A stretch of DNA of 64,000 nt from contig OX638319.1 of NCBI GenBank assembly GCA_951812655.1, positions 248,001-312,000 on the forward strand. The letters are read 5' to 3'. The translations under genes and the position numbers were made by a program. The notes below the pieces were generated by a model that had not been told where the DNA came from, did not search any database, and saw nothing but the letters and a program-made list of their open reading frames with translations. This DNA is from an uncultured Candidatus Nitrosopumilus sp. GTDB lineage: Archaea > Thermoproteota > Nitrososphaeria > Nitrososphaerales > Nitrosopumilaceae. This document shows, in pieces, positions 1-64,000 of the stretch. Numbering within the stretch: position 1 is the first letter of the stretch; every line of letters begins with the position of its first letter.

Positions 1-440
1 AGTCTCTCAGTTCCTACAAGATTGACAGTTTTTTCGCCCGGAAGTTCGCCAGGTAAATTCTTGAGAGAGATGGAATCGGAAGAGGTTTCAATCCAATTAT
101 TTTTTCTAGCCAATCCCATCGAAGGTCCAAAAACAGATCCCAATTGATCCTTCAAGAACGATAATTTTTTAGAGCCATCATTTAGTAAATTCAGCAATCT
201 TCTTTCGGGCAATCCCTTCTCAAAAGATTCAAGGCCATTTTTACCTAAACTGATCACACTTGTTTTTGATTCTGTTACAATTGCCAAGTCTTTTAGCTTG
301 AGCCATTCAATTCCTCGTCTGATTTGATCAGGTGAGAGATGTGTAGATTTTTCAAGTGATTCAGGGGATTGCTTGTGTCCATTCCTTAAAGAAGTAATAA
401 TTTTTTTTTCTATATCATGGAAAACTTGGGACAACAGCAA
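1..440 (-). CDS. pheS: Phenylalanyl-tRNA synthetase alpha subunit, N-terminal part (cut by window edge)
   Basis: This reverse-strand frame is open from a TTG at 440 to the left edge, so only about the first 146 codons are present. What can be read matches the N-terminal winged-helix region of archaeal/eukaryotic-type PheRS alpha: a helical start (VFHDIEKKIITSLRNG) followed by RRGIEWLKLK at about residues 41-50. In this family the region contacts tRNA-Phe. The class II catalytic domain that charges tRNA-Phe with phenylalanine lies outside the window. No in-frame ATG is near the start, so TTG at 440 or at 434 is inferred. It diverges from trpS with about 45 bp between them, so the two probably share a promoter region. 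Confidence 0.75.
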   Translation of the reverse strand, partial: MLLSQVFHDIEKKIITSLRNGHKQSPESLEKSTHLSPDQIRRGIEWLKLKDLAIVTESKTSVISLGKNGLESFEKGLPERRLLNLLNDGSKKLSFLKDQLGSVFGPSMGLARKNNWIETSSDSISLKNLPGELPGEKTVNLVGTER

Positions 441-485
441 AGAATTCGAAAAAGACTTTTTAAACCTTAACCTAAGCCAAGAGGA

Positions 486-1598
486 ATGTCTGCAGATGAC
501 TTTATCGTTACACCTTGGCACGTGGAAGGCGATATTGACTATGACAAGCTAATCAAGAAGTTCGGCACTGAGAAGATCTCAGCAGATCTGTTAAAACGAA
601 TCAAGGAAAATACCGGAGAAGATTATTTTATGCTCAGAAGAGGCATTTTTTTCTCACATAGAGAGATGAACAGGATTCTTGATGAATATGAAAAAGGCAA
701 CAAATTTTTTCTGTATACAGGAAGAGGGCCATCAGGCCATACACATATTGGTCATTTGGTCCCATGGATGTTTGCAAAGTGGTTACAAGAAAAATTTGAT
801 GTTAATCTTTATTTTCAGCTTACTGATGATGAGAAATTTTATTCTAAACAAAATCTCACTTTAGAGGAAACAAATGAATTTGCATACGAAAATGCATTGG
901 ATTTTATCGCACTGGGTTTCAACCCAGAAAAAACAAAAATTATCATCAATACAAGGAATATCCAAACCTTGTATCCCATTGCAGCAAATGTGGCAAAAAA
1001 AATTAATTTTTCAAACACAAAAGCCACGTTTGGGTTTACAAATGAGACAAACATCGGCATGATTTTCTACACATCGCTCCAATCTGCACCGTGTTTTATC
1101 GAAGACAAACCTGTACTGATTCCATTGGGAGTGGACCAGGATCCTCATTTTAGATTAACAAGAGATATTGCACCTAAGATTGGGAAACAAAAACCTGCGT
1201 TGATTCACAACATTATGATTCCTGGTTTAGAGGGTCCAGGAGGGAAAATGTCTGCGTCTGATGACAAAGGCACAATATACACAACAGATTCTCCAAATGT
1301 TGTAAAAAAGAAAATTAACAAGTTTGCATTTTCGGGAGGGCAGCAAGACGTGGAACAACACAGAAAGCTTGGCGGAAATCCAGACGTAGATGTATCATAT
1401 CAGTATCTAAGAATATTTTTTGAACCCGATGATGCAAGGTTAAAGATCATTTATGACGATTACAAATCTGGAAAGTTGCTCTCCGGAGAACTAAAAGCAA
1501 TTTTAATTGAAAAAATCAACAGTTTTCTTGCCAAACATCAAGAGAAAAGAGAAAAAGCAAAAAGCCAGATAAACCAATTTCTTTTTGAGAACAAATGA
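486..1598 (+). CDS. trpS: Tryptophanyl-tRNA synthetase
   Basis: Class I aminoacyl-tRNA synthetase that charges tRNA-Trp with tryptophan. At 370 residues it has the length of archaeal/eukaryotic-type TrpRS. The HIGH-type nucleotide-binding motif appears in GPSGHTHIGH (residues 81-90) and the KMSKS loop as KMSAS (254-258), preceded by the glycine-rich GLEGPGG. The N-terminal extension of about 70 residues is typical of the archaeal form. The ATG at 486 gives the full N-terminus. The stop overlaps the next gene by 4 bp (ATGA), so the two are probably co-transcribed and translationally coupled. Confidence 0.95.
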   Translation: MSADDFIVTPWHVEGDIDYDKLIKKFGTEKISADLLKRIKENTGEDYFMLRRGIFFSHREMNRILDEYEKGNKFFLYTGRGPSGHTHIGHLVPWMFAKWLQEKFDVNLYFQLTDDEKFYSKQNLTLEETNEFAYENALDFIALGFNPEKTKIIINTRNIQTLYPIAANVAKKINFSNTKATFGFTNETNIGMIFYTSLQSAPCFIEDKPVLIPLGVDQDPHFRLTRDIAPKIGKQKPALIHNIMIPGLEGPGGKMSASDDKGTIYTTDSPNVVKKKINKFAFSGGQQDVEQHRKLGGNPDVDVSYQYLRIFFEPDDARLKIIYDDYKSGKLLSGELKAILIEKINSFLAKHQEKREKAKSQINQFLFENK

Positions 1599-1876
1599 AA
1601 ACGAACATTATATGTGATGATAAGTACGAAGCTCAGAAATTAGCAGCGTTGATTTTCATCAAAGAGGGAAAAGAGACATTCATCACAGGGATTCTAAATG
1701 TGATAAAAAATGAATTGGTGATTTCGTTGAAGGACAAATCGGCACACAGTATTTTGCTAAAAGATGAATATAATGTGGAGAAATTTGCAGACTTTATTCA
1801 GTCAGTGATCGATAAAGAACACGAGCTGGCTTCAACTAAGGTTCTCGAGCACGTCATAGAGATAGATAAAGAATAA
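1595..1876 (+). CDS. Small conserved-looking protein downstream of trpS
   Basis: This 93-residue acidic protein has no motif that I recognise and no signal peptide or membrane segment. It overlaps the trpS stop codon by 4 bp, which indicates a shared transcript. The sequence alternates short hydrophobic strands (AALIFI, TFITGIL, ELVISL) with charged turns, consistent with a compact alpha/beta fold. A role linked to tRNA or translation is suggested only by the neighbour. Confidence 0.7.
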   Translation: MKTNIICDDKYEAQKLAALIFIKEGKETFITGILNVIKNELVISLKDKSAHSILLKDEYNVEKFADFIQSVIDKEHELASTKVLEHVIEIDKE

Positions 1877-1878
1877 AA

Positions 1879-1962
1879 CTAAAGGCCAGAAACGAAATAC
1901 AGAGTTACAATTCCAACCATTGCTATTAGAGATATTCCCAGTGCGTTAAAGTCACTATTCAT
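1879..1962 (-). CDS. 27-residue single-span membrane micro-protein
   Basis: A complete ATG-to-TAG reverse-strand frame of 28 codons fills most of the gap between the trpS operon and the repeat protein. The product starts MNSDFNALG and continues as an uninterrupted hydrophobic helix (LIAMVGIVTLYFVSG), which would form one membrane span. Size, composition and isolated position resemble the 33-residue micro-protein at 6179-6280. Ammonia-oxidising archaea are known to carry many such tiny membrane proteins, but I do not recognise this one. The frame is short, so chance remains possible. Confidence 0.4.
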   Translation of the reverse strand: MNSDFNALGISLIAMVGIVTLYFVSGL

Positions 1963-2024
1963 ACATTAATTTTGAAATAATTATAATTAAAGTGTTAATA
2001 CATTCTCAAAGGTGATTCTGTATA

Positions 2025-3206
2025 TCAGCGGGGGAAATATTTGCTCTTTTTGGATAATGAGCGAGATTTGTTTGGTTTTGAGGCAGGTTCACGAATTTGG
2101 TTACAATTTAAGCAAAATACTTTCAATTCTTCACGGGCAAGATCATGTGATGAGATGTATTTACCCCATGAAGCAGCATCACTACCACGTCCGTCATTTC
2201 CATTATCAAATATTGGACTAATTCCTAATGCTCTTTCATCCTTATATCCACAACTAGAACAAACTTTTCCACCCAAAATTTCATATAATTTTTCTTTAAT
2301 TGTTTCGTAAAACTTGTCAGAACCGTTAGAGTAGAAGCTTTCCTGTTTTCTTAAAAACTTGTCACTTCGAGATCTTTTCGAACCAGAACTTTCTTTATGA
2401 GATTCACGTCTAGAAGATTGTCTTGAGCCGCGGTCGTCTCGGGAATACCTTGAGCCGCGGTCGTCTCTGTCACTCCCAGAATCTTGCGGCTTGTTTTGCC
2501 TGAAACAATCACTGCAGTAAACGGGCTTGCTCGTTCTCGGGACAAACGGAACTTGGCATTCGGTACCGCAATCAGAACAAGTTACTGTTGTGGATTCTCC
2601 CCTACCCTCTTCCCTGGAATACCTTGAGCCGCGGTCGTCTCGGGAATACCTTGAGCCGCGGTCGTCTCGGGAATACCTTGAGCCGCGGTCGTCTCGGGAA
2701 TACCTTGAGCCGCGGTCGTCTCGGGAATACCTTGAGCCGCGGTCGTCTCGGGAATACCTTGAGCCGCGGTCGTCTCGGGAATACCTTGAGCCGCGGTCGT
2801 CTCGGGAATACCTTGAGCCGCGGTCGTCTCGGGAATACCTTGAGCCGCGGTCGTCTCGGGAATACCTTGAGCCGCGGTCGTCTCGGGAATACCTTGAGCC
2901 GCGGTCGTCTCGGGAATACCTTGAGCCGCGGTCGTCTCTGTCACTCCCAGAATCTTGCGGCTTGTTTTGCCTGAAACAATCACTGCAGTAAACGGGCTTG
3001 CTCGTTCTCGGGACAAACGGAACTTGGCATTCGGTACCGCAATCAGAACAAGTTACTGTTGTGGATTCTCCCCTACCCTCTTCCCTGGAATACCTTGAGC
3101 CGCGGTCGTCTCGGAAGTTTCTAAAAGAACGAGAAGGTTCATTTTTTCGGTTACGCTTTTTATCAGATTTTTTTTTATCAGAATACTTTGATTTGTAAAA
3201 TTCCAT
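2025..3206 (-). CDS. Low-complexity arginine/aspartate-rich repeat protein with two CxxC-x17-CxxC zinc ribbons and an HNH-like tail
   Basis: About 393 residues from the ATG at 3206 (a GTG at 3215 is also possible). After a basic N-terminus comes a CxxC-x17-CxxC zinc ribbon (TCSDCGTECQVPFVP, then VYCSDCF), then twelve contiguous copies of the nonapeptide RDDRGSRYS with single extra copies either side, then a second, identical zinc ribbon. The tail begins KVCSSCGYKDERALGI and ends FCLNCNQIR, spaced like the zinc-binding Cys pairs of HNH nucleases, but the central Asp-His is replaced (GISP), so catalysis is doubtful. The highly charged, Gly/Ser/Arg-rich centre should be disordered. Such composition is seen in RNA-binding and condensate-forming proteins; that function is inference. 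The repeat DNA is far more GC-rich than its surroundings. Confidence 0.8.
   Translation of the reverse strand: MEFYKSKYSDKKKSDKKRNRKNEPSRSFRNFRDDRGSRYSREEGRGESTTVTCSDCGTECQVPFVPRTSKPVYCSDCFRQNKPQDSGSDRDDRGSRYSRDDRGSRYSRDDRGSRYSRDDRGSRYSRDDRGSRYSRDDRGSRYSRDDRGSRYSRDDRGSRYSRDDRGSRYSRDDRGSRYSRDDRGSRYSRDDRGSRYSREEGRGESTTVTCSDCGTECQVPFVPRTSKPVYCSDCFRQNKPQDSGSDRDDRGSRYSRDDRGSRQSSRRESHKESSGSKRSRSDKFLRKQESFYSNGSDKFYETIKEKLYEILGGKVCSSCGYKDERALGISPIFDNGNDGRGSDAASWGKYISSHDLAREELKVFCLNCNQIREPASKPNKSRSLSKKSKYFPR
2461..3112. repeat. Duplicated zinc-ribbon segment flanking the 27-bp array (offset 471 bp)
   Basis: The stretch starting tcgtctctgtcactcccag at 2461 recurs at 2932, and the two copies stay identical by eye for about 180 bases. 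The duplication carries the whole CxxC-x17-CxxC zinc-ribbon coding segment, so the 12-copy array sits between two identical ribbons. Identity at silent positions implies a recent duplication or gene conversion. Confidence 0.9.
2616..2939. repeat. Twelve perfect head-to-tail copies of a 27-bp unit inside the zinc-ribbon gene
   Basis: The unit starts ggaataccttgagccgcggt and occurs twelve times without a spacer between 2616 and 2939. The last copy differs only in its final base. Each unit encodes RDDRGSRYS on the minus strand, so length changes keep the reading frame. Further single copies lie just outside, in the flanking duplicated segment. The unit contains the palindrome ccgcgg and is GC-rich in an AT-rich genome. 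There are no spacers, so it is not a CRISPR array. Confidence 0.97.
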
Positions 3207-3279
3207 GCTACTCACATCTTCATTATCATTGGATATAGATACTTAGAGCTTGAATTTATGCCTAGAATGAAAAAGGTCA

Positions 3280-3645
3280 TCAAACTAGAGATTTGTCCAT
3301 CTCTGTAGACAGAATTTCCTGCACTTTGAGAAAATAGAGCCTCGTAGAATACGGCATGTCATCCAAGTTATTGTCAACTATTATCATGAAATATCTAACT
3401 GCACGTTTTGAGATATCCAAGTTAAATTTCATGGTGAGTATTGGATCCTGATGGACTTTGATTTTATCCTGAAGCCAGGGAGGAGCCATCTCGATTGTCT
3501 CCTTAATGATCTTGTCATACCAATACGAAAGATTTTGGGGGTGCAAACCCTGTTGCAGATTAGTTACGTCGGTATCAATTTTCTTCATCATGTGGCCAAT
3601 TATTGCCATATTCTCAATCAAAGAATGTTGTTTTATTGCAACCAC
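3280..3645 (-). CDS. Hypothetical protein downstream of coaD
   Basis: A 121-residue, mostly helical, soluble protein that starts at a GTG immediately after the TGA of the coaD-like gene. That places it in the same transcript, with coupled translation. I recognise no domain. It has a central PPWLQDKIKVHQDP segment and a C-terminal region rich in aromatic and hydrophobic residues. There is no signal peptide and no Cys/His cluster. Function unknown. Confidence 0.65.
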   Translation of the reverse strand: MVAIKQHSLIENMAIIGHMMKKIDTDVTNLQQGLHPQNLSYWYDKIIKETIEMAPPWLQDKIKVHQDPILTMKFNLDISKRAVRYFMIIVDNNLDDMPYSTRLYFLKVQEILSTEMDKSLV

Positions 3646-4137
3646 TCAAAATTCTGCAAGCTGCTTGTCAATTGATCGTAAGTTTCCTTCCGAATCAATT
3701 TCAGAATTTTTTATTCTGGATGTGGAAATTCTTTCCCCATCTTTTGCTAAAACCATGGAGACCACAACAATTGTGACTGGAGGAAGTTTCTTGTCTTTTC
3801 GCAATTTGTTTAGAACATCACCCTGAGTGCTTGTCTCATCACTGACAACTAATGCCTCAACACCTTTTTCTAAAACAGCTGGGCCAAAATCATCATCTAG
3901 CTTCTTGATCTGAAAGGAATGGTTTTGGAAATCTTTTGAAATAGACAAGGTCAAATTTTCAAACCGTTTTTCATAATCATTGGAAGGTATTTTGCCTTTC
4001 TTTGCAGCTAATTCATCACTGGTCAACCCAATTATGACATCATCCGAAATTTCAAATGCGTTAGAAAGCAGAGTCATATGTCCCCTATGGATAATGTCAA
4101 AAGTTCCACCCAGGGCAACAAGAGAATACTTAGACAT
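3646..4137 (-). CDS. coaD: Archaeal phosphopantetheine adenylyltransferase
   Basis: Nucleotidyltransferase of the cytidylyltransferase-like superfamily that adenylates 4'-phosphopantetheine to dephospho-CoA in coenzyme A synthesis. The nucleotide-binding signature GGTFDIIHRGH is at residues 10-20. The second family motif, STSRIKNSEID, lies near the C-terminus, where ISxxR-type residues bind triphosphate. At 163 residues it matches the archaeal/eukaryotic-like PPAT rather than bacterial CoaD. The ATG at 4137 is well placed. The next gene begins at the base after its stop. Confidence 0.88.
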   Translation of the reverse strand: MSKYSLVALGGTFDIIHRGHMTLLSNAFEISDDVIIGLTSDELAAKKGKIPSNDYEKRFENLTLSISKDFQNHSFQIKKLDDDFGPAVLEKGVEALVVSDETSTQGDVLNKLRKDKKLPPVTIVVVSMVLAKDGERISTSRIKNSEIDSEGNLRSIDKQLAEF

Positions 4138-4204
4138 GCTAACAAATCACAGTCTTTGAAAATAAATCTACCAGTTCTTTAAAACATACTCAATTTTTAG
4201 AAAT

Positions 4205-4915
4205 TTAACTACTAGAAACGCTCATGAATCCTTCCTTTATCAGAAACTGCATTCCCTCCACGAATGAGCCGTCGTCAATCTGTCCGTCTGCCCACCATCC
4301 AGCATTGCTCTTTATCCACTCGGGAATTTCCGCATCTGCCTGTAAGGCTGAGCCCTGCTCAATTACATCAACTTTCATGAATCCTTCCTTTATCAGAAAC
4401 TGCATTCCCTCCACGAATGAGCCGTCGTCAATCTGTCCGTCTGCCCACCATCCAGCATTGCTCTTTATCCACTCGGGAATTTCCGCATCTGCCTGTGAGA
4501 TCAAAGCGTTGTCAGATACGTGAATTGTAAATGACATAATCGTGATTGTTGCCTTTGAGTTACCATACTGTGCTTTGACTTTGAATTTTCCTTCAGAGAA
4601 TTTTTCATTCAACATTACTTTATGTAGGAAGGTTCCGTCAGCATCTACAGGGGTTTTTTGGGTTACCGTTAGATCGTTACCTGAATCAAAAATTGAAATT
4701 CGTAAACTTCTATCTTCATCGTATTTATTCACACTGCCAGAAAATATCACAGAGTCTCCAAGTGCATATGACTCTGCATCAGAAACCATCTTCACGGTAT
4801 AGTTATTTGCGCTACTTTGTTCTGGTGCACCTCCATAACCTAAAGCCAATTGTTCTGAAGAATACAAAGACAGTAATGAGATCATGGCGAGTATGAAAAA
4901 CGCGTTTAGCCTCAT
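4205..4915 (-). CDS. Exported protein with two identical IPEWIKxNAGWW domains
   Basis: About 236 residues from the ATG at 4915 (TTG at 4924 is an alternative). An N-terminal signal peptide (FFILAMISLLSLYSS) is followed by an Ig-like/macroglobulin-like domain (about residues 45-135). Two perfect copies of a domain containing EIPEWIKSNAGWWADGQIDD and GMQFLIKEGF follow. That Trp-rich domain recurs in exported proteins of ammonia-oxidising archaea, often with surface or copper proteins. No C-terminal membrane anchor is seen, so the protein is probably secreted or S-layer associated. Binding partner unknown. Confidence 0.78.
   Translation of the reverse strand: MRLNAFFILAMISLLSLYSSEQLALGYGGAPEQSSANNYTVKMVSDAESYALGDSVIFSGSVNKYDEDRSLRISIFDSGNDLTVTQKTPVDADGTFLHKVMLNEKFSEGKFKVKAQYGNSKATITIMSFTIHVSDNALISQADAEIPEWIKSNAGWWADGQIDDGSFVEGMQFLIKEGFMKVDVIEQGSALQADAEIPEWIKSNAGWWADGQIDDGSFVEGMQFLIKEGFMSVSSS
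4222..4496. repeat. Perfect 122-bp direct repeat (4222-4343 and 4375-4496)
   Basis: Two copies offset by 153 bp (51 codons) are identical at every base, read from tcatgaatccttcctttatc to gcatctgcctgt. They encode the duplicated IPEWIK domain of the exported protein. Complete silent-site identity points to a very recent duplication or ongoing gene conversion. Confidence 0.95.
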
Positions 4916-4982
4916 GTACAACAAAACACATTTGTTTCTGCATTTAAACGGTGAGTAAATTGTAGATACTAGAATGTGACAT

Positions 4983-6047
4983 CTATTTTACAACAATCAG
5001 GACAAATGGGCCTTGCTCGGAAATAGGAACATTGCTTCTATCCCAAACAAACGTCTCAATAAAGTAAAGTCCAGCTTTTTCAGGAATCCAGTCTATTGTC
5101 TGAGTCTCTTGCCCGGTTCCAATGAATCGTCCGTCAGATTTTCCAATATATTCAACGTATGGGACTTTTCCCGATTCCTTTACCTGAACGTAGTAAGTAT
5201 ATGCTGTTTCATCAGTGAGCTGATCGGCTGAAAACTCAATCATGGTTTTACTTTTGATGTTTACCTGAGAACCTACCTTAAGCTCAGACAAAACATTTCC
5301 ATCTGAATCATCTATAGAAACGTCAGAAATCGTCACCATCTTTGTAGATATCTGAGATGGGGGAATTTCTATATCGATAAAATCGGAACGAAAAATATCA
5401 GATTCTGCAAACAGAAAAAACCCAACAGAACGTGAATCTATTTTCCCATCAAAATCAAATGTAATTTCAGAATTTGGAGCCACATCTCCAAGGTCTATTG
5501 TAGCGACTCTAAGAATTCTCGGAGGCTCAAAACCATCATAAAACGCAAGATGTACAAGAACATCAGAATTTGGAGCACCGGCTGTTTCTAGAATTCCAGA
5601 GAAACTAAATGAATTGTTCAAAAACACATCAGTAGAATATACTGTGAGGCCATTTTGTTTTTCTTCAGAAGAATCAAATCCTAAAAGCGAAACAGATGCC
5701 TGAGTTATGCCAGAATTCGGAGTCTCAGATCTAATCGAATACGGAGACTGTCCATTGGAGGAAATCATCTCCAATGCTGTACTTCCCAATACCACTTCCA
5801 GAGGACTGGGATCATAATCGTCAAAAAAGTTTACTTGAATTTGGACATTGGTCACTGATGATAAAGAATCGTTGTTTTCAATCATTCCAACCACTACCGT
5901 GTACCCTTCGGCATCCTGATAGACGTACTGAGACGAACTATTCAGAGACACGGTTAACGTAGAGGCGTTGTCTGAATATTCTTGAGAATATGCATGCGAT
6001 ACTGGAATCAGAAGTAAAATCAATAATGAACACAAAACAAGCTTCAT
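4983..6047 (-). CDS. Exported beta-sandwich protein sharing the S-layer C-terminal domain
   Basis: About 354 residues from the ATG at 6047 (GTG at 6053 possible), with a clear signal peptide (LVLCSLLILLLIPVSHAYS). The rest is Ser/Thr/Asp-rich beta structure without a membrane anchor. The last 110 residues parallel the end of the S-layer protein at 57365-62575: both have a strand pair with VGSQV or VDQQV, a YYVQVKESG or YLVQIQDGN strand, and a closing DWIPEKAGLYFIETFVWD or SWIPTEAGTYTATAFVWE. This suggests an extracellular protein built from S-layer-type domains. Function unknown. Confidence 0.75.
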   Translation of the reverse strand: MKLVLCSLLILLLIPVSHAYSQEYSDNASTLTVSLNSSSQYVYQDAEGYTVVVGMIENNDSLSSVTNVQIQVNFFDDYDPSPLEVVLGSTALEMISSNGQSPYSIRSETPNSGITQASVSLLGFDSSEEKQNGLTVYSTDVFLNNSFSFSGILETAGAPNSDVLVHLAFYDGFEPPRILRVATIDLGDVAPNSEITFDFDGKIDSRSVGFFLFAESDIFRSDFIDIEIPPSQISTKMVTISDVSIDDSDGNVLSELKVGSQVNIKSKTMIEFSADQLTDETAYTYYVQVKESGKVPYVEYIGKSDGRFIGTGQETQTIDWIPEKAGLYFIETFVWDRSNVPISEQGPFVLIVVK

Positions 6048-6123
6048 AATCACAATTCCTTACGAATAGGGATTAATTTTGTATAACATGACATTTTGTA
6101 AACAAGAAAGGTAACATCGTTTA

Positions 6124-6141
6124 ACCTAGTTCGCACTAGGT
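6124..6141. other. Perfect 7-bp hairpin with TCGC loop
   Basis: acctagt-tcgc-actaggt forms a perfect inverted repeat between the exported-protein gene (start 6047, minus) and the micro-ORF ending at 6179 (minus). It could stabilise the 3' end of the micro-ORF transcript or act as an operator for the exported protein. No T-run follows directly on the minus strand, so a classical terminator is not clear. Confidence 0.5.
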
Positions 6142-6178
6142 GTCGAAAGTAAAAAGAAATTAAAAATAGTATATGATT

Positions 6179-6280
6179 TTAGTTTCTCTTTGCGGTAATT
6201 GCTAACCAGTAAATTAAACCTGGAACCAAACCTACAATGAGTGGGATGAATACCGGCCATGCGTCTGTTGCGTTTGCCAT
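6179..6280 (-). CDS. 33-residue single-span membrane micro-protein
   Basis: A complete ATG-to-TAA frame on the minus strand. The product begins MANATDAWPVF, continues IPLIVGLVPGLIYWLA as one membrane span, and ends ITAKRN with positive charges. That topology is credible (N-terminus outside, positive end inside). It sits alone between the exported-protein gene and tRNA-Ala. Small one-helix subunits of this kind are common in respiratory and AMO-type complexes, but no partner can be assigned here. Confidence 0.5.
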   Translation of the reverse strand: MANATDAWPVFIPLIVGLVPGLIYWLAITAKRN

Positions 6281-6356
6281 AAAGTAAAACCAAAACCTAT
6301 CCTATTTAAATCCATCCTGAAATCTGAATTTCAGTGTGGATCGCCAAAATGGAAAG

Positions 6357-6430
6357 TGGACCGGACGGAATTTGAATCCGTGACCCCCCGCGTGCAAGGC
6401 GGGTATACTACCAGGCTATACTACCGGCCC
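6357..6430 (-). tRNA. tRNA-Ala (UGC)
   Basis: The reverse strand folds into a full cloverleaf. The acceptor stem is GGGCCGG/CCGGTCC with discriminator A, the anticodon stem CCCGC/GCGGG encloses the loop CTTGCAC with anticodon TGC, and the T arm carries TTCAAAT. The acceptor contains G3-U70, the identity element for alanyl-tRNA synthetase. No intron and no encoded CCA. Confidence 0.95.
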
Positions 6431-6510
6431 ACACGAAGGATGGATAAAGTGTGGATTTTAATTGTTGTCTTCTTGGCAAGAATTTTATTTGAATATGCGA
6501 GTATTACGTC

Positions 6511-7065
6511 ATGGTACTTTTAGAATCGCAAATTAAGCTAAAAAAAGGAGACATCGCACCGAATTTTGAGTTATTGGGAATTGATGATAAAAAGCACTCA
6601 TTGGAAGACTATAGCCAATACAAAGGAATTCTGGTAATCTTCATGTGCAATCACTGTCCGTATGTCAAAGCAAAAGTAGATGCTCTGAACGAATTACAGG
6701 AAAAGTTTGGAGACAAGATTGCAGTGATCGGTATCAACAGCAATGACTCAACTGACTATCCAGAGGACAGTTTTGAAGTAATGAAACAAACTGCAAAGGA
6801 AAAAGGATTTGAATTTGATTATCTAGTAGATGAAACACAGGAAATTGCTAGAAAGTATGGTGCCATGTGTACTCCAGATCCATTCTTGTTTAACAGCCAA
6901 AAGCAATTAGTTTTTCATGGAAAAATAGACAATGCCATGAAGCCCGACGATGAAGCAACTGAAAAAACAATGATAATAAACATGCAAAAATTATTGGACG
7001 GAGAAAATATCCAAAATGATTTTGAACCTTCAATAGGATGCTCGATTAAGTGGAAAGAAAACTAA
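6511..7065 (+). CDS. Thioredoxin-fold (AhpC/TSA-like) protein
   Basis: At 184 residues it has the peroxiredoxin/TlpA-like thioredoxin fold: an N-terminal GDIAPNFEL strand, the redox motif CNHCPY (about residues 47-52) in place of the usual CxxC, a cis-proline region MCTPDPFLF, and the C-terminal signature SIGCSIKWK. This pattern is typical of the PRX-like thioredoxin-family proteins found widely in bacteria and archaea. It has no signal peptide, so it acts in the cytoplasm, probably in thiol or peroxide handling. Substrate unknown. Confidence 0.85.
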   Translation: MVLLESQIKLKKGDIAPNFELLGIDDKKHSLEDYSQYKGILVIFMCNHCPYVKAKVDALNELQEKFGDKIAVIGINSNDSTDYPEDSFEVMKQTAKEKGFEFDYLVDETQEIARKYGAMCTPDPFLFNSQKQLVFHGKIDNAMKPDDEATEKTMIINMQKLLDGENIQNDFEPSIGCSIKWKEN

Positions 7066-7098
7066 ACTTAAATGACTCTAGCCTAGAGATTTGTTCGT

Positions 7099-7173
7099 GG
7101 GCTCGTAGCTCAGCTTGGCTGGAGCGTTCGACTGATAATCGAAAGGTCATGTGTTCGAATCACATCGGGCCCA
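7099..7173 (+). tRNA. tRNA-Ile (GAU)
   Basis: A full cloverleaf is visible: acceptor GGGCTCG/CGGGCCC with one G-U pair and discriminator A, U8 followed by A9, anticodon loop CTGATAA with anticodon GAT flanked by a TCGA/TCGA stem, and T loop TTCGAAT. No intron and no encoded CCA. Confidence 0.95.
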
Positions 7174-7180
7174 TTTGATA

Positions 7181-8074
7181 TCATTTTAGGTTTTGAGATA
7201 CAGTCTGAGACCATTGTATGGCATCTTCAATTTTTTCTGTCGTAAGGTCAGATTTTGCCTTTGTTTTTTTAGATACAGGGCCGCATAGTATCAATTTCAT
7301 GGGTTTAGATGATTTTTCCTTGATGGGGTTTATAGAATCTGCAAAAAATATCAGATCTTCAGGAATGTTAGAAAATATCGCTATCACCAAGATTCCTGGT
7401 TTTTGCTTCCAGATTTTTCCTACCAATTTTTGGAAATCAAGATCAAATAGAACATTTATTGCCGTAGACATATCCCCCAAATGAGAAACACGCCATCCGT
7501 CAGAATGATATACAGCAGAAGCAATTTCAGAATCCAATTTATTTTGTTCACCTGATGCAATAACAATCACATTTTTTTTTGGATCTGAGACTACCTGAAT
7601 CTGATTAAAAATCTGAAGTGATTTTGAAATGGTTGTCTCAAGCAAATGCTTTTCAGAAGTTCCAATTTTTGCATCATCATACAGATTCTTCACATAATCA
7701 ATAGACGGGAATATCACTTCAAGAATCAGACGATTTGCAAGTCCTCCAGAATACAAACAATTGTGAATTAACGAATAAACTTGAGATTCATTTCCATCTA
7801 CCAGGTATTCGATATACTGTGAAGATATTTTGTAATAATCATCAGGAAATGTAAAAGACTCCTGTCCAGGTTCTAAAAACCACAAATTCACATTACCAAT
7901 ATTTTTTTGTCGAAGTAGCCCTTCTGCTGCAAAAACTTGGAGATACTTTGTCATCGTGATTCTATTGACATTCATTTTTTTAGAAATCTCAACCCCAGAC
8001 ATTCCAGAAACAACACCGTCCAAAACCGAAATCAGCTTTTCACGAATCTGCTCAGAAGAATATCCTTTGGCCAC
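7181..8074 (-). CDS. Winged-helix regulator fused to a cobalamin-binding-like domain lacking the cobalt-ligand histidine
   Basis: 297 residues. Residues 1-65 form a winged-helix DNA-binding domain (SGVEISKKMNVNRITMTKYL, then a GLLRQKNIGNVNLW wing). The centre is helical, like the linker of CarH/MerR-type B12 sensors. From about residue 165 there is a Rossmann-like B12-binding fold (NVIVIASGEQ, then DGWRVSHLGDMST, then PGILVIAIFSN). The DxHxxG motif that coordinates cobalt in true B12 domains is not present (SGEQNKLDSEI in its place). It may therefore sense something else, or bind cobalamin base-on. It converges on tRNA-Ile. Confidence 0.72.
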   Translation of the reverse strand: MAKGYSSEQIREKLISVLDGVVSGMSGVEISKKMNVNRITMTKYLQVFAAEGLLRQKNIGNVNLWFLEPGQESFTFPDDYYKISSQYIEYLVDGNESQVYSLIHNCLYSGGLANRLILEVIFPSIDYVKNLYDDAKIGTSEKHLLETTISKSLQIFNQIQVVSDPKKNVIVIASGEQNKLDSEIASAVYHSDGWRVSHLGDMSTAINVLFDLDFQKLVGKIWKQKPGILVIAIFSNIPEDLIFFADSINPIKEKSSKPMKLILCGPVSKKTKAKSDLTTEKIEDAIQWSQTVSQNLK

Positions 8075-8188
8075 ATTCTAGTTAATCAGGCACGGTGTAT
8101 AAAGAGTGATTTTCTCATTTCCAAAAAATTATTTTTAAAATAAAACATTAAATACCATGTACTTTATTGTACGGTAAGGAAAAGTAAA

Positions 8189-8575
8189 TTGCCAAAAGCC
8201 GGATTCAAATCAATCACCGTTTCAGAAACAGTCTATGATAAATTCCACGAAGTTTATCAAAAGAGCAAAGACGACCTTACAATGAAGGGAGTCAACAGTT
8301 TTGCAGGCTATGTAACATACATGCTAGAGGAAATGATGCAAAAGGATAAGACGTTTGCCAGATATGCCCCAAAGATTGAAAAGATATCAATTGATGATGA
8401 TCGAGTCATACTAAAAGACAATATTAAAAACAGAATTGCAGAAGTTGCAATTCAAAAAGGAGAGCTCTTTTGTCAACTATGTGACGAAAAAGATTGCGTA
8501 CACGTGGGGTTTGTATTTTCGCTCCCAGATGTATACGAGGTCCTAAATTCCAAAGGAATAAGAAATCCCAGATAG
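8189..8575 (+). CDS. Small protein with a CxxC/CxH cluster, possible DNA-binding regulator
   Basis: 128 residues, starting at a TTG just after an AT-rich leader with a TATA-like stretch. The N-terminal half (ITVSETVYDKFHEVYQKSK, then FAGYVTYMLEEMM) resembles a ribbon-helix-helix regulator. The C-terminal half has a likely metal site, CQLCDEKDCVHVGF. The combination suggests a metal-containing transcription factor, but no family name can be given. The stop codon lies two bases from the 3' end of the opposing tRNA-Leu. Confidence 0.65.
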   Translation: MPKAGFKSITVSETVYDKFHEVYQKSKDDLTMKGVNSFAGYVTYMLEEMMQKDKTFARYAPKIEKISIDDDRVILKDNIKNRIAEVAIQKGELFCQLCDEKDCVHVGFVFSLPDVYEVLNSKGIRNPR

Positions 8576-8577
8576 AG

Positions 8578-8699
8578 TGGAGGAGGCGGGATTTGAACCC
8601 GCGAACTCCTGAAAGACAGGATCACCCATTATTTGATCTTAAGTCCTGCATGTCCAAAAGCATCAAGTGCTTACTTTGGCCAGGCTTGATTACTCCTCC
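8578..8699 (-). tRNA. tRNA-Leu (UAA) with two predicted introns
   Basis: The 122-nt gene folds as tRNA-Leu after removal of two inserts. The acceptor GGAGGAG/CTCCTCC with discriminator A is perfect, and the T arm is GCGGG-TTCAAAT-CCCGC. A canonical 15-nt intron lies after position 37 (8623-8637), leaving the loop CTTAAGA with anticodon TAA. A second insert of 22 nt (8652-8673) interrupts the D arm. Its removal restores the D stem ATC/GAT. Both junctions fit bulge-helix-bulge splicing: CCAA pairs with TTGG, with cuts at AG/T and AC/A in 3-nt bulges, and an inner AAGC/GCTT helix. A long variable arm is present, as expected for Leu. Confidence 0.85.
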
Positions 8700-8790
8700 A
8701 AAAGGATAAAAATCTGAGTGAAATTTAACAGTTTAGAGTAAATTCGCTCGGGATGAAGAATTATAAAGATTTTCTTCTGAGTGAATTTGT

Positions 8791-8864
8791 GCTTCGGTAG
8801 CTCAGTCTGGTAGAGCGTTACATTGGTAATGTAAAGGTCACGGGTTCAGATCCCGTTCGAAGCT
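8791..8864 (+). tRNA. tRNA-Thr (GGU)
   Basis: Cloverleaf with acceptor GCTTCGG/TCGAAGC, discriminator U as usual for archaeal tRNA-Thr, anticodon stem TTACA/TGTAA around loop TTGGTAA (anticodon GGT), and T loop TTCAGAT. No intron. Its 3' end is one base from the stop of the opposing methylase gene. Confidence 0.95.
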
Positions 8865-8865
8865 C

Positions 8866-9726
8866 CTAATAATTTCTAATTAACAACTCAAAGTGACCAG
8901 TTCTCTTTTGAGAGTTAGAATTGATTGAACGATTTGCCCTAATTTTATTGATTTTCCAGGGTTTTGATGAGAACATGTCAGCAACTTCTTTAGAATTTGA
9001 ATTAGATAAAAGAACTTTACATCCTTTCAAATCCAGATCAGTGCAAAGGTCAGCCAACCTTCCAAGATCATCATATGTGAAATCCTTATTTGTATAACTG
9101 GTGAAATTAGCCGTGTTACTGACAGGCTGGTATGGCGGATCAAAGTATACAAGATCGCCTTTTTTGGCATCTCGTAGAACTGCCTCAAAATCACAACATT
9201 GGATTGATGTCTTACTTGATTGCAATACACGACTTACTGAACGAAGGTTATCCTCATTTACAATATTTGGATTAGAGTATTTTCCCAGGGGAACGTTGAA
9301 TTTCCCCTTACTATTTACACGATATAGACCATTGAAACAAGTTCTATTCAGGAAGATCAATCTTGAAGTTTTTTCAATCTGACTTCTAGGATTGCTTTCC
9401 CTAATAGAATAATAGTATAATTTAGAGTCTTTTTGGTAATTTTTTTCATGGTTTTTTAGTGAGCTGATCAATGATTCCACTCTGTCCCTAACAGTGGTAT
9501 ATGCCAACACCAGATCAGAATTTAGATCCGAAATACTGCATTTTTGACCACTACGTTCAATGAGCATATGAAAAAGCAATGCTCCTCCTCCCAAAAACGG
9601 TTCAAAATATGTTCCAAAAGATTCAGGCAAATTTTCATTTAAAATTGGAATAAGCTGGCGTTTTCCACCAGCCCATTTTACGAATGGTTTGGGAGAAGCA
9701 AGAATCTGATTGTATTGCTGTTTCAC
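8866..9726 (-). CDS. Dam-like DNA adenine-N6 methyltransferase (D12 class), no restriction partner nearby
   Basis: 286 residues from a GTG. The SAM-binding and catalytic motifs are in alpha-class (D12/Dam) order: FVKWAGGKRQLIPIL near the N-terminus, FEPFLGGGALLF at about 43-54, and catalytic DPPY at about 195, with a variable target-recognition region between. This family methylates adenine, most often in GATC, so methylation of GATC is likely but not proven. No restriction endonuclease lies next to it. Its C-terminus abuts tRNA-Thr, a common insertion point, but no duplicated tRNA end was found at the other side. Confidence 0.88.
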   Translation of the reverse strand: MKQQYNQILASPKPFVKWAGGKRQLIPILNENLPESFGTYFEPFLGGGALLFHMLIERSGQKCSISDLNSDLVLAYTTVRDRVESLISSLKNHEKNYQKDSKLYYYSIRESNPRSQIEKTSRLIFLNRTCFNGLYRVNSKGKFNVPLGKYSNPNIVNEDNLRSVSRVLQSSKTSIQCCDFEAVLRDAKKGDLVYFDPPYQPVSNTANFTSYTNKDFTYDDLGRLADLCTDLDLKGCKVLLSNSNSKEVADMFSSKPWKINKIRANRSINSNSQKRTGHFELLIRNY

Positions 9727-9862
9727 ATATTATTATCCTAGAATCACATATTGTCAAAATAGACAATAAAAGATCACAAGCTGTGCAGTATTTTTTAATC
9801 AAACTTTTTCGAGGTGCATAGAATCCTCTAAACAAAAATAATAAAATGAAAAGGTTGGAGGG

Positions 9863-10513
9863 TTAGTCCCACTTTGACCAAGCGGCCATCCATCTGTATG
9901 TCCAAGTGTTCAATTTACAACCTAATGCTGCAAATGTACATGCCAATACTGCACCTGCACCTGCACCGAGCGCTACTGGGCTGTTATAGAACTTACCTAC
10001 TTGGGGTTCTATCGGTGTCATGTATGGTGGCAATGTTGGTCTTGGATATTTGAATGCCGTTTCTAGTGGGTCTGCTACTGTTATCAGGTTTACCATGTTG
10101 AACAATGGCAATGACATTCCTACCAGTACGCCGCCGAACAGTATCAAGGAGTGCTTGTTCTTCTTTGTTGCCCAGTAGACCAAATCCAAAAGCATTGCTG
10201 ATGGAAGCCAAACCGGAGTTACAATGAAGTCATATGGATATCCTAACGAAAACCATGCGCCTTTCGCTATCCATGTGTATACTGTCATAATTAGAGCGTA
10301 GTACGTTGCTGTGCCTGGAACGCCAGTAAATGTTAGGTAATATGTAGCACCTACAATTAGCATCAACGTTTGCGATATTGAGAATACCGTGTACGAAGTC
10401 CAAGCCCAGTCAGTGTAGAAGATGTAATCTCCTGCATTAATTGTTAACAGTGTTGAGTTAACTGCAACTACTACTATGAATAAGTAGTGTGTACATCGTC
10501 TTAACCAGACCAT
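9863..10513 (-). CDS. amoA: Ammonia monooxygenase subunit A
   Basis: 216 residues, the standard length of archaeal AmoA, the multi-span membrane subunit of the copper enzyme that oxidises ammonia to hydroxylamine. The N-terminus MVWLRRCTHYLFIVVVAVNS, the segment YIFYTDWAWTSYTVFSISQT and the C-terminus ending WMAAWSKWD are characteristic of the archaeal marker gene. Several hydrophobic spans are visible. The ATG at 10513 lies 22-30 bp from a good TATA box, so amoA can be transcribed separately and leaderless as well as from amoC/amoX. Confidence 0.99.
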   Translation of the reverse strand: MVWLRRCTHYLFIVVVAVNSTLLTINAGDYIFYTDWAWTSYTVFSISQTLMLIVGATYYLTFTGVPGTATYYALIMTVYTWIAKGAWFSLGYPYDFIVTPVWLPSAMLLDLVYWATKKNKHSLILFGGVLVGMSLPLFNMVNLITVADPLETAFKYPRPTLPPYMTPIEPQVGKFYNSPVALGAGAGAVLACTFAALGCKLNTWTYRWMAAWSKWD

Positions 10514-10534
10514 AAGAAGTCAAAGAAATGGTCT

Positions 10535-10543
10535 GTATATAAA
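10535..10543 (-). promoter_or_regulatory. TATA box of amoA
   Basis: On the minus strand TTTATATAC is centred about 26 bp upstream of the amoA ATG (10513). This is the spacing expected when transcription starts at or next to the start codon, as is common for leaderless archaeal mRNAs. Confidence 0.6.
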
Positions 10544-10652
10544 ATTTTAGTGTATGATGAAGATCGTTGCTAGAGAACAAAAATATGAAAAACAGCAGCC
10601 TCAACTCACCAAACTAAAATGAAAAAGAAGTGTATTGAACGGTTTCTTTAGA

Positions 10653-11015
10653 TTACCTACCAACGAATAGAACTACTACAAGTACAAATACTACAGAGCC
10701 TGCTATACTAGCGCCCACAATACCATTACTATTCTTGTTGGAACCTTCTTCCATGACTTTAACACAGAAGATGTAACCGATTGCCTCAATAATTGCAAGT
10801 ACGATGAATGCAAAGTGACCACTTGCTGTTGGATATGCCCATGGATAATAGAAATATCCAGCTGCAGTACCAGCGAAAGTTGCTATCAATGCTGCCCAGT
10901 ATGACATTGTAATCATACCAGTCATATTTTCAACGCGTTTTCCAATCATTCGTTCTACATCAGCACTTGATGAACCACCAGTGCCGCCAGAACCAAATCC
11001 TTTAGGAAGAGTCAT
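10653..11015 (-). CDS. amoX: Ammonia monooxygenase-associated subunit AmoX
   Basis: 120-residue membrane protein between amoC and amoA on the same strand, the position of the AOA-specific orf38/amoX in marine Nitrosopumilus. The N-terminus is Gly/Ser-rich (GFGSGGTGGSSSADVERMIG). Three hydrophobic spans follow (AALIATFAGTAAGYFYYPWA, FAFIVLAIIEAIGYIFCVKV, ASIAGSVVFVLVVVLFVG). AmoX has been found with AmoABC in native archaeal AMO complexes (published proteomics). A weak TATA-like TTAAAA lies about 29 bp upstream. Confidence 0.92.
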   Translation of the reverse strand: MTLPKGFGSGGTGGSSSADVERMIGKRVENMTGMITMSYWAALIATFAGTAAGYFYYPWAYPTASGHFAFIVLAIIEAIGYIFCVKVMEEGSNKNSNGIVGASIAGSVVFVLVVVLFVGR

Positions 11016-11126
11016 TCTGGATTTATTCTAATTCAGATTCTTTTAAGTCTTTCTTAAATCAATTCAATGTACGATCTACGTCTATCAATAGAAAATAAAA
11101 TAAAAAAATGTGCTGATGCACTTTTT

Positions 11127-11690
11127 CTAAGGGATTGCTCTGCTGTACAATTTGCCTTCAAGGGCCATCTTGTACATCTCTGCAACGTATGGGTTCTCAC
11201 CAGGGGTCTCTGCGCCTAGTTCTACGAGTCGAGCGTATACTCTGACCACGTATGCCAATGCGCCCATGAAAGCCACTACGACTCCCATGTTAAACATCCA
11301 GTGGTTTGGTACTGCGAAGATCTCCTCTACGAACCAGAAGTGCCACATCTCGTTGACTCCGATCGTGAACATGGTTGCAAGGTAACCAAGAATGGTCATC
11401 TTCAATCCTGTGTTCATCGAGTTGTTTGGGCCTCTGAGAATTGGTACTTTTCTATCATAGACTGCTGCCATACCCCATCCAATCGGTAATGTGATGAAGT
11501 GTGAGTATAGCCACCAGTGAGCTGGTGTGAATGCACTGTCTCTGATAGAGGTCTGATGCAAAGATCCATCAACGAAGTTATCCACTTCGACTGATGCAGC
11601 AACTGAACCCATTGCGATGACGATAAGCCAGATTTTCTTTAGTCTCTGGATCTCGACTTCTTTTGGGATTAATGCGGGCATCTGTGCCAT
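11127..11690 (-). CDS. amoC: Ammonia monooxygenase subunit C
   Basis: 187-residue membrane subunit of archaeal AMO. Recognisable parts are the N-terminal cytoplasmic helix (PALIPKEVEIQRLKKIWLI), the segment SIRDSAFTPAHWWLYSHFIT with conserved Asp/His residues of the proposed copper site, GVNEMWHFWFVEEIFAVPNH in the next helices, and a C-terminal tail ending KLYSRAIP. It is the first gene of the amoC-amoX-amoA minus-strand unit and diverges from amoB across a 251-bp AT-rich region. Confidence 0.98.
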   Translation of the reverse strand: MAQMPALIPKEVEIQRLKKIWLIVIAMGSVAASVEVDNFVDGSLHQTSIRDSAFTPAHWWLYSHFITLPIGWGMAAVYDRKVPILRGPNNSMNTGLKMTILGYLATMFTIGVNEMWHFWFVEEIFAVPNHWMFNMGVVVAFMGALAYVVRVYARLVELGAETPGENPYVAEMYKMALEGKLYSRAIP

Positions 11691-11711
11691 GCTCTAATCA
11701 TGTGATTTCAT

Positions 11712-11719
11712 GATATAAA
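11712..11719 (-). promoter_or_regulatory. TATA box of amoC
   Basis: Minus-strand TTTATATC lies 22-29 bp before the amoC ATG at 11690, which implies a leaderless or nearly leaderless amoC transcript. It is the promoter-proximal end of the divergent amoC/amoB control region (11691-11941). The rest of that region is very AT-rich, with a more GC-rich block at about 11850-11895. Confidence 0.6.
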
Positions 11720-11900
11720 GCAATAGTTTTGAATATGGAGAATTTCTTTAAAAAAATAGAAGAAAAAAATACAAGTTTATAAAATAATTTTAATTTAAAA
11801 ACTTTAAAATGTAATAATTATATCATTTTTTTATAGATTTGATTGTATAACAATGACGATTAGCATCTAGCAAGGATCGATTCTCGCCATGAAGGTAAAA

Positions 11901-11908
11901 CATATAAC
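11901..11908 (+). promoter_or_regulatory. Probable TATA box of amoB
   Basis: catataac on the plus strand lies about 37 bp upstream of the amoB ATG (11942), which would leave a leader of about 10-15 bases. It is the best A-box candidate in the amoB half of the divergent region, but the match is modest. Confidence 0.4.
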
Positions 11909-11941
11909 GATGAATCTTAATTCCAAATCTTAGGGATAACT

Positions 11942-12511
11942 ATGGTCGAAAAAAGAATTTTCGTATTTGGACTAGCTGTGGTACTTGCACTAGGGACTTT
12001 GGGTTTCAACTGGGTTGAAACCATACTTCCAACTGCAGATGCACACGGTGTTCAAGCACAACTCCAGAGTCGTTTCATTAGAATTGAGGATGAAACCTTC
12101 AACAGACAATCCCTGCAAACAGGCGAAACCTTGACACTTCAAGGCACATTAGTCAGTTTAGTAGAAAGAGACCTAAGAGGATGGCTATCCATTTTCACAG
12201 AGTCAACCAATGCAGGTAACAGATGGGAGATGTTGGCAAGAGATCCACCAGGTAATGTCTTTGACATTGCAGGTAACGCTGTCGTCGATTACTCACTATC
12301 AGCCAAAGCACTTGAAGCAGGTGTATACCACGTACACACCCAACTCAACGTGGCAAAAGTTGGTCCAGGACTCGGTCCAGGTCAAACAGTTGTTGTTGAA
12401 GGAGAACCAATTATCAAACCGATCCCATATACTAACATCGCATATCAATCAATCATTATCGGTGTTGGATATGTCATTACGTTTGCAACACGACCCTGGC
12501 AAGTAATCTAA
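11942..12511 (+). CDS. amoB: Ammonia monooxygenase subunit B
   Basis: 189 residues, the short archaeal form. An N-terminal signal/transmembrane helix (FVFGLAVVLALGTLGF) is followed by ADAHGVQAQLQSRF. The histidine after the cleavage region would become the N-terminal copper ligand by analogy with PmoB/AmoB. The exported cupredoxin-like domain has YHVHTQLNV (further copper-ligand histidines) and GPGLGPGQ. One C-terminal helix (SIIIGVGYVITFATRP) anchors it; the second cupredoxin domain of bacterial AmoB is absent, as in other archaea. It is on the opposite strand to amoC-amoX-amoA. Confidence 0.98.
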   Translation: MVEKRIFVFGLAVVLALGTLGFNWVETILPTADAHGVQAQLQSRFIRIEDETFNRQSLQTGETLTLQGTLVSLVERDLRGWLSIFTESTNAGNRWEMLARDPPGNVFDIAGNAVVDYSLSAKALEAGVYHVHTQLNVAKVGPGLGPGQTVVVEGEPIIKPIPYTNIAYQSIIIGVGYVITFATRPWQVI

Positions 12512-12605
12512 ACAACCCACTTTTTCCTTTTCATTTTATAGATATCTTTACGGCAACGTGAGCTCAACATGCCAAGTTTTATGTTTTAGAAAAAATAACA
12601 AAAAC

Positions 12606-12920
12606 ATGGTTGATTTTCGAATAAAAAAACTGGATATTTTTCAAAGTTACTTTTCTGGAACAGTAGAATTCAGATTAAATGAATACAAAACTAACATTCA
12701 AAATGAAAGAAGAGGTAAAGATCTGAAATTACCATTCAAGATAGAACAAAAAAACGAAAAAACAAGAGTCAGAGTAACAGGTCCAGGAGGCCTGTTCATA
12801 GAAGATTATCTCCCATACAAAGGCGAATCAGAATGGCTTGAAATAGACTCAAACATCATAACATATTTTCTGGCAGATCATCAAGACGAACTAGACACAA
12901 TAGAGATCACGTATGAATAA
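12606..12920 (+). CDS. Hypothetical soluble protein downstream of amoB
   Basis: About 104 residues from the ATG at 12606 (an upstream ATG at 12558 would add 16 unlike residues). It is a charged, beta-rich sequence without signal peptide or membrane span. Lys-rich and Glu-rich strands alternate (YKTNIQNERRGKDLKLPFKI, then EQKNEKTRVRVTGPGGLFIE). It follows amoB on the same strand within about 95 bp. The AMO setting makes a link to ammonia oxidation possible, but nothing in the sequence shows it. Confidence 0.65.
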   Translation: MVDFRIKKLDIFQSYFSGTVEFRLNEYKTNIQNERRGKDLKLPFKIEQKNEKTRVRVTGPGGLFIEDYLPYKGESEWLEIDSNIITYFLADHQDELDTIEITYE

Positions 12921-12958
12921 GAGAAAGGACTTTAAGGAATCTGTCCAAATTTATCACT

Positions 12959-13492
12959 ATGATTTGGCCTGGTACAGGGGATCCATACAAAAGGAAAAAA
13001 ACATTCAAGTTTCTCGGAATAACTGCGATAATCGCAATATCGATTGGTTTGGGAAGTACTTTGATACAAGGTCAACTGAATCAAGACAATCCTCTCAAAG
13101 TTTGTATCGACAACAGAGACACACCATACAAAATGAAAGTTACTTTAGAACTAATTATAGACGGTCTTCCAACAGAGATACCTGCCAACATTAACGCAGG
13201 ATTAAACGATGATGAATGTAAGAGAACAATGTATACACTAACGGATGACGGTACGATCTATGTCGAATGGGAAGATGAATATCCATTTGAAATTGGTCAC
13301 TTTTTATGGATGTGGGACTTTCCTCTAAGGGACATGGATCAAAACAAATCAACATTTTATGTCAATGATAAGAAATCAGATCATTTCATCAATCACCCAC
13401 TACAAGATGGACATCACTACAAGGGAGTATTTACTACAAAAGCATATGATGAATCAAAAGATTCAGATTTCCTCCCAGATCTAGAAGACTAG
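12959..13492 (+). CDS. Membrane-anchored extracytoplasmic protein in the AMO island
   Basis: 177 residues. A basic start (YKRKKTFKF) precedes one hydrophobic helix (LGITAIIAISIGLGSTLI), so the rest (about residues 37-177) is outside the membrane. The outer domain has two cysteines (VCIDN, DECKR) that could form a disulfide, an aromatic IGHFLWMWDFPL segment, several histidines (GHHYKG, DHFINH) and an acidic tail. The His- and Asp-rich outer domain could bind copper, but this is inference. It lies between amoB and the two candidate AmoY/AmoZ genes. Confidence 0.72.
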   Translation: MIWPGTGDPYKRKKTFKFLGITAIIAISIGLGSTLIQGQLNQDNPLKVCIDNRDTPYKMKVTLELIIDGLPTEIPANINAGLNDDECKRTMYTLTDDGTIYVEWEDEYPFEIGHFLWMWDFPLRDMDQNKSTFYVNDKKSDHFINHPLQDGHHYKGVFTTKAYDESKDSDFLPDLED

Positions 13493-13584
13493 TGGTCGTA
13501 GACTTAGAAAAATAATATTATAAAATTCTGCATAGTTCTAACTAAAAGATATTAAAAATAATGAAAAGATGAAAGGTGGTAATT

Positions 13585-13854
13585 TTACCAATATTTGCCG
13601 TTGTCTGGAATAAGACCTATACCTTCTCTTTCAAAGTGTCTGTCTAATTCATCAACCCATCTCTCACGGTTGTCTTTGTAAGCCCAGCCGTGTACACGTA
13701 ACCAGAATGAGATAATTCCAAGAAGGAATATCGTAAACATTATGGTTCCGAAGATGTAAAGCATTACATCATAGAATAATGGATCATAGTTTGGTCCTAA
13801 TTGTCCTGTAAGTGAAGACAGAATACTTAGGAAAGTACCTACGATAGGAATCAT
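13585..13854 (-). CDS. Small two-span membrane protein, candidate AOA-specific AMO subunit (AmoY or AmoZ)
   Basis: 89 residues with an N-terminal hydrophobic stretch (IPIVGTFLSILSSLTGQLG) and a strong span (VMLYIFGTIMFTIFLLGIIS), then a charged cytoplasmic or outer tail ending GIGLIPDNGKYW. Published proteomics of native archaeal AMO found two extra subunits, AmoY and AmoZ. They are unique to AOA and encoded near the other amo genes in streamlined marine genomes. This gene and its neighbour at 13964-14296 fit that description by size, topology and place. Which of the two names applies cannot be decided here. Confidence 0.7.
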   Translation of the reverse strand: MIPIVGTFLSILSSLTGQLGPNYDPLFYDVMLYIFGTIMFTIFLLGIISFWLRVHGWAYKDNRERWVDELDRHFEREGIGLIPDNGKYW

Positions 13855-13963
13855 AATAATTTGGCTCTATTTCTGCGATATATACATTTCTTTTATTATC
13901 AAAAAGTACGAGATCAGTATCCACTAAGAGACGATAATAAAATAAGAGAAAAGTGAGGTTTTC

Positions 13964-14296
13964 TTATCCTCTACCCATTGCGGCGTATTTGCCAGATCTT
14001 CCTCTAATCAAAAAAGCTCCTGACAAACCACCAAATACGGCAGCTGCAATAAGTGTAGCACCAACTACACCACCTGCATCAAGATAAGGAGTTCCTGAAC
14101 CAGAAGATGGGTTTGCTTCTGCTGATTCTATCCTTCGTCTTTGAAGCTCAAGTGCTTCTTCTAGAGTATATGATCCTGTTTGGCCTTCTCCACCAACGTT
14201 ACCCATGTACTGTGCAAATGCTACTGCACTTTCTGCATAGTAACCAACGGTGAAAACAGCAATTAAGGATGCTGCTAATAGTATTTTTGTATTCAT
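13964..14296 (-). CDS. Small exported membrane protein, candidate AOA-specific AMO subunit (AmoY or AmoZ)
   Basis: 110 residues. A signal-like helix (ILLAASLIAVFTVGYYAESAVA) is followed by an outer segment with a helix (YTLEEALELQRRRIESAEAN), a Ser/Gly/Pro linker, and a C-terminal membrane span (GGVVGATLIAAAVFGGLSGAFLI, rich in small residues) with a basic end (RGRSGKYAAMGRG). It precedes the 13585-13854 gene on the same strand, about 110 bp away. The pair sits at the outer end of the AMO island, next to rpsO, as expected for the AOA-only subunits. Confidence 0.7.
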   Translation of the reverse strand: MNTKILLAASLIAVFTVGYYAESAVAFAQYMGNVGGEGQTGSYTLEEALELQRRRIESAEANPSSGSGTPYLDAGGVVGATLIAAAVFGGLSGAFLIRGRSGKYAAMGRG

Positions 14297-14420
14297 ACTG
14301 TTTACCTGTTCGATTTGGAGCCAGTGACTTATTTAACTTTTATTCTAAACCCCAAATTATGCAATAATGTACGAGATCAGTATAAGTAACGTTTAATTCT
14401 GCTCTATGATCAGGCAAATC

Positions 14421-14870
14421 ATGGGACGTATGCATACACACAGACATGGAAAATCACATTCAATAAGACCATCCACGCCTCGTGTACATTCTTGGGTCAC
14501 ACAAAGTCCTGCAGAAATTGAAGAATTGGTGATAAAATATAGTAAAGACGGATTAACTCCAAGTCAAATTGGGATCAAGTTAAGAGATCAACATGCAATT
14601 CCACTAATCAAATCAATTACAAAGAAGAGCATGGGTCAAATTTTAGAAGAGCATGATTTGAAAGCGGAGATGCCTGAAGATCTTGAAAATATTGTCAGAA
14701 AAGCAATTGGTCTTCAAAAACACCTTAAGGCAAATAAAGGAGACAACAGAAATGTTAGATCTTTGGAATTAATAGAAGCCAAAGTTCACAGACTGTCAGT
14801 ATACTACAAAAGAATTGGAAGAATTTCTAAAACTTGGAAATACAAATCTGTTGTTGCTCAATTAGAGTAA
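14421..14870 (+). CDS. rpsO: 30S ribosomal protein S15 (archaeal uS15)
   Basis: About 149 residues from the ATG at 14421, because archaeal S15 starts MGRMHTHRHGKS; the ATG at 14406 would add five odd residues. The C-terminal half has the S15 fold that binds the 16S rRNA central domain (SLELIEAKVHRLSVYYKRIG). It heads a run of co-directional translation and DNA-metabolism genes. Its TAA shares its last A with the ATG of the next gene. Confidence 0.96.
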   Translation: MGRMHTHRHGKSHSIRPSTPRVHSWVTQSPAEIEELVIKYSKDGLTPSQIGIKLRDQHAIPLIKSITKKSMGQILEEHDLKAEMPEDLENIVRKAIGLQKHLKANKGDNRNVRSLELIEAKVHRLSVYYKRIGRISKTWKYKSVVAQLE

Positions 14871-16288
14871 TGACAGAATCACTTGGAGAGGCACTTTCAT
14901 TATTTAAAGACAGAATTTCCGATTGCATAAAAACAAAAAAGCCAATATCCATTACAACGCACATAGACTGTGACGGTTTATCCTCAGGAAGCATAATTAG
15001 CAAAGCACTGTTCAGAGCAGAAGCAAACTGTACAGTTAGAACATCAAAAGAATTTAGTAAAACAGTTTTGGAATCGCTCAAAACAGATTCCAGAGAGTTT
15101 CACATAATTACAGATTTGGGAGGAGGGTTTGCAAACGAATTAGATAAAACGCTGGGAGACGATTGGATCATTTTAGATCATCATCAAATTTCAGAGGAAG
15201 AGAAAGAAAATCAGAATGTCATCAATTCCTGGAAATATGGAATAGACGGAGGAAATGAAATTTGTGCAGGAGGCATGGCATATTTGGCATCAATGTCACT
15301 TGACGATAGGAATTCAGACTTATCAGCGATAGCAGTTGTTTCTGCATTAGGAGACAAACAAGATCAAGGGGAGAAAAAATCACTAACAGGTAAAAATTTC
15401 GAGATTTCCAAAGTAGCAAAAGAGCAAGGTTTGGTTGACATCGATTTGGATTTATTGCTAACAGGAAGAGAAACAAAGCCTGTTGCTGACGCCTTGGCAT
15501 TTACAACATATCCGTTTATCGAAGGATTAACGTGGAATAGAGACGCCTGTCTATCAATTTTGAAGTCTTCAGGCTTGAACCTGAAAGAAGATGGCAGGTG
15601 GAGAGTTCCAGCTGAATTGAATGAAAATGAGAAAAAACAGGTTATTGAAGCAATTGGAAAATTTTCCCCAGGAAAAAACACAGATGGCATGATGGATGAA
15701 CTGATCGGGCATACCTACACGTTTCCAAAAGAGGATGAACTGAGTTTTTTACGCGACGGAAGAGAATTTGCATCCATATTAAACTCATGTGGAAGAATTA
15801 ATCGCTCAAGCGTAGGTATGGCAGTTTGTATGGGAAATAGAGATGCAATCATGAGAGAAGCCGAAGAGATCCTAAGAGAATTCAGAGAAAAGATCAGAGA
15901 ATGTATAAAAATTTTATCTAATGAGAGATGGAGAGTTTCTGAAAATGACGCATCCGTATTGATAAACGGAGAGGACGTAGTTCCTGAAATGATGGCTGGA
16001 ACAATTTCATCGTTATTTGCAGGTTCACCTAAAAACTCAGGAAAAATAATAATTTTAAGGACAAAGGCTGAAGAGAATACGATAAAATTCTCATCACGAA
16101 AATCATTTGATTGCAGACTAGAAGTCAATCTCAGTGAAATAATGAGAAGTGGCGCCCAAAAATTTGACGGAATTGGAGGAGGTCACAGATCAGCTGCAGG
16201 AGCAAAAATAACTAAAGACAAATTAGATGAATTTATCAAATATTTAGAAGAAAATGTCATTAACATGTCAGGTTCAAATAATTCTTAA
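14870..16288 (+). CDS. DHH-family single-strand nuclease, archaeal RecJ/GAN type
   Basis: 472 residues from the ATG at 14870, one base overlapping the rpsO stop. It shows the DHH phosphoesterase motifs in order: HIDCDGLSSG (about residues 31-40), IITDLGGG, ILDHHQIS with the DHH triad, and the DHHA1 signature GGGHRSAAGA near the C-terminus. The rpsO-recJ-pcc1-rps3ae neighbourhood is conserved in archaea, where this family includes GAN, the GINS-associated 5'-3' exonuclease and Cdc45 relative. A role in replication or repair is therefore likely. Confidence 0.9.
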   Translation: MTESLGEALSLFKDRISDCIKTKKPISITTHIDCDGLSSGSIISKALFRAEANCTVRTSKEFSKTVLESLKTDSREFHIITDLGGGFANELDKTLGDDWIILDHHQISEEEKENQNVINSWKYGIDGGNEICAGGMAYLASMSLDDRNSDLSAIAVVSALGDKQDQGEKKSLTGKNFEISKVAKEQGLVDIDLDLLLTGRETKPVADALAFTTYPFIEGLTWNRDACLSILKSSGLNLKEDGRWRVPAELNENEKKQVIEAIGKFSPGKNTDGMMDELIGHTYTFPKEDELSFLRDGREFASILNSCGRINRSSVGMAVCMGNRDAIMREAEEILREFREKIRECIKILSNERWRVSENDASVLINGEDVVPEMMAGTISSLFAGSPKNSGKIIILRTKAEENTIKFSSRKSFDCRLEVNLSEIMRSGAQKFDGIGGGHRSAAGAKITKDKLDEFIKYLEENVINMSGSNNS

Positions 16289-16496
16289 CAACATATCTAA
16301 AGAAAAAGCTGAAACCGTGAATAAAGCGTTAGCGCCAGATAATGTAGATTTTCCAGAGGGTCTCAGTATTTGTGTAGAAAATATGGAAAATAAACTAATT
16401 TTTAATTTTGAAAGTAAAAAGAATATGAAGCAGATTATAGGCACAGTGGATGAAGTAATGGAACATATTCAAATTGCACTAAAGGTGATTGAATAA
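16254..16496 (+). CDS. pcc1: KEOPS complex subunit Pcc1
   Basis: 80 residues with the Pcc1 pattern: a first strand (CQVQIIL), a helix plus KALAPDNVDFPEGLSICVEN, a middle strand (LIFNFESK), and a C-terminal helix (IIGTVDEVMEHIQIALKVIE). Pcc1 dimers scaffold KEOPS, which makes the t6A modification on ANN-decoding tRNAs. The partners Kae1 and Bud32 are encoded at 41954-42937 and 40976-41596. The gene overlaps the nuclease gene by 35 bp and ends one base into serS, so the operon is tightly coupled. Confidence 0.8.
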   Translation: MSLTCQVQIILNNISKEKAETVNKALAPDNVDFPEGLSICVENMENKLIFNFESKKNMKQIIGTVDEVMEHIQIALKVIE

Positions 16497-17761
16497 TGTT
16501 AGATCCAAAAATTGTGAAAGAAAAACCACATGTGATTCGGGACATGCTCAAAGCCAGAGCAGTGGATTTTGATTTAGATACTTTGATCATATCAGATCAA
16601 AAAAGACGTGAGTTTATTCTCAAGACAGATGAATTACGAAAAAAGAAAAACCAAGTAGCACTAGAAATCGCTCAGAAAAAAAAGGCAAAAGATGATGCAT
16701 CATTTATTTTGTCAGAAATGAAAAATGTGTCAAATCAACTTGCAAAATTGGAATCAGAGCAAGAAATCGTTGATAAGACATATTCCAAGTTAGCATCAAC
16801 CATTCCAAATCTTATTCATGAATCAGTTCCAATTGGTAAAGATGAAAGTGCGAATCAAGAAATTCGAAAATACGGAAACATCCCAGAGTTTGATTTTAAA
16901 ATAAATGATCACATAGATATTTCAGAAAATTTACACATAGTTGATCTTGAAAGGGCTGCAAAAGTGGCAGGCGCAAGATTCTATTACATGAGAAACGATC
17001 TTGTCAGATTGAATCAGTCTCTAATCTCATATGGATTGGATTTTCTTTCAAAAAAAGAATATTCGCTCGTTCAGCCACCATACATGATTAACAGAGAATC
17101 GATGGAAGGAGCAGTGATTGCAGATGATTTTGAAGAAGTCATTTACAAAATCGAAGACGAAGATCTATACATGATTGGGACTTCAGAGCACGCCATGGCA
17201 GCAATGAGGGCCAAAGAGATCATAGAAGGGAAAGAACTCCCTTTGAGATATGCCGGAATTAGCCCATGCTTTAGAAAAGAAGCAGGGGCACATGGAAGAG
17301 ATCAAAAAGGAATTTTCAGAGTACATCAATTTGACAAAATTGAACAATTTGTATTTTCTAGACCAGAAGATTCCTGGAAGGAGCATGAAAAAATGCTTTC
17401 AAACACTGAAGAATTCTACCAAAGCTTAGAAATTCCCTACAGAGTAATGCTACTATCAACGGGAGACATGGGAAAAGTTTCAGCTAAAACATATGACATA
17501 GAAGCATGGATGTCTGGACAAAAAGCATACAGAGAAATCGTCTCATGTTCAAATTGTTTGGATTATCAAGCTAGAAGACTAAAGATCAGATTCAGAGATA
17601 AAACTAACGAGGAAACACAATATGTTCACACATTAAACAGTACTTTGATAGCTACTACCAGAATTTTGGTGGCAATCATGGAAAACGGTCAAACAAAAGA
17701 TGGACATATCAAAATTCCTAAGGCTTTACAAAAGTACATGGGAAATCAGAAAGAGATCTAG
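16496..17761 (+). CDS. serS: Seryl-tRNA synthetase
   Basis: 421 residues, the usual length of the common class II SerRS. It has an N-terminal coiled-coil arm (about residues 28-100, rich in Lys/Glu) that holds the long variable arm of tRNA-Ser. The class II motifs appear as ARFYYMRND, then GTSEHAMAA, then CFRKEAGAHGRDQKGIFRVH (motif 2), and LNSTLIATTRILVAIMEN (motif 3). It charges tRNA-Ser, and also tRNA-Sec where that exists. Confidence 0.97.
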   Translation: MLDPKIVKEKPHVIRDMLKARAVDFDLDTLIISDQKRREFILKTDELRKKKNQVALEIAQKKKAKDDASFILSEMKNVSNQLAKLESEQEIVDKTYSKLASTIPNLIHESVPIGKDESANQEIRKYGNIPEFDFKINDHIDISENLHIVDLERAAKVAGARFYYMRNDLVRLNQSLISYGLDFLSKKEYSLVQPPYMINRESMEGAVIADDFEEVIYKIEDEDLYMIGTSEHAMAAMRAKEIIEGKELPLRYAGISPCFRKEAGAHGRDQKGIFRVHQFDKIEQFVFSRPEDSWKEHEKMLSNTEEFYQSLEIPYRVMLLSTGDMGKVSAKTYDIEAWMSGQKAYREIVSCSNCLDYQARRLKIRFRDKTNEETQYVHTLNSTLIATTRILVAIMENGQTKDGHIKIPKALQKYMGNQKEI

Positions 17762-17802
17762 TGACATACCCTTATATTTTGGACTTTAAGGTCGATTAAT
17801 AA

Positions 17803-18414
17803 TTGGCACGTAGAAAAGGTCGAATAAAGGATAAGTGGAGAGATAAACGTTGGGTAACAATACATGCACCTGATTCTTTCAACAATGTTCCAATTGCGTA
17901 TGTTCCAATTACGGATGATGAAAATGCAGTAGGTCGAGTTTTGGAAGTCACACTTTATGATATTCTGAAAGGAGATCCTTCACAGCATCAATACAAAATT
18001 TATTTCCAAATTAGCGGTGTAGAGGGAGATAAAGCATCATCAATTTTCAAGAGATATGAGTATTCAAAAGAATTTTTGCGAAGCTTGGTAAGACGTGGGT
18101 CATCCAAGATTAACTTTACAATAGACATTAAAACAAAAGACGGTTACATCTTTAGAATCAAGTTGCTTGCTCTAACCCATAGACAATTAAACACATCCAG
18201 ACAACATGCACTTAGAATTATTGCACGAGACGTTATTAACAAAACAATTCCAGAAATGACAATTGATCAATTTGTTCAAGCGACATGCTACAGCAAAATT
18301 AATTCAGACATAATGGCCGCATTCAAAAAAGTCATCAGAGTAAGACACGTAGGTCTAGAAAAAGTGAAACTTGTCAGAACTGCAGACAAAGAAACAAAAT
18401 TGCTCGAAGCATAG
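17803..18414 (+). CDS. rps3ae: 30S ribosomal protein S3Ae (eS1)
   Basis: 203 residues beginning MARRKGRIKDKWRDKRWVTI at a TTG, a typical archaeal eS1 N-terminus. Further family features are VGRVLEVTLYDILKGDPSQH and the central RYEYSKEFLRSLVRRGSSKI. It is an archaeal/eukaryotic-specific component of the small subunit platform. The serS-rps3ae spacing (41 bp) and the conserved archaeal gene order support co-transcription with the upstream operon. Confidence 0.95.
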   Translation: MARRKGRIKDKWRDKRWVTIHAPDSFNNVPIAYVPITDDENAVGRVLEVTLYDILKGDPSQHQYKIYFQISGVEGDKASSIFKRYEYSKEFLRSLVRRGSSKINFTIDIKTKDGYIFRIKLLALTHRQLNTSRQHALRIIARDVINKTIPEMTIDQFVQATCYSKINSDIMAAFKKVIRVRHVGLEKVKLVRTADKETKLLEA

Positions 18415-18439
18415 AAAATCAAACCATTCATCATATACT

Positions 18440-18868
18440 ATGACAAATAAGGTTGAGATCACAATAGATGTGATTGTCCATGCAACTGAAGACATTCAAA
18501 AAATGTTTCAAGCATTTGAAAAGAAGTTTGGGCTAAAAGAGAAGGATTTTGCAATTGAAGAAATTATCGGACATTATGGAAATCCCATAATCATGTTGAA
18601 CACGAAAATTGTAAAAAAAAATGCTCAGAATTTCATACACGATTTATTCAAATCGTTACCCAGAAAACATACAAATCGGTTAATAGAGGAAATTGAAGAA
18701 AGGGTGATAAATTCTAGATTTCACATGAGATTAGATAAACAAGAATTGATCAAAGGAAATCTCATGGTCAGAGATCAAGATACAATACAATTAAAAATTT
18801 TCACACCAATTTACAACAAGAAATACACAAGCAAAATATTTGCAGAAACATTTCAAATTGCCAACTGA
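18440..18868 (+). CDS. RNA-binding protein of the archaeal exosome-associated COG1325 type
   Basis: About 142 residues from the ATG at 18440 (an in-frame upstream codon at 18371 would overlap rps3ae). The sequence alternates strands and helices (EITIDVIVHATEDIQKMFQA, FIHDLFKSLPRKHTNRLIEE) as in the ribosomal L5-like RNA-binding domain long annotated as an exosome subunit. It ends the ribosomal operon, 25 bp after rps3ae. Involvement in RNA processing is inferred from family and place. Confidence 0.75.
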   Translation: MTNKVEITIDVIVHATEDIQKMFQAFEKKFGLKEKDFAIEEIIGHYGNPIIMLNTKIVKKNAQNFIHDLFKSLPRKHTNRLIEEIEERVINSRFHMRLDKQELIKGNLMVRDQDTIQLKIFTPIYNKKYTSKIFAETFQIAN

Positions 18869-18896
18869 ATTAAATATGAATGACTGAACCATACAA

Positions 18897-18976
18897 TTTG
18901 GGAATGAGGAAATATTAGCCGCTCCAGTCTGAGCGAAAGCTTTGAAGACGCCGCGACGAACCGACCCATTTTTAAT
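18897..18976 (+). ncRNA. Possible C/D-box-type small RNA
   Basis: A GC-rich block stands out in the AT-rich gap between the ribosomal operon and the reductase gene. Reading plus-strand: terminal TGGG, a box C-like ATGAGGA (18904-18910), an 18-nt spacer, CTGA (18929-18932), a GAGC-GAAA-GCTT hairpin, a C'-like TGAAGA (18943-18948), a 12-nt spacer, a D-like CCGA (18961-18964), then CCCA and a T5 run. The order fits a C/D guide RNA, but boxes C, C' and D deviate from consensus. The T-run would serve as terminator. No rRNA or tRNA target was identified. Confidence 0.35.
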
Positions 18977-19053
18977 CGATCTGTCACCATAACACAAATT
19001 TCATAGCGATTACATGGTATTATTTTAAATACGGTGAAACAAGTTCGAATAAC

Positions 19054-20511
19054 GTGTCAGATTATGATGTCATAGTTGCCGGAGGAGGCCTTACAGGTAC
19101 AATTACCGCACAATCAATTGCCCATTATTCAAATCAAAATTTAAAAATTTTAGTCGTAGATAGGAATCCAGCAACGTTCCCAGGTAGAAAATCATTAGCA
19201 GGTTGGGTATGTGGAGATGCATGTTCCAAAGAAGCTGTAGATTTCATGACAGACAGAATAAAGGTCCAATGGACTAAACCCGAAATTGAACATGATGTAA
19301 AAGGAGTTATGGCATTTTCACCAGATAAAGAAACAGCAATTCCATTTGACGGTGCAGGATATATGCTAAACCGTCAAAAACTGCCTGAAATTCAAAATGA
19401 GAGATGTAGAAAAATGGGAATTGAATTAGAGAATGAAATAAGCCTTACAGGTTTAATCTATGAAGGTCAACAAGTCATAGGAGTTCAAGGAACAGATAAT
19501 AAAACAAAAGAACCGTTTAAGAAAACATCCAAAATAGTTATTGACGCAACAGGCGTTACATCCATGCTCAGAAATGGACTTCAAAACTCTACAAAAGTTG
19601 AAAAGAGAATTGACAGACGTGATCTAGAATCAACCGGACGATACATCATGTATTTCGAACCAGGAGAAAAAGATCTCACAGAATTTGATCCAGACTATTG
19701 CATCATACATTTAGATCAAGATATCGCACCAGGAGGATACGGATGGGTATTTCCAAAAGCGGATAACAAAGTAAACATAGGTTTAGGTGTAGAAAAATCT
19801 CTTTTAGATAAAAGAAATCAAAGACTTGGAAAGAAAGATAATGTGGAATCCCTGATGAAAGAATACCTACACAGAAATACAGCAATTCAAAATGCAAAAC
19901 TTTCAAATGATCCTGAAGACATTAACAACAACTCAGGAGTCTTCCAAGTTTCTGTCAGAAGACAAAATGACTGCATGGTGTCAGGAGGATACATGATGGT
20001 TGGAGATTCTGCATGGATGCCAAAACCAATTGATGCAGGAGGAATAGGACCAGCTTTGATTGCAGGAACAATTCTGGGAAACAACGTAGTTCAAGCAATT
20101 GAAGCAAAGGATGTTTCAGAGGCAAGTTTATGGCAATTTAATTTAGACTATATCAAAGAATATGGATACAAAACTGCAGGTCTAGAATTATTTAGAAGAT
20201 TAGTTCAGCAGATGACAAATGACCAAATTAGCTATGGAATGAAACACTTTTTGGGCAACATGGATGTAGAATCAATTAGCAAAGGGGAACATCCAGACTT
20301 TTCAGGATTAGGAAAAATAGGAATGATCATCAGAGGAGCGTTAAATAAAACAGTGGCTGAGGGACTCAGGTACACATCAAAAGAAAACCAATGGTTAGTC
20401 CAACATTACAATAACTATCCAAAAGAGCCACAGGGTTTTGATCAGTGGAACAAACAGCTTCATCAGAGACTCAACGAGTCTTTCACAAAAATAGAAACGT
20501 TCGGTTCATAG
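19054..20511 (+). CDS. Geranylgeranyl reductase family FAD-dependent oxidoreductase
   Basis: 485 residues from a GTG. The N-terminus DYDVIVAGGGLTGTITAQSI is the FAD-binding beta-alpha-beta. AGWVCGDACSKEAVDF carries the conserved cysteine region near the isoalloxazine. PGGYGWVFPKADNKVNIGLG and VGDSAWMPKPIDAGGIGPAL are the family motifs around the FAD and lipid sites. Members saturate the geranylgeranyl chains of archaeal membrane lipids or related isoprenoids (menaquinone side chains). The exact substrate cannot be read. It is preceded by a TATA-like tttaaata about 30 bp upstream. Confidence 0.88.
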   Translation: MSDYDVIVAGGGLTGTITAQSIAHYSNQNLKILVVDRNPATFPGRKSLAGWVCGDACSKEAVDFMTDRIKVQWTKPEIEHDVKGVMAFSPDKETAIPFDGAGYMLNRQKLPEIQNERCRKMGIELENEISLTGLIYEGQQVIGVQGTDNKTKEPFKKTSKIVIDATGVTSMLRNGLQNSTKVEKRIDRRDLESTGRYIMYFEPGEKDLTEFDPDYCIIHLDQDIAPGGYGWVFPKADNKVNIGLGVEKSLLDKRNQRLGKKDNVESLMKEYLHRNTAIQNAKLSNDPEDINNNSGVFQVSVRRQNDCMVSGGYMMVGDSAWMPKPIDAGGIGPALIAGTILGNNVVQAIEAKDVSEASLWQFNLDYIKEYGYKTAGLELFRRLVQQMTNDQISYGMKHFLGNMDVESISKGEHPDFSGLGKIGMIIRGALNKTVAEGLRYTSKENQWLVQHYNNYPKEPQGFDQWNKQLHQRLNESFTKIETFGS

Positions 20512-20551
20512 ATCTAAAATTAAATATTGTTTAATTTTATCAAAACATACT

Positions 20552-21346
20552 TTGGAAGAAGTTCAATATCTAGATTGGAGCAATTCAATTCAGATTCTAA
20601 ACAAAGCCTATGAGGCAGGCCTTTTTGTACTCATTATAGGACCAAAAGGAACTGGAAAAACATCACTCGTAAGAGATTTTGCAAAAAATAAAAACATTAA
20701 CTTAGATTCAATTAACTTTAGCCTTAGAACAAGAGAAAGTCATCTCATAGGTACAAAAACTCTGAAAGAAGGAACCGTAAGTTTTGATGAAGGGTTACTA
20801 ATAAAATCCATGAAAAGTGGAGACATGCTTTACCTGGATGAAATTAATTCTGCAGAAGCAGATGTGCTACTTAGACTGGATGAAGCATTAGATGATAGAC
20901 GACAAATAGTTTTAAAAGAATCAACCGGAGAAGTTGTCAAAGCAGAAGAAAGTTGGTTCGTCGTGTCGACAATAAATCCACTTACACACAGCGGAACAAA
21001 AGAATTACCACCACAGCTGCTAAGCAGATTTCCAGTGCGAATCAGATTAGAATATCCCCCAGAGAATATAGAGCTAGAAATTGTAAAAAAGCACATTTCT
21101 GGAAATCATGAATCAGAAATTCTTCAGGCCATAAAGCTAGCAAACACATTAAGGCAAGCAGCTGCAGTTGAAGAGCTATTTTATTCGCCAAGTTTAAGGG
21201 AAACAATTGCGTTTGGAAAATTATTGGATAAAGGAATGTCATCAAAACAAGTTGCAGACATTGTATTTGGAAATGTCTACGCACAATGGGGAAATATAGA
21301 ATATCAAAAAGTTAGTGACATCATTACCTCTATGTTTGGAAATTAA
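20552..21346 (+). CDS. MoxR-type AAA+ ATPase
   Basis: 264 residues from a TTG. Walker A is GPKGTGKTS (about residues 29-37), Walker B is YLDEINSAEADVL, sensor 1 is VVSTINP, and an arginine-finger region is LLSRFPVRI. This is the MoxR/CbbQ/NorQ family, whose members work with a von Willebrand factor A partner to insert metals or activate enzymes. The partner follows with no gap at 21347. The cytoplasmic client is unknown. Confidence 0.9.
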   Translation: MEEVQYLDWSNSIQILNKAYEAGLFVLIIGPKGTGKTSLVRDFAKNKNINLDSINFSLRTRESHLIGTKTLKEGTVSFDEGLLIKSMKSGDMLYLDEINSAEADVLLRLDEALDDRRQIVLKESTGEVVKAEESWFVVSTINPLTHSGTKELPPQLLSRFPVRIRLEYPPENIELEIVKKHISGNHESEILQAIKLANTLRQAAAVEELFYSPSLRETIAFGKLLDKGMSSKQVADIVFGNVYAQWGNIEYQKVSDIITSMFGN

Positions 21347-22909
21347 ATGCAAGGCATTCAACTACAAAATGATTCTTTGGTGGAGATTGCCACTTTTCTA
21401 GTTAGAAGATGGTCCGAAAATGATAGCGTTGTTGTAGAAATTTCTGAGAAGGCTGAAACAAAAACACGACTCAAAGAAAACAAAGTGATCCTCACGCCTT
21501 TAGAAAAAAGAATTGGGAATGATTTTCAAAAATATAGACAATTTAGAACGTCGTTATGGTACGAAGCAATGAGGATAAAACATTGTAAAAAAATCCTCAG
21601 CAATGATCATGCATTTGGATTCATCCTGAATACCATAGAAACTCAGAGGATAGAGCAGATGGGTAGAAAAAGATGGAAAGGGATGGATGAAGAAATAATC
21701 TTCAACTATACATACATGTTAGTATCAAGACCACAACTCCATACAGTTTATGGAAAAGCAAGAATTGTGGAGGCATTTCACCAGTATTTCATGTTCGGCG
21801 CCATAAAAGGTGAAATTCAATCAAGTAACTTTGAGAAAATTAAACAGGCAACAGCATTTGCAAGGAAGAACGTCAACAAAGCTATTGATGAAAAGTACGA
21901 TACTGAATGGCTTGAAAAAAAAGTTGGTGAAATTATCAAGATGTTAGATATTGATTCACTTCTAACAATTCCCGTATCCCTACCTTTTATGAAAGCGGGA
22001 ATGGCATTATCCGAAGAAGAGTTACTTAAGGTACTAAAAATTATTTCCAAGAACAAGGAAGGTGATTTTGGAACTGTTGATCCTACATCGGTTGTACGGG
22101 GAGATAACATATACGACGAATACAAAGTATTGCTAGACGAAAATACAAAAACAGAGAACAAAGGATTGACTCCAGAATCAATTGGAATTCAAATTCCAAC
22201 AGCAAGTAATGTCGATGAAACTACGATTTATGACATGCAACTGATTAACGGATTGAAAATTAAATTTAAAGAGTGGAAATCAGGTTGGAAAGAACAATAT
22301 CTAAAATCCGGAGATGAATTTGACGAGGAAAACTATATCGAAGGAAATGAGCCATTTTTTACAGATGTAAAAAAATCCATTAAAACAAAAATAGTAATTC
22401 TACTAGATCATTCTTCCAGTATCGCATCGGATGCAAACGAATACAAAAAAGCAACATTAGCACTTTGTGAAGTACTATCTTTTCTCAAAGTGAAATTCGC
22501 GGTGTATGCATTCAGCACTCAAAACAGATCAATGGTTTGTTGGTCAATTAAACCAGAAAATGTCAAATGGAATCACATAACGGCAAAAAGATTAGCACAG
22601 ATTGTGGCCAATGGTTCAACCCCGCTAGCTGAGGTTTATGATAGGATGTTTTCAATTTTACAGTCAAAAAGACCGGACATTTTTTTAACGTTAACAGATG
22701 GAGAGCCATCTGATTCGGATGCCGTAAGAAACATGATAAAATCCCTCAAAGGATTAGGAATCAACATGATTGCATTAGGATTGGGCCCAAACACAGTTAG
22801 ATCCATAACCATAGCAAATAACCTAAAACATTTAGGATATGAAAAAACCATGGCAGTTAGCAGGCTAAAGGACATTCCAAACAAAGTAATCAGTATTTTG
22901 GATGTATAA
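21347..22909 (+). CDS. Von Willebrand factor A domain protein, partner of the MoxR ATPase
   Basis: 520 residues. The C-terminal third is a VWA domain with an intact MIDAS metal site: DHSSSIASDANE (DxSxS), then a conserved Thr region (ANGSTPLAEVYDRM) and LTDGEPSDSD. The N-terminal two thirds are charged and helical, as in CoxE/NorD/CbbO-type proteins. It abuts the AAA+ gene, so the two form a chaperone pair. In known cases such pairs activate metalloenzymes such as Rubisco, CO dehydrogenase or NO reductase. Confidence 0.88.
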   Translation: MQGIQLQNDSLVEIATFLVRRWSENDSVVVEISEKAETKTRLKENKVILTPLEKRIGNDFQKYRQFRTSLWYEAMRIKHCKKILSNDHAFGFILNTIETQRIEQMGRKRWKGMDEEIIFNYTYMLVSRPQLHTVYGKARIVEAFHQYFMFGAIKGEIQSSNFEKIKQATAFARKNVNKAIDEKYDTEWLEKKVGEIIKMLDIDSLLTIPVSLPFMKAGMALSEEELLKVLKIISKNKEGDFGTVDPTSVVRGDNIYDEYKVLLDENTKTENKGLTPESIGIQIPTASNVDETTIYDMQLINGLKIKFKEWKSGWKEQYLKSGDEFDEENYIEGNEPFFTDVKKSIKTKIVILLDHSSSIASDANEYKKATLALCEVLSFLKVKFAVYAFSTQNRSMVCWSIKPENVKWNHITAKRLAQIVANGSTPLAEVYDRMFSILQSKRPDIFLTLTDGEPSDSDAVRNMIKSLKGLGINMIALGLGPNTVRSITIANNLKHLGYEKTMAVSRLKDIPNKVISILDV

Positions 22910-22957
22910 TTCAGAAATCAAAGAAAAAATCGCATCACAGTTCATCAGATATTTTAT

Positions 22958-24532
22958 ATGAGCAAAAAACTACCACAGTTTAGCCAGAAAATGTCAGAAA
23001 ATGATTTTGATAAAGTACTACTTGAAAAATTTGAGCAAGATATTTGGAATAAAATACCACATTTAGAAGAGGATAAAGTGGTAAATCCAACGCCACTAAT
23101 TGATCTTACAGAGGATCTTAAAGAATGTGCAAAAAGCGTTTACAAACTAAACATATCAAATTTGGACTTGAAAGTGTATGGAAAGTTTGATTCCAAATTG
23201 GTATCAGGTTCTATCAAAGTTAGACCTGCAATACACATCATGCATGACGCAATCAAGACGGGAAAGCTGAAAAGAAACCAAATGATCATTGAAGCAACAT
23301 CAGGAAATTTTGGAATTGCACTAGGACAAATGTCGAAGCTAGGGTTAACCGTCATATCACTTGTTTCAAGAAAATTGCAAGAAGGAGTGTTTAAGGAATT
23401 AAGAAACGAGAATATTCGTATAATGGATTTAGACATGGACATTTGTCCCGCACCAGGAATGAAAGATAGTGATGCAGATGCATTAAAGGCAAAAGCAACA
23501 GCAGGTAATGTTCGTTCACAATTGACAGATCTTGGTTTTGATCCTACTGTTTTTGATAATTCGATTACTGAAATCGAATCATTGCTTGCAGCACAAGACA
23601 TCATCAATTTGGCAAAACTGCTAGCAGAAATTTATGGGTGCTTTTGTCCAGAACAATACGACAACGAATTAAACATTGATGCTCACCAAACAATTACGGC
23701 GGTAGAAATCGAACAACAATTACAGGAAAACAGCGACTCGTTAGAAGACTACAGAATAATGTGTGCCTTCGGAACAGGGGGCACTTCAGGAGGACTAAGT
23801 AGACATATGAACACAAAGTACGGAAAAAAGGCAATCCACGTAGTCTTTCCAGTTCCAGGCCAAGATGTTGCAGGAATTAGAACAAAAGCAAAAGCTGAAG
23901 GACTGAATCTGTATAATCCAGATGCATATGCAGCAGAACACGAGGTTGATTTTGGGCAGGCAAAGCACTTACTCAAATTCTTCGTGGACAAAGGACACAG
24001 CATAGGGGAAAGTACAGCTTTAGCACTATATTCAATATTAGAAATGCTAAGTGATGGAGATAAAGGAAAATTTATAGTTGTAGTGGCGGATGGCATAGAT
24101 AAGTACAGGAAAAATCTCGAAGCCATGTCAAACAATCAACGTATTCAAGTTTCTTTAGATGAAGCAGCATCAAGCACTCAAGAATATGATAAAATCATAT
24201 GGGTTCATACTTCGTATACACCAAAAGAAGAAGGAATAGAGATGATTGCTAGATCTTTAGGAGTGGATAAAGAAAAAATTGCAATACCGAAAGCTAGTAC
24301 AATTAATCAACTATTATCCACACAGCAAATTCCAGAAGAATTAACCAAGGACCTAGACGGATCCAAAGGAAAATCATTGTTAATTTGTTTGGCAGGAAAC
24401 ACTTCACTAATGACTGCACAAGTACTTGCAAGTAAAGGCATAATAACAGAAAGCTTGAACGGCGGCATTACAAACTTGCCTGAAGGAAGAGGCAAAAATC
24501 CTGGTCAATATATCAAAGCAGCAACTGAATAA
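22958..24532 (+). CDS. PLP-dependent cysteine synthase/CBS-like enzyme with a rhodanese-like C-terminal domain
   Basis: 524 residues. The PLP fold type II core (about residues 40-390) has the lysine motif KLVSGSIKVRPA, the substrate loop EATSGNFGIALG and the phosphate-binding GTGGTSGG. The C-terminal 125 residues resemble the second half of a rhodanese domain: a strand and active-site loop LLICLAGNTS (CxxGxxS), then TAQVLASKGI and SLNGGITNLP. Such a fusion would join cysteine or cystathionine chemistry to sulfur transfer. Exact substrates are unknown. Confidence 0.8.
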   Translation: MSKKLPQFSQKMSENDFDKVLLEKFEQDIWNKIPHLEEDKVVNPTPLIDLTEDLKECAKSVYKLNISNLDLKVYGKFDSKLVSGSIKVRPAIHIMHDAIKTGKLKRNQMIIEATSGNFGIALGQMSKLGLTVISLVSRKLQEGVFKELRNENIRIMDLDMDICPAPGMKDSDADALKAKATAGNVRSQLTDLGFDPTVFDNSITEIESLLAAQDIINLAKLLAEIYGCFCPEQYDNELNIDAHQTITAVEIEQQLQENSDSLEDYRIMCAFGTGGTSGGLSRHMNTKYGKKAIHVVFPVPGQDVAGIRTKAKAEGLNLYNPDAYAAEHEVDFGQAKHLLKFFVDKGHSIGESTALALYSILEMLSDGDKGKFIVVVADGIDKYRKNLEAMSNNQRIQVSLDEAASSTQEYDKIIWVHTSYTPKEEGIEMIARSLGVDKEKIAIPKASTINQLLSTQQIPEELTKDLDGSKGKSLLICLAGNTSLMTAQVLASKGIITESLNGGITNLPEGRGKNPGQYIKAATE

Positions 24533-24542
24533 CAGCATCCTC

Positions 24543-24998
24543 TTGAAATGCCTTTCAATTTCTCAACCATTTGCTGATTTAATAATATCTGGAGAAAAAA
24601 GCATAGAGCTGAGAAGTTGGAATACAAACTTTCGTGGAGAATTTTTGGTTCATGCTCCATTAAAAATAAGATTGGAAGATTCCAAAAGATTAAAAATGGA
24701 TAAAAAATTTGTTACCGGTGCAATTATAGGTAAAGTGCAACTATACAGCGTAAAAAAATATGATTCGATGAAAGATGTTAGAGCAGATAAGAAATTTCAC
24801 ATGGCAACAAGAAAATATCAAAAAAGAACTTTTGGGTTTTTCCTAAAAAATGCAAAGGCGTTTAGAATTCCAATTCCGTGGAAGGGTCAACTGGGATTTT
24901 TTGATGCAAACATTCCAAGAACAAAAATGAAAGAGAAAGAAATTGTATCGGACATTATTGATGAAGAATACAGATATCAATGGATTGGACATCATTGA
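24543..24998 (+). CDS. ASCH-domain protein
   Basis: 151 residues from a TTG 10 bp after the PLP gene. The start KCLSISQPFADLIISGEKSIELRSW is the classical ASCH motif (residues 2-26), followed by GEFLVHAPLK and a TGAIIGKVQL strand. ASCH domains are PUA-related beta barrels proposed to bind RNA, some having amidohydrolase activity on modified nucleosides. The basic C-terminal part (KYQKRTFGFFLKNAK) fits nucleic-acid binding. Confidence 0.82.
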   Translation: MKCLSISQPFADLIISGEKSIELRSWNTNFRGEFLVHAPLKIRLEDSKRLKMDKKFVTGAIIGKVQLYSVKKYDSMKDVRADKKFHMATRKYQKRTFGFFLKNAKAFRIPIPWKGQLGFFDANIPRTKMKEKEIVSDIIDEEYRYQWIGHH

Positions 24999-25063
24999 AT
25001 TAATTCAGAAAATTCAAGAGTATTTGACGAATATATATAAAGGACTATTTAAACTCCCTCCTC

Positions 25064-25627
25064 ATGCCCCAAACAAAACCCATTGTCAGTGTTGAAAATG
25101 TTGTTGCATCAGCATCAGTTGATCAAAAAATTGATCTAATTGAGATTACTGAAAAATTTCCAGATACAGAATATCATCCAGAGCAGTTTCCAGGACTCGT
25201 TTTTAGATTAACCACCCCTAGAACTGCAACACTAATTTTTAGAACAGGCAAAATGGTATGCACAGGAGCTAAGTCAGAAGATATGGCAATAAAGGCAGTC
25301 AATACCGTAGTTCAAAAATTAAGAAAAGGTAAAATCAAGATAAAAAAAGATGCAGTAATTACTGTCCAGAACATGGTGGCCTCGATTAATTTGGGAGGCA
25401 AAATTCATTTGGAAAAAGCAGCAAGGACGTTGGCAAGGAGTATGTACGAACCAGAGCAGTTTCCAGGATTAATCCACAGAATGCTAGATCCAAAAACGGT
25501 GATATTGTTATTTGCTTCAGGAAAATTGGTGTGTACGGGAGCTAAAAAAGAAGCAGACGTATATCGCTCTGTTCACAACTTGCATGCACTATTAGAAGAA
25601 AAGAAACTGATGATCTATGATCAATGA
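25064..25627 (+). CDS. tbp: TATA-box binding protein
   Basis: 187 residues made of two direct TBP repeats (about 8-95 and 100-180), each with the pattern VQN/VEN-MVAS, YEPEQFPGL, then FASGK or FRTGKMVCTGA. TBP bends promoter DNA and recruits TFB and RNA polymerase. Archaeal ammonia oxidisers may have more than one TBP/TFB; only this TBP is in the window. It has its own promoter-like TATATATAAAGG about 28 bp upstream, giving a near-leaderless mRNA. Confidence 0.97.
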   Translation: MPQTKPIVSVENVVASASVDQKIDLIEITEKFPDTEYHPEQFPGLVFRLTTPRTATLIFRTGKMVCTGAKSEDMAIKAVNTVVQKLRKGKIKIKKDAVITVQNMVASINLGGKIHLEKAARTLARSMYEPEQFPGLIHRMLDPKTVILLFASGKLVCTGAKKEADVYRSVHNLHALLEEKKLMIYDQ

Positions 25628-25654
25628 TTTCCAGTATTTCACACATTTGAGAAG

Positions 25655-25876
25655 TTGACCAAAGATATTTTTGAGGAAGAAAAAATAAGATTGACTCCAG
25701 AATCAGGTTTCGGATTGGTTGGCATAGATTATTTTGCGGAACAAGGAAGTCAACTATACCTAGTTGAACATTTTGAGAGGTACCAAGACGCATTGAATGC
25801 AAAAAAAGATAGAAAAAACCAAGAGGAATATTTCATCCTATACAAAGGAACAGGAAACGAATTTTTCTGTAGATAG
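25655..25876 (+). CDS. Small hypothetical protein after tbp
   Basis: 73 residues from a TTG 28 bp after tbp. It is acidic and aromatic-rich with no membrane span (FGLVGIDYFAEQGSQLYLVE, then EEYFILYKGTGNEFFCR). No known motif. It may be co-transcribed with tbp. Confidence 0.6.
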   Translation: MTKDIFEEEKIRLTPESGFGLVGIDYFAEQGSQLYLVEHFERYQDALNAKKDRKNQEEYFILYKGTGNEFFCR

Positions 25877-25944
25877 AACAGAAAAATCACGGAACTTTAC
25901 TAAATTTTACTAATCTCCTTATCATCCAGTTACAATTTAAGAAA

Positions 25945-26532
25945 ATGTTGCCCGTTGAAACTAGCGACTTGATTGAGAATTTATATGAAAAAAGAAGTTC
26001 GGTTCGAACAAGACAGGATGTGAATCAGACCGTACGCAAGAGTCCCAAATCAAAATATCAGATTTTTGACGAAATCGAATTTACACGCGGACGAGAAGTA
26101 CTAGGTGACTTGATCGTACATGGTATGATCGCGTCAGGTGGAACAGACATAGACTGGATGATTGAGCATGATGGGGGTTTCATTATCTTAGAATTCAAGG
26201 GATTTCACGACGATAAGATCAACATTGCTAAAGGGCAAATGATAGCTTATGAGAAGTTGCATGAGAAATTAAACATGGCAACAAAATGCTATCTCTACAT
26301 TATAGGATGCGATGATATTGATTTTACAAATCCAGACTCTACGGTGTACATGTTTGAAATGAACCAATGGAGAACTGGAGGAATTTCAAAAAATACCACA
26401 GATATTTTCGGGAATTATTCTAATAAACAAAACAAATTCATTGTTTATCGTGAACATATGAATGAAATTAGCATAGAAGAATTAAGACATTTGATTGATG
26501 CACATTGGAAAGAATTTGAAAACGTCAAGTAG
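25945..26532 (+). CDS. PD-(D/E)XK nuclease-like protein
   Basis: 195 residues. A basic N-terminal part (RSSVRTRQDVNQTVRKSPKS) precedes a core with GTDIDWMIEHDGGFIILEFKG, which fits the PD-(D/E)XK metal site (Asp, then E-x-K on the next strand) followed by the usual helix (GQMIAYEKLHEKL). Members cut or process DNA or RNA. No partner methylase or CRISPR genes are adjacent. Its end overlaps the opposing gene by 8 bp. Confidence 0.6.
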   Translation: MLPVETSDLIENLYEKRSSVRTRQDVNQTVRKSPKSKYQIFDEIEFTRGREVLGDLIVHGMIASGGTDIDWMIEHDGGFIILEFKGFHDDKINIAKGQMIAYEKLHEKLNMATKCYLYIIGCDDIDFTNPDSTVYMFEMNQWRTGGISKNTTDIFGNYSNKQNKFIVYREHMNEISIEELRHLIDAHWKEFENVK

Positions 26533-27229
26533 TGAATGAAAACGTGTTAGATGTTATTTCTACACCATTGTCAACCGAAACAGTATAAGTTCCAGAACTT
26601 TCCCAGCCAGGACCTCCTGCAATTGTCAAGGTCGAAAACTGACCATTGGTTTTTACATCGATTTGTTCAGTCCAGGCAAGCGCACCACTTTGGTTTTTTA
26701 TTGTAAGATTCACAGTACCAGAAGTGTCAGATAACCCACTAATTGAAATTAGATCTTTTTTTGCATACGATGCTAAATCAGTTTGAATAGATAATGAGGC
26801 TGTTGAAACTGCAATTGATTCATCAATTTTTACACCATCATTAGTGATGCCACTAAAAGATACAGCAATAGCAACTATCACCACTGCCACCAAGGCAATC
26901 CCACCTACCCCCAACATCATTTTTTTATTATTTTGTTTGGAATTGGAAATTTTGGGTATTTGTGTTTCAAGTTTTTGAGTTTGCTTCACAGAATGAATTT
27001 CAGCGGGTGGAGAAGATGGGATCACGGGTTTAGATTCATTAATTGCTGATTGAGCAGGCATGGGTTTTTTCCCCAGATATTTTTCTGCCAATTCTCGAAC
27101 ATATCTTCTTTCATAGTTACTAACTACTTCATTACGTTCACAGGCTCTACAAATCTGCTTTAAGATTCGATCATCTCCAAAATCTTTGTCTAAAAGAGCC
27201 TTTACGTCATCAAGTAGCATATCACTCAT
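26525..27229 (-). CDS. Single-span membrane protein with extracellular Ig-like domain
   Basis: 234 residues. The cytoplasmic part (1-105) has a helical N-terminal domain with a Cys pair (ICRACERNEVV) and a Pro/Ser/Lys-rich linker. One membrane helix (GVGGIALVAVVIVAIAVSF) is followed by an outer beta-sandwich domain (about 135-234) of the type seen in other AOA surface proteins (IQTDLASYAKKDLISISG, then SGTVNLTIKNQSG). It could connect an internal signal to the surface layer. Function unknown. Confidence 0.7.
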   Translation of the reverse strand: MSDMLLDDVKALLDKDFGDDRILKQICRACERNEVVSNYERRYVRELAEKYLGKKPMPAQSAINESKPVIPSSPPAEIHSVKQTQKLETQIPKISNSKQNNKKMMLGVGGIALVAVVIVAIAVSFSGITNDGVKIDESIAVSTASLSIQTDLASYAKKDLISISGLSDTSGTVNLTIKNQSGALAWTEQIDVKTNGQFSTLTIAGGPGWESSGTYTVSVDNGVEITSNTFSFTT

Positions 27230-27330
27230 GCGTACTTATTCTCGCGTTGATTATTTATGAATATATTGATTAGGAACGATATAGTTGTTAGCACACACCG
27301 AAAATAAATTCTCAATAATATTAGTGCCTA

Positions 27331-27513
27331 TTACGAGCAGATTTTTTGGGCCTGTATGATCACTGTTCTTATGTAATCCTTTGCAGTTGAATCAGTCACA
27401 CCCATTTGTTTGGCTCTTTGATATAGATCATTTTCAACAGGATTGGTCAAATAGTACTTTAAAAGATAGTTGAGTCTATGAGATCTTTTTTCATCACTTT
27501 TCATGACTTTCAT
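27331..27513 (-). CDS. Small winged-helix-like protein
   Basis: About 60 residues from the ATG at 27513 (ATG at 27504 also possible); the longer frame from 27558 would add a spurious hydrophobic leader. The sequence RSHRLNYLLKYYLTN, then YQRAKQMGVTDSTAKDYIRT, looks like a compact helix-turn-helix protein. Small one-domain regulators of this sort are frequent in Nitrosopumilus. Target unknown. Confidence 0.6.
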   Translation of the reverse strand: MKVMKSDEKRSHRLNYLLKYYLTNPVENDLYQRAKQMGVTDSTAKDYIRTVIIQAQKICS

Positions 27514-27631
27514 TTGAACAGATATTAAAAAAAGTAAGAGGATAATGACATAACCCACAAAATTCCCTGTATCACAGAATTAAAATAAAAACATATGATC
27601 TTTTTTAAAGAATACCAAAAAAACAATTGAA

Positions 27632-27973
27632 ATGAAGCGAATTGAGGCAACCATTCAAGGTAACAAGATAGGTGCAGTATCCGATGCAATTAATGAACTT
27701 GTAGGAGGATATACCATTCTAGAAGGAAATGGCAGGGGATCAGGAGCCAGACAAGAAATGAGATCCGGCAGAGGAACAGGCACAATTACCGCAGAATACA
27801 ACAAAGTTGCAACGGTTACTACAATTGTAGATGATTCAGAAGTTGAAAAAGTCTCCACAGCAATTGCCAATGCAGCTTACACTGGAAAAGGCGGAGACGG
27901 CATTGTCATAGTATCCAACGTGGAAAGCGTTCTGAATATTGCATCTAAAAAGAGCGGTTCAGAAGCCCTCTAA
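27632..27973 (+). CDS. Divergent nitrogen regulatory P-II-like protein
   Basis: 113 residues with the P-II ferredoxin-like fold: start MKRIEATIQGNKIGAVSDAI, a B-loop region AYTGKGGDGIVIVSNVES, and the typical ending GSEAL. The T-loop region (GSGARQEMRSGRGTG) is short and lacks the modified tyrosine of GlnB/GlnK. P-II proteins sense 2-oxoglutarate and ATP/ADP. In an ammonia oxidiser this copy could govern nitrogen or carbon flow, but no ammonium transporter gene is next to it. Confidence 0.75.
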   Translation: MKRIEATIQGNKIGAVSDAINELVGGYTILEGNGRGSGARQEMRSGRGTGTITAEYNKVATVTTIVDDSEVEKVSTAIANAAYTGKGGDGIVIVSNVESVLNIASKKSGSEAL

Positions 27974-28104
27974 TCATTTTCTTTTATAATTATTTTATTT
28001 CAGAATAGTTTGAATTCAAGTATTCATCAGAACTCCTCAAAAAATTATTTGAAGACACAAATGAGAATATTAGTATCAATACAAAAATGAAAAAATTCTA
28101 ATTT

Positions 28105-28344
28105 TTATTGTTGTCCTTCTATTCCCATCAATGTCAGAGTTGATCTGATTTTTGGTATTTTCCTGATTTTCCAAGTTATTGTTTCACGTAATGCCTCTAC
28201 TTGAGTAGATTCAACCTTGGCCAAAATATCATATGCGCCAAATGTACCATGTACTTCAACTACACCCTCAATTGATTTTAGTTCAGATATAACAGCATTC
28301 TCAGAGCCTAACTCACAATTAATGAGAACGTAAGCAGTTGCCAA
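28105..28344 (-). CDS. Stand-alone Lrp/AsnC ligand-binding (RAM) domain protein
   Basis: 79 residues corresponding to the effector-binding alpha-beta sandwich of Lrp/AsnC regulators without the helix-turn-helix: AYVLINCELGSENAVISELK, EVHGTFGAYDILAKVES and a C-terminal STLTLMGIEG. Such small proteins oligomerise and bind amino acids, and may act on full-length Lrp proteins. AOA carry several. Confidence 0.85.
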   Translation of the reverse strand: MATAYVLINCELGSENAVISELKSIEGVVEVHGTFGAYDILAKVESTQVEALRETITWKIRKIPKIRSTLTLMGIEGQQ

Positions 28345-28484
28345 TTATTTGGATACCTCTATTTTCATATATGAAATATCATTTTGAAATATATAAGAAT
28401 AATTCGATTTACTTAAAAATTTATCAGTGATTTTTATAATTTTGCAAACAAATGTTAAGAAATATGGAGAAATTTATCAAGTTT

Positions 28485-29447
28485 CTAGTCTAAAGAGTAT
28501 GCAGTACTCATTATTTTTTCAAGTTCCACAGTATTTTTTGAAAGAGTGATCTTTGAGCGTAATTTTGAGCCGCCCTTCATACCCTTTGTAAATCTCATTG
28601 CCTGACCTTTGATATTTGCAAATTTTATTTTGTACGCATTGGTAAGATGCAAATAATCAAAAAACGAATCCAGCCTGTCTTTGAAAGAATATTCTTTGTA
28701 AGAATTAGTCTTAAGAAAATCATTTATCTGTTCAAACAGAAATGGATTTCCCATTGCACCACGGCCAATCATCACATAGTCACAGCCTGTTTCATCAAAC
28801 ATGGTTTTGGCATCCTCTGGAGTAACAATATCACCATTTCCAACTATCGGAATATTGGAAATTTCTTTGAGTTCCTTGATCATTTTCCAATCTGCATGGC
28901 CGGAATATCCCTGACTAACAGTTCGGGGATGAAATGTAATCATTTGAATTCCTTCATCTTCTGCAATTTCTGCAATTTCACGAAACAAAAATTTACTTGT
29001 ATCAGTTACCCCAGAACGAATTTTCAAGGTAACAGGCTTTTTTACAGCGTTTACAAGAGTGCTAAATATCTGTTGAGTCAAATTGGCCTCTTGTAGTAAG
29101 GCACCCCCTGCCATTTGTTGAGTAATATGTGGGGCTGGACAACCCATGTTATAATCAATGATATCAAAAAAAGGTTCCACGATTTTGGCAGCCTTTTCTA
29201 ATGCATTTAAATCAGAACCAAATAATTGAATGGATAAAGGACGTTCTTGATCAGAATATTCGATGAATTCTCGTATTGTCTGCATTTTTTCTTTGAACTG
29301 CTTTTCTTTTGCGATAATGCTATGAATGCTAGTGAATTCGGTCACCACCAATCCAGCCCCCATTTTTTTACACTGCAATCTAAGAGCAGGATCACTGACA
29401 CCCGCCATCGGAGCCAAAAATGCAGGACTGGAAAATTTTGGAAGCAT
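28485..29447 (-). CDS. dus: tRNA-dihydrouridine synthase
   Basis: 320 residues. FMN-dependent TIM-barrel enzyme that reduces uridine to dihydrouridine in tRNA D-loops. Visible motifs are the N-terminal FLAPMAGVSDPALRLQCK, NMGCPAPHITQQMAGGALLQ with the conserved catalytic-cysteine region, FHPRTVSQGYSG, GNGDIVTPEDA and the FMN-phosphate loop GRGAMGNPFLF. Start ATG at 29447. It lies tail-to-tail neither with nor against its partner genes and is transcribed in the same direction as the TSP3 array upstream, 58 bp away. Confidence 0.93.
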   Translation of the reverse strand: MLPKFSSPAFLAPMAGVSDPALRLQCKKMGAGLVVTEFTSIHSIIAKEKQFKEKMQTIREFIEYSDQERPLSIQLFGSDLNALEKAAKIVEPFFDIIDYNMGCPAPHITQQMAGGALLQEANLTQQIFSTLVNAVKKPVTLKIRSGVTDTSKFLFREIAEIAEDEGIQMITFHPRTVSQGYSGHADWKMIKELKEISNIPIVGNGDIVTPEDAKTMFDETGCDYVMIGRGAMGNPFLFEQINDFLKTNSYKEYSFKDRLDSFFDYLHLTNAYKIKFANIKGQAMRFTKGMKGGSKLRSKITLSKNTVELEKIMSTAYSLD

Positions 29448-29504
29448 GCGTCAAATGAACATGTTGAATATATTTACTGTTTCAAAAACTGACCAAGAAA
29501 ATTT

Positions 29505-32500
29505 CTACTGAGAAGAGTTAGTGTCTGGGCAGCCGTCATAGTCTCTGTCACCGTCATAATCCTCGGGTTCCAGCGGACATGAATCATCGTCATTGATGAT
29601 TCCGTCTAGATCATCATCATGGACAAATCTCTGTTGTTCAGGAGCTATGTCTGGGCAGCCGTCACTGTCATTGTATTTGTTCCAGGTCTCAGGTAGCGTA
29701 GGACATGAATCTAGAGAGTCAGGATAGCCATCAGCATCTAGATCAGGCCTTGTTGGTATCGTTGACTCTGCAGCCAATACATCTGGGCAGCCGTCCCAGT
29801 CCAGGTAATCGTTAAAGTTCTCCGGCTCGTCAACGCATGCATCTTTCCTGTCATCTATCCCATCGCCGTCGGTGTCAGGGAAAATGTAGGATGGAACAAC
29901 AGAGTCAGTCGTATCTGGGCAGCCGTCACTGTCGAGGTAGTTGTTGTATGTCTCAGGATCTATCGGACATGCGTCCATTCCGTCTGGAATTCCGTCCTGA
30001 TCAGAGTCCAATCCGGACACATACTTGTCTGGGCAGCCGTCTGCATCCTGGAACCCGTTGAACGTCTCGGGCTGGTTCGGACATGAGTCCAGATAGTCTG
30101 GAATTCTGTCGCCGTCGGTGTCAGGTGTGAGCTTGTTATCAAGAATCAAGTCTGGGCAGCCGTCATCATCCTGGAATTGGTTGTATGTTTCACGGGCAGA
30201 AGGACATTGATCTACATCATCAAGAACTCCATCAAAGTCTGAGTCTCCAGATGAAGCATGATCTAACGAATCGGGACAGCCGTCTTCGTCCTGAAATTGG
30301 TTGTATCTTTCAGCAATTGTAGGACATAAATCAAATACATCTGGGATTGCATCGTGATCTACATCAGATAGTGCAGAATTAGAAAATCCTGGAATGTCTG
30401 GGCAGCCGTCCCAGTCCAGGTAATCGTTAAAGTTCTCCGGCTCGTCAACGCATGCGTCCCACCTGTCCTCTATTCCGTCGCCGTCGGTGTCAGGGAAAAT
30501 GTAGGATGGAACAACAGAGTCAGTCGTATCTGGGCAGCCGTCACTGTCGAGGTAGTTGTTGTATGTCTCAGGATCTATCGGACATGCGTCCATTCCGTCT
30601 GGGATTCCGTCCTGATCAGAGTCCAATCCGGACACATACTTGTCTGGGCAGCCGTCTGCATCCTGGAACCCGTTGAACGTCTCGGGCTGGTTCGGACATG
30701 AGTCCAGATTGTCAACAATTCGATCGCCGTCAGAATCATAAGTAATTGACCCGTCTGGGATTAAATCAGGGCAGCCGTCTTTGTCGAGGTATTGATTATA
30801 GGTTTCTTTGGCATAAGGACACATATCAAATCGATCTGAAATTCCGTCGCCGTCAGAATCACCTGTGATCAAAAGTTCAGTTTCATCTGGGCAGCCGTCA
30901 TCATCCTGGAACTTGTTAAAGTTCTCACGTTCCAAAGGACAATCATCAACATGATCTAGAATACTATCATAATCAGAATCAATCAAACCTTCTGAAGACA
31001 CACCTGGAATGTCAGGGCAGCCGTCCCAGTCCAGGTAATCGTTAAAGTTCTCCGGCTCGTCAACGCATGCGTCCCACCTGTCCTCTATTCCGTCGCCGTC
31101 GGTGTCAGGGAAAGTGTACTGTGAACCGACATCGTCAACGCTGTCAGGGCAGCCGTCAGTATCCAAATAATTGTTGTATGTCTCAGGATCCATCGGACAT
31201 GCGTCCATTCCGTCTGGAATTCCGTCCTGATCAGAGTCCAATCCGGACACATACTTGTCTGGGCAGCCGTCTGCATCCTGGAACCCGTTGAACGTCTCGG
31301 GCTGGTTCGGACATGAGTCCAGATAGTCTGGAATTCTGTCGCCGTCGGTGTCAGGTGTGAGCTTGTTATCAAGAATCAAGTCTGGGCAGCCGTCTTCGTC
31401 GAGGTAGTTGTTGTATGTCTCCGGCTGGTTTGGACAGGAATCATCATTATCCATGATACCGTCACTATCAGTATCACCATTTACATTAAAATACAGAATG
31501 TCAGGGCAGCCGTTGTCATCCTGAAAATTGTTGTAGTTTTCACGTTCCAACGGACAAGCATCCATGTCATCTGGAATGCCGTCATAGTCAGTATCTGAAT
31601 CTTGGAAAGAAGACGTTCCCGGAATGTCAGGGCAGCCGTCATAGTCCAGGTAATCGTTAAAGTTCTCCGGCTCGTCAACGCATGCGTCCCACCTGTCCTC
31701 TATTCCGTCGCCGTCGGTGTCAGGGAAAGTGTACTGTGAACCGACATCGTCAACGCTGTCAGGGCAGCCGTCAGCGTCGAGGTATCGGTTGTATGTCTCA
31801 GGATCTATCGGACATGCGTCCATTCCGTCTGGGATTCCGTCCTGATCAGAGTCTAGAACGTATGAAAAGTCATCGGGACATCCGTCGGCGTCGTCAATTC
31901 CGTTGAATGTCTCCGGCTGGTTCGGACAAAGATCCAGATTGTCTGGAATTCCGTCGCCGTCGGTGTCAAATGTCATCTTGTTGTCTGCCACATAGTCGGG
32001 ACATCCGTCGGCATCCTGGAACTTGTTGTATGTCTCAAGACTAAATGGACACAGGTCATCATTATCAGCAATTCCGTCGCCGTCGGCATCTCCGGTTACG
32101 TCAAAGTGCAATACGTCAGGGCAGCCGTCGGTATCCTGGAACTTGTTGTAGTTTTCACGTTCCAACGGACAAGCATCCATGTCATCTGGAATGCCGTCAT
32201 AGTCAGCATCCAATATGTCACCGGCAGTAGTGCCCGGAATGTCAGGGCAGCCGTCATAGTCCAGGTAATCGTTAAAGTTCTCCGGCTCGTCAACGCATGC
32301 GTCCCACCTGTCCTCTATTCCGTCGCCGTCGGTGTCAGGGAAAGTGTACTGTGAACCGACATCGTCAACGCTGTCAGGGCAGCCGTCAGCGTCGAGGTAT
32401 CGGTTGTATGTCTCAGGATCCATCGGACATGCGTCCATTCCGTCTGAGATTCCGTCCTGATCAGAGTCTAGAACGTATGAAAAGTCATCGGGACATCCGT

Positions 32501-32918
32501 CGGCGTCGTCAATTCCGTTGAATGTCTCCGGCTGGTTCGGACACGAGTCCATAAAGTCAGGATAGCCGTCGCCGTCGGTGTCAGCAATGCCTTTTGCATC
32601 ATCAGGAGAATTGTCTGGACACCCGTCAGCGTCGAGGTATCGGTTGTATGTTTCCTTGACTGTAGGACACATGTCTACGTGATCCTCTATTCCGTCATAA
32701 TCAGCGTCATACCATGGAACGAAATCAGCAGGGCAGCCGTCTATGTTGTTGCCATATTCAGGGTCATAGTCCTCCAACAGGTGAGGGCATTGATCCATGT
32801 CATTTGGAACGCCGTCACCGTCGGTGTCATTCACCTCAACGGCAAAAGCGCCACTTGGCATCATTCCAATCGTGGACGTAAGTAAAAGCAAAAATCCCAG
32901 GAGGTATTGTTTTTTCAT
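29505..32918 (-). CDS. Secreted thrombospondin type-3 repeat protein, fourth (last) of a tandem array
   Basis: 1,137 residues. Signal peptide (YLLGFLLLLTSTIGMMPSGAFA) and then almost only calcium-binding TSP3-type repeats, each DxDxDGxxDxxDxCP with a trailing NxFxDxDGCPD. The protein is strongly acidic and has no C-terminal membrane anchor. In eukaryotic thrombospondins each DxDxDG loop binds Ca2+ and pairs of Cys form disulfides. Residues 1 to about 335 equal those of the 34680-36851 protein, and the C-terminus is of the same type, so the two are sisters. The start follows the previous stop by 12 bp, with AGGAG overlapping that stop as ribosome binding site. Confidence 0.9.
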   Translation of the reverse strand: MKKQYLLGFLLLLTSTIGMMPSGAFAVEVNDTDGDGVPNDMDQCPHLLEDYDPEYGNNIDGCPADFVPWYDADYDGIEDHVDMCPTVKETYNRYLDADGCPDNSPDDAKGIADTDGDGYPDFMDSCPNQPETFNGIDDADGCPDDFSYVLDSDQDGISDGMDACPMDPETYNRYLDADGCPDSVDDVGSQYTFPDTDGDGIEDRWDACVDEPENFNDYLDYDGCPDIPGTTAGDILDADYDGIPDDMDACPLERENYNKFQDTDGCPDVLHFDVTGDADGDGIADNDDLCPFSLETYNKFQDADGCPDYVADNKMTFDTDGDGIPDNLDLCPNQPETFNGIDDADGCPDDFSYVLDSDQDGIPDGMDACPIDPETYNRYLDADGCPDSVDDVGSQYTFPDTDGDGIEDRWDACVDEPENFNDYLDYDGCPDIPGTSSFQDSDTDYDGIPDDMDACPLERENYNNFQDDNGCPDILYFNVNGDTDSDGIMDNDDSCPNQPETYNNYLDEDGCPDLILDNKLTPDTDGDRIPDYLDSCPNQPETFNGFQDADGCPDKYVSGLDSDQDGIPDGMDACPMDPETYNNYLDTDGCPDSVDDVGSQYTFPDTDGDGIEDRWDACVDEPENFNDYLDWDGCPDIPGVSSEGLIDSDYDSILDHVDDCPLERENFNKFQDDDGCPDETELLITGDSDGDGISDRFDMCPYAKETYNQYLDKDGCPDLIPDGSITYDSDGDRIVDNLDSCPNQPETFNGFQDADGCPDKYVSGLDSDQDGIPDGMDACPIDPETYNNYLDSDGCPDTTDSVVPSYIFPDTDGDGIEDRWDACVDEPENFNDYLDWDGCPDIPGFSNSALSDVDHDAIPDVFDLCPTIAERYNQFQDEDGCPDSLDHASSGDSDFDGVLDDVDQCPSARETYNQFQDDDGCPDLILDNKLTPDTDGDRIPDYLDSCPNQPETFNGFQDADGCPDKYVSGLDSDQDGIPDGMDACPIDPETYNNYLDSDGCPDTTDSVVPSYIFPDTDGDGIDDRKDACVDEPENFNDYLDWDGCPDVLAAESTIPTRPDLDADGYPDSLDSCPTLPETWNKYNDSDGCPDIAPEQQRFVHDDDLDGIINDDDSCPLEPEDYDGDRDYDGCPDTNSSQ

Positions 32919-32930
32919 TTTCAGATACTC

Positions 32931-34667
32931 CTACAGGTCAGGACATCCGTCAGCGTCTCTGTCACCGTCATAATCCTCGGGTTCCAGCGGACACAAGTCG
33001 TCTTCATTGATGATGTTATCTAAATCAACGTCATGTTTGTATCTTGACTGTTCTGGCGAAATGTCGGGGCAGCCGTCATAGTCGTTGTACTTGTTCCAAG
33101 ATTCTTTTTCATTTGGACAAGAGTCAGCATCATCAGGTATGCCGTCATTGTCGGTGTCAATTATGACATTTCCAAGTGGCAAGACGTCAGGGCAGCCGTC
33201 ATAGTCAACGTACTTGTTCCAGACCTCGTTTTGTTCAGGACACATGTCCATTACGTCTGGTACGCCGTCGCCGTCGGTGTCAACCTGTATCATGTCATTG
33301 TCAGGGCAGCCGTCAGTATCCTGGAAACCGTTGTAGTTCTCAGCAACCAGTGGGCAATCATCAGAGGCATCTGGGATGCCGTCATTGTCAGAATCTACTA
33401 CGGATGACTCAGAAATCGTGTCAGGGCAGCCGTCAGTATCCTGGAACTTGTTGTATGTTTCCTTTGCAGTCGGACATGCGTCTATTGCATCTGGAATTCC
33501 ATCTTGATCTCTATCATTAGTTGAAATATAATCGTCAGGGCAGCCGTCAGTATCCAAAATACCGTTGAACGTCTCCGGCTGGTTCGGACAATGGTCATTG
33601 TAGTCATTTATGCCATCGCCGTCGGTGTCAAATGTCATTTTGTTGTCTGCCACATAGTCAGGGCAGCCGTCAGTATCCTGGAACTTGTTGTATGTTTCCT
33701 TTGCAGTTGGACACTGGTCTAAATCATCATAGATTCCATCACCGTCAGAATCGCCAAGGGTTTGATAATCAATGCTGTCAGGGCAGCCGTCATCATCCTG
33801 GAATCTGTTGTAATTTTCTCTTTCCAGGGGACACTGGTCTACAGAATCGAATATGCCGTCATAGTCAGAATCAGACTGCATAGGATCATCAGGGCAGCCG
33901 TCATAGTCAACGTACTTGTTCCAGACCTCGTTTTGTTCAGGACACATGTCCATTACGTCTGGTACGCCGTCGCCGTCGGTGTCAACCTGTATCATGTCAT
34001 TGTCAGGGCAGCCGTCAGTATCCTGGAAACCGTTGTAGTTCTCAGCAACCAGTGGGCAATCATCAGAGGCATCTGGGATGCCGTCATTGTCAGAATCTAC
34101 TACGGATGACTCAGAAATCGTGTCAGGGCAGCCGTCAGTATCCTGGAATCTGTTGTATGTTTCTTTAGCAATAGGACACTCATCCAAGTAATCTAAAATT
34201 CCGTCTCGATCTCTGTCACCATGACCGTATGAATCAGGGCAGCCGTCAGTATCCTGGAAACCGTTGAACGTCTCCGGCTGGTTCGGACAGAGATCAACCA
34301 AGTCGATAAAGCCGTCGCCGTCGGTGTCAGCTGCACCGCCACTTCCGCTTCCAGATAGTGTGTCAGGGCAGCCGTCAGCGTCGAGGTATCGGTTGTATGT
34401 TTCCTTGACTGTAGGACACATGTCTACGTGATCCTCTATTCCGTCATAATCAGCGTCATACCATGGAACGAAATCAGCAGGGCAGCCGTCTATGTTGTTG
34501 CCATATTCAGGGTCATAGTCCTCCAACAGGTGAGGGCATTGATCCATGTCATTTGGAACGCCGTCACCGTCGGTGTCATTCACCTCAACGGCAAAAGCGC
34601 CACTTGGCATCATTCCAATCGTGGACGTAAGTAAAAGCAAAAATCCCAGGAGGTATTGTTTTTTCAT
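32931..34667 (-). CDS. Secreted thrombospondin type-3 repeat protein, third of the array
   Basis: 578 residues with the same signal peptide and first two repeats as the genes either side, but then segments otherwise found in the first gene of the array (a Gly/Ser linker LSGSGSGGAADTDGDGF, then SYGHGDRDRDG) and in the second gene (DYQTLGDSDGDGIYDD). The C-terminal 230 residues match the 36864-39299 protein. It is therefore a mosaic. About 20 Ca-binding repeats, no membrane anchor, acidic. Twelve bp separate it from both neighbours' coding ends. Confidence 0.9.
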   Translation of the reverse strand: MKKQYLLGFLLLLTSTIGMMPSGAFAVEVNDTDGDGVPNDMDQCPHLLEDYDPEYGNNIDGCPADFVPWYDADYDGIEDHVDMCPTVKETYNRYLDADGCPDTLSGSGSGGAADTDGDGFIDLVDLCPNQPETFNGFQDTDGCPDSYGHGDRDRDGILDYLDECPIAKETYNRFQDTDGCPDTISESSVVDSDNDGIPDASDDCPLVAENYNGFQDTDGCPDNDMIQVDTDGDGVPDVMDMCPEQNEVWNKYVDYDGCPDDPMQSDSDYDGIFDSVDQCPLERENYNRFQDDDGCPDSIDYQTLGDSDGDGIYDDLDQCPTAKETYNKFQDTDGCPDYVADNKMTFDTDGDGINDYNDHCPNQPETFNGILDTDGCPDDYISTNDRDQDGIPDAIDACPTAKETYNKFQDTDGCPDTISESSVVDSDNDGIPDASDDCPLVAENYNGFQDTDGCPDNDMIQVDTDGDGVPDVMDMCPEQNEVWNKYVDYDGCPDVLPLGNVIIDTDNDGIPDDADSCPNEKESWNKYNDYDGCPDISPEQSRYKHDVDLDNIINEDDLCPLEPEDYDGDRDADGCPDL

Positions 34668-34679
34668 TTTCAGATACTC

Positions 34680-36851
34680 CTACAGGTCAGGACATCCGTC
34701 AGCGTCTCTGTCACCGTCATAATCCTCGGGTTCCAGCGGACATGAATCATCGTCATTGATGATTCCGTCTAGATCATCATCATGGACAAATCTCTGTTGT
34801 TCAGGAGCTATATCTGGGCAGCCGTCACTGTCATTGTATTTGTTCCAGGTCTCAGGTAGCGTAGGACATGAATCTAGAGAGTCAGGATAGCCATCAGCAT
34901 CTAGATCGCCAGAATTAGGGGTTGTCGACTCTGCAGCCAATACATCTGGGCAGCCGTCCCAGTCCAGGTAATCGTTAAAGTTCTCCGGCTCGTCAACGCA
35001 TGCGTCCCACCTGTCCTCTATTCCGTCGCCGTCGGTGTCAGGGAAAGTGTACTGTGAACCGACATCGTCAACGCTGTCAGGGCAGCCGTCTGCATCTAAA
35101 AAGCGGTTATATGTTTCTGGATCTAGTGGACATGCATCAAACATATCCAAGATACCATCATTGTCAGAATCTAACCCAAAAGCATACTTATCTGGGCAGC
35201 CGTCTGCGTCGTCAATTCCGTTGAACGTCTCGGGCTGGTTCGGACATGAGTCCAGATAGTCTGGAATTCCATCCTGATCAGTATCAGCAGTAAGCTTGTT
35301 GTCTGCCACATAGTCAGGGCAGCCGTCAGTATCCTGGAACTTGTTGTATGTTTCCTTTGCAGTTGGACACTGGTCTAAATCATCATAGATTCCATCACCG
35401 TCAGAATCGCCAAGGGTTTGATAATCAATGCTGTCAGGGCAGCCGTCATCATCCTGAAAACCGTTGTATCTTTCAGCCAAATTTGGACAAGCATCCAAAT
35501 GATCTGCCAAACCGTCATAGTCAGCATCCAATATGTCACCGGCAGTAGTGCCCGGAATGTCAGGGCAGCCGTCATAGTCCAGGTAATCGTTAAAGTTCTC
35601 CGGCTCGTCAACGCATGCGTCCCACCTGTCCTCTATTCCGTCGCCGTCGGTGTCAGGGAAAGTGTACTGTGAACCGACATCGTCAACGCTGTCAGGGCAG
35701 CCGTCAGTATCCAAATAATTGTTGTATGTCTCAGGATCCATCGGACATGCGTCCATTCCGTCTGAGATTCCGTCCTGATCAGAGTCTAGAACGTATGAAA
35801 AGTCATCGGGACATCCGTCATCATCCTGTAAACCGTTGAATGTCTCCGGCTGGTTCGGACAAAGATCCAGATTGTCTGGAATTCCGTCGCCGTCGGTGTC
35901 AAATGTCATCTTGTTGTCTGCCACATAGTCGGGACATCCGTCGGCATCCTGGAACTTGTTGTATGTCTCAAGACTAAATGGACACAGGTCATCATTATCA
36001 GCAATTCCGTCGCCGTCGGCATCTCCGGTTACGTCAAAGTGCAATACGTCAGGGCAGCCGTCGGTATCCTGGAACTTGTTGTAGTTTTCACGTTCCAACG
36101 GACAAGCATCCATGTCATCTGGAATGCCGTCATAGTCAGCATCCAATATGTCACCGGCAGTAGTGCCCGGAATGTCAGGGCAGCCGTCATAGTCCAGGTA
36201 ATCGTTAAAGTTCTCCGGCTCGTCAACGCATGCGTCCCACCTGTCCTCTATTCCGTCGCCGTCGGTGTCAGGGAAAGTGTACTGTGAACCGACATCGTCA
36301 ACGCTGTCAGGGCAGCCGTCAGCGTCGAGGTATCGGTTGTATGTCTCAGGATCCATCGGACATGCGTCCATTCCGTCTGAGATTCCGTCCTGATCAGAGT
36401 CTAGAACGTATGAAAAGTCATCGGGACATCCGTCGGCGTCGTCAATTCCGTTGAATGTCTCCGGCTGGTTCGGACACGAGTCCATAAAGTCAGGATAGCC
36501 GTCGCCGTCGGTGTCAGCAATGCCTTTTGCATCATCAGGAGAATTGTCTGGACACCCGTCAGCGTCGAGGTATCGGTTGTATGTTTCCTTGACTGTAGGA
36601 CACATGTCTACGTGATCCTCTATTCCGTCATAATCAGCGTCATACCATGGAACGAAATCAGCAGGGCAGCCGTCTATGTTGTTGCCATATTCAGGGTCAT
36701 AGTCCTCCAACAGGTGAGGGCATTGATCCATGTCATTTGGAACGCCGTCACCGTCGGTGTCATTCACCTCAACGGCAAAAGCGCCACTTGGCATCATTCC
36801 AATCGTGGACGTAAGTAAAAGCAAAAATCCCAGGAGGTATTGTTTTTTCAT
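34680..36851 (-). CDS. Secreted thrombospondin type-3 repeat protein, second of the array
   Basis: 723 residues. Signal peptide and TSP3 repeats as in 29505-32918, of which it looks like a shorter sister lacking several internal repeat blocks. The common supra-repeat reads ...SQYTFPDTDGDGIEDRWDAC, then VDEPENFNDYLDYDGCPDIP. The last 75 residues match those of the 29505-32918 protein except for a few changes (ending DADGCPDL here, DYDGCPDTNSSQ there). Probably secreted and Ca2+-dependent in fold. Confidence 0.9.
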   Translation of the reverse strand: MKKQYLLGFLLLLTSTIGMMPSGAFAVEVNDTDGDGVPNDMDQCPHLLEDYDPEYGNNIDGCPADFVPWYDADYDGIEDHVDMCPTVKETYNRYLDADGCPDNSPDDAKGIADTDGDGYPDFMDSCPNQPETFNGIDDADGCPDDFSYVLDSDQDGISDGMDACPMDPETYNRYLDADGCPDSVDDVGSQYTFPDTDGDGIEDRWDACVDEPENFNDYLDYDGCPDIPGTTAGDILDADYDGIPDDMDACPLERENYNKFQDTDGCPDVLHFDVTGDADGDGIADNDDLCPFSLETYNKFQDADGCPDYVADNKMTFDTDGDGIPDNLDLCPNQPETFNGLQDDDGCPDDFSYVLDSDQDGISDGMDACPMDPETYNNYLDTDGCPDSVDDVGSQYTFPDTDGDGIEDRWDACVDEPENFNDYLDYDGCPDIPGTTAGDILDADYDGLADHLDACPNLAERYNGFQDDDGCPDSIDYQTLGDSDGDGIYDDLDQCPTAKETYNKFQDTDGCPDYVADNKLTADTDQDGIPDYLDSCPNQPETFNGIDDADGCPDKYAFGLDSDNDGILDMFDACPLDPETYNRFLDADGCPDSVDDVGSQYTFPDTDGDGIEDRWDACVDEPENFNDYLDWDGCPDVLAAESTTPNSGDLDADGYPDSLDSCPTLPETWNKYNDSDGCPDIAPEQQRFVHDDDLDGIINDDDSCPLEPEDYDGDRDADGCPDL

Positions 36852-36863
36852 TTTCAGATACTC

Positions 36864-39299
36864 CTACAGGTCAGGACATCCGTCAGCGTCTCTGTCACCG
36901 TCATAATCCTCGGGTTCCAGCGGACACAAGTCGTCTTCATTGATGATGTTATCTAAATCAACGTCATGTTTGTATCTTGACTGTTCTGGCGAAATGTCGG
37001 GGCAGCCGTCATAGTCGTTGTACTTGTTCCAAGATTCTTTTTCATTTGGACAAGAGTCAGCATCATCAGGTATGCCGTCATTGTCGGTGTCAATTATGAC
37101 ATTTCCAAGTGGCAAGACGTCAGGGCAGCCGTCATAGTCAACGTACTTGTTCCAGACCTCGTTTTGTTCAGGACACATGTCCATTACGTCTGGTACGCCG
37201 TCGCCGTCGGTGTCAACCTGTATCATGTCATTGTCAGGGCAGCCGTCAGTATCCTGGAAACCGTTGTAGTTCTCAGCAACCAGTGGGCAATCATCAGAGG
37301 CATCTGGGATGCCGTCATTGTCAGAATCTACTACGGATGACTCAGAAATCGTGTCAGGGCAGCCGTCAGTATCCTGGAACTTGTTGTATGTTTCCTTTGC
37401 AGTCGGACATGCGTCTATTGCATCTGGAATTCCATCTTGATCTCTATCATTAGTTGAAATATAATCGTCAGGGCAGCCGTCAGTATCCAAAATACCGTTG
37501 AACGTCTCCGGCTGGTTCGGACAATGGTCATTGTAGTCATTTATGCCATCGCCGTCGGTGTCAGGAATCCCTTTATCGTTAATTACATTGTCAGGGCAGC
37601 CGTCAGTATCCTGGAACTTGTTGTATGTTTCAGGCACTAATGGACACTCATCCAAACTGTCAACTATTCCATCAAAGTCAGAATCGACTGAAGTGATGTA
37701 ATCAGGATAATCAGGGCAGCCGTCAGTATCCTGATAGCCGTTATATCTTTCAGGTACTAGTGGACACTGGTCTACAGAATCAAATATGCCGTCATAGTCA
37801 GAATCAGACTGCATAGGATCATCAGGGCAGCCGTCAGTATCCTGATAGTGGTTCCAAGTTTCTGCAGTAGAAGGACATTGATCTAACGTATCCCTAATTC
37901 CGTCACCGTCCGAATCCAATACTGAAATGTCTGGGCAGCCGTCAGTATCCTGATAGCCATTTACAGTTTCAGGATCTAGAGGACATCGATCATTAAGATC
38001 ATCAATGCCATCACCGTCAAAGTCAGATCCCAATAAACCGGATATGTTGTCGGGACATCCGTCAGCGTCCTGGAACTTGTTGTATGTTTCCTTTGCAGTT
38101 GGACACTGATCTAAATAATCTAAAATTCCATCCTGATCTCTATCACTAGTGGAATCAAGGTCAGGGCAGCCGTCAGTATCCTGGAAACCGTTGAATGTCT
38201 CGGGCTGGTTCGGACAGAGATCTGAAAAGTCATTAACACCATCACCGTCGGTGTCAGGAACTCCCTTATCAGAACCTACAAAGTCAGGGCAACCGTCAGT
38301 ATCCTGGAACTTGTTAAAAGTTTCTTTTACCATAGGACATTGATCTACACTATTTGGAATGCCATCAAGATCTGAATCGTTATCAGTAGAATAAGGAGGA
38401 ATGTCAGGGCAGCCGTCAGTATCCTGATAGCCGTTATATCTTTCAGGTTCTAGTGGGCAAGCATCATCAACATCCATAATTCTATCACCGTCTGCATCAT
38501 CCAATGTTCCACCAAACGACAGAATGGAGTCAGGGCAGCCGTCATAATCAGTAAACCTATTGAAGGTTTCGGGGTGATCAGGACAGATATCAAACTCATC
38601 AGCTATTCCATCATTGTCTCTATCATCAAAAGATAAATCCAATGTGGCATCAGGGCAGCCGTCAGTATCCTGATAGCCGTTATAAATTTCAGGTTCAGTT
38701 ATGCATTGATCAATTTTATCTTGAATTCCATCATTATCAGTATCAATAAAATCTAGATCATTTATAGAATCAGGGCAGCCGTCAGCGTCAAGGTATCTGT
38801 TGTAGGTCTCAGAATTCAGGGGACACTCATCCAGATAATCTAAAACACCGTCACGATCTCTGTCACCATGACCGTATGAATCAGGGCAGCCGTCAGTATC
38901 CAAAATACCGTTGAACGTCTCCGGCTGGTTCGGACAGAGATCAACCAAGTCGATAAAGCCGTCGCCGTCGGTGTCAGCTGCACCGCCACTTCCGCTTCCA
39001 GATAGTGTGTCAGGGCAGCCGTCAGTATCCTGGAACTTGTTGTATGTTTCCTTCACACTCGGACAGAGATCTATGTGATCCTCTATTCCGTCATAGTCTT
39101 CGTCATACCATGGAACAAAATTCGAGGGACAACCGTCTATTGCACCGTCATAATCCTCATGTAGATTTGGACATGAGTCAAGAGAATCAGAAACTCCGTC
39201 ATTATCTAAGTCATCAAGTGCAAAAGCAGGATTAATTGGAACACTAGTTAAGGTTGTTACAAGTAACAGTAGAAACGGTAATGAATGTATTTTTTTCAA
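36864..39299 (-). CDS. Secreted thrombospondin type-3 repeat protein, first of the array
   Basis: 811 residues from a TTG. It has its own, different signal peptide (SLPFLLLLVTTLTSVPINPAFA) and more diverse repeats than the three genes after it, so it is probably the oldest member. All repeats keep the DxDxDGxxDxxDxCP calcium loop and the paired cysteines. Its C-terminal 230 residues are the source or twin of those in 32931-34667. The promoter must lie in the 138-bp gap shared with taw1; TTTAATAAC at about 39327-39335 is a candidate A-box. Confidence 0.9.
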   Translation of the reverse strand: MKKIHSLPFLLLLVTTLTSVPINPAFALDDLDNDGVSDSLDSCPNLHEDYDGAIDGCPSNFVPWYDEDYDGIEDHIDLCPSVKETYNKFQDTDGCPDTLSGSGSGGAADTDGDGFIDLVDLCPNQPETFNGILDTDGCPDSYGHGDRDRDGVLDYLDECPLNSETYNRYLDADGCPDSINDLDFIDTDNDGIQDKIDQCITEPEIYNGYQDTDGCPDATLDLSFDDRDNDGIADEFDICPDHPETFNRFTDYDGCPDSILSFGGTLDDADGDRIMDVDDACPLEPERYNGYQDTDGCPDIPPYSTDNDSDLDGIPNSVDQCPMVKETFNKFQDTDGCPDFVGSDKGVPDTDGDGVNDFSDLCPNQPETFNGFQDTDGCPDLDSTSDRDQDGILDYLDQCPTAKETYNKFQDADGCPDNISGLLGSDFDGDGIDDLNDRCPLDPETVNGYQDTDGCPDISVLDSDGDGIRDTLDQCPSTAETWNHYQDTDGCPDDPMQSDSDYDGIFDSVDQCPLVPERYNGYQDTDGCPDYPDYITSVDSDFDGIVDSLDECPLVPETYNKFQDTDGCPDNVINDKGIPDTDGDGINDYNDHCPNQPETFNGILDTDGCPDDYISTNDRDQDGIPDAIDACPTAKETYNKFQDTDGCPDTISESSVVDSDNDGIPDASDDCPLVAENYNGFQDTDGCPDNDMIQVDTDGDGVPDVMDMCPEQNEVWNKYVDYDGCPDVLPLGNVIIDTDNDGIPDDADSCPNEKESWNKYNDYDGCPDISPEQSRYKHDVDLDNIINEDDLCPLEPEDYDGDRDADGCPDL

Positions 39300-39437
39300 C
39301 GCCTAGAATTATCTTGAGGATCCAGTTATTAAACCTCACTCTAGAATCAGCTATAAACATCAGGAGTTTAGAGAAAAGTTTCCATGTCAGATGAAAATCA
39401 CGATCAATTTAAGTAAAGTGAAACACGATCTCAATTC

Positions 39438-40466
39438 ATGAGTTGCTCTGGTGAAACAGTTGAAGAAGAAGAGCAATTGATTCAGATAAGACCGGCGATC
39501 ACAGCCCAATTAAAAAAAGCAAAGTACGGAGTGGCGGATCATTCAACTGTAGGACTTTGTCACTGGACAAAAAAATCATTCAAACATGAAGGGAGCTGCT
39601 ACAAGCACAAATTTTATGGCATTTCCACTCACAGATGTATGGAATTTTCGCCAGCTGGAATGTATTGTGAGAACAGATGCGTGTATTGCTGGAGACCCAT
39701 GGAATTTTATGATTCAATGAATATGGATTTAGAGCAAGTTGCAGAACCTGTGGATATTTTGACAAAATTGATGGCAGAAAGAAAAAAACTGATCAACGGG
39801 TTTTATGGAGATTCTAGAAACGACAAACAAAGATTGGATGAATCATTGTTGCCCAGTCATTATGCAATCTCACTATCGGGAGAGCCCACAATGTATCCAA
39901 AATTACCAGAACTGATCAAATATCTAAACTCATTGAAACAGACAAAGTCAATTTTTCTTGTAACAAATGGACAAGAGCCAGACATGATTCAAAAATTACA
40001 AGATGAAGATGCACTGCCAACACAATTGTACCTATCAACAAATGCTGCAGACTACGAGTCATTTATGAAGATAAACAAACCAAGATATGACGATTCGTGG
40101 GAAAGATGGAACAGAACGCTTGGAATGCTAAAAGATTTGGATACGAGAACAGTTCTAAGAATTACTTTGATTAGAAACTACAATGATCAGAAAGAATCGA
40201 TTCCAGCATTTGCAGAAATGTTTAGAAAAGCGAGTCCGCACTTTATCGAAATAAAGTCATACATGCATATTGGACGCTCGACAAATAGATTGGAACATGA
40301 AAACATGTTAGAGATGGACGAAATAAAAAAATTTAGCTCAGAGATTGCAAGACAAAGTAAAATATTTTCCATAATGGATGAAAGTTTAGTTTCAAGAATT
40401 TCAGTCTTACAGAATAACGACCGAATGATTGATCGTTTTATTCCTACTTATGCAAATACCAATTAG
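39438..40466 (+). CDS. taw1: 4-demethylwyosine synthase (Taw1/TYW1)
   Basis: 342 residues. Radical SAM enzyme that builds the tricyclic imidazopurine of wyosine on G37 of tRNA-Phe from pyruvate. The SAM iron-sulfur motif is CENRCVYC (CxxxCxxC), and upstream cysteines in GLCHWTKKSFKHEGSCYKHK and STHRCMEFSP belong to the second cluster of this family. YAISLSGEPTMYPKLPELI is the conserved radical SAM strand. It starts the plus-strand unit opposite the TSP3 array. Confidence 0.93.
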   Translation: MSCSGETVEEEEQLIQIRPAITAQLKKAKYGVADHSTVGLCHWTKKSFKHEGSCYKHKFYGISTHRCMEFSPAGMYCENRCVYCWRPMEFYDSMNMDLEQVAEPVDILTKLMAERKKLINGFYGDSRNDKQRLDESLLPSHYAISLSGEPTMYPKLPELIKYLNSLKQTKSIFLVTNGQEPDMIQKLQDEDALPTQLYLSTNAADYESFMKINKPRYDDSWERWNRTLGMLKDLDTRTVLRITLIRNYNDQKESIPAFAEMFRKASPHFIEIKSYMHIGRSTNRLEHENMLEMDEIKKFSSEIARQSKIFSIMDESLVSRISVLQNNDRMIDRFIPTYANTN

Positions 40467-40983
40467 CGAATTTTTTTAGTGATTTGTATCGGTGAGATAA
40501 TTTGTTTTTATCTCTAGCTTCTGCGAATGTTTTGTCAGAATTATTTGGAATAAATATCGGATCAAATCCCCAACCTTCCCCCACAGGAGATTTAGAAATA
40601 GAACCAAGTAATCGTCCATCAAAAGATTCCAAAGTTTCACCATCAAAAAAAGTGATTATAGAAATAAATTTTGCACGTCTGTGATTTGTCAAGAGATTAA
40701 GAATTCCTTTGTTTCCAATAGTTTTGAAGACATATGACGAATATGGGCCAGGAAAACCATCAAGCTCATCTATGAACAATCCATCATCTTCTATAATGAG
40801 AGGTTTCTTGAGTTTTGAAAATGCGTGTTGGGCTTTTTTTCTTGCAATCTCATGAAGAGAATTGGATTGTATTTCCTCTAATTCAGATTTTGAAAAACCA
40901 AGTTTAATGTCAAAACCGTGCAAAATTTTTTTGGCCTCATCATATTTGTGAGGGTTAGAAGAAACAAAAAACAGATCAGACAA
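40444..40983 (-). CDS. XTP/dITP diphosphatase (RdgB/HAM1 family)
   Basis: 179 residues from a TTG. House-cleaning enzyme that hydrolyses non-canonical purine triphosphates (ITP, XTP) to monophosphates. Motifs: FVSSNPHKYDEAKKIL at the N-terminus, EDDGLFIDELDGFPGPYSSY in the active site, and PVGEGWGFDPIFIP, then HRYKSLKKFANW at the end. It overlaps bud32 by 8 bp, so the two are co-transcribed, and its 3' end overlaps the opposing taw1 by 23 bp. Confidence 0.94.
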   Translation of the reverse strand: MSDLFFVSSNPHKYDEAKKILHGFDIKLGFSKSELEEIQSNSLHEIARKKAQHAFSKLKKPLIIEDDGLFIDELDGFPGPYSSYVFKTIGNKGILNLLTNHRRAKFISIITFFDGETLESFDGRLLGSISKSPVGEGWGFDPIFIPNNSDKTFAEARDKNKLSHRYKSLKKFANWYLHK

Positions 40984-41596
40984 CTTCTGCGTATCTACCC
41001 CGACTTTCTATATCAGAGACCAGTTTAGTGATTTTAGAATAATACACATTTCCAACCACATTTTTGTATCCACGAAGGAAATTTTTCCAGGAGGACATCA
41101 TAATTTTGGCATGAGCGCTATTGAGAATTTCTTTAATTAATCTCAAATCAACAGCATGATCTTCAGGTTTGATAGTATTTTGAGATAGACCAAAATCTAT
41201 CACAAACACTGTTTTTTTGAACAAAATGAAATTAGAAGTTGTCAGATCACCGTGCATAACTCCGTTTTTATGTAAAATTCCAACCAGTCTTCCAATCTCT
41301 AAAGACAGTTCAACAATTCTAGATTCGGGAAGATCATGAACAGTCGTTCCAGAGATTTCTTGCATGATTATGGAGCTGGTTTTTAAATTCACAAAGTGGA
41401 TTAGAGGAGTAGGAACACCCAGAGATTTTACAAGAGAGATCATTTGTGATTCTTTAATTGTTCTTTGTTTACGAATTTTTGAATCAAGTGAAGGGTTACG
41501 ATAAGTTTTTGTCTTTCTGATTTTCAAAATTGCTTTGGAGTTTTGCCATTCAGTCTTATACAGATCAGCCTCTGCGCCTTTTTTGAATAATTTCAT
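40976..41596 (-). CDS. bud32: KEOPS kinase/ATPase Bud32
   Basis: About 206 residues from the ATG at 41596 (TTG at 41611 possible). A small RIO-like atypical kinase: KKGAEADLYKTEW as the shortened glycine loop, AILKIRKTKTYR with the ATP-binding lysine, catalytic MHGDLTTSNF and metal-binding VIDFGLS. The basic C-terminal tail is typical. It stimulates Kae1 in t6A synthesis. It is not fused to Kae1 as in many Euryarchaeota; the kae1 gene lies upstream on the same strand with one opposite-strand gene between. Confidence 0.95.
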   Translation of the reverse strand: MKLFKKGAEADLYKTEWQNSKAILKIRKTKTYRNPSLDSKIRKQRTIKESQMISLVKSLGVPTPLIHFVNLKTSSIIMQEISGTTVHDLPESRIVELSLEIGRLVGILHKNGVMHGDLTTSNFILFKKTVFVIDFGLSQNTIKPEDHAVDLRLIKEILNSAHAKIMMSSWKNFLRGYKNVVGNVYYSKITKLVSDIESRGRYAEVV

Positions 41597-41633
41597 TAAC
41601 GTTATAACCAAAGGAATTCAATAAAAGTTGATC

Positions 41634-41957
41634 ATGGAAGAGGGAGAAAAAAGAATAAAGCAAGAAGATTGTAGTGAGGACACCCTAGGCCCAGGAATTT
41701 TAACATTGACCAACAAACGACTAGCTTTTGATAAGACTAATGCAAGAATAATGGATTTTTCAAAACATTTTGGTGAGACGGTATTAGATATTTCATTAGA
41801 GAATGTAACGAAAACATGGAAAGAGGGACTGTTGATGAAAAAAGTGTGCTTTACTTCAAAAACAGATGAAGGAGAGAAAACCTACAAGTTTGGAGTATTC
41901 AACACAAAGCACTGGCTAAAAGATATCGAGAAACAAATGCTCAATTGCAAAAATTAG
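41634..41957 (+). CDS. Small GRAM/PH-like hypothetical protein
   Basis: About 107 residues from the ATG at 41634 (TTG at 41628 possible). GPGILTLTNKRLAFDKTNAR and a C-terminal FGVFNTKHWLKDIEKQM resemble the GRAM/bacterial PH-like fold (a strand with LTNKRL, then a closing helix). It is soluble. It is wedged between bud32 and kae1 on the opposite strand, and its last bases overlap the kae1 stop. Confidence 0.65.
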   Translation: MEEGEKRIKQEDCSEDTLGPGILTLTNKRLAFDKTNARIMDFSKHFGETVLDISLENVTKTWKEGLLMKKVCFTSKTDEGEKTYKFGVFNTKHWLKDIEKQMLNCKN

Positions 41958-42937
41958 TAGTCAACTTTTACCGAATCCAGTCTCCAGGATTGTCTCACAA
42001 AAGTATCTTTTAACATAGCACCTTGCTTTACTTGAGATTCTAAAAGTCCAGTCCAACAAATTTGACTGCCGCAATCACCAGCATACCGCATAGGAACTGC
42101 ATAGAATTTGCTCCGATGACGCTTACATACATCCTTAAGCATCTCAGACAATCTTTTGTTTGCGGCCACACCTCCAACTATCATCAACTCTTTTTTTTGT
42201 GTGAATGACAGTGCACGCTCCACAGTCTCACTGATCATTGCAAAGGCAGTTTCTTGTAAAGAATAGCACGCATCAGTTTTATTTTTCTCCGCTGCAGATT
42301 TAGTTGCAGACAACAAACCTGAAAAAGAAACATCGTTTCCTTTAACGGAATATGGCAGCGGGACATAGTTAGAAGATGAAGACGCCAATTCCTCAATGTT
42401 TTTTCCACATGGAGAAGCAAATCCAATGGATCTCCCAAATTGATCAAGTAATTGTCCCAAGGTAATATCCAAAGTTTCACCAAAAACCCTCCACTGTTTA
42501 TTGAGAAATGCCAATAACATGGTATGTCCTCCAGACACCAAGAGTACCAATGGGTTGACAGACCCTGTCAGTAATTTTCCCAACTCTATATGACCGATTG
42601 CGTGATTTACAGGGTAAATCGGGATATCATGAAACGAGGCCAAAGATCTTGCGACCACAGCCCCAACACGCAGACAGGGTCCCAAGCCAGGACCTGCAGC
42701 GTATGAGATCATATCAAGATCTTTGATTACAATTTTTGCCTCTTGAAGGCATTCGGATAAAACCATTGAACTGTTCTCGACGTGATGACGAGACGCTTCC
42801 CTGGGATGAATTCCCTCCCCGTCTTCTGGACGATAGATCTTTCGTACATCGGAAAGAATTTTGCCCTTATTTCCAGACTTTTCAAGAATAGCGCAAGAAA
42901 ACGTATGGGCCGTACTTTCAATTCCCAGACCTAGCAT
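41954..42937 (-). CDS. kae1: tRNA N6-threonylcarbamoyladenosine transferase Kae1
   Basis: About 327 residues from the ATG at 42937. It transfers the threonylcarbamoyl group to A37 of ANN-decoding tRNAs. ASKHA-fold motifs: GLGIESTAHTFSCAI at the start, AAGPGLGPCLRVGA, metal-binding NHAIGHIE (two His), VSGGHT, VVGGVAANKRL-type motif (MIVGGVAANKRLSEM) and YAGDCGSQICW with the Asp ligand. It begins just after the ychF-like gene ends, suggesting one transcript. Confidence 0.96.
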   Translation of the reverse strand: MLGLGIESTAHTFSCAILEKSGNKGKILSDVRKIYRPEDGEGIHPREASRHHVENSSMVLSECLQEAKIVIKDLDMISYAAGPGLGPCLRVGAVVARSLASFHDIPIYPVNHAIGHIELGKLLTGSVNPLVLLVSGGHTMLLAFLNKQWRVFGETLDITLGQLLDQFGRSIGFASPCGKNIEELASSSSNYVPLPYSVKGNDVSFSGLLSATKSAAEKNKTDACYSLQETAFAMISETVERALSFTQKKELMIVGGVAANKRLSEMLKDVCKRHRSKFYAVPMRYAGDCGSQICWTGLLESQVKQGAMLKDTFVRQSWRLDSVKVDY

Positions 42938-42938
42938 A

Positions 42939-44126
42939 TCATCCACGACTCAAGGTAGATACTATTTTTATCACGTCACCATTCTTTAGTTTCTGATCAC
43001 CGCTTATCCTTTGCTTAGTTTTACAATCTATTGCATGCAAGAAACCTTTTGCAATGTCGGCGTGTATTAAAGCGGCCAAATCTTTCGCAGTTGAATCCTG
43101 TGGGAGTAGTTTTGCATCTGGCAACACTACACCCTCTTTGTTAATCAGTTTAGTCTCGTCCTCAACAGGGAACACAGTGATGAACTTTAACGAGTCGAAA
43201 ACGGCGGAGTTTAGAATTTTTTGAATGCCAGTTGAACCGATCTTCGAAAAAACAGATTGTACCAGATCCAATGCCTTTTGTTGGGGTGGCAGGATTTCCT
43301 TACCGTCTGCAACTGTAAAGGATTCGTCACCAGAGGAATAATTCACAATTCCAGCTTTTGATGCCTTTCGTAAAAGGAGCTCTGTTTCTGCACTACAAGG
43401 AACAATAACGTCAGAAATCTGTTTTAAAATATCAAGGTCCTGACAAAGATCTGCCTTATTTGCAGCAATAATCATAGGTTTTGTATTACTTCTAAGTTCT
43501 TTTACGAATTTTTCAATATCTTCATCTGCCCACTCTTTGGGGTTTCTAGATACAAGTCCTTGTTTTTGTAACACTTCATGAACCTGAAAATCTTTAATCC
43601 CAAGTCCAGAAAATCGCCTCGCGATACCATCAGTTAGTTTTGCCCTTTTTTGATCTATCTCACGAGTGATCTTATCCCATTCCCTCTTTAGAATATCTAC
43701 AAACCATTGATCAAACTCATCTTTAACGAATTCAATGTCTTCCAAAGGATCATGTGTTCCTATAGGAACGGATTGTCCCTGAATATCAGTAGTACCTGCG
43801 ATGTCAACAACATGAATTAAAACTTCGGCCTGTCTAGCATCATCAAGGAATTGGTTACCCAATCCCTTACCCTCATGTGCACCAGGAACCAATCCAGCCA
43901 CATCAATGATTTTTACTGGAATTAAACGAGTGCCATCAATACAAAGAGGATTATCATGCTGAATTTTAAAATGTGTGCAGGCACATTCAGATTTCACATA
44001 TGCTACGCCCACATTAGGTTCAATTGTGGTAAATGGAAAATTGCCTGTCGCCACAGAAGTTTCAGTTGCAGCAGAAAAAAATGTAGATTTTCCAACATTT
44101 GCCTTTCCAAGTAAACCAATTTGCAA
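42939..44126 (-). CDS. OBG-family GTPase/ATPase (YchF-like)
   Basis: 395 residues from a TTG. P-loop G1 is GKANVGKST (residues 7-15), G3 is [20 protein letters not shown], and G4 is ANKAD. A C-terminal TGS domain ends [15 protein letters not shown]. This is the archaeal/eukaryotic Ola1/YchF branch of OBG proteins, which bind ribosomes and ATP or GTP. It is the first gene of a ychF-kae1 minus-strand unit. Confidence 0.93.
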
Positions 44127-44199
44127 TACTGTAAAACATCCAATTCTACTTATTAGTATTGCAGAAATTGTTTAATCTGATTAAGTATGGTTTTCCATC

Positions 44200-44748
44200 A
44201 TGTCGATAGTGATAACGGGCAATCCAGGGGTAGGCAAACACACAATTGCGAAAGAGATTGCAGGCAAATTAAATCTGCCAACATTAGACATCAACACGAT
44301 TGCAAAAAATTCAGGATTACTTGAAAAAAGCGAGGACACTAATGACGTAGATGTAAAAAAACTGAAAAGAATAATGGGTCAAAAAATATCTGGAGAAAAT
44401 GTCATCGTAGGACATTTGGCGCCATACGTTTTAGATAAAAATCAGGTGACAATTATGATTGTATTAAGAAGAAGCCCGTATGATCTAATCCAAGTTTACA
44501 AAGAAAGAAAATACTCCAACAAGAAAATTAAAGAAAACGCAGGCAGCGAAATATTAGGAGTTATCGCACATGATGCAACTCACACGTTCCAAGAAAAAGT
44601 TTTCCAGATTAAAGTCACTAATCAGAATATTTCAAAAACGGTTGAAAAGTCAATGAACCTAATTCACGGGAATGATAATTCCGACAAAGTAGACTGGCTA
44701 GGACTAGTGACAGACAACGATGACTTGAAAAAGTTTTTTGGTCATTGA
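44200..44748 (+). CDS. AK6/Fap7-type adenylate kinase-like protein
   Basis: 182 residues with Walker A GNPGVGKHT (residues 7-15), an NMP-site region GHLAPYVLD and the LID-like RRSPYDLIQVYKERKY. This small kinase family (archaeal Fap7/AK6) is tied to small ribosomal subunit maturation with S11. A C-terminal extension of about 25 residues carries Asp/Trp-rich sequence. Divergent from ychF across 73 bp. Confidence 0.85.
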   Translation: MSIVITGNPGVGKHTIAKEIAGKLNLPTLDINTIAKNSGLLEKSEDTNDVDVKKLKRIMGQKISGENVIVGHLAPYVLDKNQVTIMIVLRRSPYDLIQVYKERKYSNKKIKENAGSEILGVIAHDATHTFQEKVFQIKVTNQNISKTVEKSMNLIHGNDNSDKVDWLGLVTDNDDLKKFFGH

Positions 44749-44767
44749 TTAAATAACGCATCCAGAT

Positions 44768-46294
44768 TTGTGTAATTACTTGTTTGAGATATCTAAAACG
44801 GATTTAGCCGGAAGGATCGGTACCATGTATACAAATCATGGAAAAATTGAGACGCCGGCATTTGTTCCGGTGATTCATCCGGTAAAACAGACAATCCCAT
44901 CTAAAAAAATTAAAGAGATCGGATTTGATTTGGTTATCACCAACGCATACATTACAAGAAACAGTTACGGAGACAAGGCGATTGATGAAGGAATTCATCA
45001 AATCATAGATTTTGATAAAGGTATAATGACAGATTCTGGAGGATATCAGGTATTAGAGTACGGAGATGTAGAAGTATCACCTCCAGAGATGGCAAGCTTT
45101 GAAAAAGGCATAATGACAGATTTTGCAATACCCCTAGACAAACCTACTGGATACGGCATGCCAATCAAGAAGGCAGAAGCATATGTTAAGCACACACTCA
45201 AAGTTTCAAAGCAAACATTAAGAGATAGCGAGAAAAATGGCCAAATTTGGGTCGGACCAATTCAGGGAGGAGAGCATTTTGAACTCGTTAAAAAATCTAC
45301 AAAAGGTCTGATAGAAATCGGTTATCAGATGCTTGCACTAGGAAGTCCAGTTGAATTCATGGAGTCATATGAGTATAGACTACTGGCACAGATGATTGTT
45401 GCGGCAAAAAAACAAATGCCGCATTCCATTCCGTTACATCTTTTTGGCGCAGGTCATCCACTCACAATACCATTTGCAGTTGCTCTCGGATGCGATACTT
45501 TTGATTCAGCTTCATACATGCTGTATGCCAAACAACTGAGATACATTACAGATGACGGTACACGCTATTTGTCAGACATTACAGTATTCCCATGTAATTG
45601 CGAAATTTGTTCAAAACATACTCCAGATGAATTTCGCCAATTAGAAACAACTGAAAAAATAAATCAGTTGGCAATCCACAACCTTCATGCAATCAAGCTA
45701 GAAGTCGACAAGGTAAAACAATCTATTCACGAAGGCAGACTATGGGAATACGTGATAAAAAAAGCAAGAGCACATCCAAAACTGTTTGAAATGATAGAAG
45801 TGATGACTGAAAATTATGAATTCTTAGGTTTGAGTACACCAAAGTTCAAGGAAAAAGCTATTTTCTTGTATGACAAAGAGGATCAATATCGTCCCGAGGT
45901 CCAATCATTTCATAAAATTGTCAGAGAATTCAAAACAAAAAAGACCAAGGTGGCAGTAATTAAAGAATTCAACACAAAACCAGGCTACCTGTCTCAGCAA
46001 TACATCGGACTTAAAAAGAGAATCAAGGATTTCGAATCGTTTCAAATTTGCCAATACAACCCACAATTAGGACTCATTCCAATTGAGATATCAGACATAT
46101 TTCCAGCTGCACATCATGAGACTTCAAGAATGGAATTCGAACCCAAGGAATTCCCCACATTTGAGAAAACTTGGAAAGAATTTTTTTCAAACAATACTTT
46201 TTCAGAGATCCACTATGACAAAAAGGATGAATTCCTGAGTTACTTTGTTAAAAGTTTGTCAAAAGAGATCAAGAAAAAAACTTTTGTAAAATAA
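44768..46294 (+). CDS. tgtA: Archaeosine tRNA-guanine transglycosylase
   Basis: 508 residues from a TTG at 44768 (TTG at 44780 also possible). It exchanges guanine-15 in the D-loop of archaeal tRNAs for preQ0, the first step to archaeosine. Barrel motifs: TPAFVPVIHPVKQTIPSK, TDSGGYQVLEYGDVEVSP with the catalytic Asp region, and GPIQGGEHFELV. The zinc site is PCNCEICSKHTP with a downstream NLHAIKLE histidine. The part after residue 330 is the archaeal C-terminal region; a full PUA domain is not obvious. Confidence 0.94.
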   Translation: MCNYLFEISKTDLAGRIGTMYTNHGKIETPAFVPVIHPVKQTIPSKKIKEIGFDLVITNAYITRNSYGDKAIDEGIHQIIDFDKGIMTDSGGYQVLEYGDVEVSPPEMASFEKGIMTDFAIPLDKPTGYGMPIKKAEAYVKHTLKVSKQTLRDSEKNGQIWVGPIQGGEHFELVKKSTKGLIEIGYQMLALGSPVEFMESYEYRLLAQMIVAAKKQMPHSIPLHLFGAGHPLTIPFAVALGCDTFDSASYMLYAKQLRYITDDGTRYLSDITVFPCNCEICSKHTPDEFRQLETTEKINQLAIHNLHAIKLEVDKVKQSIHEGRLWEYVIKKARAHPKLFEMIEVMTENYEFLGLSTPKFKEKAIFLYDKEDQYRPEVQSFHKIVREFKTKKTKVAVIKEFNTKPGYLSQQYIGLKKRIKDFESFQICQYNPQLGLIPIEISDIFPAAHHETSRMEFEPKEFPTFEKTWKEFFSNNTFSEIHYDKKDEFLSYFVKSLSKEIKKKTFVK

Positions 46295-46328
46295 AAATAA
46301 GAAAAAAGAATGTGCTAAAAGACTAAGC

Positions 46329-46631
46329 TTACAGTGCTGCGTCTTCTGCCCAACCGTTGATGAAGATACCGTTTTTGTGAAGAGGTACTGGTTGTCCAGC
46401 GGTGTAATTCATTGGTCTCATCCAAAAGATTGATTTTGTTGGGCATACACCTATGCATGCACCATCAGAAATACATCTCTCTGGATAAAATACGAATGCT
46501 TTACCTCTCTTCCAGCCTTCAACAGGTTTTACTCTAAGGACATCGGGACCAAGTGTTGTACAGATTTCTACACATAGTGCACATCCGATACATCTTTGTT
46601 CATCAATGTCTGGAAGTATTGCTATTGGCAT
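46329..46631 (-). CDS. Two-cluster ferredoxin with an Asp in place of one cluster cysteine
   Basis: 100 residues from the ATG at 46631. The first cluster motif, CIGCALCVEIC, is a normal CxxCxxCxxxC. The second, CISDGACIGVCP, has Asp where the second Cys should be (CxxDxxCxxxCP), as in the Pyrococcus-type ferredoxin, which suggests a labile 3Fe/4Fe site. The segment KGxxFVFYPERC between the clusters and an aromatic tail (SIFWMRPMNYTAGQ) are AOA-like. It is an electron carrier in the cytoplasm, for example for oxidoreductases of carbon fixation. Own promoter upstream is likely. Confidence 0.9.
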   Translation of the reverse strand: MPIAILPDIDEQRCIGCALCVEICTTLGPDVLRVKPVEGWKRGKAFVFYPERCISDGACIGVCPTKSIFWMRPMNYTAGQPVPLHKNGIFINGWAEDAAL

Positions 46632-46773
46632 TACAACAATCAATTCTACTGGTGTCTATTTAAACCATGATTGAATATCATAACCCTGTTATGAAATTGA
46701 TCGGCCTAGAAACAAATGCGGATAAGACCACTTTAAAAAATTTAAAAAACAAAAAGATACGTGATGTGCACGT

Positions 46774-46986
46774 TTATTTTCTCATTGCATCAATTTGACC
46801 AGAGGTTACCCAATCGAGTAATTCTGCTGATGATGGATTAAGGTCTGCTTTCTTGTTCATAAGATTGTTAACCCAAATCCAGTTGATTTGGTTCAAAAGG
46901 GGTTTGTTTCCTTCATCGCCTGCACGAGTTTTTGCTACGACAGCTTGATCTTGTTGAGCTATCCACTCATCATAGGTTCTTCCCAT
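46774..46986 (-). CDS. Small conserved-type hypothetical protein
   Basis: 70 residues, starting MGRTYDEWIAQQDQ, with several Trp and Asn residues in the middle (NQINWIWVNNLMNKK) and a closing helix (SAELLDWVTSGQIDAMRK). No membrane span or metal motif. It is monocistronic. I recognise the look of a lineage-specific AOA protein but no function. Confidence 0.65.
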   Translation of the reverse strand: MGRTYDEWIAQQDQAVVAKTRAGDEGNKPLLNQINWIWVNNLMNKKADLNPSSAELLDWVTSGQIDAMRK

Positions 46987-47099
46987 GAGGATCGAATCTT
47001 AGCTTACACTAATTAAAGCTTTTGGAGATTCCATAGTAAGCATAATGATTCAATCTATCCTAACAAGGTTTTAACGTAGATAAAATTTCAACTTAATTC

Positions 47100-48365
47100 T
47101 TGGATGTTAAAGTTTTAGGAGCCGCAAACGAGGTAGGCCGATCAGGATTTTTGGTTAATTGTAATGGTACAAATCTGTTATTGGATTACGGAGTGATGTT
47201 TGGAAGAAGAGGATCACCACCACAATACCCCATACATGTGAAGCCAAAAGACCTAGACGCGGTAATCATCACCCATGCTCATTTAGATCATTCAGGAAAC
47301 GTTCCATCACTGTTTGTAAGCGGCAATACAGATGTCTATGCAACACCACCAACGTTTGATCTTTCAAAATTGTTGATCAACGACATGTTAAAAATAGAAA
47401 AGAATGCTCATCCATTCGATCTGCCAGAACTAAACAACATGATGAAAAACGCAAAGGAAGTGGGTTTTAAGGAAAAAATAACCAAAGGAAACGCAACTTT
47501 CGAATTTAGAAATTCCGGACATGTAATTGGTGGAAGCACCGTGTTGGTGGAATCGCAGGGAAAGAAACTGTTCTATACGGGAGATATCAAAACGAACGGT
47601 TCAAGAATGCTCAAAGAGATGGATTTGGACATAGGAGAAATAGATTTCCTAATCACTGAAAGCACGTATGCAAAAACTGAACAGAAGCCCAGAACCGAAT
47701 CAGAAGCAGAGCTAATAGAATTTGCAAACGAGGTAATGGACAGAAAAGGAATATTATTCATCCCTTCATTTTCGGTTGAGCGCTCTCAGGAAATTGCTTG
47801 CATTTTAAGAAGTGCAAACTTCAAGCACAAGATCATCATGGATGGAATGGCATTAAAAGTAAACGAGATCATGTTTAAACATCCAGAATACCTCAGAGAT
47901 CCAAAAGTATTTTCTGAAGCAATCAAAAGTGCGACGGCGATTAGAGAACATTCAGAAAGAAAGAGAGCGATGGAAGAACCTTGCGTGGTGATTTCACCAG
48001 CAGGAATGCTGGTTGGGGGAAATGCAGTATACTATCTACAGCAACTGTCTTTTGATAGTAATAACGGAATTGCTCTAGTCTCATATCAAGGAGAGGGCAC
48101 ACCAGGAAAGAAACTACTAGATACAGGAATGGTTTCAACCAGAGGCAAAGATCTTCATGTCAAAGCGCAAGTCAAGCAATTCCAATTTTCTGGACATGCA
48201 GACAAAAAAGAGCTGTTTGACATGATAAAAAGAATCAAAGGAAATCCAAAGGTGTGGACTGTACATGGAGATTCTGAATCGTGTGATCTTTTTGCCCAAG
48301 AGATTCATGAGAGATTCGGTTTTGATACGTATGCGCCAGCAGTAAATGATGAAATAACCATCTAA
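47100..48365 (+). CDS. Beta-CASP metallo-beta-lactamase ribonuclease (aCPSF2-like)
   Basis: 421 residues from a TTG. Metal-binding motif 2 is THAHLDHSGNVP, and further histidines are in RNSGHVIGGS. TGDIKTNGSRM carries the Asp ligand, TESTYA is motif 4, and the beta-CASP motifs A-C appear as FIPSFSVERSQE, VVISPAGMLVGG and QFSGHADKKELFD. There is no N-terminal KH domain, so it fits aCPSF2 or RNase J-like proteins rather than aCPSF1. It acts in RNA 3'-end or 5'-3' processing. Confidence 0.88.
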   Translation: MDVKVLGAANEVGRSGFLVNCNGTNLLLDYGVMFGRRGSPPQYPIHVKPKDLDAVIITHAHLDHSGNVPSLFVSGNTDVYATPPTFDLSKLLINDMLKIEKNAHPFDLPELNNMMKNAKEVGFKEKITKGNATFEFRNSGHVIGGSTVLVESQGKKLFYTGDIKTNGSRMLKEMDLDIGEIDFLITESTYAKTEQKPRTESEAELIEFANEVMDRKGILFIPSFSVERSQEIACILRSANFKHKIIMDGMALKVNEIMFKHPEYLRDPKVFSEAIKSATAIREHSERKRAMEEPCVVISPAGMLVGGNAVYYLQQLSFDSNNGIALVSYQGEGTPGKKLLDTGMVSTRGKDLHVKAQVKQFQFSGHADKKELFDMIKRIKGNPKVWTVHGDSESCDLFAQEIHERFGFDTYAPAVNDEITI

Positions 48366-48366
48366 G

Positions 48367-49209
48367 ATGCAAGATTATTCTGTAATTGATGTCGAAAATT
48401 CGATCAATAGTGGACAAGTGTTTCTATGGAGAAAAGACGGAAATTATTGGTTCGGTGTCAATGGTCAAGACATCCTACAAGTAAACAAAACTGGAAAAAT
48501 CAAGTCCTTTCAAGACTACAAGACAGATTTCTTTAGGAAAAAAGACAATATTGAAGAAATTATCAAGACGATTTCAAAAGACAGGACGACAAAAAGAGCA
48601 GTTAAACAATACATCGGATTGAGAATACTTGAACAAGACCCATTTCAATGCTTAATTTCCTTTATCATATCTGCAAATTCAAACATTCAAAAAATTAAGA
48701 ATAGCCTGGAGAAAATATCAGAAAAGTTCGGAACCAGGGTAGAATTTCAAAATAAGGAATTTTTTTTGTTTCCCAAACCTAAGAAACTTGCACAAGCATC
48801 GATTGAGGAAATCAAACAATGCGGAGTAGGATATAGAGCTCAGTTCATCAAAGATGCATCCGCATTAGTTTATCAAAAGAAGATTGATTTTGAACATCTA
48901 AAGAAATGCGAATACAACATAGCAAAAGAGGAAATTTGCTCTATTCCAGGGGTTGGAAACAAAGTTGCAGACTGCGTTTTGTTATTTTCTCTAAACAAGC
49001 TAGAAGCTTTTCCGATAGACAGATGGATAATCAAAATTTTAGAAAAATACTATTCAGAAAAATTTCAGATTGAAACTAAGACCATTACACAAAAACAATA
49101 TGTCATTATGCACGAAAAGATCGTCAAGCATTTTGGACCATTCGCAGGTTATGCACAACAGTTTCTCTTCAAAATGGAAAGAGAGAATAATCAGAAAAAA
49201 TGGCTCTAA
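48367..49209 (+). CDS. ogg: 8-oxoguanine DNA glycosylase/AP lyase (OGG1/AlkA-type HhH-GPD)
   Basis: 280 residues, one base after the nuclease gene. The helix-hairpin-helix is ICSIPGVGNKVADCVLLF with the Schiff-base lysine, and the catalytic Asp sits in AFPIDRWIIKIL. The N-terminal beta domain (GQVFLWRKDGNYWFGV) matches OGG1-type enzymes. It removes oxidised guanine from DNA and nicks the abasic site. Co-transcribed with the upstream gene. Confidence 0.88.
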   Translation: MQDYSVIDVENSINSGQVFLWRKDGNYWFGVNGQDILQVNKTGKIKSFQDYKTDFFRKKDNIEEIIKTISKDRTTKRAVKQYIGLRILEQDPFQCLISFIISANSNIQKIKNSLEKISEKFGTRVEFQNKEFFLFPKPKKLAQASIEEIKQCGVGYRAQFIKDASALVYQKKIDFEHLKKCEYNIAKEEICSIPGVGNKVADCVLLFSLNKLEAFPIDRWIIKILEKYYSEKFQIETKTITQKQYVIMHEKIVKHFGPFAGYAQQFLFKMERENNQKKWL

Positions 49210-49242
49210 ACCCTTAAAATGGCAATTAATTGCTAGGTTTTT

Positions 49243-49317
49243 GGGCCTATAGCTCAGCATGGATAGAGTGTTGGACTTCTAATCCAATGGTCAAGGGATC
49301 GAAGCCCTTTGGGCCCA
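49243..49317 (+). tRNA. tRNA-Arg (UCU)
   Basis: Cloverleaf with acceptor GGGCCTA/TGGGCCC (one G-U) and discriminator A, anticodon stem TTGGA/TCCAA around loop CTTCTAA (anticodon TCT), and a T arm with loop ATCGAAG (a non-standard T-loop start instead of TTC). No intron, no CCA encoded. Confidence 0.92.
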
Positions 49318-49356
49318 CTTAACAAAATTATTATTCTTATTTGAAAGGGGATTTTT

Positions 49357-49707
49357 GTGAAAGATTTAGAATTCAAACTGAGTTCAACTGACATTCATCA
49401 AGGTTCAGAAATCAAAGGAACGATATCAGTCTCATATCCTGGCAGATATGACGGAGTTGTGATAAATACTCAGATTTTGGATTCCAACGAGCACATCATT
49501 TACAAATCATATAACGGAAAAAAAATCTCACAGAATGTTTCTAGATTGTTTATCAACAAGGATGTGATGACAGATGACAAGGCAGAGTTTACTGCTCAGA
49601 TTGATTTTGAGCCAAAGCAGGAATATGAGATAAAATTCAGAGTGTCAATCATAGAGCAACACAAAGAGATTGAAAGTAAGATTATTTTTGGAAAATATTC
49701 TATCTAG
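49357..49707 (+). CDS. Arrestin-like beta-sandwich hypothetical protein
   Basis: 116 residues from a GTG. It reads as an all-beta domain: LEFKLSSTDIHQGSEIKGTI, VSYPGRYDGVVINTQILDSN and EYEIKFRVSIIEQ, with the strand pattern of arrestin/Vps26- or sporulation-M-type folds. No signal peptide. Function unknown; it converges on the plastocyanin-like gene with a 4-bp overlap. Confidence 0.65.
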   Translation: MKDLEFKLSSTDIHQGSEIKGTISVSYPGRYDGVVINTQILDSNEHIIYKSYNGKKISQNVSRLFINKDVMTDDKAEFTAQIDFEPKQEYEIKFRVSIIEQHKEIESKIIFGKYSI

Positions 49708-50165
49708 AACCTGCTTTTCTCTACAACTATCGAGCCAGTCATCCAAGGATGAGGTTGACAATGGTAATGCACTTCTTGTGGTTCTGTAAACAGAAACTCA
49801 TAGGTATCACCAGGTTTAAGAACTCCCGTAGAGCCAAAGTCGCCACTGTATGAATCAGCATGTCTATGATCTGGAGTGACAGTATGTGCAGTGTCATCAC
49901 TGTTTGTCCATATTACATTGTTACTGAACTCCAACAACGCAGTAGCATGATTAGGAACATAGTTGTCATTTCCTTCAATTACGGCACCGGGAACAATATC
50001 TATTATCAAGTCATCTGCGGGATGCAGAATGTGATCAGATACGGATGGCTTAGATAAAGATTCAGGAAGATAAAATGAAGTGTAAAATACAACAGATACG
50101 GACATGCCAATAATTACAGCTATAACACCAATACCATATGCATGGCTTGACATAGAAGAGCTCAC
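49704..50165 (-). CDS. Membrane-anchored plastocyanin-like blue copper protein
   Basis: 153 residues from a GTG at 50165, supported by a TATA box 27 bp before it (ATG at 50153 is the alternative). One N-terminal membrane helix (GIGVIAVIIGMSVSVVFYTSFY) is followed by a cupredoxin domain. The copper ligands are an upstream His in TAHTVTPDH and YHCQPHPWM (Cys, His, Met). It is the third gene after the Rieske/cytochrome b genes on the same strand, so a role as electron carrier between complex III and terminal oxidase or AMO is likely. Ammonia oxidisers of this group use plastocyanin-like proteins instead of cytochrome c. Confidence 0.93.
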   Translation of the reverse strand: MSSSMSSHAYGIGVIAVIIGMSVSVVFYTSFYLPESLSKPSVSDHILHPADDLIIDIVPGAVIEGNDNYVPNHATALLEFSNNVIWTNSDDTAHTVTPDHRHADSYSGDFGSTGVLKPGDTYEFLFTEPQEVHYHCQPHPWMTGSIVVEKSRF

Positions 50166-50187
50166 AATTTTTTAATCGCCCAAGTTC

Positions 50188-50196
50188 TTATAAAGC
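50188..50196 (-). promoter_or_regulatory. TATA box of the plastocyanin-like gene
   Basis: Minus-strand GCTTTATAA is centred 27 bp before the GTG at 50165. This fits leaderless transcription and favours the GTG over the internal ATG as start. Confidence 0.55.
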
Positions 50197-50306
50197 TTGT
50201 TTAGAATTTTTGAAGATATTATCTATCAATAAATATACATCGACTTGCAAAGGAAAAACAAAATAACCTAGAAACCTGCTTGTTTGGACAAATCAGTTTT
50301 ACAGTA

Positions 50307-51797
50307 TCACTCTTTTTGCTCAGACTTGTCCTCATATTTTGCACTTAGTTCTGCAATTTTTTCAGACTCATCATATTCATCAGACTCGACAAGTTTTGGT
50401 CTTTCGTCAGCTACAGGAACAGGTGCGGGCGGTGGAGCGTTCTTTTGCTGTGCCATGGCATAACGATAGACATGGAAGAATGCTGCAAACACAAGCAAGA
50501 TGATTCCAATAAAGAACAATGAGATATTCTTCATTCCGGTTAAAGCCGCATTATATGCCGCAATGTTCAGGAATACCTGGAATGCTAATAGTGCAATCAA
50601 TAACCAGTTAATCCACTTCTCAGATAGATTTACAGTAGCAACTTTTTGAGGACCGTTGGTTTTTGCAAGCTTTGATTTTCTTTCAGCCTCATTTGCTAGC
50701 TTGATCATCATATAGGTAAATCCGAAACCCAATGGGACCAACAATATCATTGTAGAATAGAAGAATATTGGATCAATTACCAAACGTTCTACCAATGGAA
50801 TGGAGATATCTGGTGAGATATAGAATCCCCAGTAAGTAGTGACCATGATTTGAGCAAGACTGGTAATACCAAATGCCGTAATGATCGGTCTATCCCTCCA
50901 AGAGAATTTCTTATATCTGTCGATGAACGGAATTAGCACGAACGATATAATGAACAGCAATGGCCAAAGCAAGCCAGTAACAAACTTGTCATACTGCGTC
51001 CTCATGAACGCATAGATTCCAGTGAGATACCACTCAGGAACTGTCACGCCAGGCGGCACAGTGGGCTCAAACTTGAACCCCATGTCAATTGGGAAAACCC
51101 CACCCGTAATCAAAATAGCACCACCGATTGCCATAACCATAGGTACATCAAATACCAAGAATCTTGGGAAGTGTACAGCCATGAGTCCAAGCATAACGAT
51201 TGGCAACAAGAATACATGTTGGGCGTAAAACCTCAAAACAAAGTCAGAGAACCCACTGCCTAACGCAGCATCACGAATAGTCGGTCCCACTACAGGTATA
51301 GACGTGGTCAACGAAGCAGCAATACTAATTGCCAATTCTGCCCTTTCACTGAAAATTACATCATATCCTGTAAAGGCCTCAAGAATAGTAACAGTACCTA
51401 AGATAACTCCAGTCATCCATAATACTTCATTTCTGATTTTGTATCTTCCACTGAAATATTGATAGTATAAGTGTAGAACTGCTAATAGAACCATGGCATT
51501 CGAGCCATGATAGTGAATATTTCTAATATGAAAACCAAATGGTACCTCATCGTTGATAAACTGAACACTGTCCCATGCTCTGTCCAAAATAGGCTGATAG
51601 TAAAACATGAGCAAAGCACCCGAAACACCAAGAATTATGAATACAATGAATGTGAGCATTCCCAAAAAGCCAAACGGACTGACAAACCTTGCAGGAAATG
51701 AGAATTTGATTGCAGTAAAAATAGTTCTGTCTACACCATCCCACAGCCAGTAAAGAAGTGCTACGACTCCTGTCCTTCTCTCAAGCGAAACGGCCAT
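50307..51797 (-). CDS. petB: Cytochrome b (complex III / cytochrome bc-type) with C-terminal extension
   Basis: About 496 residues from the ATG at 51797, the start that gives MAVSLERRTGVVALLYWLWD; the longer frame is an artefact within the Rieske gene. Heme-ligand histidines lie in RNIHYHGSNAMVLLAVLHLY and in the AQHVFLLPIVMLGLMAVHFP helix. The Qo-site PEWY motif is in VPEWYLTGIYAFMR. After the b/subunit-IV part there are two more membrane spans and an acidic, Pro-rich cytoplasmic tail (PPPAPVPVADERPK). It overlaps the Rieske gene by 17 bp. Confidence 0.92.
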   Translation of the reverse strand: MAVSLERRTGVVALLYWLWDGVDRTIFTAIKFSFPARFVSPFGFLGMLTFIVFIILGVSGALLMFYYQPILDRAWDSVQFINDEVPFGFHIRNIHYHGSNAMVLLAVLHLYYQYFSGRYKIRNEVLWMTGVILGTVTILEAFTGYDVIFSERAELAISIAASLTTSIPVVGPTIRDAALGSGFSDFVLRFYAQHVFLLPIVMLGLMAVHFPRFLVFDVPMVMAIGGAILITGGVFPIDMGFKFEPTVPPGVTVPEWYLTGIYAFMRTQYDKFVTGLLWPLLFIISFVLIPFIDRYKKFSWRDRPIITAFGITSLAQIMVTTYWGFYISPDISIPLVERLVIDPIFFYSTMILLVPLGFGFTYMMIKLANEAERKSKLAKTNGPQKVATVNLSEKWINWLLIALLAFQVFLNIAAYNAALTGMKNISLFFIGIILLVFAAFFHVYRYAMAQQKNAPPPAPVPVADERPKLVESDEYDESEKIAELSAKYEDKSEQKE

Positions 51798-52386
51798 ATC
51801 CAATAACTCCATTTTCATTTGCGTTAAACTTAGGTGGCATGATATACACCAATCCTGCCGAATCAACTTCCAAAGTAAGCTTAGGCAATGTATCTCCGGG
51901 TGCAGCCTGTACCGAAGCAGGACCGACAAATGCCGTTCCAGTCATAGGATCATACATACTACCGTGACAAGGACATTCGCCTCTTTTTCTGCCATCATCA
52001 GGCCAATATTTCCACAAACACCACAAATGTAAACAGATCATACTATAGGCTCTAAAGGCCGAAGCATCGGTTTTCCCTCCACCTAATTCCTCTGGAAGAC
52101 GAATAAACTGCCATTTACGAAATGCCTCAGCATCAAGTGCGGCATCACCAGTTGCAGGATACGTAATAACTTCTGCATGATTAATTGGATAACTATTGAC
52201 ATCGGCCTGAGTGCCATCAGGTAGAATTACCGGAACTCTTTCCAAAGAAGCCTGATTTGGATTGGGCATGAAGTTTCCAAACGGAACAAATGGAGCAAAT
52301 GCTAGACCTGTGCCTGCAGCGCCAATTAATTTCAAAAAGTCTCTTCGGGATAATCCGCTAGACTTTTTTGTCCCCAGCTCCGACAT
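51781..52386 (-). CDS. petA: Rieske iron-sulfur protein with Tat signal
   Basis: 201 residues. The Tat motif SRRDFLKLIGAAGTGLAF near the N-terminus shows export in folded form and membrane anchoring. The 2Fe-2S ligands are CLH (first pair, followed by a partner Cys in LWC) and CPCHGSMYD (second pair), with an unusually charged insert between (WPDDGRKRGE). It works with the cytochrome b at 50307-51797 to oxidise quinol. It is the first gene of the complex III unit. Confidence 0.95.
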   Translation of the reverse strand: MSELGTKKSSGLSRRDFLKLIGAAGTGLAFAPFVPFGNFMPNPNQASLERVPVILPDGTQADVNSYPINHAEVITYPATGDAALDAEAFRKWQFIRLPEELGGGKTDASAFRAYSMICLHLWCLWKYWPDDGRKRGECPCHGSMYDPMTGTAFVGPASVQAAPGDTLPKLTLEVDSAGLVYIMPPKFNANENGVIGYGRFA

Positions 52387-52423
52387 CCAAGCTCACCTTC
52401 GCCAAATTGTTTATAAATCTTAT

Positions 52424-55400
52424 TCAATTATTTGGCTGTTTTTGTCTGAAAATGAAAATTATAACTATTCCGATTGCAATTCCGATCGCAATTCCGATCG
52501 CAATTCCAGTACCAAAAGGAAGATCAGCGGATGCAGGGGTCACTGCTACAGGCACAGAGGTTATTTCAGGCATGGGTTCAGATTCAGGAACGGACACCGT
52601 GTTTTCTTCTGAAGATTCAGGTACTAATTCAATCAGAACATCCCGTTTTTCTAAATCAACAACCATTTCTGAAGAAATATTTGAGAACTTAGCTGCTAGT
52701 GAAATAGGTTCAGTGACAGATGAGCCGCCAAACAGAGTGGAATGAGTAAGCAGAGTATACGTTCCAGTCTGGTTGATTGGCACATAAAGTACCGTTGACG
52801 TATCATCCTTGTTTTTCACTGGAAAAAAGCCGCCTCCTTGACTGAAAGCTGAATTGCCGAGCCAATCAAGAGAAGGCCACCCAAGGAAATGACCGAAAAC
52901 TCCAGATGGGACATTTGTTTGAACAATCTCTCCAGATGGATCCATTACAAACACAGAAAGATTAGTGTCATCGCTAATCCATGAAAGTTCTATGGAAGCA
53001 GAGTTTATCGATTCGTCCTGAATATCAAAGTAATACTGTCTCCAGTCTCCTGCCATGTAACGATTGGCCATATCAAACGCACCTTTGGTATATCCATTAC
53101 CGTATAGAACATCTTTACTTTCCAACCCTTCTATCAGAATTGAAGATTCACTATCAGTTACAGGTTGCTTGATCACAAAAGATGTTGGAGCATTCACTAC
53201 ATGATCATCACTTTCAAATGTCAGGAATCCCTGATAGACGCCAGTCTGCAGATCATTTGGAGCTACCAACGTCACATCCACCGTAGAAGAATTCTTTGGC
53301 GGAATCAAAATCGTTTCTGCATCAGGCCAGAGTAGAGGCCATTTTTCCTTTTCGTAGTAACTTGCAGAAATTGTATAATCCATAGATGTTGAATTCATTT
53401 GCGTATTTCCCAGCCAATACGAATATCTAGTAGGTACAGGATAAACCCCCACCAATGGAACACCTTCAAATTTTTCATTGGGTTCTGAAACTCTTAGCTC
53501 CTGAACAGTTCCCCACGAGCCAGCTCTGTTAACCATGGACAATTCATCGTTGTCAACATTTGTATCATTATTGATATCAATCCAATCATAAACATACAAA
53601 GAAGAAATTTTGAGATCGTCTGCATAGATGTCAGACGTATTATTCATGAAGTCAGCAAAGGGGAAATTCAGATTTAGAATCATAAGTGACGACTCATCTG
53701 AAATTGGATTTTCGTCGTTGAAGAACTCATCAAGATCAGATTGCGAAGTGACATCTGACAGTTTGACATAGTTTGGTACAAATGTGTTATTCAATGATGA
53801 ATCAGATTGCCTAGCAACAGTGGTTCCGTTAAATTGAGTTTTTGAGATCAATGAAAGAATTTGAGGCGTTATATCTATTGCAAGCGTGTCATTGGTAGGA
53901 TTTTCCACGGTGAATGTGGCAGTAGTCCTATCTCCAGGCAGCAGATGACCGGCAAACCAACTTGTCATTGGAAATGAACGAGCGGGGAGTTCAAATCTTT
54001 CAAACCCGATTTCAGTTGAATTGACCTTGCTGATGGCAGGCTGAAGAATATTTTTGATGTTGTCATATGAACCGTCATTATGTACTATGAAAACACCGTC
54101 TTTCCCATGAACGTAATTCAAAGCAGATTCAACATTCACGATCCCAGATCCCTGAGTCAAAGGATCGTTGTGCAGATCAGTTGCGGTGGACATAAGAATA
54201 TTTTTGATATCAAATGAATCATAGTCTTGCGATTGCTTTCTCATTTCCTCCATCAGCACTGCAGCACTTCCCGAAACTAATGGTGCAGCCATACTAGTTC
54301 CTCCAAATAATGAAAATGACTCGGATTTTGAATTCTTTTCTGTTTTTAAAACGTTAGACGGAGTAAACCCATGAGCACCGATGCTCATGATATCAGGTTT
54401 GGGATCACCTATCGGGCCAGGACCCCTACTGGAAAAATCAACTACATGGTTTTTGTGATCAGTGCTATTGCCAAAACGCGGCTGATCTTTAAACGGACCA
54501 TATCCCACAAACACATTGTTTGTTGTAGCACCAACAGAAATTCCAAACGGGGATGCATTGGGCAATCCAATGGTACCATACCCATGACCAGAATTCCCGG
54601 CACTGGAAATTATCGTTATGCCGGGATAGTCATCGTCTAAAGAGTGCGGAGTTGCCAACACACTCAGAACCAACGATAGCACATCCATTCCGGGCGATGC
54701 ATTGAAGGATGGAAAGTTGGAAACGCCCCAACTGTTTGAAATCACGTCAACTCTTGGTTTGCCAGAAAATTTCCAATCGTTATCATCATTTTCAAATCCT
54801 GCGGCCCATAGCCATCCATAAACAGTATCTCCAAACCATAACGCCTTAACTGGAACAATCTTTGCATCGGGAGCCACCCCAGTAATGGAATATGATTTTG
54901 AGTTGTTGTAAATGTCATATGTTTCCTGACCGCGTGAAGTAATTGATGCAGCGCTAGAAGTGCCATGACCCATAAAATCAGTCATCAATCCAAAAAATTC
55001 ACCGTCAGGATCTATTGCCGGCAACAGCGTTCCGTTGATTGCATTAAGGGAATCGTCGACATATGTGGAATTGTTTCTGATTACTCCGTATACATCCAAA
55101 ACCTGTGCACCAAAGGTTCCTGCACTATAGTCATTTTTTCCATCATCGTTGGAATCATAGACTAGAAATTCATTCCCACTACCCAGCACAATTGGCTTTT
55201 CATCCGTAAAATCAAAATCATAGTTTGCCTTCTCATCAGTCGCCAAGTCAAATCTAGTATAGTCCTCCCAAGAAGTACTTAGATCAGGAATCAACGTGTC
55301 ATAAACTCCAGACAAGTACGAGTCCACTAGAAGTACAGGCACCACCTGTATTCTGGCCATGGAACCTTGCAACCCTCCCTGATAAATTACACCAAGGTGA

Positions 55401-56242
55401 TACTCCCCACTTTTTGACTTTATGTAATTTCTGTTGTCATCGCCAATTTTCATGTCCACATCCAAAGTACCGTTGAAAGTAACAGAATTCCCAAGCTGTG
55501 GGAAAAAGGAATTGTAAATCGGTATGTCGCTGCCTTTCCCACCTTGTGACACGTCAAGAAATACGCCATCGCGCGTGACATATGCCGATGAGGTCATGTG
55601 AGAGGGGATAGGTTTGCTGTAATTTCGAATTATCTCATTTTCATCTATGAATGCGTAGAACGTCGCATTTGTCAATACAATCCCTTGACCGTCAGAATCA
55701 AGCATTATCGGATGGTTAATTTCATCCCTTGCAAGAGAATGCTGAATGTCAGGATTGGAGAAATCCACCCCCGTATCCACAATTGCAATAACAGTGCCAT
55801 TGCCAGTTGCACCATACTGTTTTTTGGCTAAACTTGAACCAGTGATATTGCCAATTTTTGATGCATCCTGTATTTCAGCATCAGACGAATGAAAATCCAA
55901 CTTGAAGTCTTCGATTACGTGATATCCACGGGAGATCAGACCAGATGCGGACTTTTCAGAAAGAACGGATACAGAAAAGAACCCTGCATCGGAATTTACA
56001 TGGTGTATGGAGCTAGATTTTAGAAAGCTATTGTTTTCCAAACTTTTTCCAAAAACCAAGTATCTCTTGTAGTCATTTTCAACAAAAAAATCTGAATCGA
56101 TTCCAACTATACCAGAATCAAAATTTAGTAGACTTGGAACACCGTTTGCATTCATCGTATCAGCGTCAATAGTTGCATGTGAGCTAGCAAGCGTGGAAGA
56201 AAAAAGAAGAATTATGAAAAACAAAGTAGCCACTTTGGGCAT
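52424..56242 (-). CDS. Large surface-anchored subtilisin-like serine protease (S8)
   Basis: 1,272 residues. Signal peptide (ATLFFIILLFSSTLASSHA), then a pro-region of about 110 residues. The S8 catalytic triad lies in AIVDTGVDFS (Asp), DFMGHGTSSAA (His) and GGTSMAAPLVSG (Ser). Two inserts interrupt the catalytic domain. Beta-rich domains follow, then a Pro/Glu-rich stalk and a C-terminal membrane helix (GIAIGIAIGIAIGIVIIFIF) with a basic end. It is a cell-surface protease, one gene away from the S-layer gene, so processing of surface or incoming proteins is plausible. Confidence 0.93.
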   Translation of the reverse strand: MPKVATLFFIILLFSSTLASSHATIDADTMNANGVPSLLNFDSGIVGIDSDFFVENDYKRYLVFGKSLENNSFLKSSSIHHVNSDAGFFSVSVLSEKSASGLISRGYHVIEDFKLDFHSSDAEIQDASKIGNITGSSLAKKQYGATGNGTVIAIVDTGVDFSNPDIQHSLARDEINHPIMLDSDGQGIVLTNATFYAFIDENEIIRNYSKPIPSHMTSSAYVTRDGVFLDVSQGGKGSDIPIYNSFFPQLGNSVTFNGTLDVDMKIGDDNRNYIKSKSGEYHLGVIYQGGLQGSMARIQVVPVLLVDSYLSGVYDTLIPDLSTSWEDYTRFDLATDEKANYDFDFTDEKPIVLGSGNEFLVYDSNDDGKNDYSAGTFGAQVLDVYGVIRNNSTYVDDSLNAINGTLLPAIDPDGEFFGLMTDFMGHGTSSAASITSRGQETYDIYNNSKSYSITGVAPDAKIVPVKALWFGDTVYGWLWAAGFENDDNDWKFSGKPRVDVISNSWGVSNFPSFNASPGMDVLSLVLSVLATPHSLDDDYPGITIISSAGNSGHGYGTIGLPNASPFGISVGATTNNVFVGYGPFKDQPRFGNSTDHKNHVVDFSSRGPGPIGDPKPDIMSIGAHGFTPSNVLKTEKNSKSESFSLFGGTSMAAPLVSGSAAVLMEEMRKQSQDYDSFDIKNILMSTATDLHNDPLTQGSGIVNVESALNYVHGKDGVFIVHNDGSYDNIKNILQPAISKVNSTEIGFERFELPARSFPMTSWFAGHLLPGDRTTATFTVENPTNDTLAIDITPQILSLISKTQFNGTTVARQSDSSLNNTFVPNYVKLSDVTSQSDLDEFFNDENPISDESSLMILNLNFPFADFMNNTSDIYADDLKISSLYVYDWIDINNDTNVDNDELSMVNRAGSWGTVQELRVSEPNEKFEGVPLVGVYPVPTRYSYWLGNTQMNSTSMDYTISASYYEKEKWPLLWPDAETILIPPKNSSTVDVTLVAPNDLQTGVYQGFLTFESDDHVVNAPTSFVIKQPVTDSESSILIEGLESKDVLYGNGYTKGAFDMANRYMAGDWRQYYFDIQDESINSASIELSWISDDTNLSVFVMDPSGEIVQTNVPSGVFGHFLGWPSLDWLGNSAFSQGGGFFPVKNKDDTSTVLYVPINQTGTYTLLTHSTLFGGSSVTEPISLAAKFSNISSEMVVDLEKRDVLIELVPESSEENTVSVPESEPMPEITSVPVAVTPASADLPFGTGIAIGIAIGIAIGIVIIFIFRQKQPNN
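52467..52508. repeat. Short 12-bp tandem repeat in the subtilase membrane anchor
   Basis: attccgatcgca (first copy attccgattgca) occurs about 3.5 times in a row and encodes GIAI repeats of the transmembrane helix. The perfect periodicity suggests slippage that tunes the helix length without a frame change. Confidence 0.85.
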
Positions 56243-56273
56243 AGGTTGGTTTTAACTTTCTGCATTATTATAA

Positions 56274-57245
56274 TTATCTTCTTCGAGCAAGAATCGCGAT
56301 CTGCAAAGCAACGATGATTCCTATGGACGCAATGATCGGAAACAGCAAAGAGTTAAGCTGAGAGGAGGCTTCGCTGATGAACTTGACTGACGTCGATATG
56401 GTGCCTATGCTCTCGTCAATTTTTCCACTTGCCTCATCTAGCGTATTATCAAATCCCTCAATTTCTGACTTGAGCACATCAAGTTCGTGAGATGTCTCAT
56501 CCAAAATCGAATTCAGGTTGATTATTTGATCAGAAATTCCCCCCAAATCCTGACTTAAGACGGTAGTTGCGGCAGAACCGTGAGACGTGACCCCCTGACT
56601 GAAAGCTACCACATGAAAAACATGGGTTCCTTCCTCAACAGGAGTATAATCTACATAGTACAAACCCTGATGCAGCGTCTTAAACGAGCTTGAAAGCAGA
56701 ACGGAAATTCCCGATGGAAGATGCACGTGAGTAGATCCCAACAACTCAGAAGGTTCGTTTCCGACCAAAAGTCCGTCGCTGGTGGTCTGTACAAATACTC
56801 TAAGAGACTGATTGATGGCAGAAGTTTCTGGAGCAAAGACCAGGGTGCTGACATGTCTTTCTACTGGCACGTCCAAAAGATCAGTCGTGGAAGAAAATTT
56901 CACATCGATTTTTTTGGAAATTCCGTTTTGCTCCGTACTGATTACCTCAACGGTATACGTCCCATATGGGAAATCCGTGGAAGGCTCTGGCCATGTAAGC
57001 AGATCATAGTTAAATGAACCATCAGAACTGGTGGTAAGCTGATCAAATTTTGCAATTGACTCATCTGGAGCAAAAATTCGTATGATCAGATTTTCCTCAG
57101 GCAAGCCGTTACCATAGATTTGCAGATTATGCTCAGGAGAATAGACCTTGCTGTTTGTAGAAAGCTCAAATTCCTCTGAAAACGAGCTCGGAATGCTTGA
57201 AAGCAATAGAACGGCCAAGACAGAACATAAAAGATGAATTTTCAA
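56274..57245 (-). CDS. Exported protein with Ig-like domains, coiled coil and C-terminal membrane anchor
   Basis: 323 residues from a TTG. A signal peptide (LCSVLAVLLLSSIPSSFS) is followed by Ig/macroglobulin-like domains (ELSTNSKVYSPEHNLQIYG...), a predicted coiled coil (about 240-290: IINLNSILDETSHELDVLKS) and one terminal membrane helix (LLFPIIASIGIIVALQIAIL) with an RRR end. It lies between the subtilase and the S-layer gene on the same strand. The stalk-like design suggests a surface protein that holds or spaces the S-layer; this is inference. Confidence 0.75.
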   Translation of the reverse strand: MKIHLLCSVLAVLLLSSIPSSFSEEFELSTNSKVYSPEHNLQIYGNGLPEENLIIRIFAPDESIAKFDQLTTSSDGSFNYDLLTWPEPSTDFPYGTYTVEVISTEQNGISKKIDVKFSSTTDLLDVPVERHVSTLVFAPETSAINQSLRVFVQTTSDGLLVGNEPSELLGSTHVHLPSGISVLLSSSFKTLHQGLYYVDYTPVEEGTHVFHVVAFSQGVTSHGSAATTVLSQDLGGISDQIINLNSILDETSHELDVLKSEIEGFDNTLDEASGKIDESIGTISTSVKFISEASSQLNSLLFPIIASIGIIVALQIAILARRR

Positions 57246-57364
57246 CTTAATTGATTAATTGCCAACTTACTCATAGATATTACTTCTGAAAAAAAACCAT
57301 GCATAACTTTCGTTAGAAGGTATTCAAAAAAAGGAAAAAAGGAAAATTAGAACTAGTATCTTAC

Positions 57365-60300
57365 TTATTGTACAGTTATTGTTGTGCTAACTGGAGGCGA
57401 TAATGCCGTTGGATTATCTACTGACTCCCATACAAATGCAGTTGCTGTGTAAGTTCCTGCTTCTGTTGGAATCCATGATAATGCTGGGCTGAATGATTGA
57501 CCTTCAGATAATGAACCTGTAATCCATGCTAGTGATACTGTTACGCCATTGCCATCCTGGATCTGTACCAAGTATGCAAATGATTGCTCTCTATCCTGAC
57601 CGTTTGCTAAGTCAGCACTGATTTGTACCTGTTGGTCAACAGAGACAGCATCTAAGCTGTTTCCGAATGCATCAACGGTTCTCAAGCTAGCAGCTGGTGC
57701 TCTCTCGAGAGGTGGTACTACGGTGCCAATTAGTGTAGTGGCAGTAATATCAAGTTCATCGGCAGTTGTGTACGGATCTGGTAGTGTATTGTCCTCATAT
57801 TCTGCAGTGACAGTGTCACCTTCTGCGACTCTGAGTCTGTGACCAGATGACTCGTCAGCGACTGTGAAGAACACAGTGCCCTCGAATATTCCGGTTGCCT
57901 CATTAGTCTCAGTTACAGTAAGGTCAATACCTCCGGCATCGGAGTCAGACCACACATCGACATCGAAGTTGTCGACTGATTCTGGGTTTAAGTTCATGTC
58001 TGGATCAATAATTCTTACTACGCCTGTTCCGCTAGCTGGATAACTTGCTTCTAACCATTGTACTTCACCGATATTCCATCTGATAAGTGCTGAACCGACT
58101 ACTGTTTCATCCTCTGAGAATTCAAAGGAGACTGTAAGTCCGTCATCGTCATCAGTTTGTAGGAATCCGTCTGTTGGTCCTGAATTATCAGCTGAGTTAG
58201 TTGGATTTGTATCAAATCCGTTCGCATCACCTGTGTCAGCATCACCATCAGCATCGTGTCCAAATCCAGTGAGTATGATCTCACCAGTGAAGATGCCTGT
58301 GTCAGTACCTGTTTCGACTAGCTTGTACTCATTGATGTCATGACCTCTTGTAGAGATCTTGATTGGATCAAGTGAACTACCACCGACCTCATCAATTAAG
58401 TCGCCATCGAAGTTGTGATCAGGTGCGACTACGGTTATGTATACTTTATCAGTCCAAGAGTAGACTTTTTGGTCAAGTTCTACAGTTGCTCCAAAGTTTG
58501 ATGTAAAGACAGTTACGTTGATATCCTCATCTTCTTGACCAACGAAGTCACTACCTGATGGTCCCCAATCAGTATATTCTAAGACAATTTCCTCTCCTCT
58601 TTCAAGGCGGTCACCGTCTAGTTCTTCAGGGATTTCAATGACAATCTGGAAGATTCCAGTGGAGTCACCTGTCTCTCTAAAGTCTGTTGGTTCTGGATCA
58701 AATGATAGTCCGTTGTTGCTTGCTGCACCACCAAGGTTACCCATGGATAGTGTTGCTGCATCAGAGTCCCACTCGATAACATCGAGGTCATAGGTCTCTG
58801 CTGCATCATTGTCAAGGTCCCAATCGGGTTCAATAATAGTGAGTATCATGTCGCCACCAATGATATAGACAGATTTGTCTGATTGCAAGACACCGTTTCT
58901 GAGATCAAATGTTGCTGAGTCAGTTACAGTGTTTGGATCACCTGCTGCATCGGTTGGATCAGTGTACTCTACGGTGATAATATCACCTTGTAAAATACAG
59001 TAGTTCTCACCAGTTGCGGACTGTGAAGAAAATCTGCTTAATTCACTTGTGTTTGCGACAGTGGTATCAAGAGCATTGAAGACTGCGGTATCAGGACATA
59101 CTGATGAAGCTGGTCCATCTGTGTATCTGATAGTAAAGTCAAGTTCAAAGATTCCGGCATCAGGTGCGATCTCATCGATTGCACCAAGAAGTCGGATTTC
59201 TCTATCATCGTCGGTTGCATCCCCATCTATTTCAGGAATACCTGCGACGCCACCGTTGTCTGCATCATCATTAGCAGAATCAAATACAAATCCGAGTGGT
59301 CCGTTTGCGACGGTTTCAACGACTTTGCCGCTGTCACCAACATCGATTACACCAGTCTGCTCTGTGGAACCTCCAGCATATGCTAGAACTACCTCGTCAG
59401 AACCTCTGGATACTGTAATCTTTACAGGACCTCTTGGGTCAGTAGATGAATTGTCTAATGCTATTACGTCAGAACCTGCAGCTGAGATGTCAAAGTCTGG
59501 ATCGTTGACTCTGATATGAACAGTCAAGTCTCCGTTTGGTAATGTCTCAACGACTTGATTAGCATTGCTATCAAGGTTATCTAGATTACCATCAACTCCA
59601 GTTACGTGAACTGGGAATAGTGATGCTCCAGATGGGGTGTTAGTGTTGAGTGCACCGCCAAAGTCAGCAAGGGAACCCCATGGTACTGGATAGACAGTTC
59701 TGTCTAGGCTGATAGAACCAGTGTTGGCTCTGATGCCTGCTGAATCACCTACTTCGATGATTTCACCAGATGCATCTCTAAAGTCTAGATAGTTTACTTC
59801 AATATCAGTACCTGTGGTGCTTGCTTTTGCACCTGCTGCGTTAGATCTGTCACAATAGTTATCTGGAATTTGGAAGTCTCCTGTGAATTTACCTGAATCA
59901 GTACCTGTTTCTATAAGAGTGAATCCTGTAGAACCAAATCCGTCATTGAATGAATTAAAGGCTGTAGCACATAATGAACCATCAATGGTTACACCCTGTG
60001 CGGCCCATATTTGATCATCAAAGGTAATGTTTAGCAATGAGCCTAGTGGACCAAATGATTGGGTTCCTAGACCTGCGACACCAACAGTTTCTACTGCTGG
60101 TTCGACTGCATTGTTAGCACCACCAACGATGGTATAGATTTCGATTAAATCGCTATCTACATTCAAGTCGGCATCTTCAAGTGTAATTGCAACTGTATCT
60201 GCAACTTTGTATGTATCAAGATCAAATGAAACGATTCCGGAATGTGAAGGAGCCTCTTCTTGGTCACCGACTGGTGTAGTTACACCGTCTGCTCCCAAGT

Positions 60301-62575
60301 CATTGTAATCTACTCTTAGAGAGTCTTCATCAGTAAAGTCCTCGATGACGATTAATCCTGGATCATCGCCAACTGTGCTAAGATCAGAATATGTATCTGC
60401 ATCAAGAATGTTTAGCTGATTAAGCATTACGTATTCGAGTGAACCTACGAATTCTCCTGTGTTATCGCCGCTTTCTTCTAGCTCCATTCTGACAATCATA
60501 TTGTCAACTCTTTCGCTAGCTAAAACGCCGTCATTGAAGAATCCGAATCCGAAGAAGTCAGCTACCATTGGAGTTACAGCATTAGCTGGATATACATCAG
60601 CACCACCGCTAATGTCCAAATTAAAGCTAACAATCAATGCATCTGCAGCTTCGAATGATGCTGCGTTAGCATTGGTTGCGATATTTGGACCGACGAGTGC
60701 GTCAGTAAGCAAGACTGTACCTTGAAGATCAAGGTTCTGCCATGCAGCTGGTGAAACTCCATTGATAGTAAGATCTACAGAGTCCAGTCCTTCAAGGTTA
60801 CCATCATCTGCAAGAGATCTGATATCATAATTGAATGATCCAAATCCTTGGAAATTGACGGCACCATCAAATGGTGCTGGACCATGTAGGTTATCTCCTA
60901 CGGTTCCATATGTAATTACAAAGTCATCGCCATCTACTACAGGAATATCAATTGCAAATGACAGATCGTTGGCTGCCATCAACCTATCACTAAATGCCTG
61001 AACTTTGTCAGCGATCACTAGTGGTAAGGCTGTAGGTCCTACTTGATCAACAAGCGATACATCTGTTGCAGCGGCCAATGTGGTTGGTGAACCAATTCTT
61101 ACAGATGGAATCAATGGGATATTAGGATTGTTTAGATCCAAGTCCTCATCAAATCTACTGTTCAAGTTTAGGTCATCATCCAGCAAGACTACTGGAATCT
61201 CTTCACCAGAGCTCCATTCGTCATCGATTGGCTGAATATCAATAGATGCAAAGTCGTTTGATACGAGTACTGTGTATCCTGTATCATCATAATCTACAAT
61301 TGCGGAAGTACCTCTCTGTGCTGCGCTATTAATAGACAACACTGAGTCATCTTGCTCATCGTATGTTGCAAAGACTCCGCTGTTAGGGCCGAGTTCTGTA
61401 ACGGTTACGAATGTTGGTGTTGCAAATGCGCTAAACTGTGAGTCGCTGTTTCCATCGACTACCAATATATCGCCAGCTAGTGCGTTTTGTGCATCAACAT
61501 CAAGTATGAGAATTCCACCATCTTCAAAGAGAAGATCATCTAGAATTGGTACGATATCAGCAGAGATTGTTCCGTCAAAGGCACCAGCACCACATACAGC
61601 GGTAACTCCACCTGGAACGTTAGTATATCCTGCACATGCTCCAGCATTGTTTCCACTTTCATCGAACACTTGGTATCTAGTATCGGAACCATCAGTGGTA
61701 AATGTAATTGAATCCTCATCGGTAGGATCAAAATTCAACTCCATATCAGAGATGGTTACGTGTACTTGAGAACCAGGTGGGAATGAAGTGCGGTCAAATG
61801 CGGTATCAATGTATCCGTCTAGTGTATCAAAGGTTAGTGATGTTGTTTGAACATTGCTACCTTTGTTATACTGAACGATTACGTTACCTGTTGGATTGAA
61901 GTCATAGGCCTGAATGAATGGGAACATACCGACGTTTACGCCGATTTGACCATCTGGAGCAGGAGCTCCAGCTACTGCATCAGACAGATCTTTTGCTTCT
62001 CTAACTACGTTATTGAAGAGATCTGCGCCGACTGCACCAGTACCTAGATCACATGTTGGTTCTGTGAATGGAACAACGTTACCTTCTATTCCGGTTACTG
62101 CAGTACCACCTGCGACTGTTCTTGGAATCCAGATACCTTGGGTATCAGTTACGGTGACTCCAGCAACAGTTGAGAGGTTATTACAGAATAGACCGAAATC
62201 GAGGCCTGCACCAGTATTAGTGGTAGCAGCCTGGTTACCATCAGCTACTATGGAAGTGTTCTTGTCTGTAATATATGCATACCACAAACCATCTACTCCC
62301 TGAGCCATACGGACAATTTTTCCGTTAACGGTAACATCAGGTTCTCCTTTCAATTCATCAGTTTCTTTGATATCAGAGTCATTGATTACAATTTCAATAA
62401 CTTGAGCACCACCAAAGTAGTTGTTATACAGTGAGTTTTCTGCGGAGACAAACAAGTTAGCGTTGGCTGCATGGGCTGCTGGCATCATAGATGGAGCAGC
62501 GATAACCATACCGCCTGCTAGCATTATTGTCATAAGTGTAAGACTAGTTATTTTACGTCCTATTTCGTTATTCAT
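57365..62575 (-). CDS. S-layer protein
   Basis: 1,736 residues with a signal peptide (LTLMTIMLAGGMVIAAPSM) and an acidic, beta-rich ectodomain. A motif recurs along the protein in the form ETGxxTGxFxG (for example ESGDNTGEFVGSL, ETGTDTGIFTGEI and TETNEATGIFEGTV), which marks repeated Ig-like domains. There is no C-terminal membrane anchor. Length, acidity and domain style agree with the dominant S-layer protein of Nitrosopumilus maritimus (about 1,730 residues). The S-layer coats the cell and, being acidic, may concentrate ammonium. The C-terminal domain (SWIPTEAGTYTATAFVWE) is shared with the protein at 4983-6047. Confidence 0.9.
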   Translation of the reverse strand: MNNEIGRKITSLTLMTIMLAGGMVIAAPSMMPAAHAANANLFVSAENSLYNNYFGGAQVIEIVINDSDIKETDELKGEPDVTVNGKIVRMAQGVDGLWYAYITDKNTSIVADGNQAATTNTGAGLDFGLFCNNLSTVAGVTVTDTQGIWIPRTVAGGTAVTGIEGNVVPFTEPTCDLGTGAVGADLFNNVVREAKDLSDAVAGAPAPDGQIGVNVGMFPFIQAYDFNPTGNVIVQYNKGSNVQTTSLTFDTLDGYIDTAFDRTSFPPGSQVHVTISDMELNFDPTDEDSITFTTDGSDTRYQVFDESGNNAGACAGYTNVPGGVTAVCGAGAFDGTISADIVPILDDLLFEDGGILILDVDAQNALAGDILVVDGNSDSQFSAFATPTFVTVTELGPNSGVFATYDEQDDSVLSINSAAQRGTSAIVDYDDTGYTVLVSNDFASIDIQPIDDEWSSGEEIPVVLLDDDLNLNSRFDEDLDLNNPNIPLIPSVRIGSPTTLAAATDVSLVDQVGPTALPLVIADKVQAFSDRLMAANDLSFAIDIPVVDGDDFVITYGTVGDNLHGPAPFDGAVNFQGFGSFNYDIRSLADDGNLEGLDSVDLTINGVSPAAWQNLDLQGTVLLTDALVGPNIATNANAASFEAADALIVSFNLDISGGADVYPANAVTPMVADFFGFGFFNDGVLASERVDNMIVRMELEESGDNTGEFVGSLEYVMLNQLNILDADTYSDLSTVGDDPGLIVIEDFTDEDSLRVDYNDLGADGVTTPVGDQEEAPSHSGIVSFDLDTYKVADTVAITLEDADLNVDSDLIEIYTIVGGANNAVEPAVETVGVAGLGTQSFGPLGSLLNITFDDQIWAAQGVTIDGSLCATAFNSFNDGFGSTGFTLIETGTDSGKFTGDFQIPDNYCDRSNAAGAKASTTGTDIEVNYLDFRDASGEIIEVGDSAGIRANTGSISLDRTVYPVPWGSLADFGGALNTNTPSGASLFPVHVTGVDGNLDNLDSNANQVVETLPNGDLTVHIRVNDPDFDISAAGSDVIALDNSSTDPRGPVKITVSRGSDEVVLAYAGGSTEQTGVIDVGDSGKVVETVANGPLGFVFDSANDDADNGGVAGIPEIDGDATDDDREIRLLGAIDEIAPDAGIFELDFTIRYTDGPASSVCPDTAVFNALDTTVANTSELSRFSSQSATGENYCILQGDIITVEYTDPTDAAGDPNTVTDSATFDLRNGVLQSDKSVYIIGGDMILTIIEPDWDLDNDAAETYDLDVIEWDSDAATLSMGNLGGAASNNGLSFDPEPTDFRETGDSTGIFQIVIEIPEELDGDRLERGEEIVLEYTDWGPSGSDFVGQEDEDINVTVFTSNFGATVELDQKVYSWTDKVYITVVAPDHNFDGDLIDEVGGSSLDPIKISTRGHDINEYKLVETGTDTGIFTGEIILTGFGHDADGDADTGDANGFDTNPTNSADNSGPTDGFLQTDDDDGLTVSFEFSEDETVVGSALIRWNIGEVQWLEASYPASGTGVVRIIDPDMNLNPESVDNFDVDVWSDSDAGGIDLTVTETNEATGIFEGTVFFTVADESSGHRLRVAEGDTVTAEYEDNTLPDPYTTADELDITATTLIGTVVPPLERAPAASLRTVDAFGNSLDAVSVDQQVQISADLANGQDREQSFAYLVQIQDGNGVTVSLAWITGSLSEGQSFSPALSWIPTEAGTYTATAFVWESVDNPTALSPPVSTTITVQ

Positions 62576-62601
62576 GTTATTGATTTTTTTCTTAAAAATT
62601 A

Positions 62602-62609
62602 GTATAAAA
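62602..62609 (-). promoter_or_regulatory. TATA box of the S-layer gene
   Basis: Minus-strand TTTTATAC lies 27-34 bp before the ATG at 62575, so the leader is at most a few bases. The AT-rich gap up to 62789 belongs to this strong promoter and holds two dyads (62622-62635, 62720-62738). Confidence 0.55.
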
Positions 62610-62621
62610 GCCTAATGAACG

Positions 62622-62635
62622 AATTGTCCACAATT
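62622..62635. promoter_or_regulatory. Dyad AATTGT-CC-ACAATT upstream of the S-layer TATA box
   Basis: A perfect 6-2-6 inverted repeat lies 13-33 bp upstream of the S-layer TATA box. Its half-site core AATTG is shared with the larger palindrome at 62720-62738. Place and symmetry suit a dimeric regulator. Confidence 0.4.
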
Positions 62636-62719
62636 AGTCCATTTTTTGTAATTATTTTAATTGTTTTTCAAATTAGATATATTTTTTAGAATATTATTTT
62701 TAATTATCATTATTTAATA

Positions 62720-62738
62720 GATCAATTGTCAATTGATC
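62720..62738. promoter_or_regulatory. 19-bp palindrome with GATC at both ends
   Basis: gatcaattg-t-caattgatc is a perfect inverted repeat (9-1-9) in the gap between the MoeB-like gene and the S-layer gene. It carries two GATC sites, the usual target of Dam-like methylases such as the one at 8866-9726. It may be an operator, possibly methylation-sensitive, or a transcript-end hairpin of the moeB-like gene. Confidence 0.45.
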
Positions 62739-62789
62739 GTCAGATTTTTTAGCTTTTAATTGAATTTAATAAAATTTTTATCGCCTAAT

Positions 62790-64000
62790 TTACGCCTTAG
62801 TTTCTTTTCTCAACAGACTTTTGTACAAAGATACAGCGTCAGGTTCATCTTTAGGTCCTACAATGACAGCAGAACCTTTTTTCATAAAGCTTACAGACAA
62901 CTCATTAGTTCTCATAGACAATCCCAAATTCCCCTGATTCTCAACTACAAATCCTCTGTCTTTTGCAATTGAGGTTACAGCGTTTACATCTAGATCAAAC
63001 ACATCAGTTGGAGTGATAGAATATGTACGCTTTCCCCGGTTTCTGCCACATAGTTCTTCTAGGATTAGCTCTTCCTTGGCCGTAACTTCAAGTTTTCCGG
63101 TTCCGCATATTGGACATTCTTCTGCTCTGAACGTCCTAGTACTGTTAAAATCTAGATTTTCCAAATCAATATGCAAAATTCTTTCAGACAGACTTGGCTC
63201 TTTTCCAAGGAGGATTTTCACAGCTTCTGCTACTTCGATGCCTCCAACAATTGAGAGAATTGATGGATGCACTCCCTCAATGCTGCATGTAGGCATTGAA
63301 TCCTCATCCAGCTCTGGAAACATACAAAAATAGCATGCGGTTTTTTTTGGCAAAACTGTAAATGCCTGTCCGGAAACTCCGACTGCTGCACCTGTGACAA
63401 ATGGAATTCCAAACTTCACACATGCCTTGTTTAGTGCATACCTTGCATTAACACTGTCAAGCGCATCAATTACGACATCGCATCCTTCTACGACTTCCAA
63501 CGCGGTATAGTCATTTACAGAGACTGCCATCGCTTCAATCTTACAATCAGGATTGAGCTTACGCAATTTTTTTTCGGCTGCCTCGACTTTGACGCGACCG
63601 ACATCATCTTCATCAAACATTGTCTGTCTGTGTAAATTCGATAGCTCAATCACATCCCTATCAACAATACGCAAGGTTCCAACGCCCATTGCAGCCAGTC
63701 GAGACGTGATGGGATTTCCCAAGCCACCGGTTCCAACTACACAAACTTTGGCATTTTTTAGCTTCAGCTGTCCATTATATCCAATCTCTTCAAGCATCAC
63801 CTGACGCGAGAACCTGTCAAGTTCCTTTGCAGACAATTCTTCCGAGCCGCCAGCTACTGCAGGCAAAATGTAAATCTCATCACCATCTTTCAGAACAGTC
63901 TTCATGCCGTCAGAGAATTTTGCGTTCTTTCCGTTGATGTATATGTTAATTAGGGAACGAGGAGTGCCGTCAGCCTCCAACACCCTACGTTTAAAATCAT
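62790..64000 (-). CDS. MoaD/ThiS-ThiF/MoeB fusion: ubiquitin-like sulfur carrier plus E1-like activator (cut by right edge)
   Basis: The frame is open to the right edge (the codons beyond the TTG at 63983 read DFKRRV), so the N-terminus is missing. The visible part starts with the last half of a ubiquitin-like MoaD/ThiS domain ending DEIYILPAVAGG, directly joined to an E1-like domain: VVGTGGLGNPITSRLAAMGV (ATP site), RDVIELSNLHRQ, catalytic-cysteine region and a Cys pair (ACYFCMFPE, then ECPICGTG). A C-terminal domain of about 100 residues follows. The enzyme adenylates sulfur carriers for molybdopterin, thiamine or tRNA thiolation; which of these is open. Confidence 0.85.
   Translation of the reverse strand, partial: DFKRRVLEADGTPRSLINIYINGKNAKFSDGMKTVLKDGDEIYILPAVAGGSEELSAKELDRFSRQVMLEEIGYNGQLKLKNAKVCVVGTGGLGNPITSRLAAMGVGTLRIVDRDVIELSNLHRQTMFDEDDVGRVKVEAAEKKLRKLNPDCKIEAMAVSVNDYTALEVVEGCDVVIDALDSVNARYALNKACVKFGIPFVTGAAVGVSGQAFTVLPKKTACYFCMFPELDEDSMPTCSIEGVHPSILSIVGGIEVAEAVKILLGKEPSLSERILHIDLENLDFNSTRTFRAEECPICGTGKLEVTAKEELILEELCGRNRGKRTYSITPTDVFDLDVNAVTSIAKDRGFVVENQGNLGLSMRTNELSVSFMKKGSAVIVGPKDEPDAVSLYKSLLRKETKA

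Follow-up and report, generated by a model that had tools for sequence, protein, structure and literature searches.

The characterised proteins nearest to those considered here are the TSP3 regions of OmpA, COMP and thrombospondin-2. In Nitrosopumilus, two TSP3-like proteins were found to be 15-40-fold more abundant in H2O2-exposed cells, S-layer proteins being also up, and that study suggests a remodelling of the extracellular matrix (PMC6593220). For a marine clade, PMC7265257 cites an extracellular structure that is thrombospondin-like. The structure of the N. maritimus S-layer led to its description as an acidic, negatively charged layer that binds and sieves cations and acts as an ammonium exchanger (PMC11153153). 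Ammonia-oxidising marine archaea of this kind are among the sea's most abundant nitrifiers and their envelope beyond the S-layer is little understood.

The stretch of DNA analysed here (64,000 nucleotides, hereafter the window) carries four minus-strand ORFs that fill positions 29505-39299 and are transcribed in the order A, B, C578, D (Table 1). The initial annotation had described them as four head-to-tail acidic TSP3-repeat proteins, each with a signal peptide. Both points are borne out. The four proteins match Pfam TSP_3 (PF02412) at 93-141 bits (119.9, 96.7, 93.1 and 140.7), well above the curated whole-protein cut-off of 25 bits, and all four are thus members of this family. Each starts with a signal peptide of Sec type whose cleavage site is AFA-like. 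Their pI is 4.05, aspartate and glutamate making up 27-29% of the residues, and their C-termini read DGCPDL or DTNSSQ. Besides TSP_3, the Pfam search of the four proteins returned only one match to DUF282, below cut-off, and a hydrophobicity scan revealed neither a second hydrophobic stretch beyond the signal peptide nor a membrane anchor in any of them. The genome is a single contig of 1,672,661 bases, in which all 27 TSP_3 matches (E 0.001 or better) lie inside the array.

Table 1. Features of the TSP3 array, its flanks and the S-layer gene (positions in the window)
Feature	Positions	Strand	Remarks
Gene A	36864..39299	-	811 aa, TTG start, 20 TSP3-type modules; orthologue of the conserved first gene
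Gene B	34680..36851	-	723 aa, 17 modules
Gene C578	32931..34667	-	578 aa, mosaic fourth gene, 14 modules
Gene D	29505..32918	-	1137 aa, 27 modules; C-type gene lengthened by two super-units of 205 aa
A-B spacer	36852..36863	-	12 bp, GAGTATCTGAAA
B-C578 spacer	34668..34679	-	12 bp, copy identical to GAGTATCTGAAA
C578-D spacer	32919..32930	-	12 bp, copy identical to GAGTATCTGAAA
Promoter-like element upstream of gene A	39326..39339	-	GTGAGGTTTAATAA, sole exact copy in the 1.67-Mb genome
C578 5' end, identical in B and D	34372..34667	-	296 nt
C578 3' end, identical to that of A	32931..33630	-	700 nt
Gene A 3' end, identical to that of C578	36864..37563		700 nt
Radical SAM / wyosine-forming protein (TYW1-like)	39438..40466	+	conserved flank
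Dihydrouridine synthase (Dus)	28485..29447	-	conserved flank
S-layer protein	57365..62575	-	1736 aa, orthologue of PDB 8c8k (S-layer protein of N. maritimus); lies about 18 kb away from the array; proposed partner surface

The window holds the S-layer gene and the ammonia monooxygenase genes together with the array. The latter genes occupy 9863-12511 (AmoA, 9863-10513, and AmoC, 11127-11690, on the minus strand; AmoB-like, 11942-12511, on the plus strand). The S-layer gene is adjoined by a minus-strand gene (52424-56242) whose 1272-aa product, of the subtilase family (Peptidase_S8) and with an N-terminal signal-like segment, is a possible envelope protease. At 50307-52386 (-), a 540-aa ORF is overlapped in another frame by one of 201 aa whose start is twin-arginine-like; these two ORFs are possibly one gene with a frameshift. 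In addition, an ORF at 2025-3215 (-) includes 12 perfect copies of a 27-bp tandem repeat (2616-2938) which, being all identical, are recent or strongly homogenised.

The array proteins share a modular grammar. Their modules, delimited by splitting at DGCP, are 36-44 aa long and each has one DxDxDG-type calcium loop and two cysteines (20, 17, 14 and 27 loops and 40, 34, 28 and 54 cysteines in A, B, C578 and D, respectively). They are grouped in super-units, assigned by eye, each opened by a CPNQPETFNG-like module, and the N-cap and C-cap module pairs are common to the array proteins. For example, gene A consists of 2+6+6+4+2 = 20 modules, with lengths of 58 38 / 43 37 40 40 42 40 / 41 37 40 36 37 40 / 41 38 40 38 / 41 42. 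The corresponding formulas are N-cap 2 + 5 + 5 + 3 + C-cap 2 = 17 for B, 2+6+4+2 = 14 for C578 and 2+5x4+3+2 = 27 for D. Module lengths are nearly invariant and almost free of indels between species and genera, the pattern of Ca2+ ligands and cysteines being conserved, and the lengths of B/C-type proteins move by whole super-units of about 205 aa (520, 723, 924-928, 1134-1137). AlphaFold2 models of A and D are poor (pLDDT 54 and 38.5, respectively).

The initial annotation had called for a comparison of the locus across Nitrosopumilus, and this comparison indicates that the array is no oddity of a single genome. TSP_3 matches are found in 78 of the 95 genomes of the genus, including 48 of the 56 good ones. 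The 17 genomes devoid of such a match are in many cases incomplete, but 8 are good genomes and the function of these proteins is therefore not indispensable. Matches also occur in 13 of the 22 sampled genera of the family and become sparse outside it, within the same class. Comparison of 20 regions from the genus, 37 named loci and 12 regions from other genera reveals that the usual locus is a trio, A (811-812 aa), B (721-724 aa) and C (722-724 aa), located between tyw1 and dus, as is the array of the window; the same trio is found in other genera with small length differences. Where the flanks could be read, this synteny holds with few exceptions, also in other genera and in the one-gene form. 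One species has a single gene at this site (L057) and another has two (L079). The orthologues of gene A are 68-86% identical (mean column identity 82%). Purifying selection is strong, with dN/dS values of about 0.06 (A) and 0.07 (B) in comparisons unaffected by saturation of synonymous sites. Some relatives encode additional TSP3 proteins, of about 500-980 aa, elsewhere in the genome (e.g., G007:C1:445386, L013; G001:C1:459020, L022); the window genome lacks these. Furthermore, in L098 and L082/L110 small additional TSP3 genes (333 and 339 aa) stand beside genes of 927-928 aa, as further duplication products of the same array.

The window differs from the usual trio by its four genes and by the lack of a second promoter-like element. 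In relatives, the starts of A and C share the promoter-like motif GTGAGnYTTAATAA; GTGAGGTTTAATAACTGGATC upstream of A is almost unchanged across the aligned species and CGTGAGACTTAATAAATACTTGATAAT is found in the B-C gap of 71-88 bp of most species. In 10 complete genomes, this motif has 14 exact matches, all at the TSP3 locus, with two in each of six genomes, versus two in total for the reversed-motif control, and in the window genome its one exact copy lies upstream of A. No further gene co-regulated through the exact element was found in these genomes. This distribution, with elements at A and C in relatives and only at A in the window, suggests that A and B are probably transcribed together and C separately in relatives, whereas the window species would probably make one four-gene mRNA. 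Gene A keeps its TTG start in relatives, except for one that has ATG. Its TAG stop codon and the following spacer form TAGGAG, so that the Shine-Dalgarno sequence of B overlaps the stop codon; TAGGAG or TAGGTG is found there in 33 of 39 loci. Readthrough of the stop codon into a polyprotein was considered, the 12-bp spacer being in frame after TAG here. It was rejected because the A-B gaps of relatives are of 9-15 bp in any frame and the conserved feature is the overlap of stop codon and Shine-Dalgarno sequence, not the reading frame.

Sequence identities within the array support the initial proposal of secreted Ca2+-repeat proteins made of interchangeable blocks. The first 1019 nt of D are identical in B, the 3' ends of A and C578 are identical over 700 nt, and the 5' ends of B, C578 and D over 296 nt; repeats within the array are far above chance. 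C578 joins a B/D-like 5' end to a body and 3' end of A type, with one insert of B type. Over their first 1299 nt, B and D have a dS of 0.028, compared with 1.1-1.5 between A or B and their counterparts in the sister species; this copying is therefore recent. The spacers are, as initially annotated, of exactly 12 bp, and all three are identical. However, they are not in themselves a design feature, since A-B spacers range from 9 to 15 bp in relatives and B-C spacers are usually of 71-88 bp and carry a promoter. In the window, recombination copied the short spacer over the others.

These comparisons indicate that the window locus is a derived, expanded form of the conserved three-gene operon. 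Through recent unequal recombination or gene conversion, all its junctions became copies of the A-B junction, the promoter of C was erased, C grew by two units (D) and the mosaic C578 arose. The loss of the B-C promoter gap is shared with the sister genome G036 (tree support 100/95). It is seen separately in L086, where the A-B spacer of that genome was copied in; short B-C gaps are also seen in L107, L111 and L116. In L107, from another genus, the last gene has 27 modules like D, suggesting that this size arose repeatedly. Other lineages show parallel expansions and promoter losses. Over their first 300 nt, B and C of the same genome are 92% identical, versus 81% between orthologues (20 genomes), an excess that fades in mid-gene (75% versus 74%), which points to concerted evolution of these 5' ends. 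The array probably evolves through unequal homologous recombination and gene conversion, acting on the near-identical 5' ends and on the super-units, processes that would preserve the module register and homogenise B and C within a genome, while occasionally adding units or genes or removing the internal promoter. A bolder reading, which we hold only tentatively and consider doubtful, is that of a register-locked modular system in which homologous exchange between adjacent genes alters protein length, in quanta of 205 aa, as well as the wiring of the operon, through loss of the second promoter, the envelope evolving by whole-block copying, possibly with adaptive surface variation.

As for function, we consider it fairly probable that this expanded Nitrosopumilaceae operon encodes secreted, Ca2+-loaded TSP3-repeat proteins forming a polyanionic layer or filler at the surface of the S-layer or inside it. 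The proteins would be exported by Sec, their modules would fold in the millimolar Ca2+ of seawater with one disulfide each, and the proteins would stay near the cell through Ca2+ bridges that link them to one another, to glycans or to the acidic S-layer. As a counterpoint, unanchored proteins could be lost to seawater. Association with an extracellular matrix or the S-layer is plausible and fits the proteomics of PMC6593220, and the array proteins are probably part of the outer coat of the cell. The TSP3-like proteins of that study are probably orthologues of the array genes, although this match is indirect, because its main text gives no locus tags and some relatives have TSP3 genes elsewhere. 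The operon is conserved and strongly constrained, encodes very acidic secreted proteins, of a kind for which a response to H2O2 is published, and has a promoter-like element of its own. These features make it a concrete candidate for a second envelope component, and the natural one-, two-, three- and four-gene forms, together with length variants in unit steps, offer ready-made comparisons.

Other explanations have to be weighed against this matrix. The proteins could be adhesins, protruding rods that mediate cell-cell or cell-particle aggregation, as proposed for myxobacterial TSP3 cohesion proteins. One of the latter, MtsC, is indeed their top NCBIfam match, and small aggregates are mentioned in the H2O2-exposed cultures where TSP3-like proteins rise (PMC6593220). 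However, the MtsC scores come from the repeats and fall short of the family cut-off, and neither a MYXO-CTERM, nor a membrane anchor, nor a separate binding domain is present, which makes this role unlikely. A role mainly as a polyanionic reservoir of Ca2+ or NH4+ at the surface, supporting the ammonium trap of the S-layer, would agree with the net charge of the array proteins (-133 to -283 each, before Ca2+ binding), with their aspartate content (22-24% versus 11.9% in the S-layer protein of the window) and with the exchanger described in N. maritimus (PMC11153153). It is nevertheless quite improbable: Ca2+ is expected to occupy the TSP3 carboxylates in seawater, the fixed module order and register point to shape rather than to charge alone, and some relatives lack TSP3 proteins.

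Recombination itself raises two further possibilities. The mosaic C578, the quantal lengths, the repeated expansion of the last gene in separate lineages and the concerted 5' ends could mean that the array exists to yield length or sequence variants of the surface, e.g., against viruses or grazers. We find this rather improbable, as gene A is nearly fixed in length and highly constrained, most relatives keep a plain trio, no recombinase, invertible element or silent cassette was seen, and recombination is expected between homologous repeats anyway. The fourth gene or the long D could also be a mis-joined repeat, given that the exact repeats of 700 and 1019 nt are longer than short reads and that the closest MAG contig (L065) ends inside gene B. 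Such an artefact is improbable, though conceivable for this genome taken alone: the genome was assembled as a single contig, the block order of C578 is unique among the array genes, B and D diverge outside their identical part, and 1134-aa, 927-aa and four-gene forms are seen in other genomes. Moreover, errors from short reads more often collapse repeats than create mosaics.

The envelope-matrix proteins proposed here are of a known kind; their locus anatomy and recombination history appear to be unreported in the open-access literature searched. Like MtsC (NF047638), they are secreted and made of tandem TSP3-type modules, but they score 163.7, 129, 99.3 and 206.6 bits against an equivalog cut-off of 350 and lack the MYXO-CTERM anchor, the hydrophobic C-terminal segment of this sorting signal being absent in all four. 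They are not members of the OmpA family, the OmpA domain being missing and TSP_3 alone exceeding its Pfam cut-off; TraB was likewise rejected on cut-offs and missing domains. The TSP3 regions of bacterial OmpA (PDB 5wtl) and of eukaryotic COMP/thrombospondin-2 (3fby, 1yo8) have the same paired-cysteine DxDxDG loops and detectable sequence similarity, whereas the array proteins consist of 14-27 modules alone, with a longer module of about 40 aa (ExxN...DxDGCPD) and fixed super-repeats, without OmpA, EGF or lectin-like domain. The Nitrosopumilus S-layer protein (8c8k) is also acidic, secreted, exposed at the surface and encoded in the same genomic neighbourhood, but belongs to a different family, with Ig-like domains and without TSP3 loops. 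Close counterparts are the TSP3-like proteins of PMC6593220, which come from the same genus and the extracellular fraction; that study deals with their abundance under H2O2, whereas locus structure, module grammar, promoters and recombination are described here.
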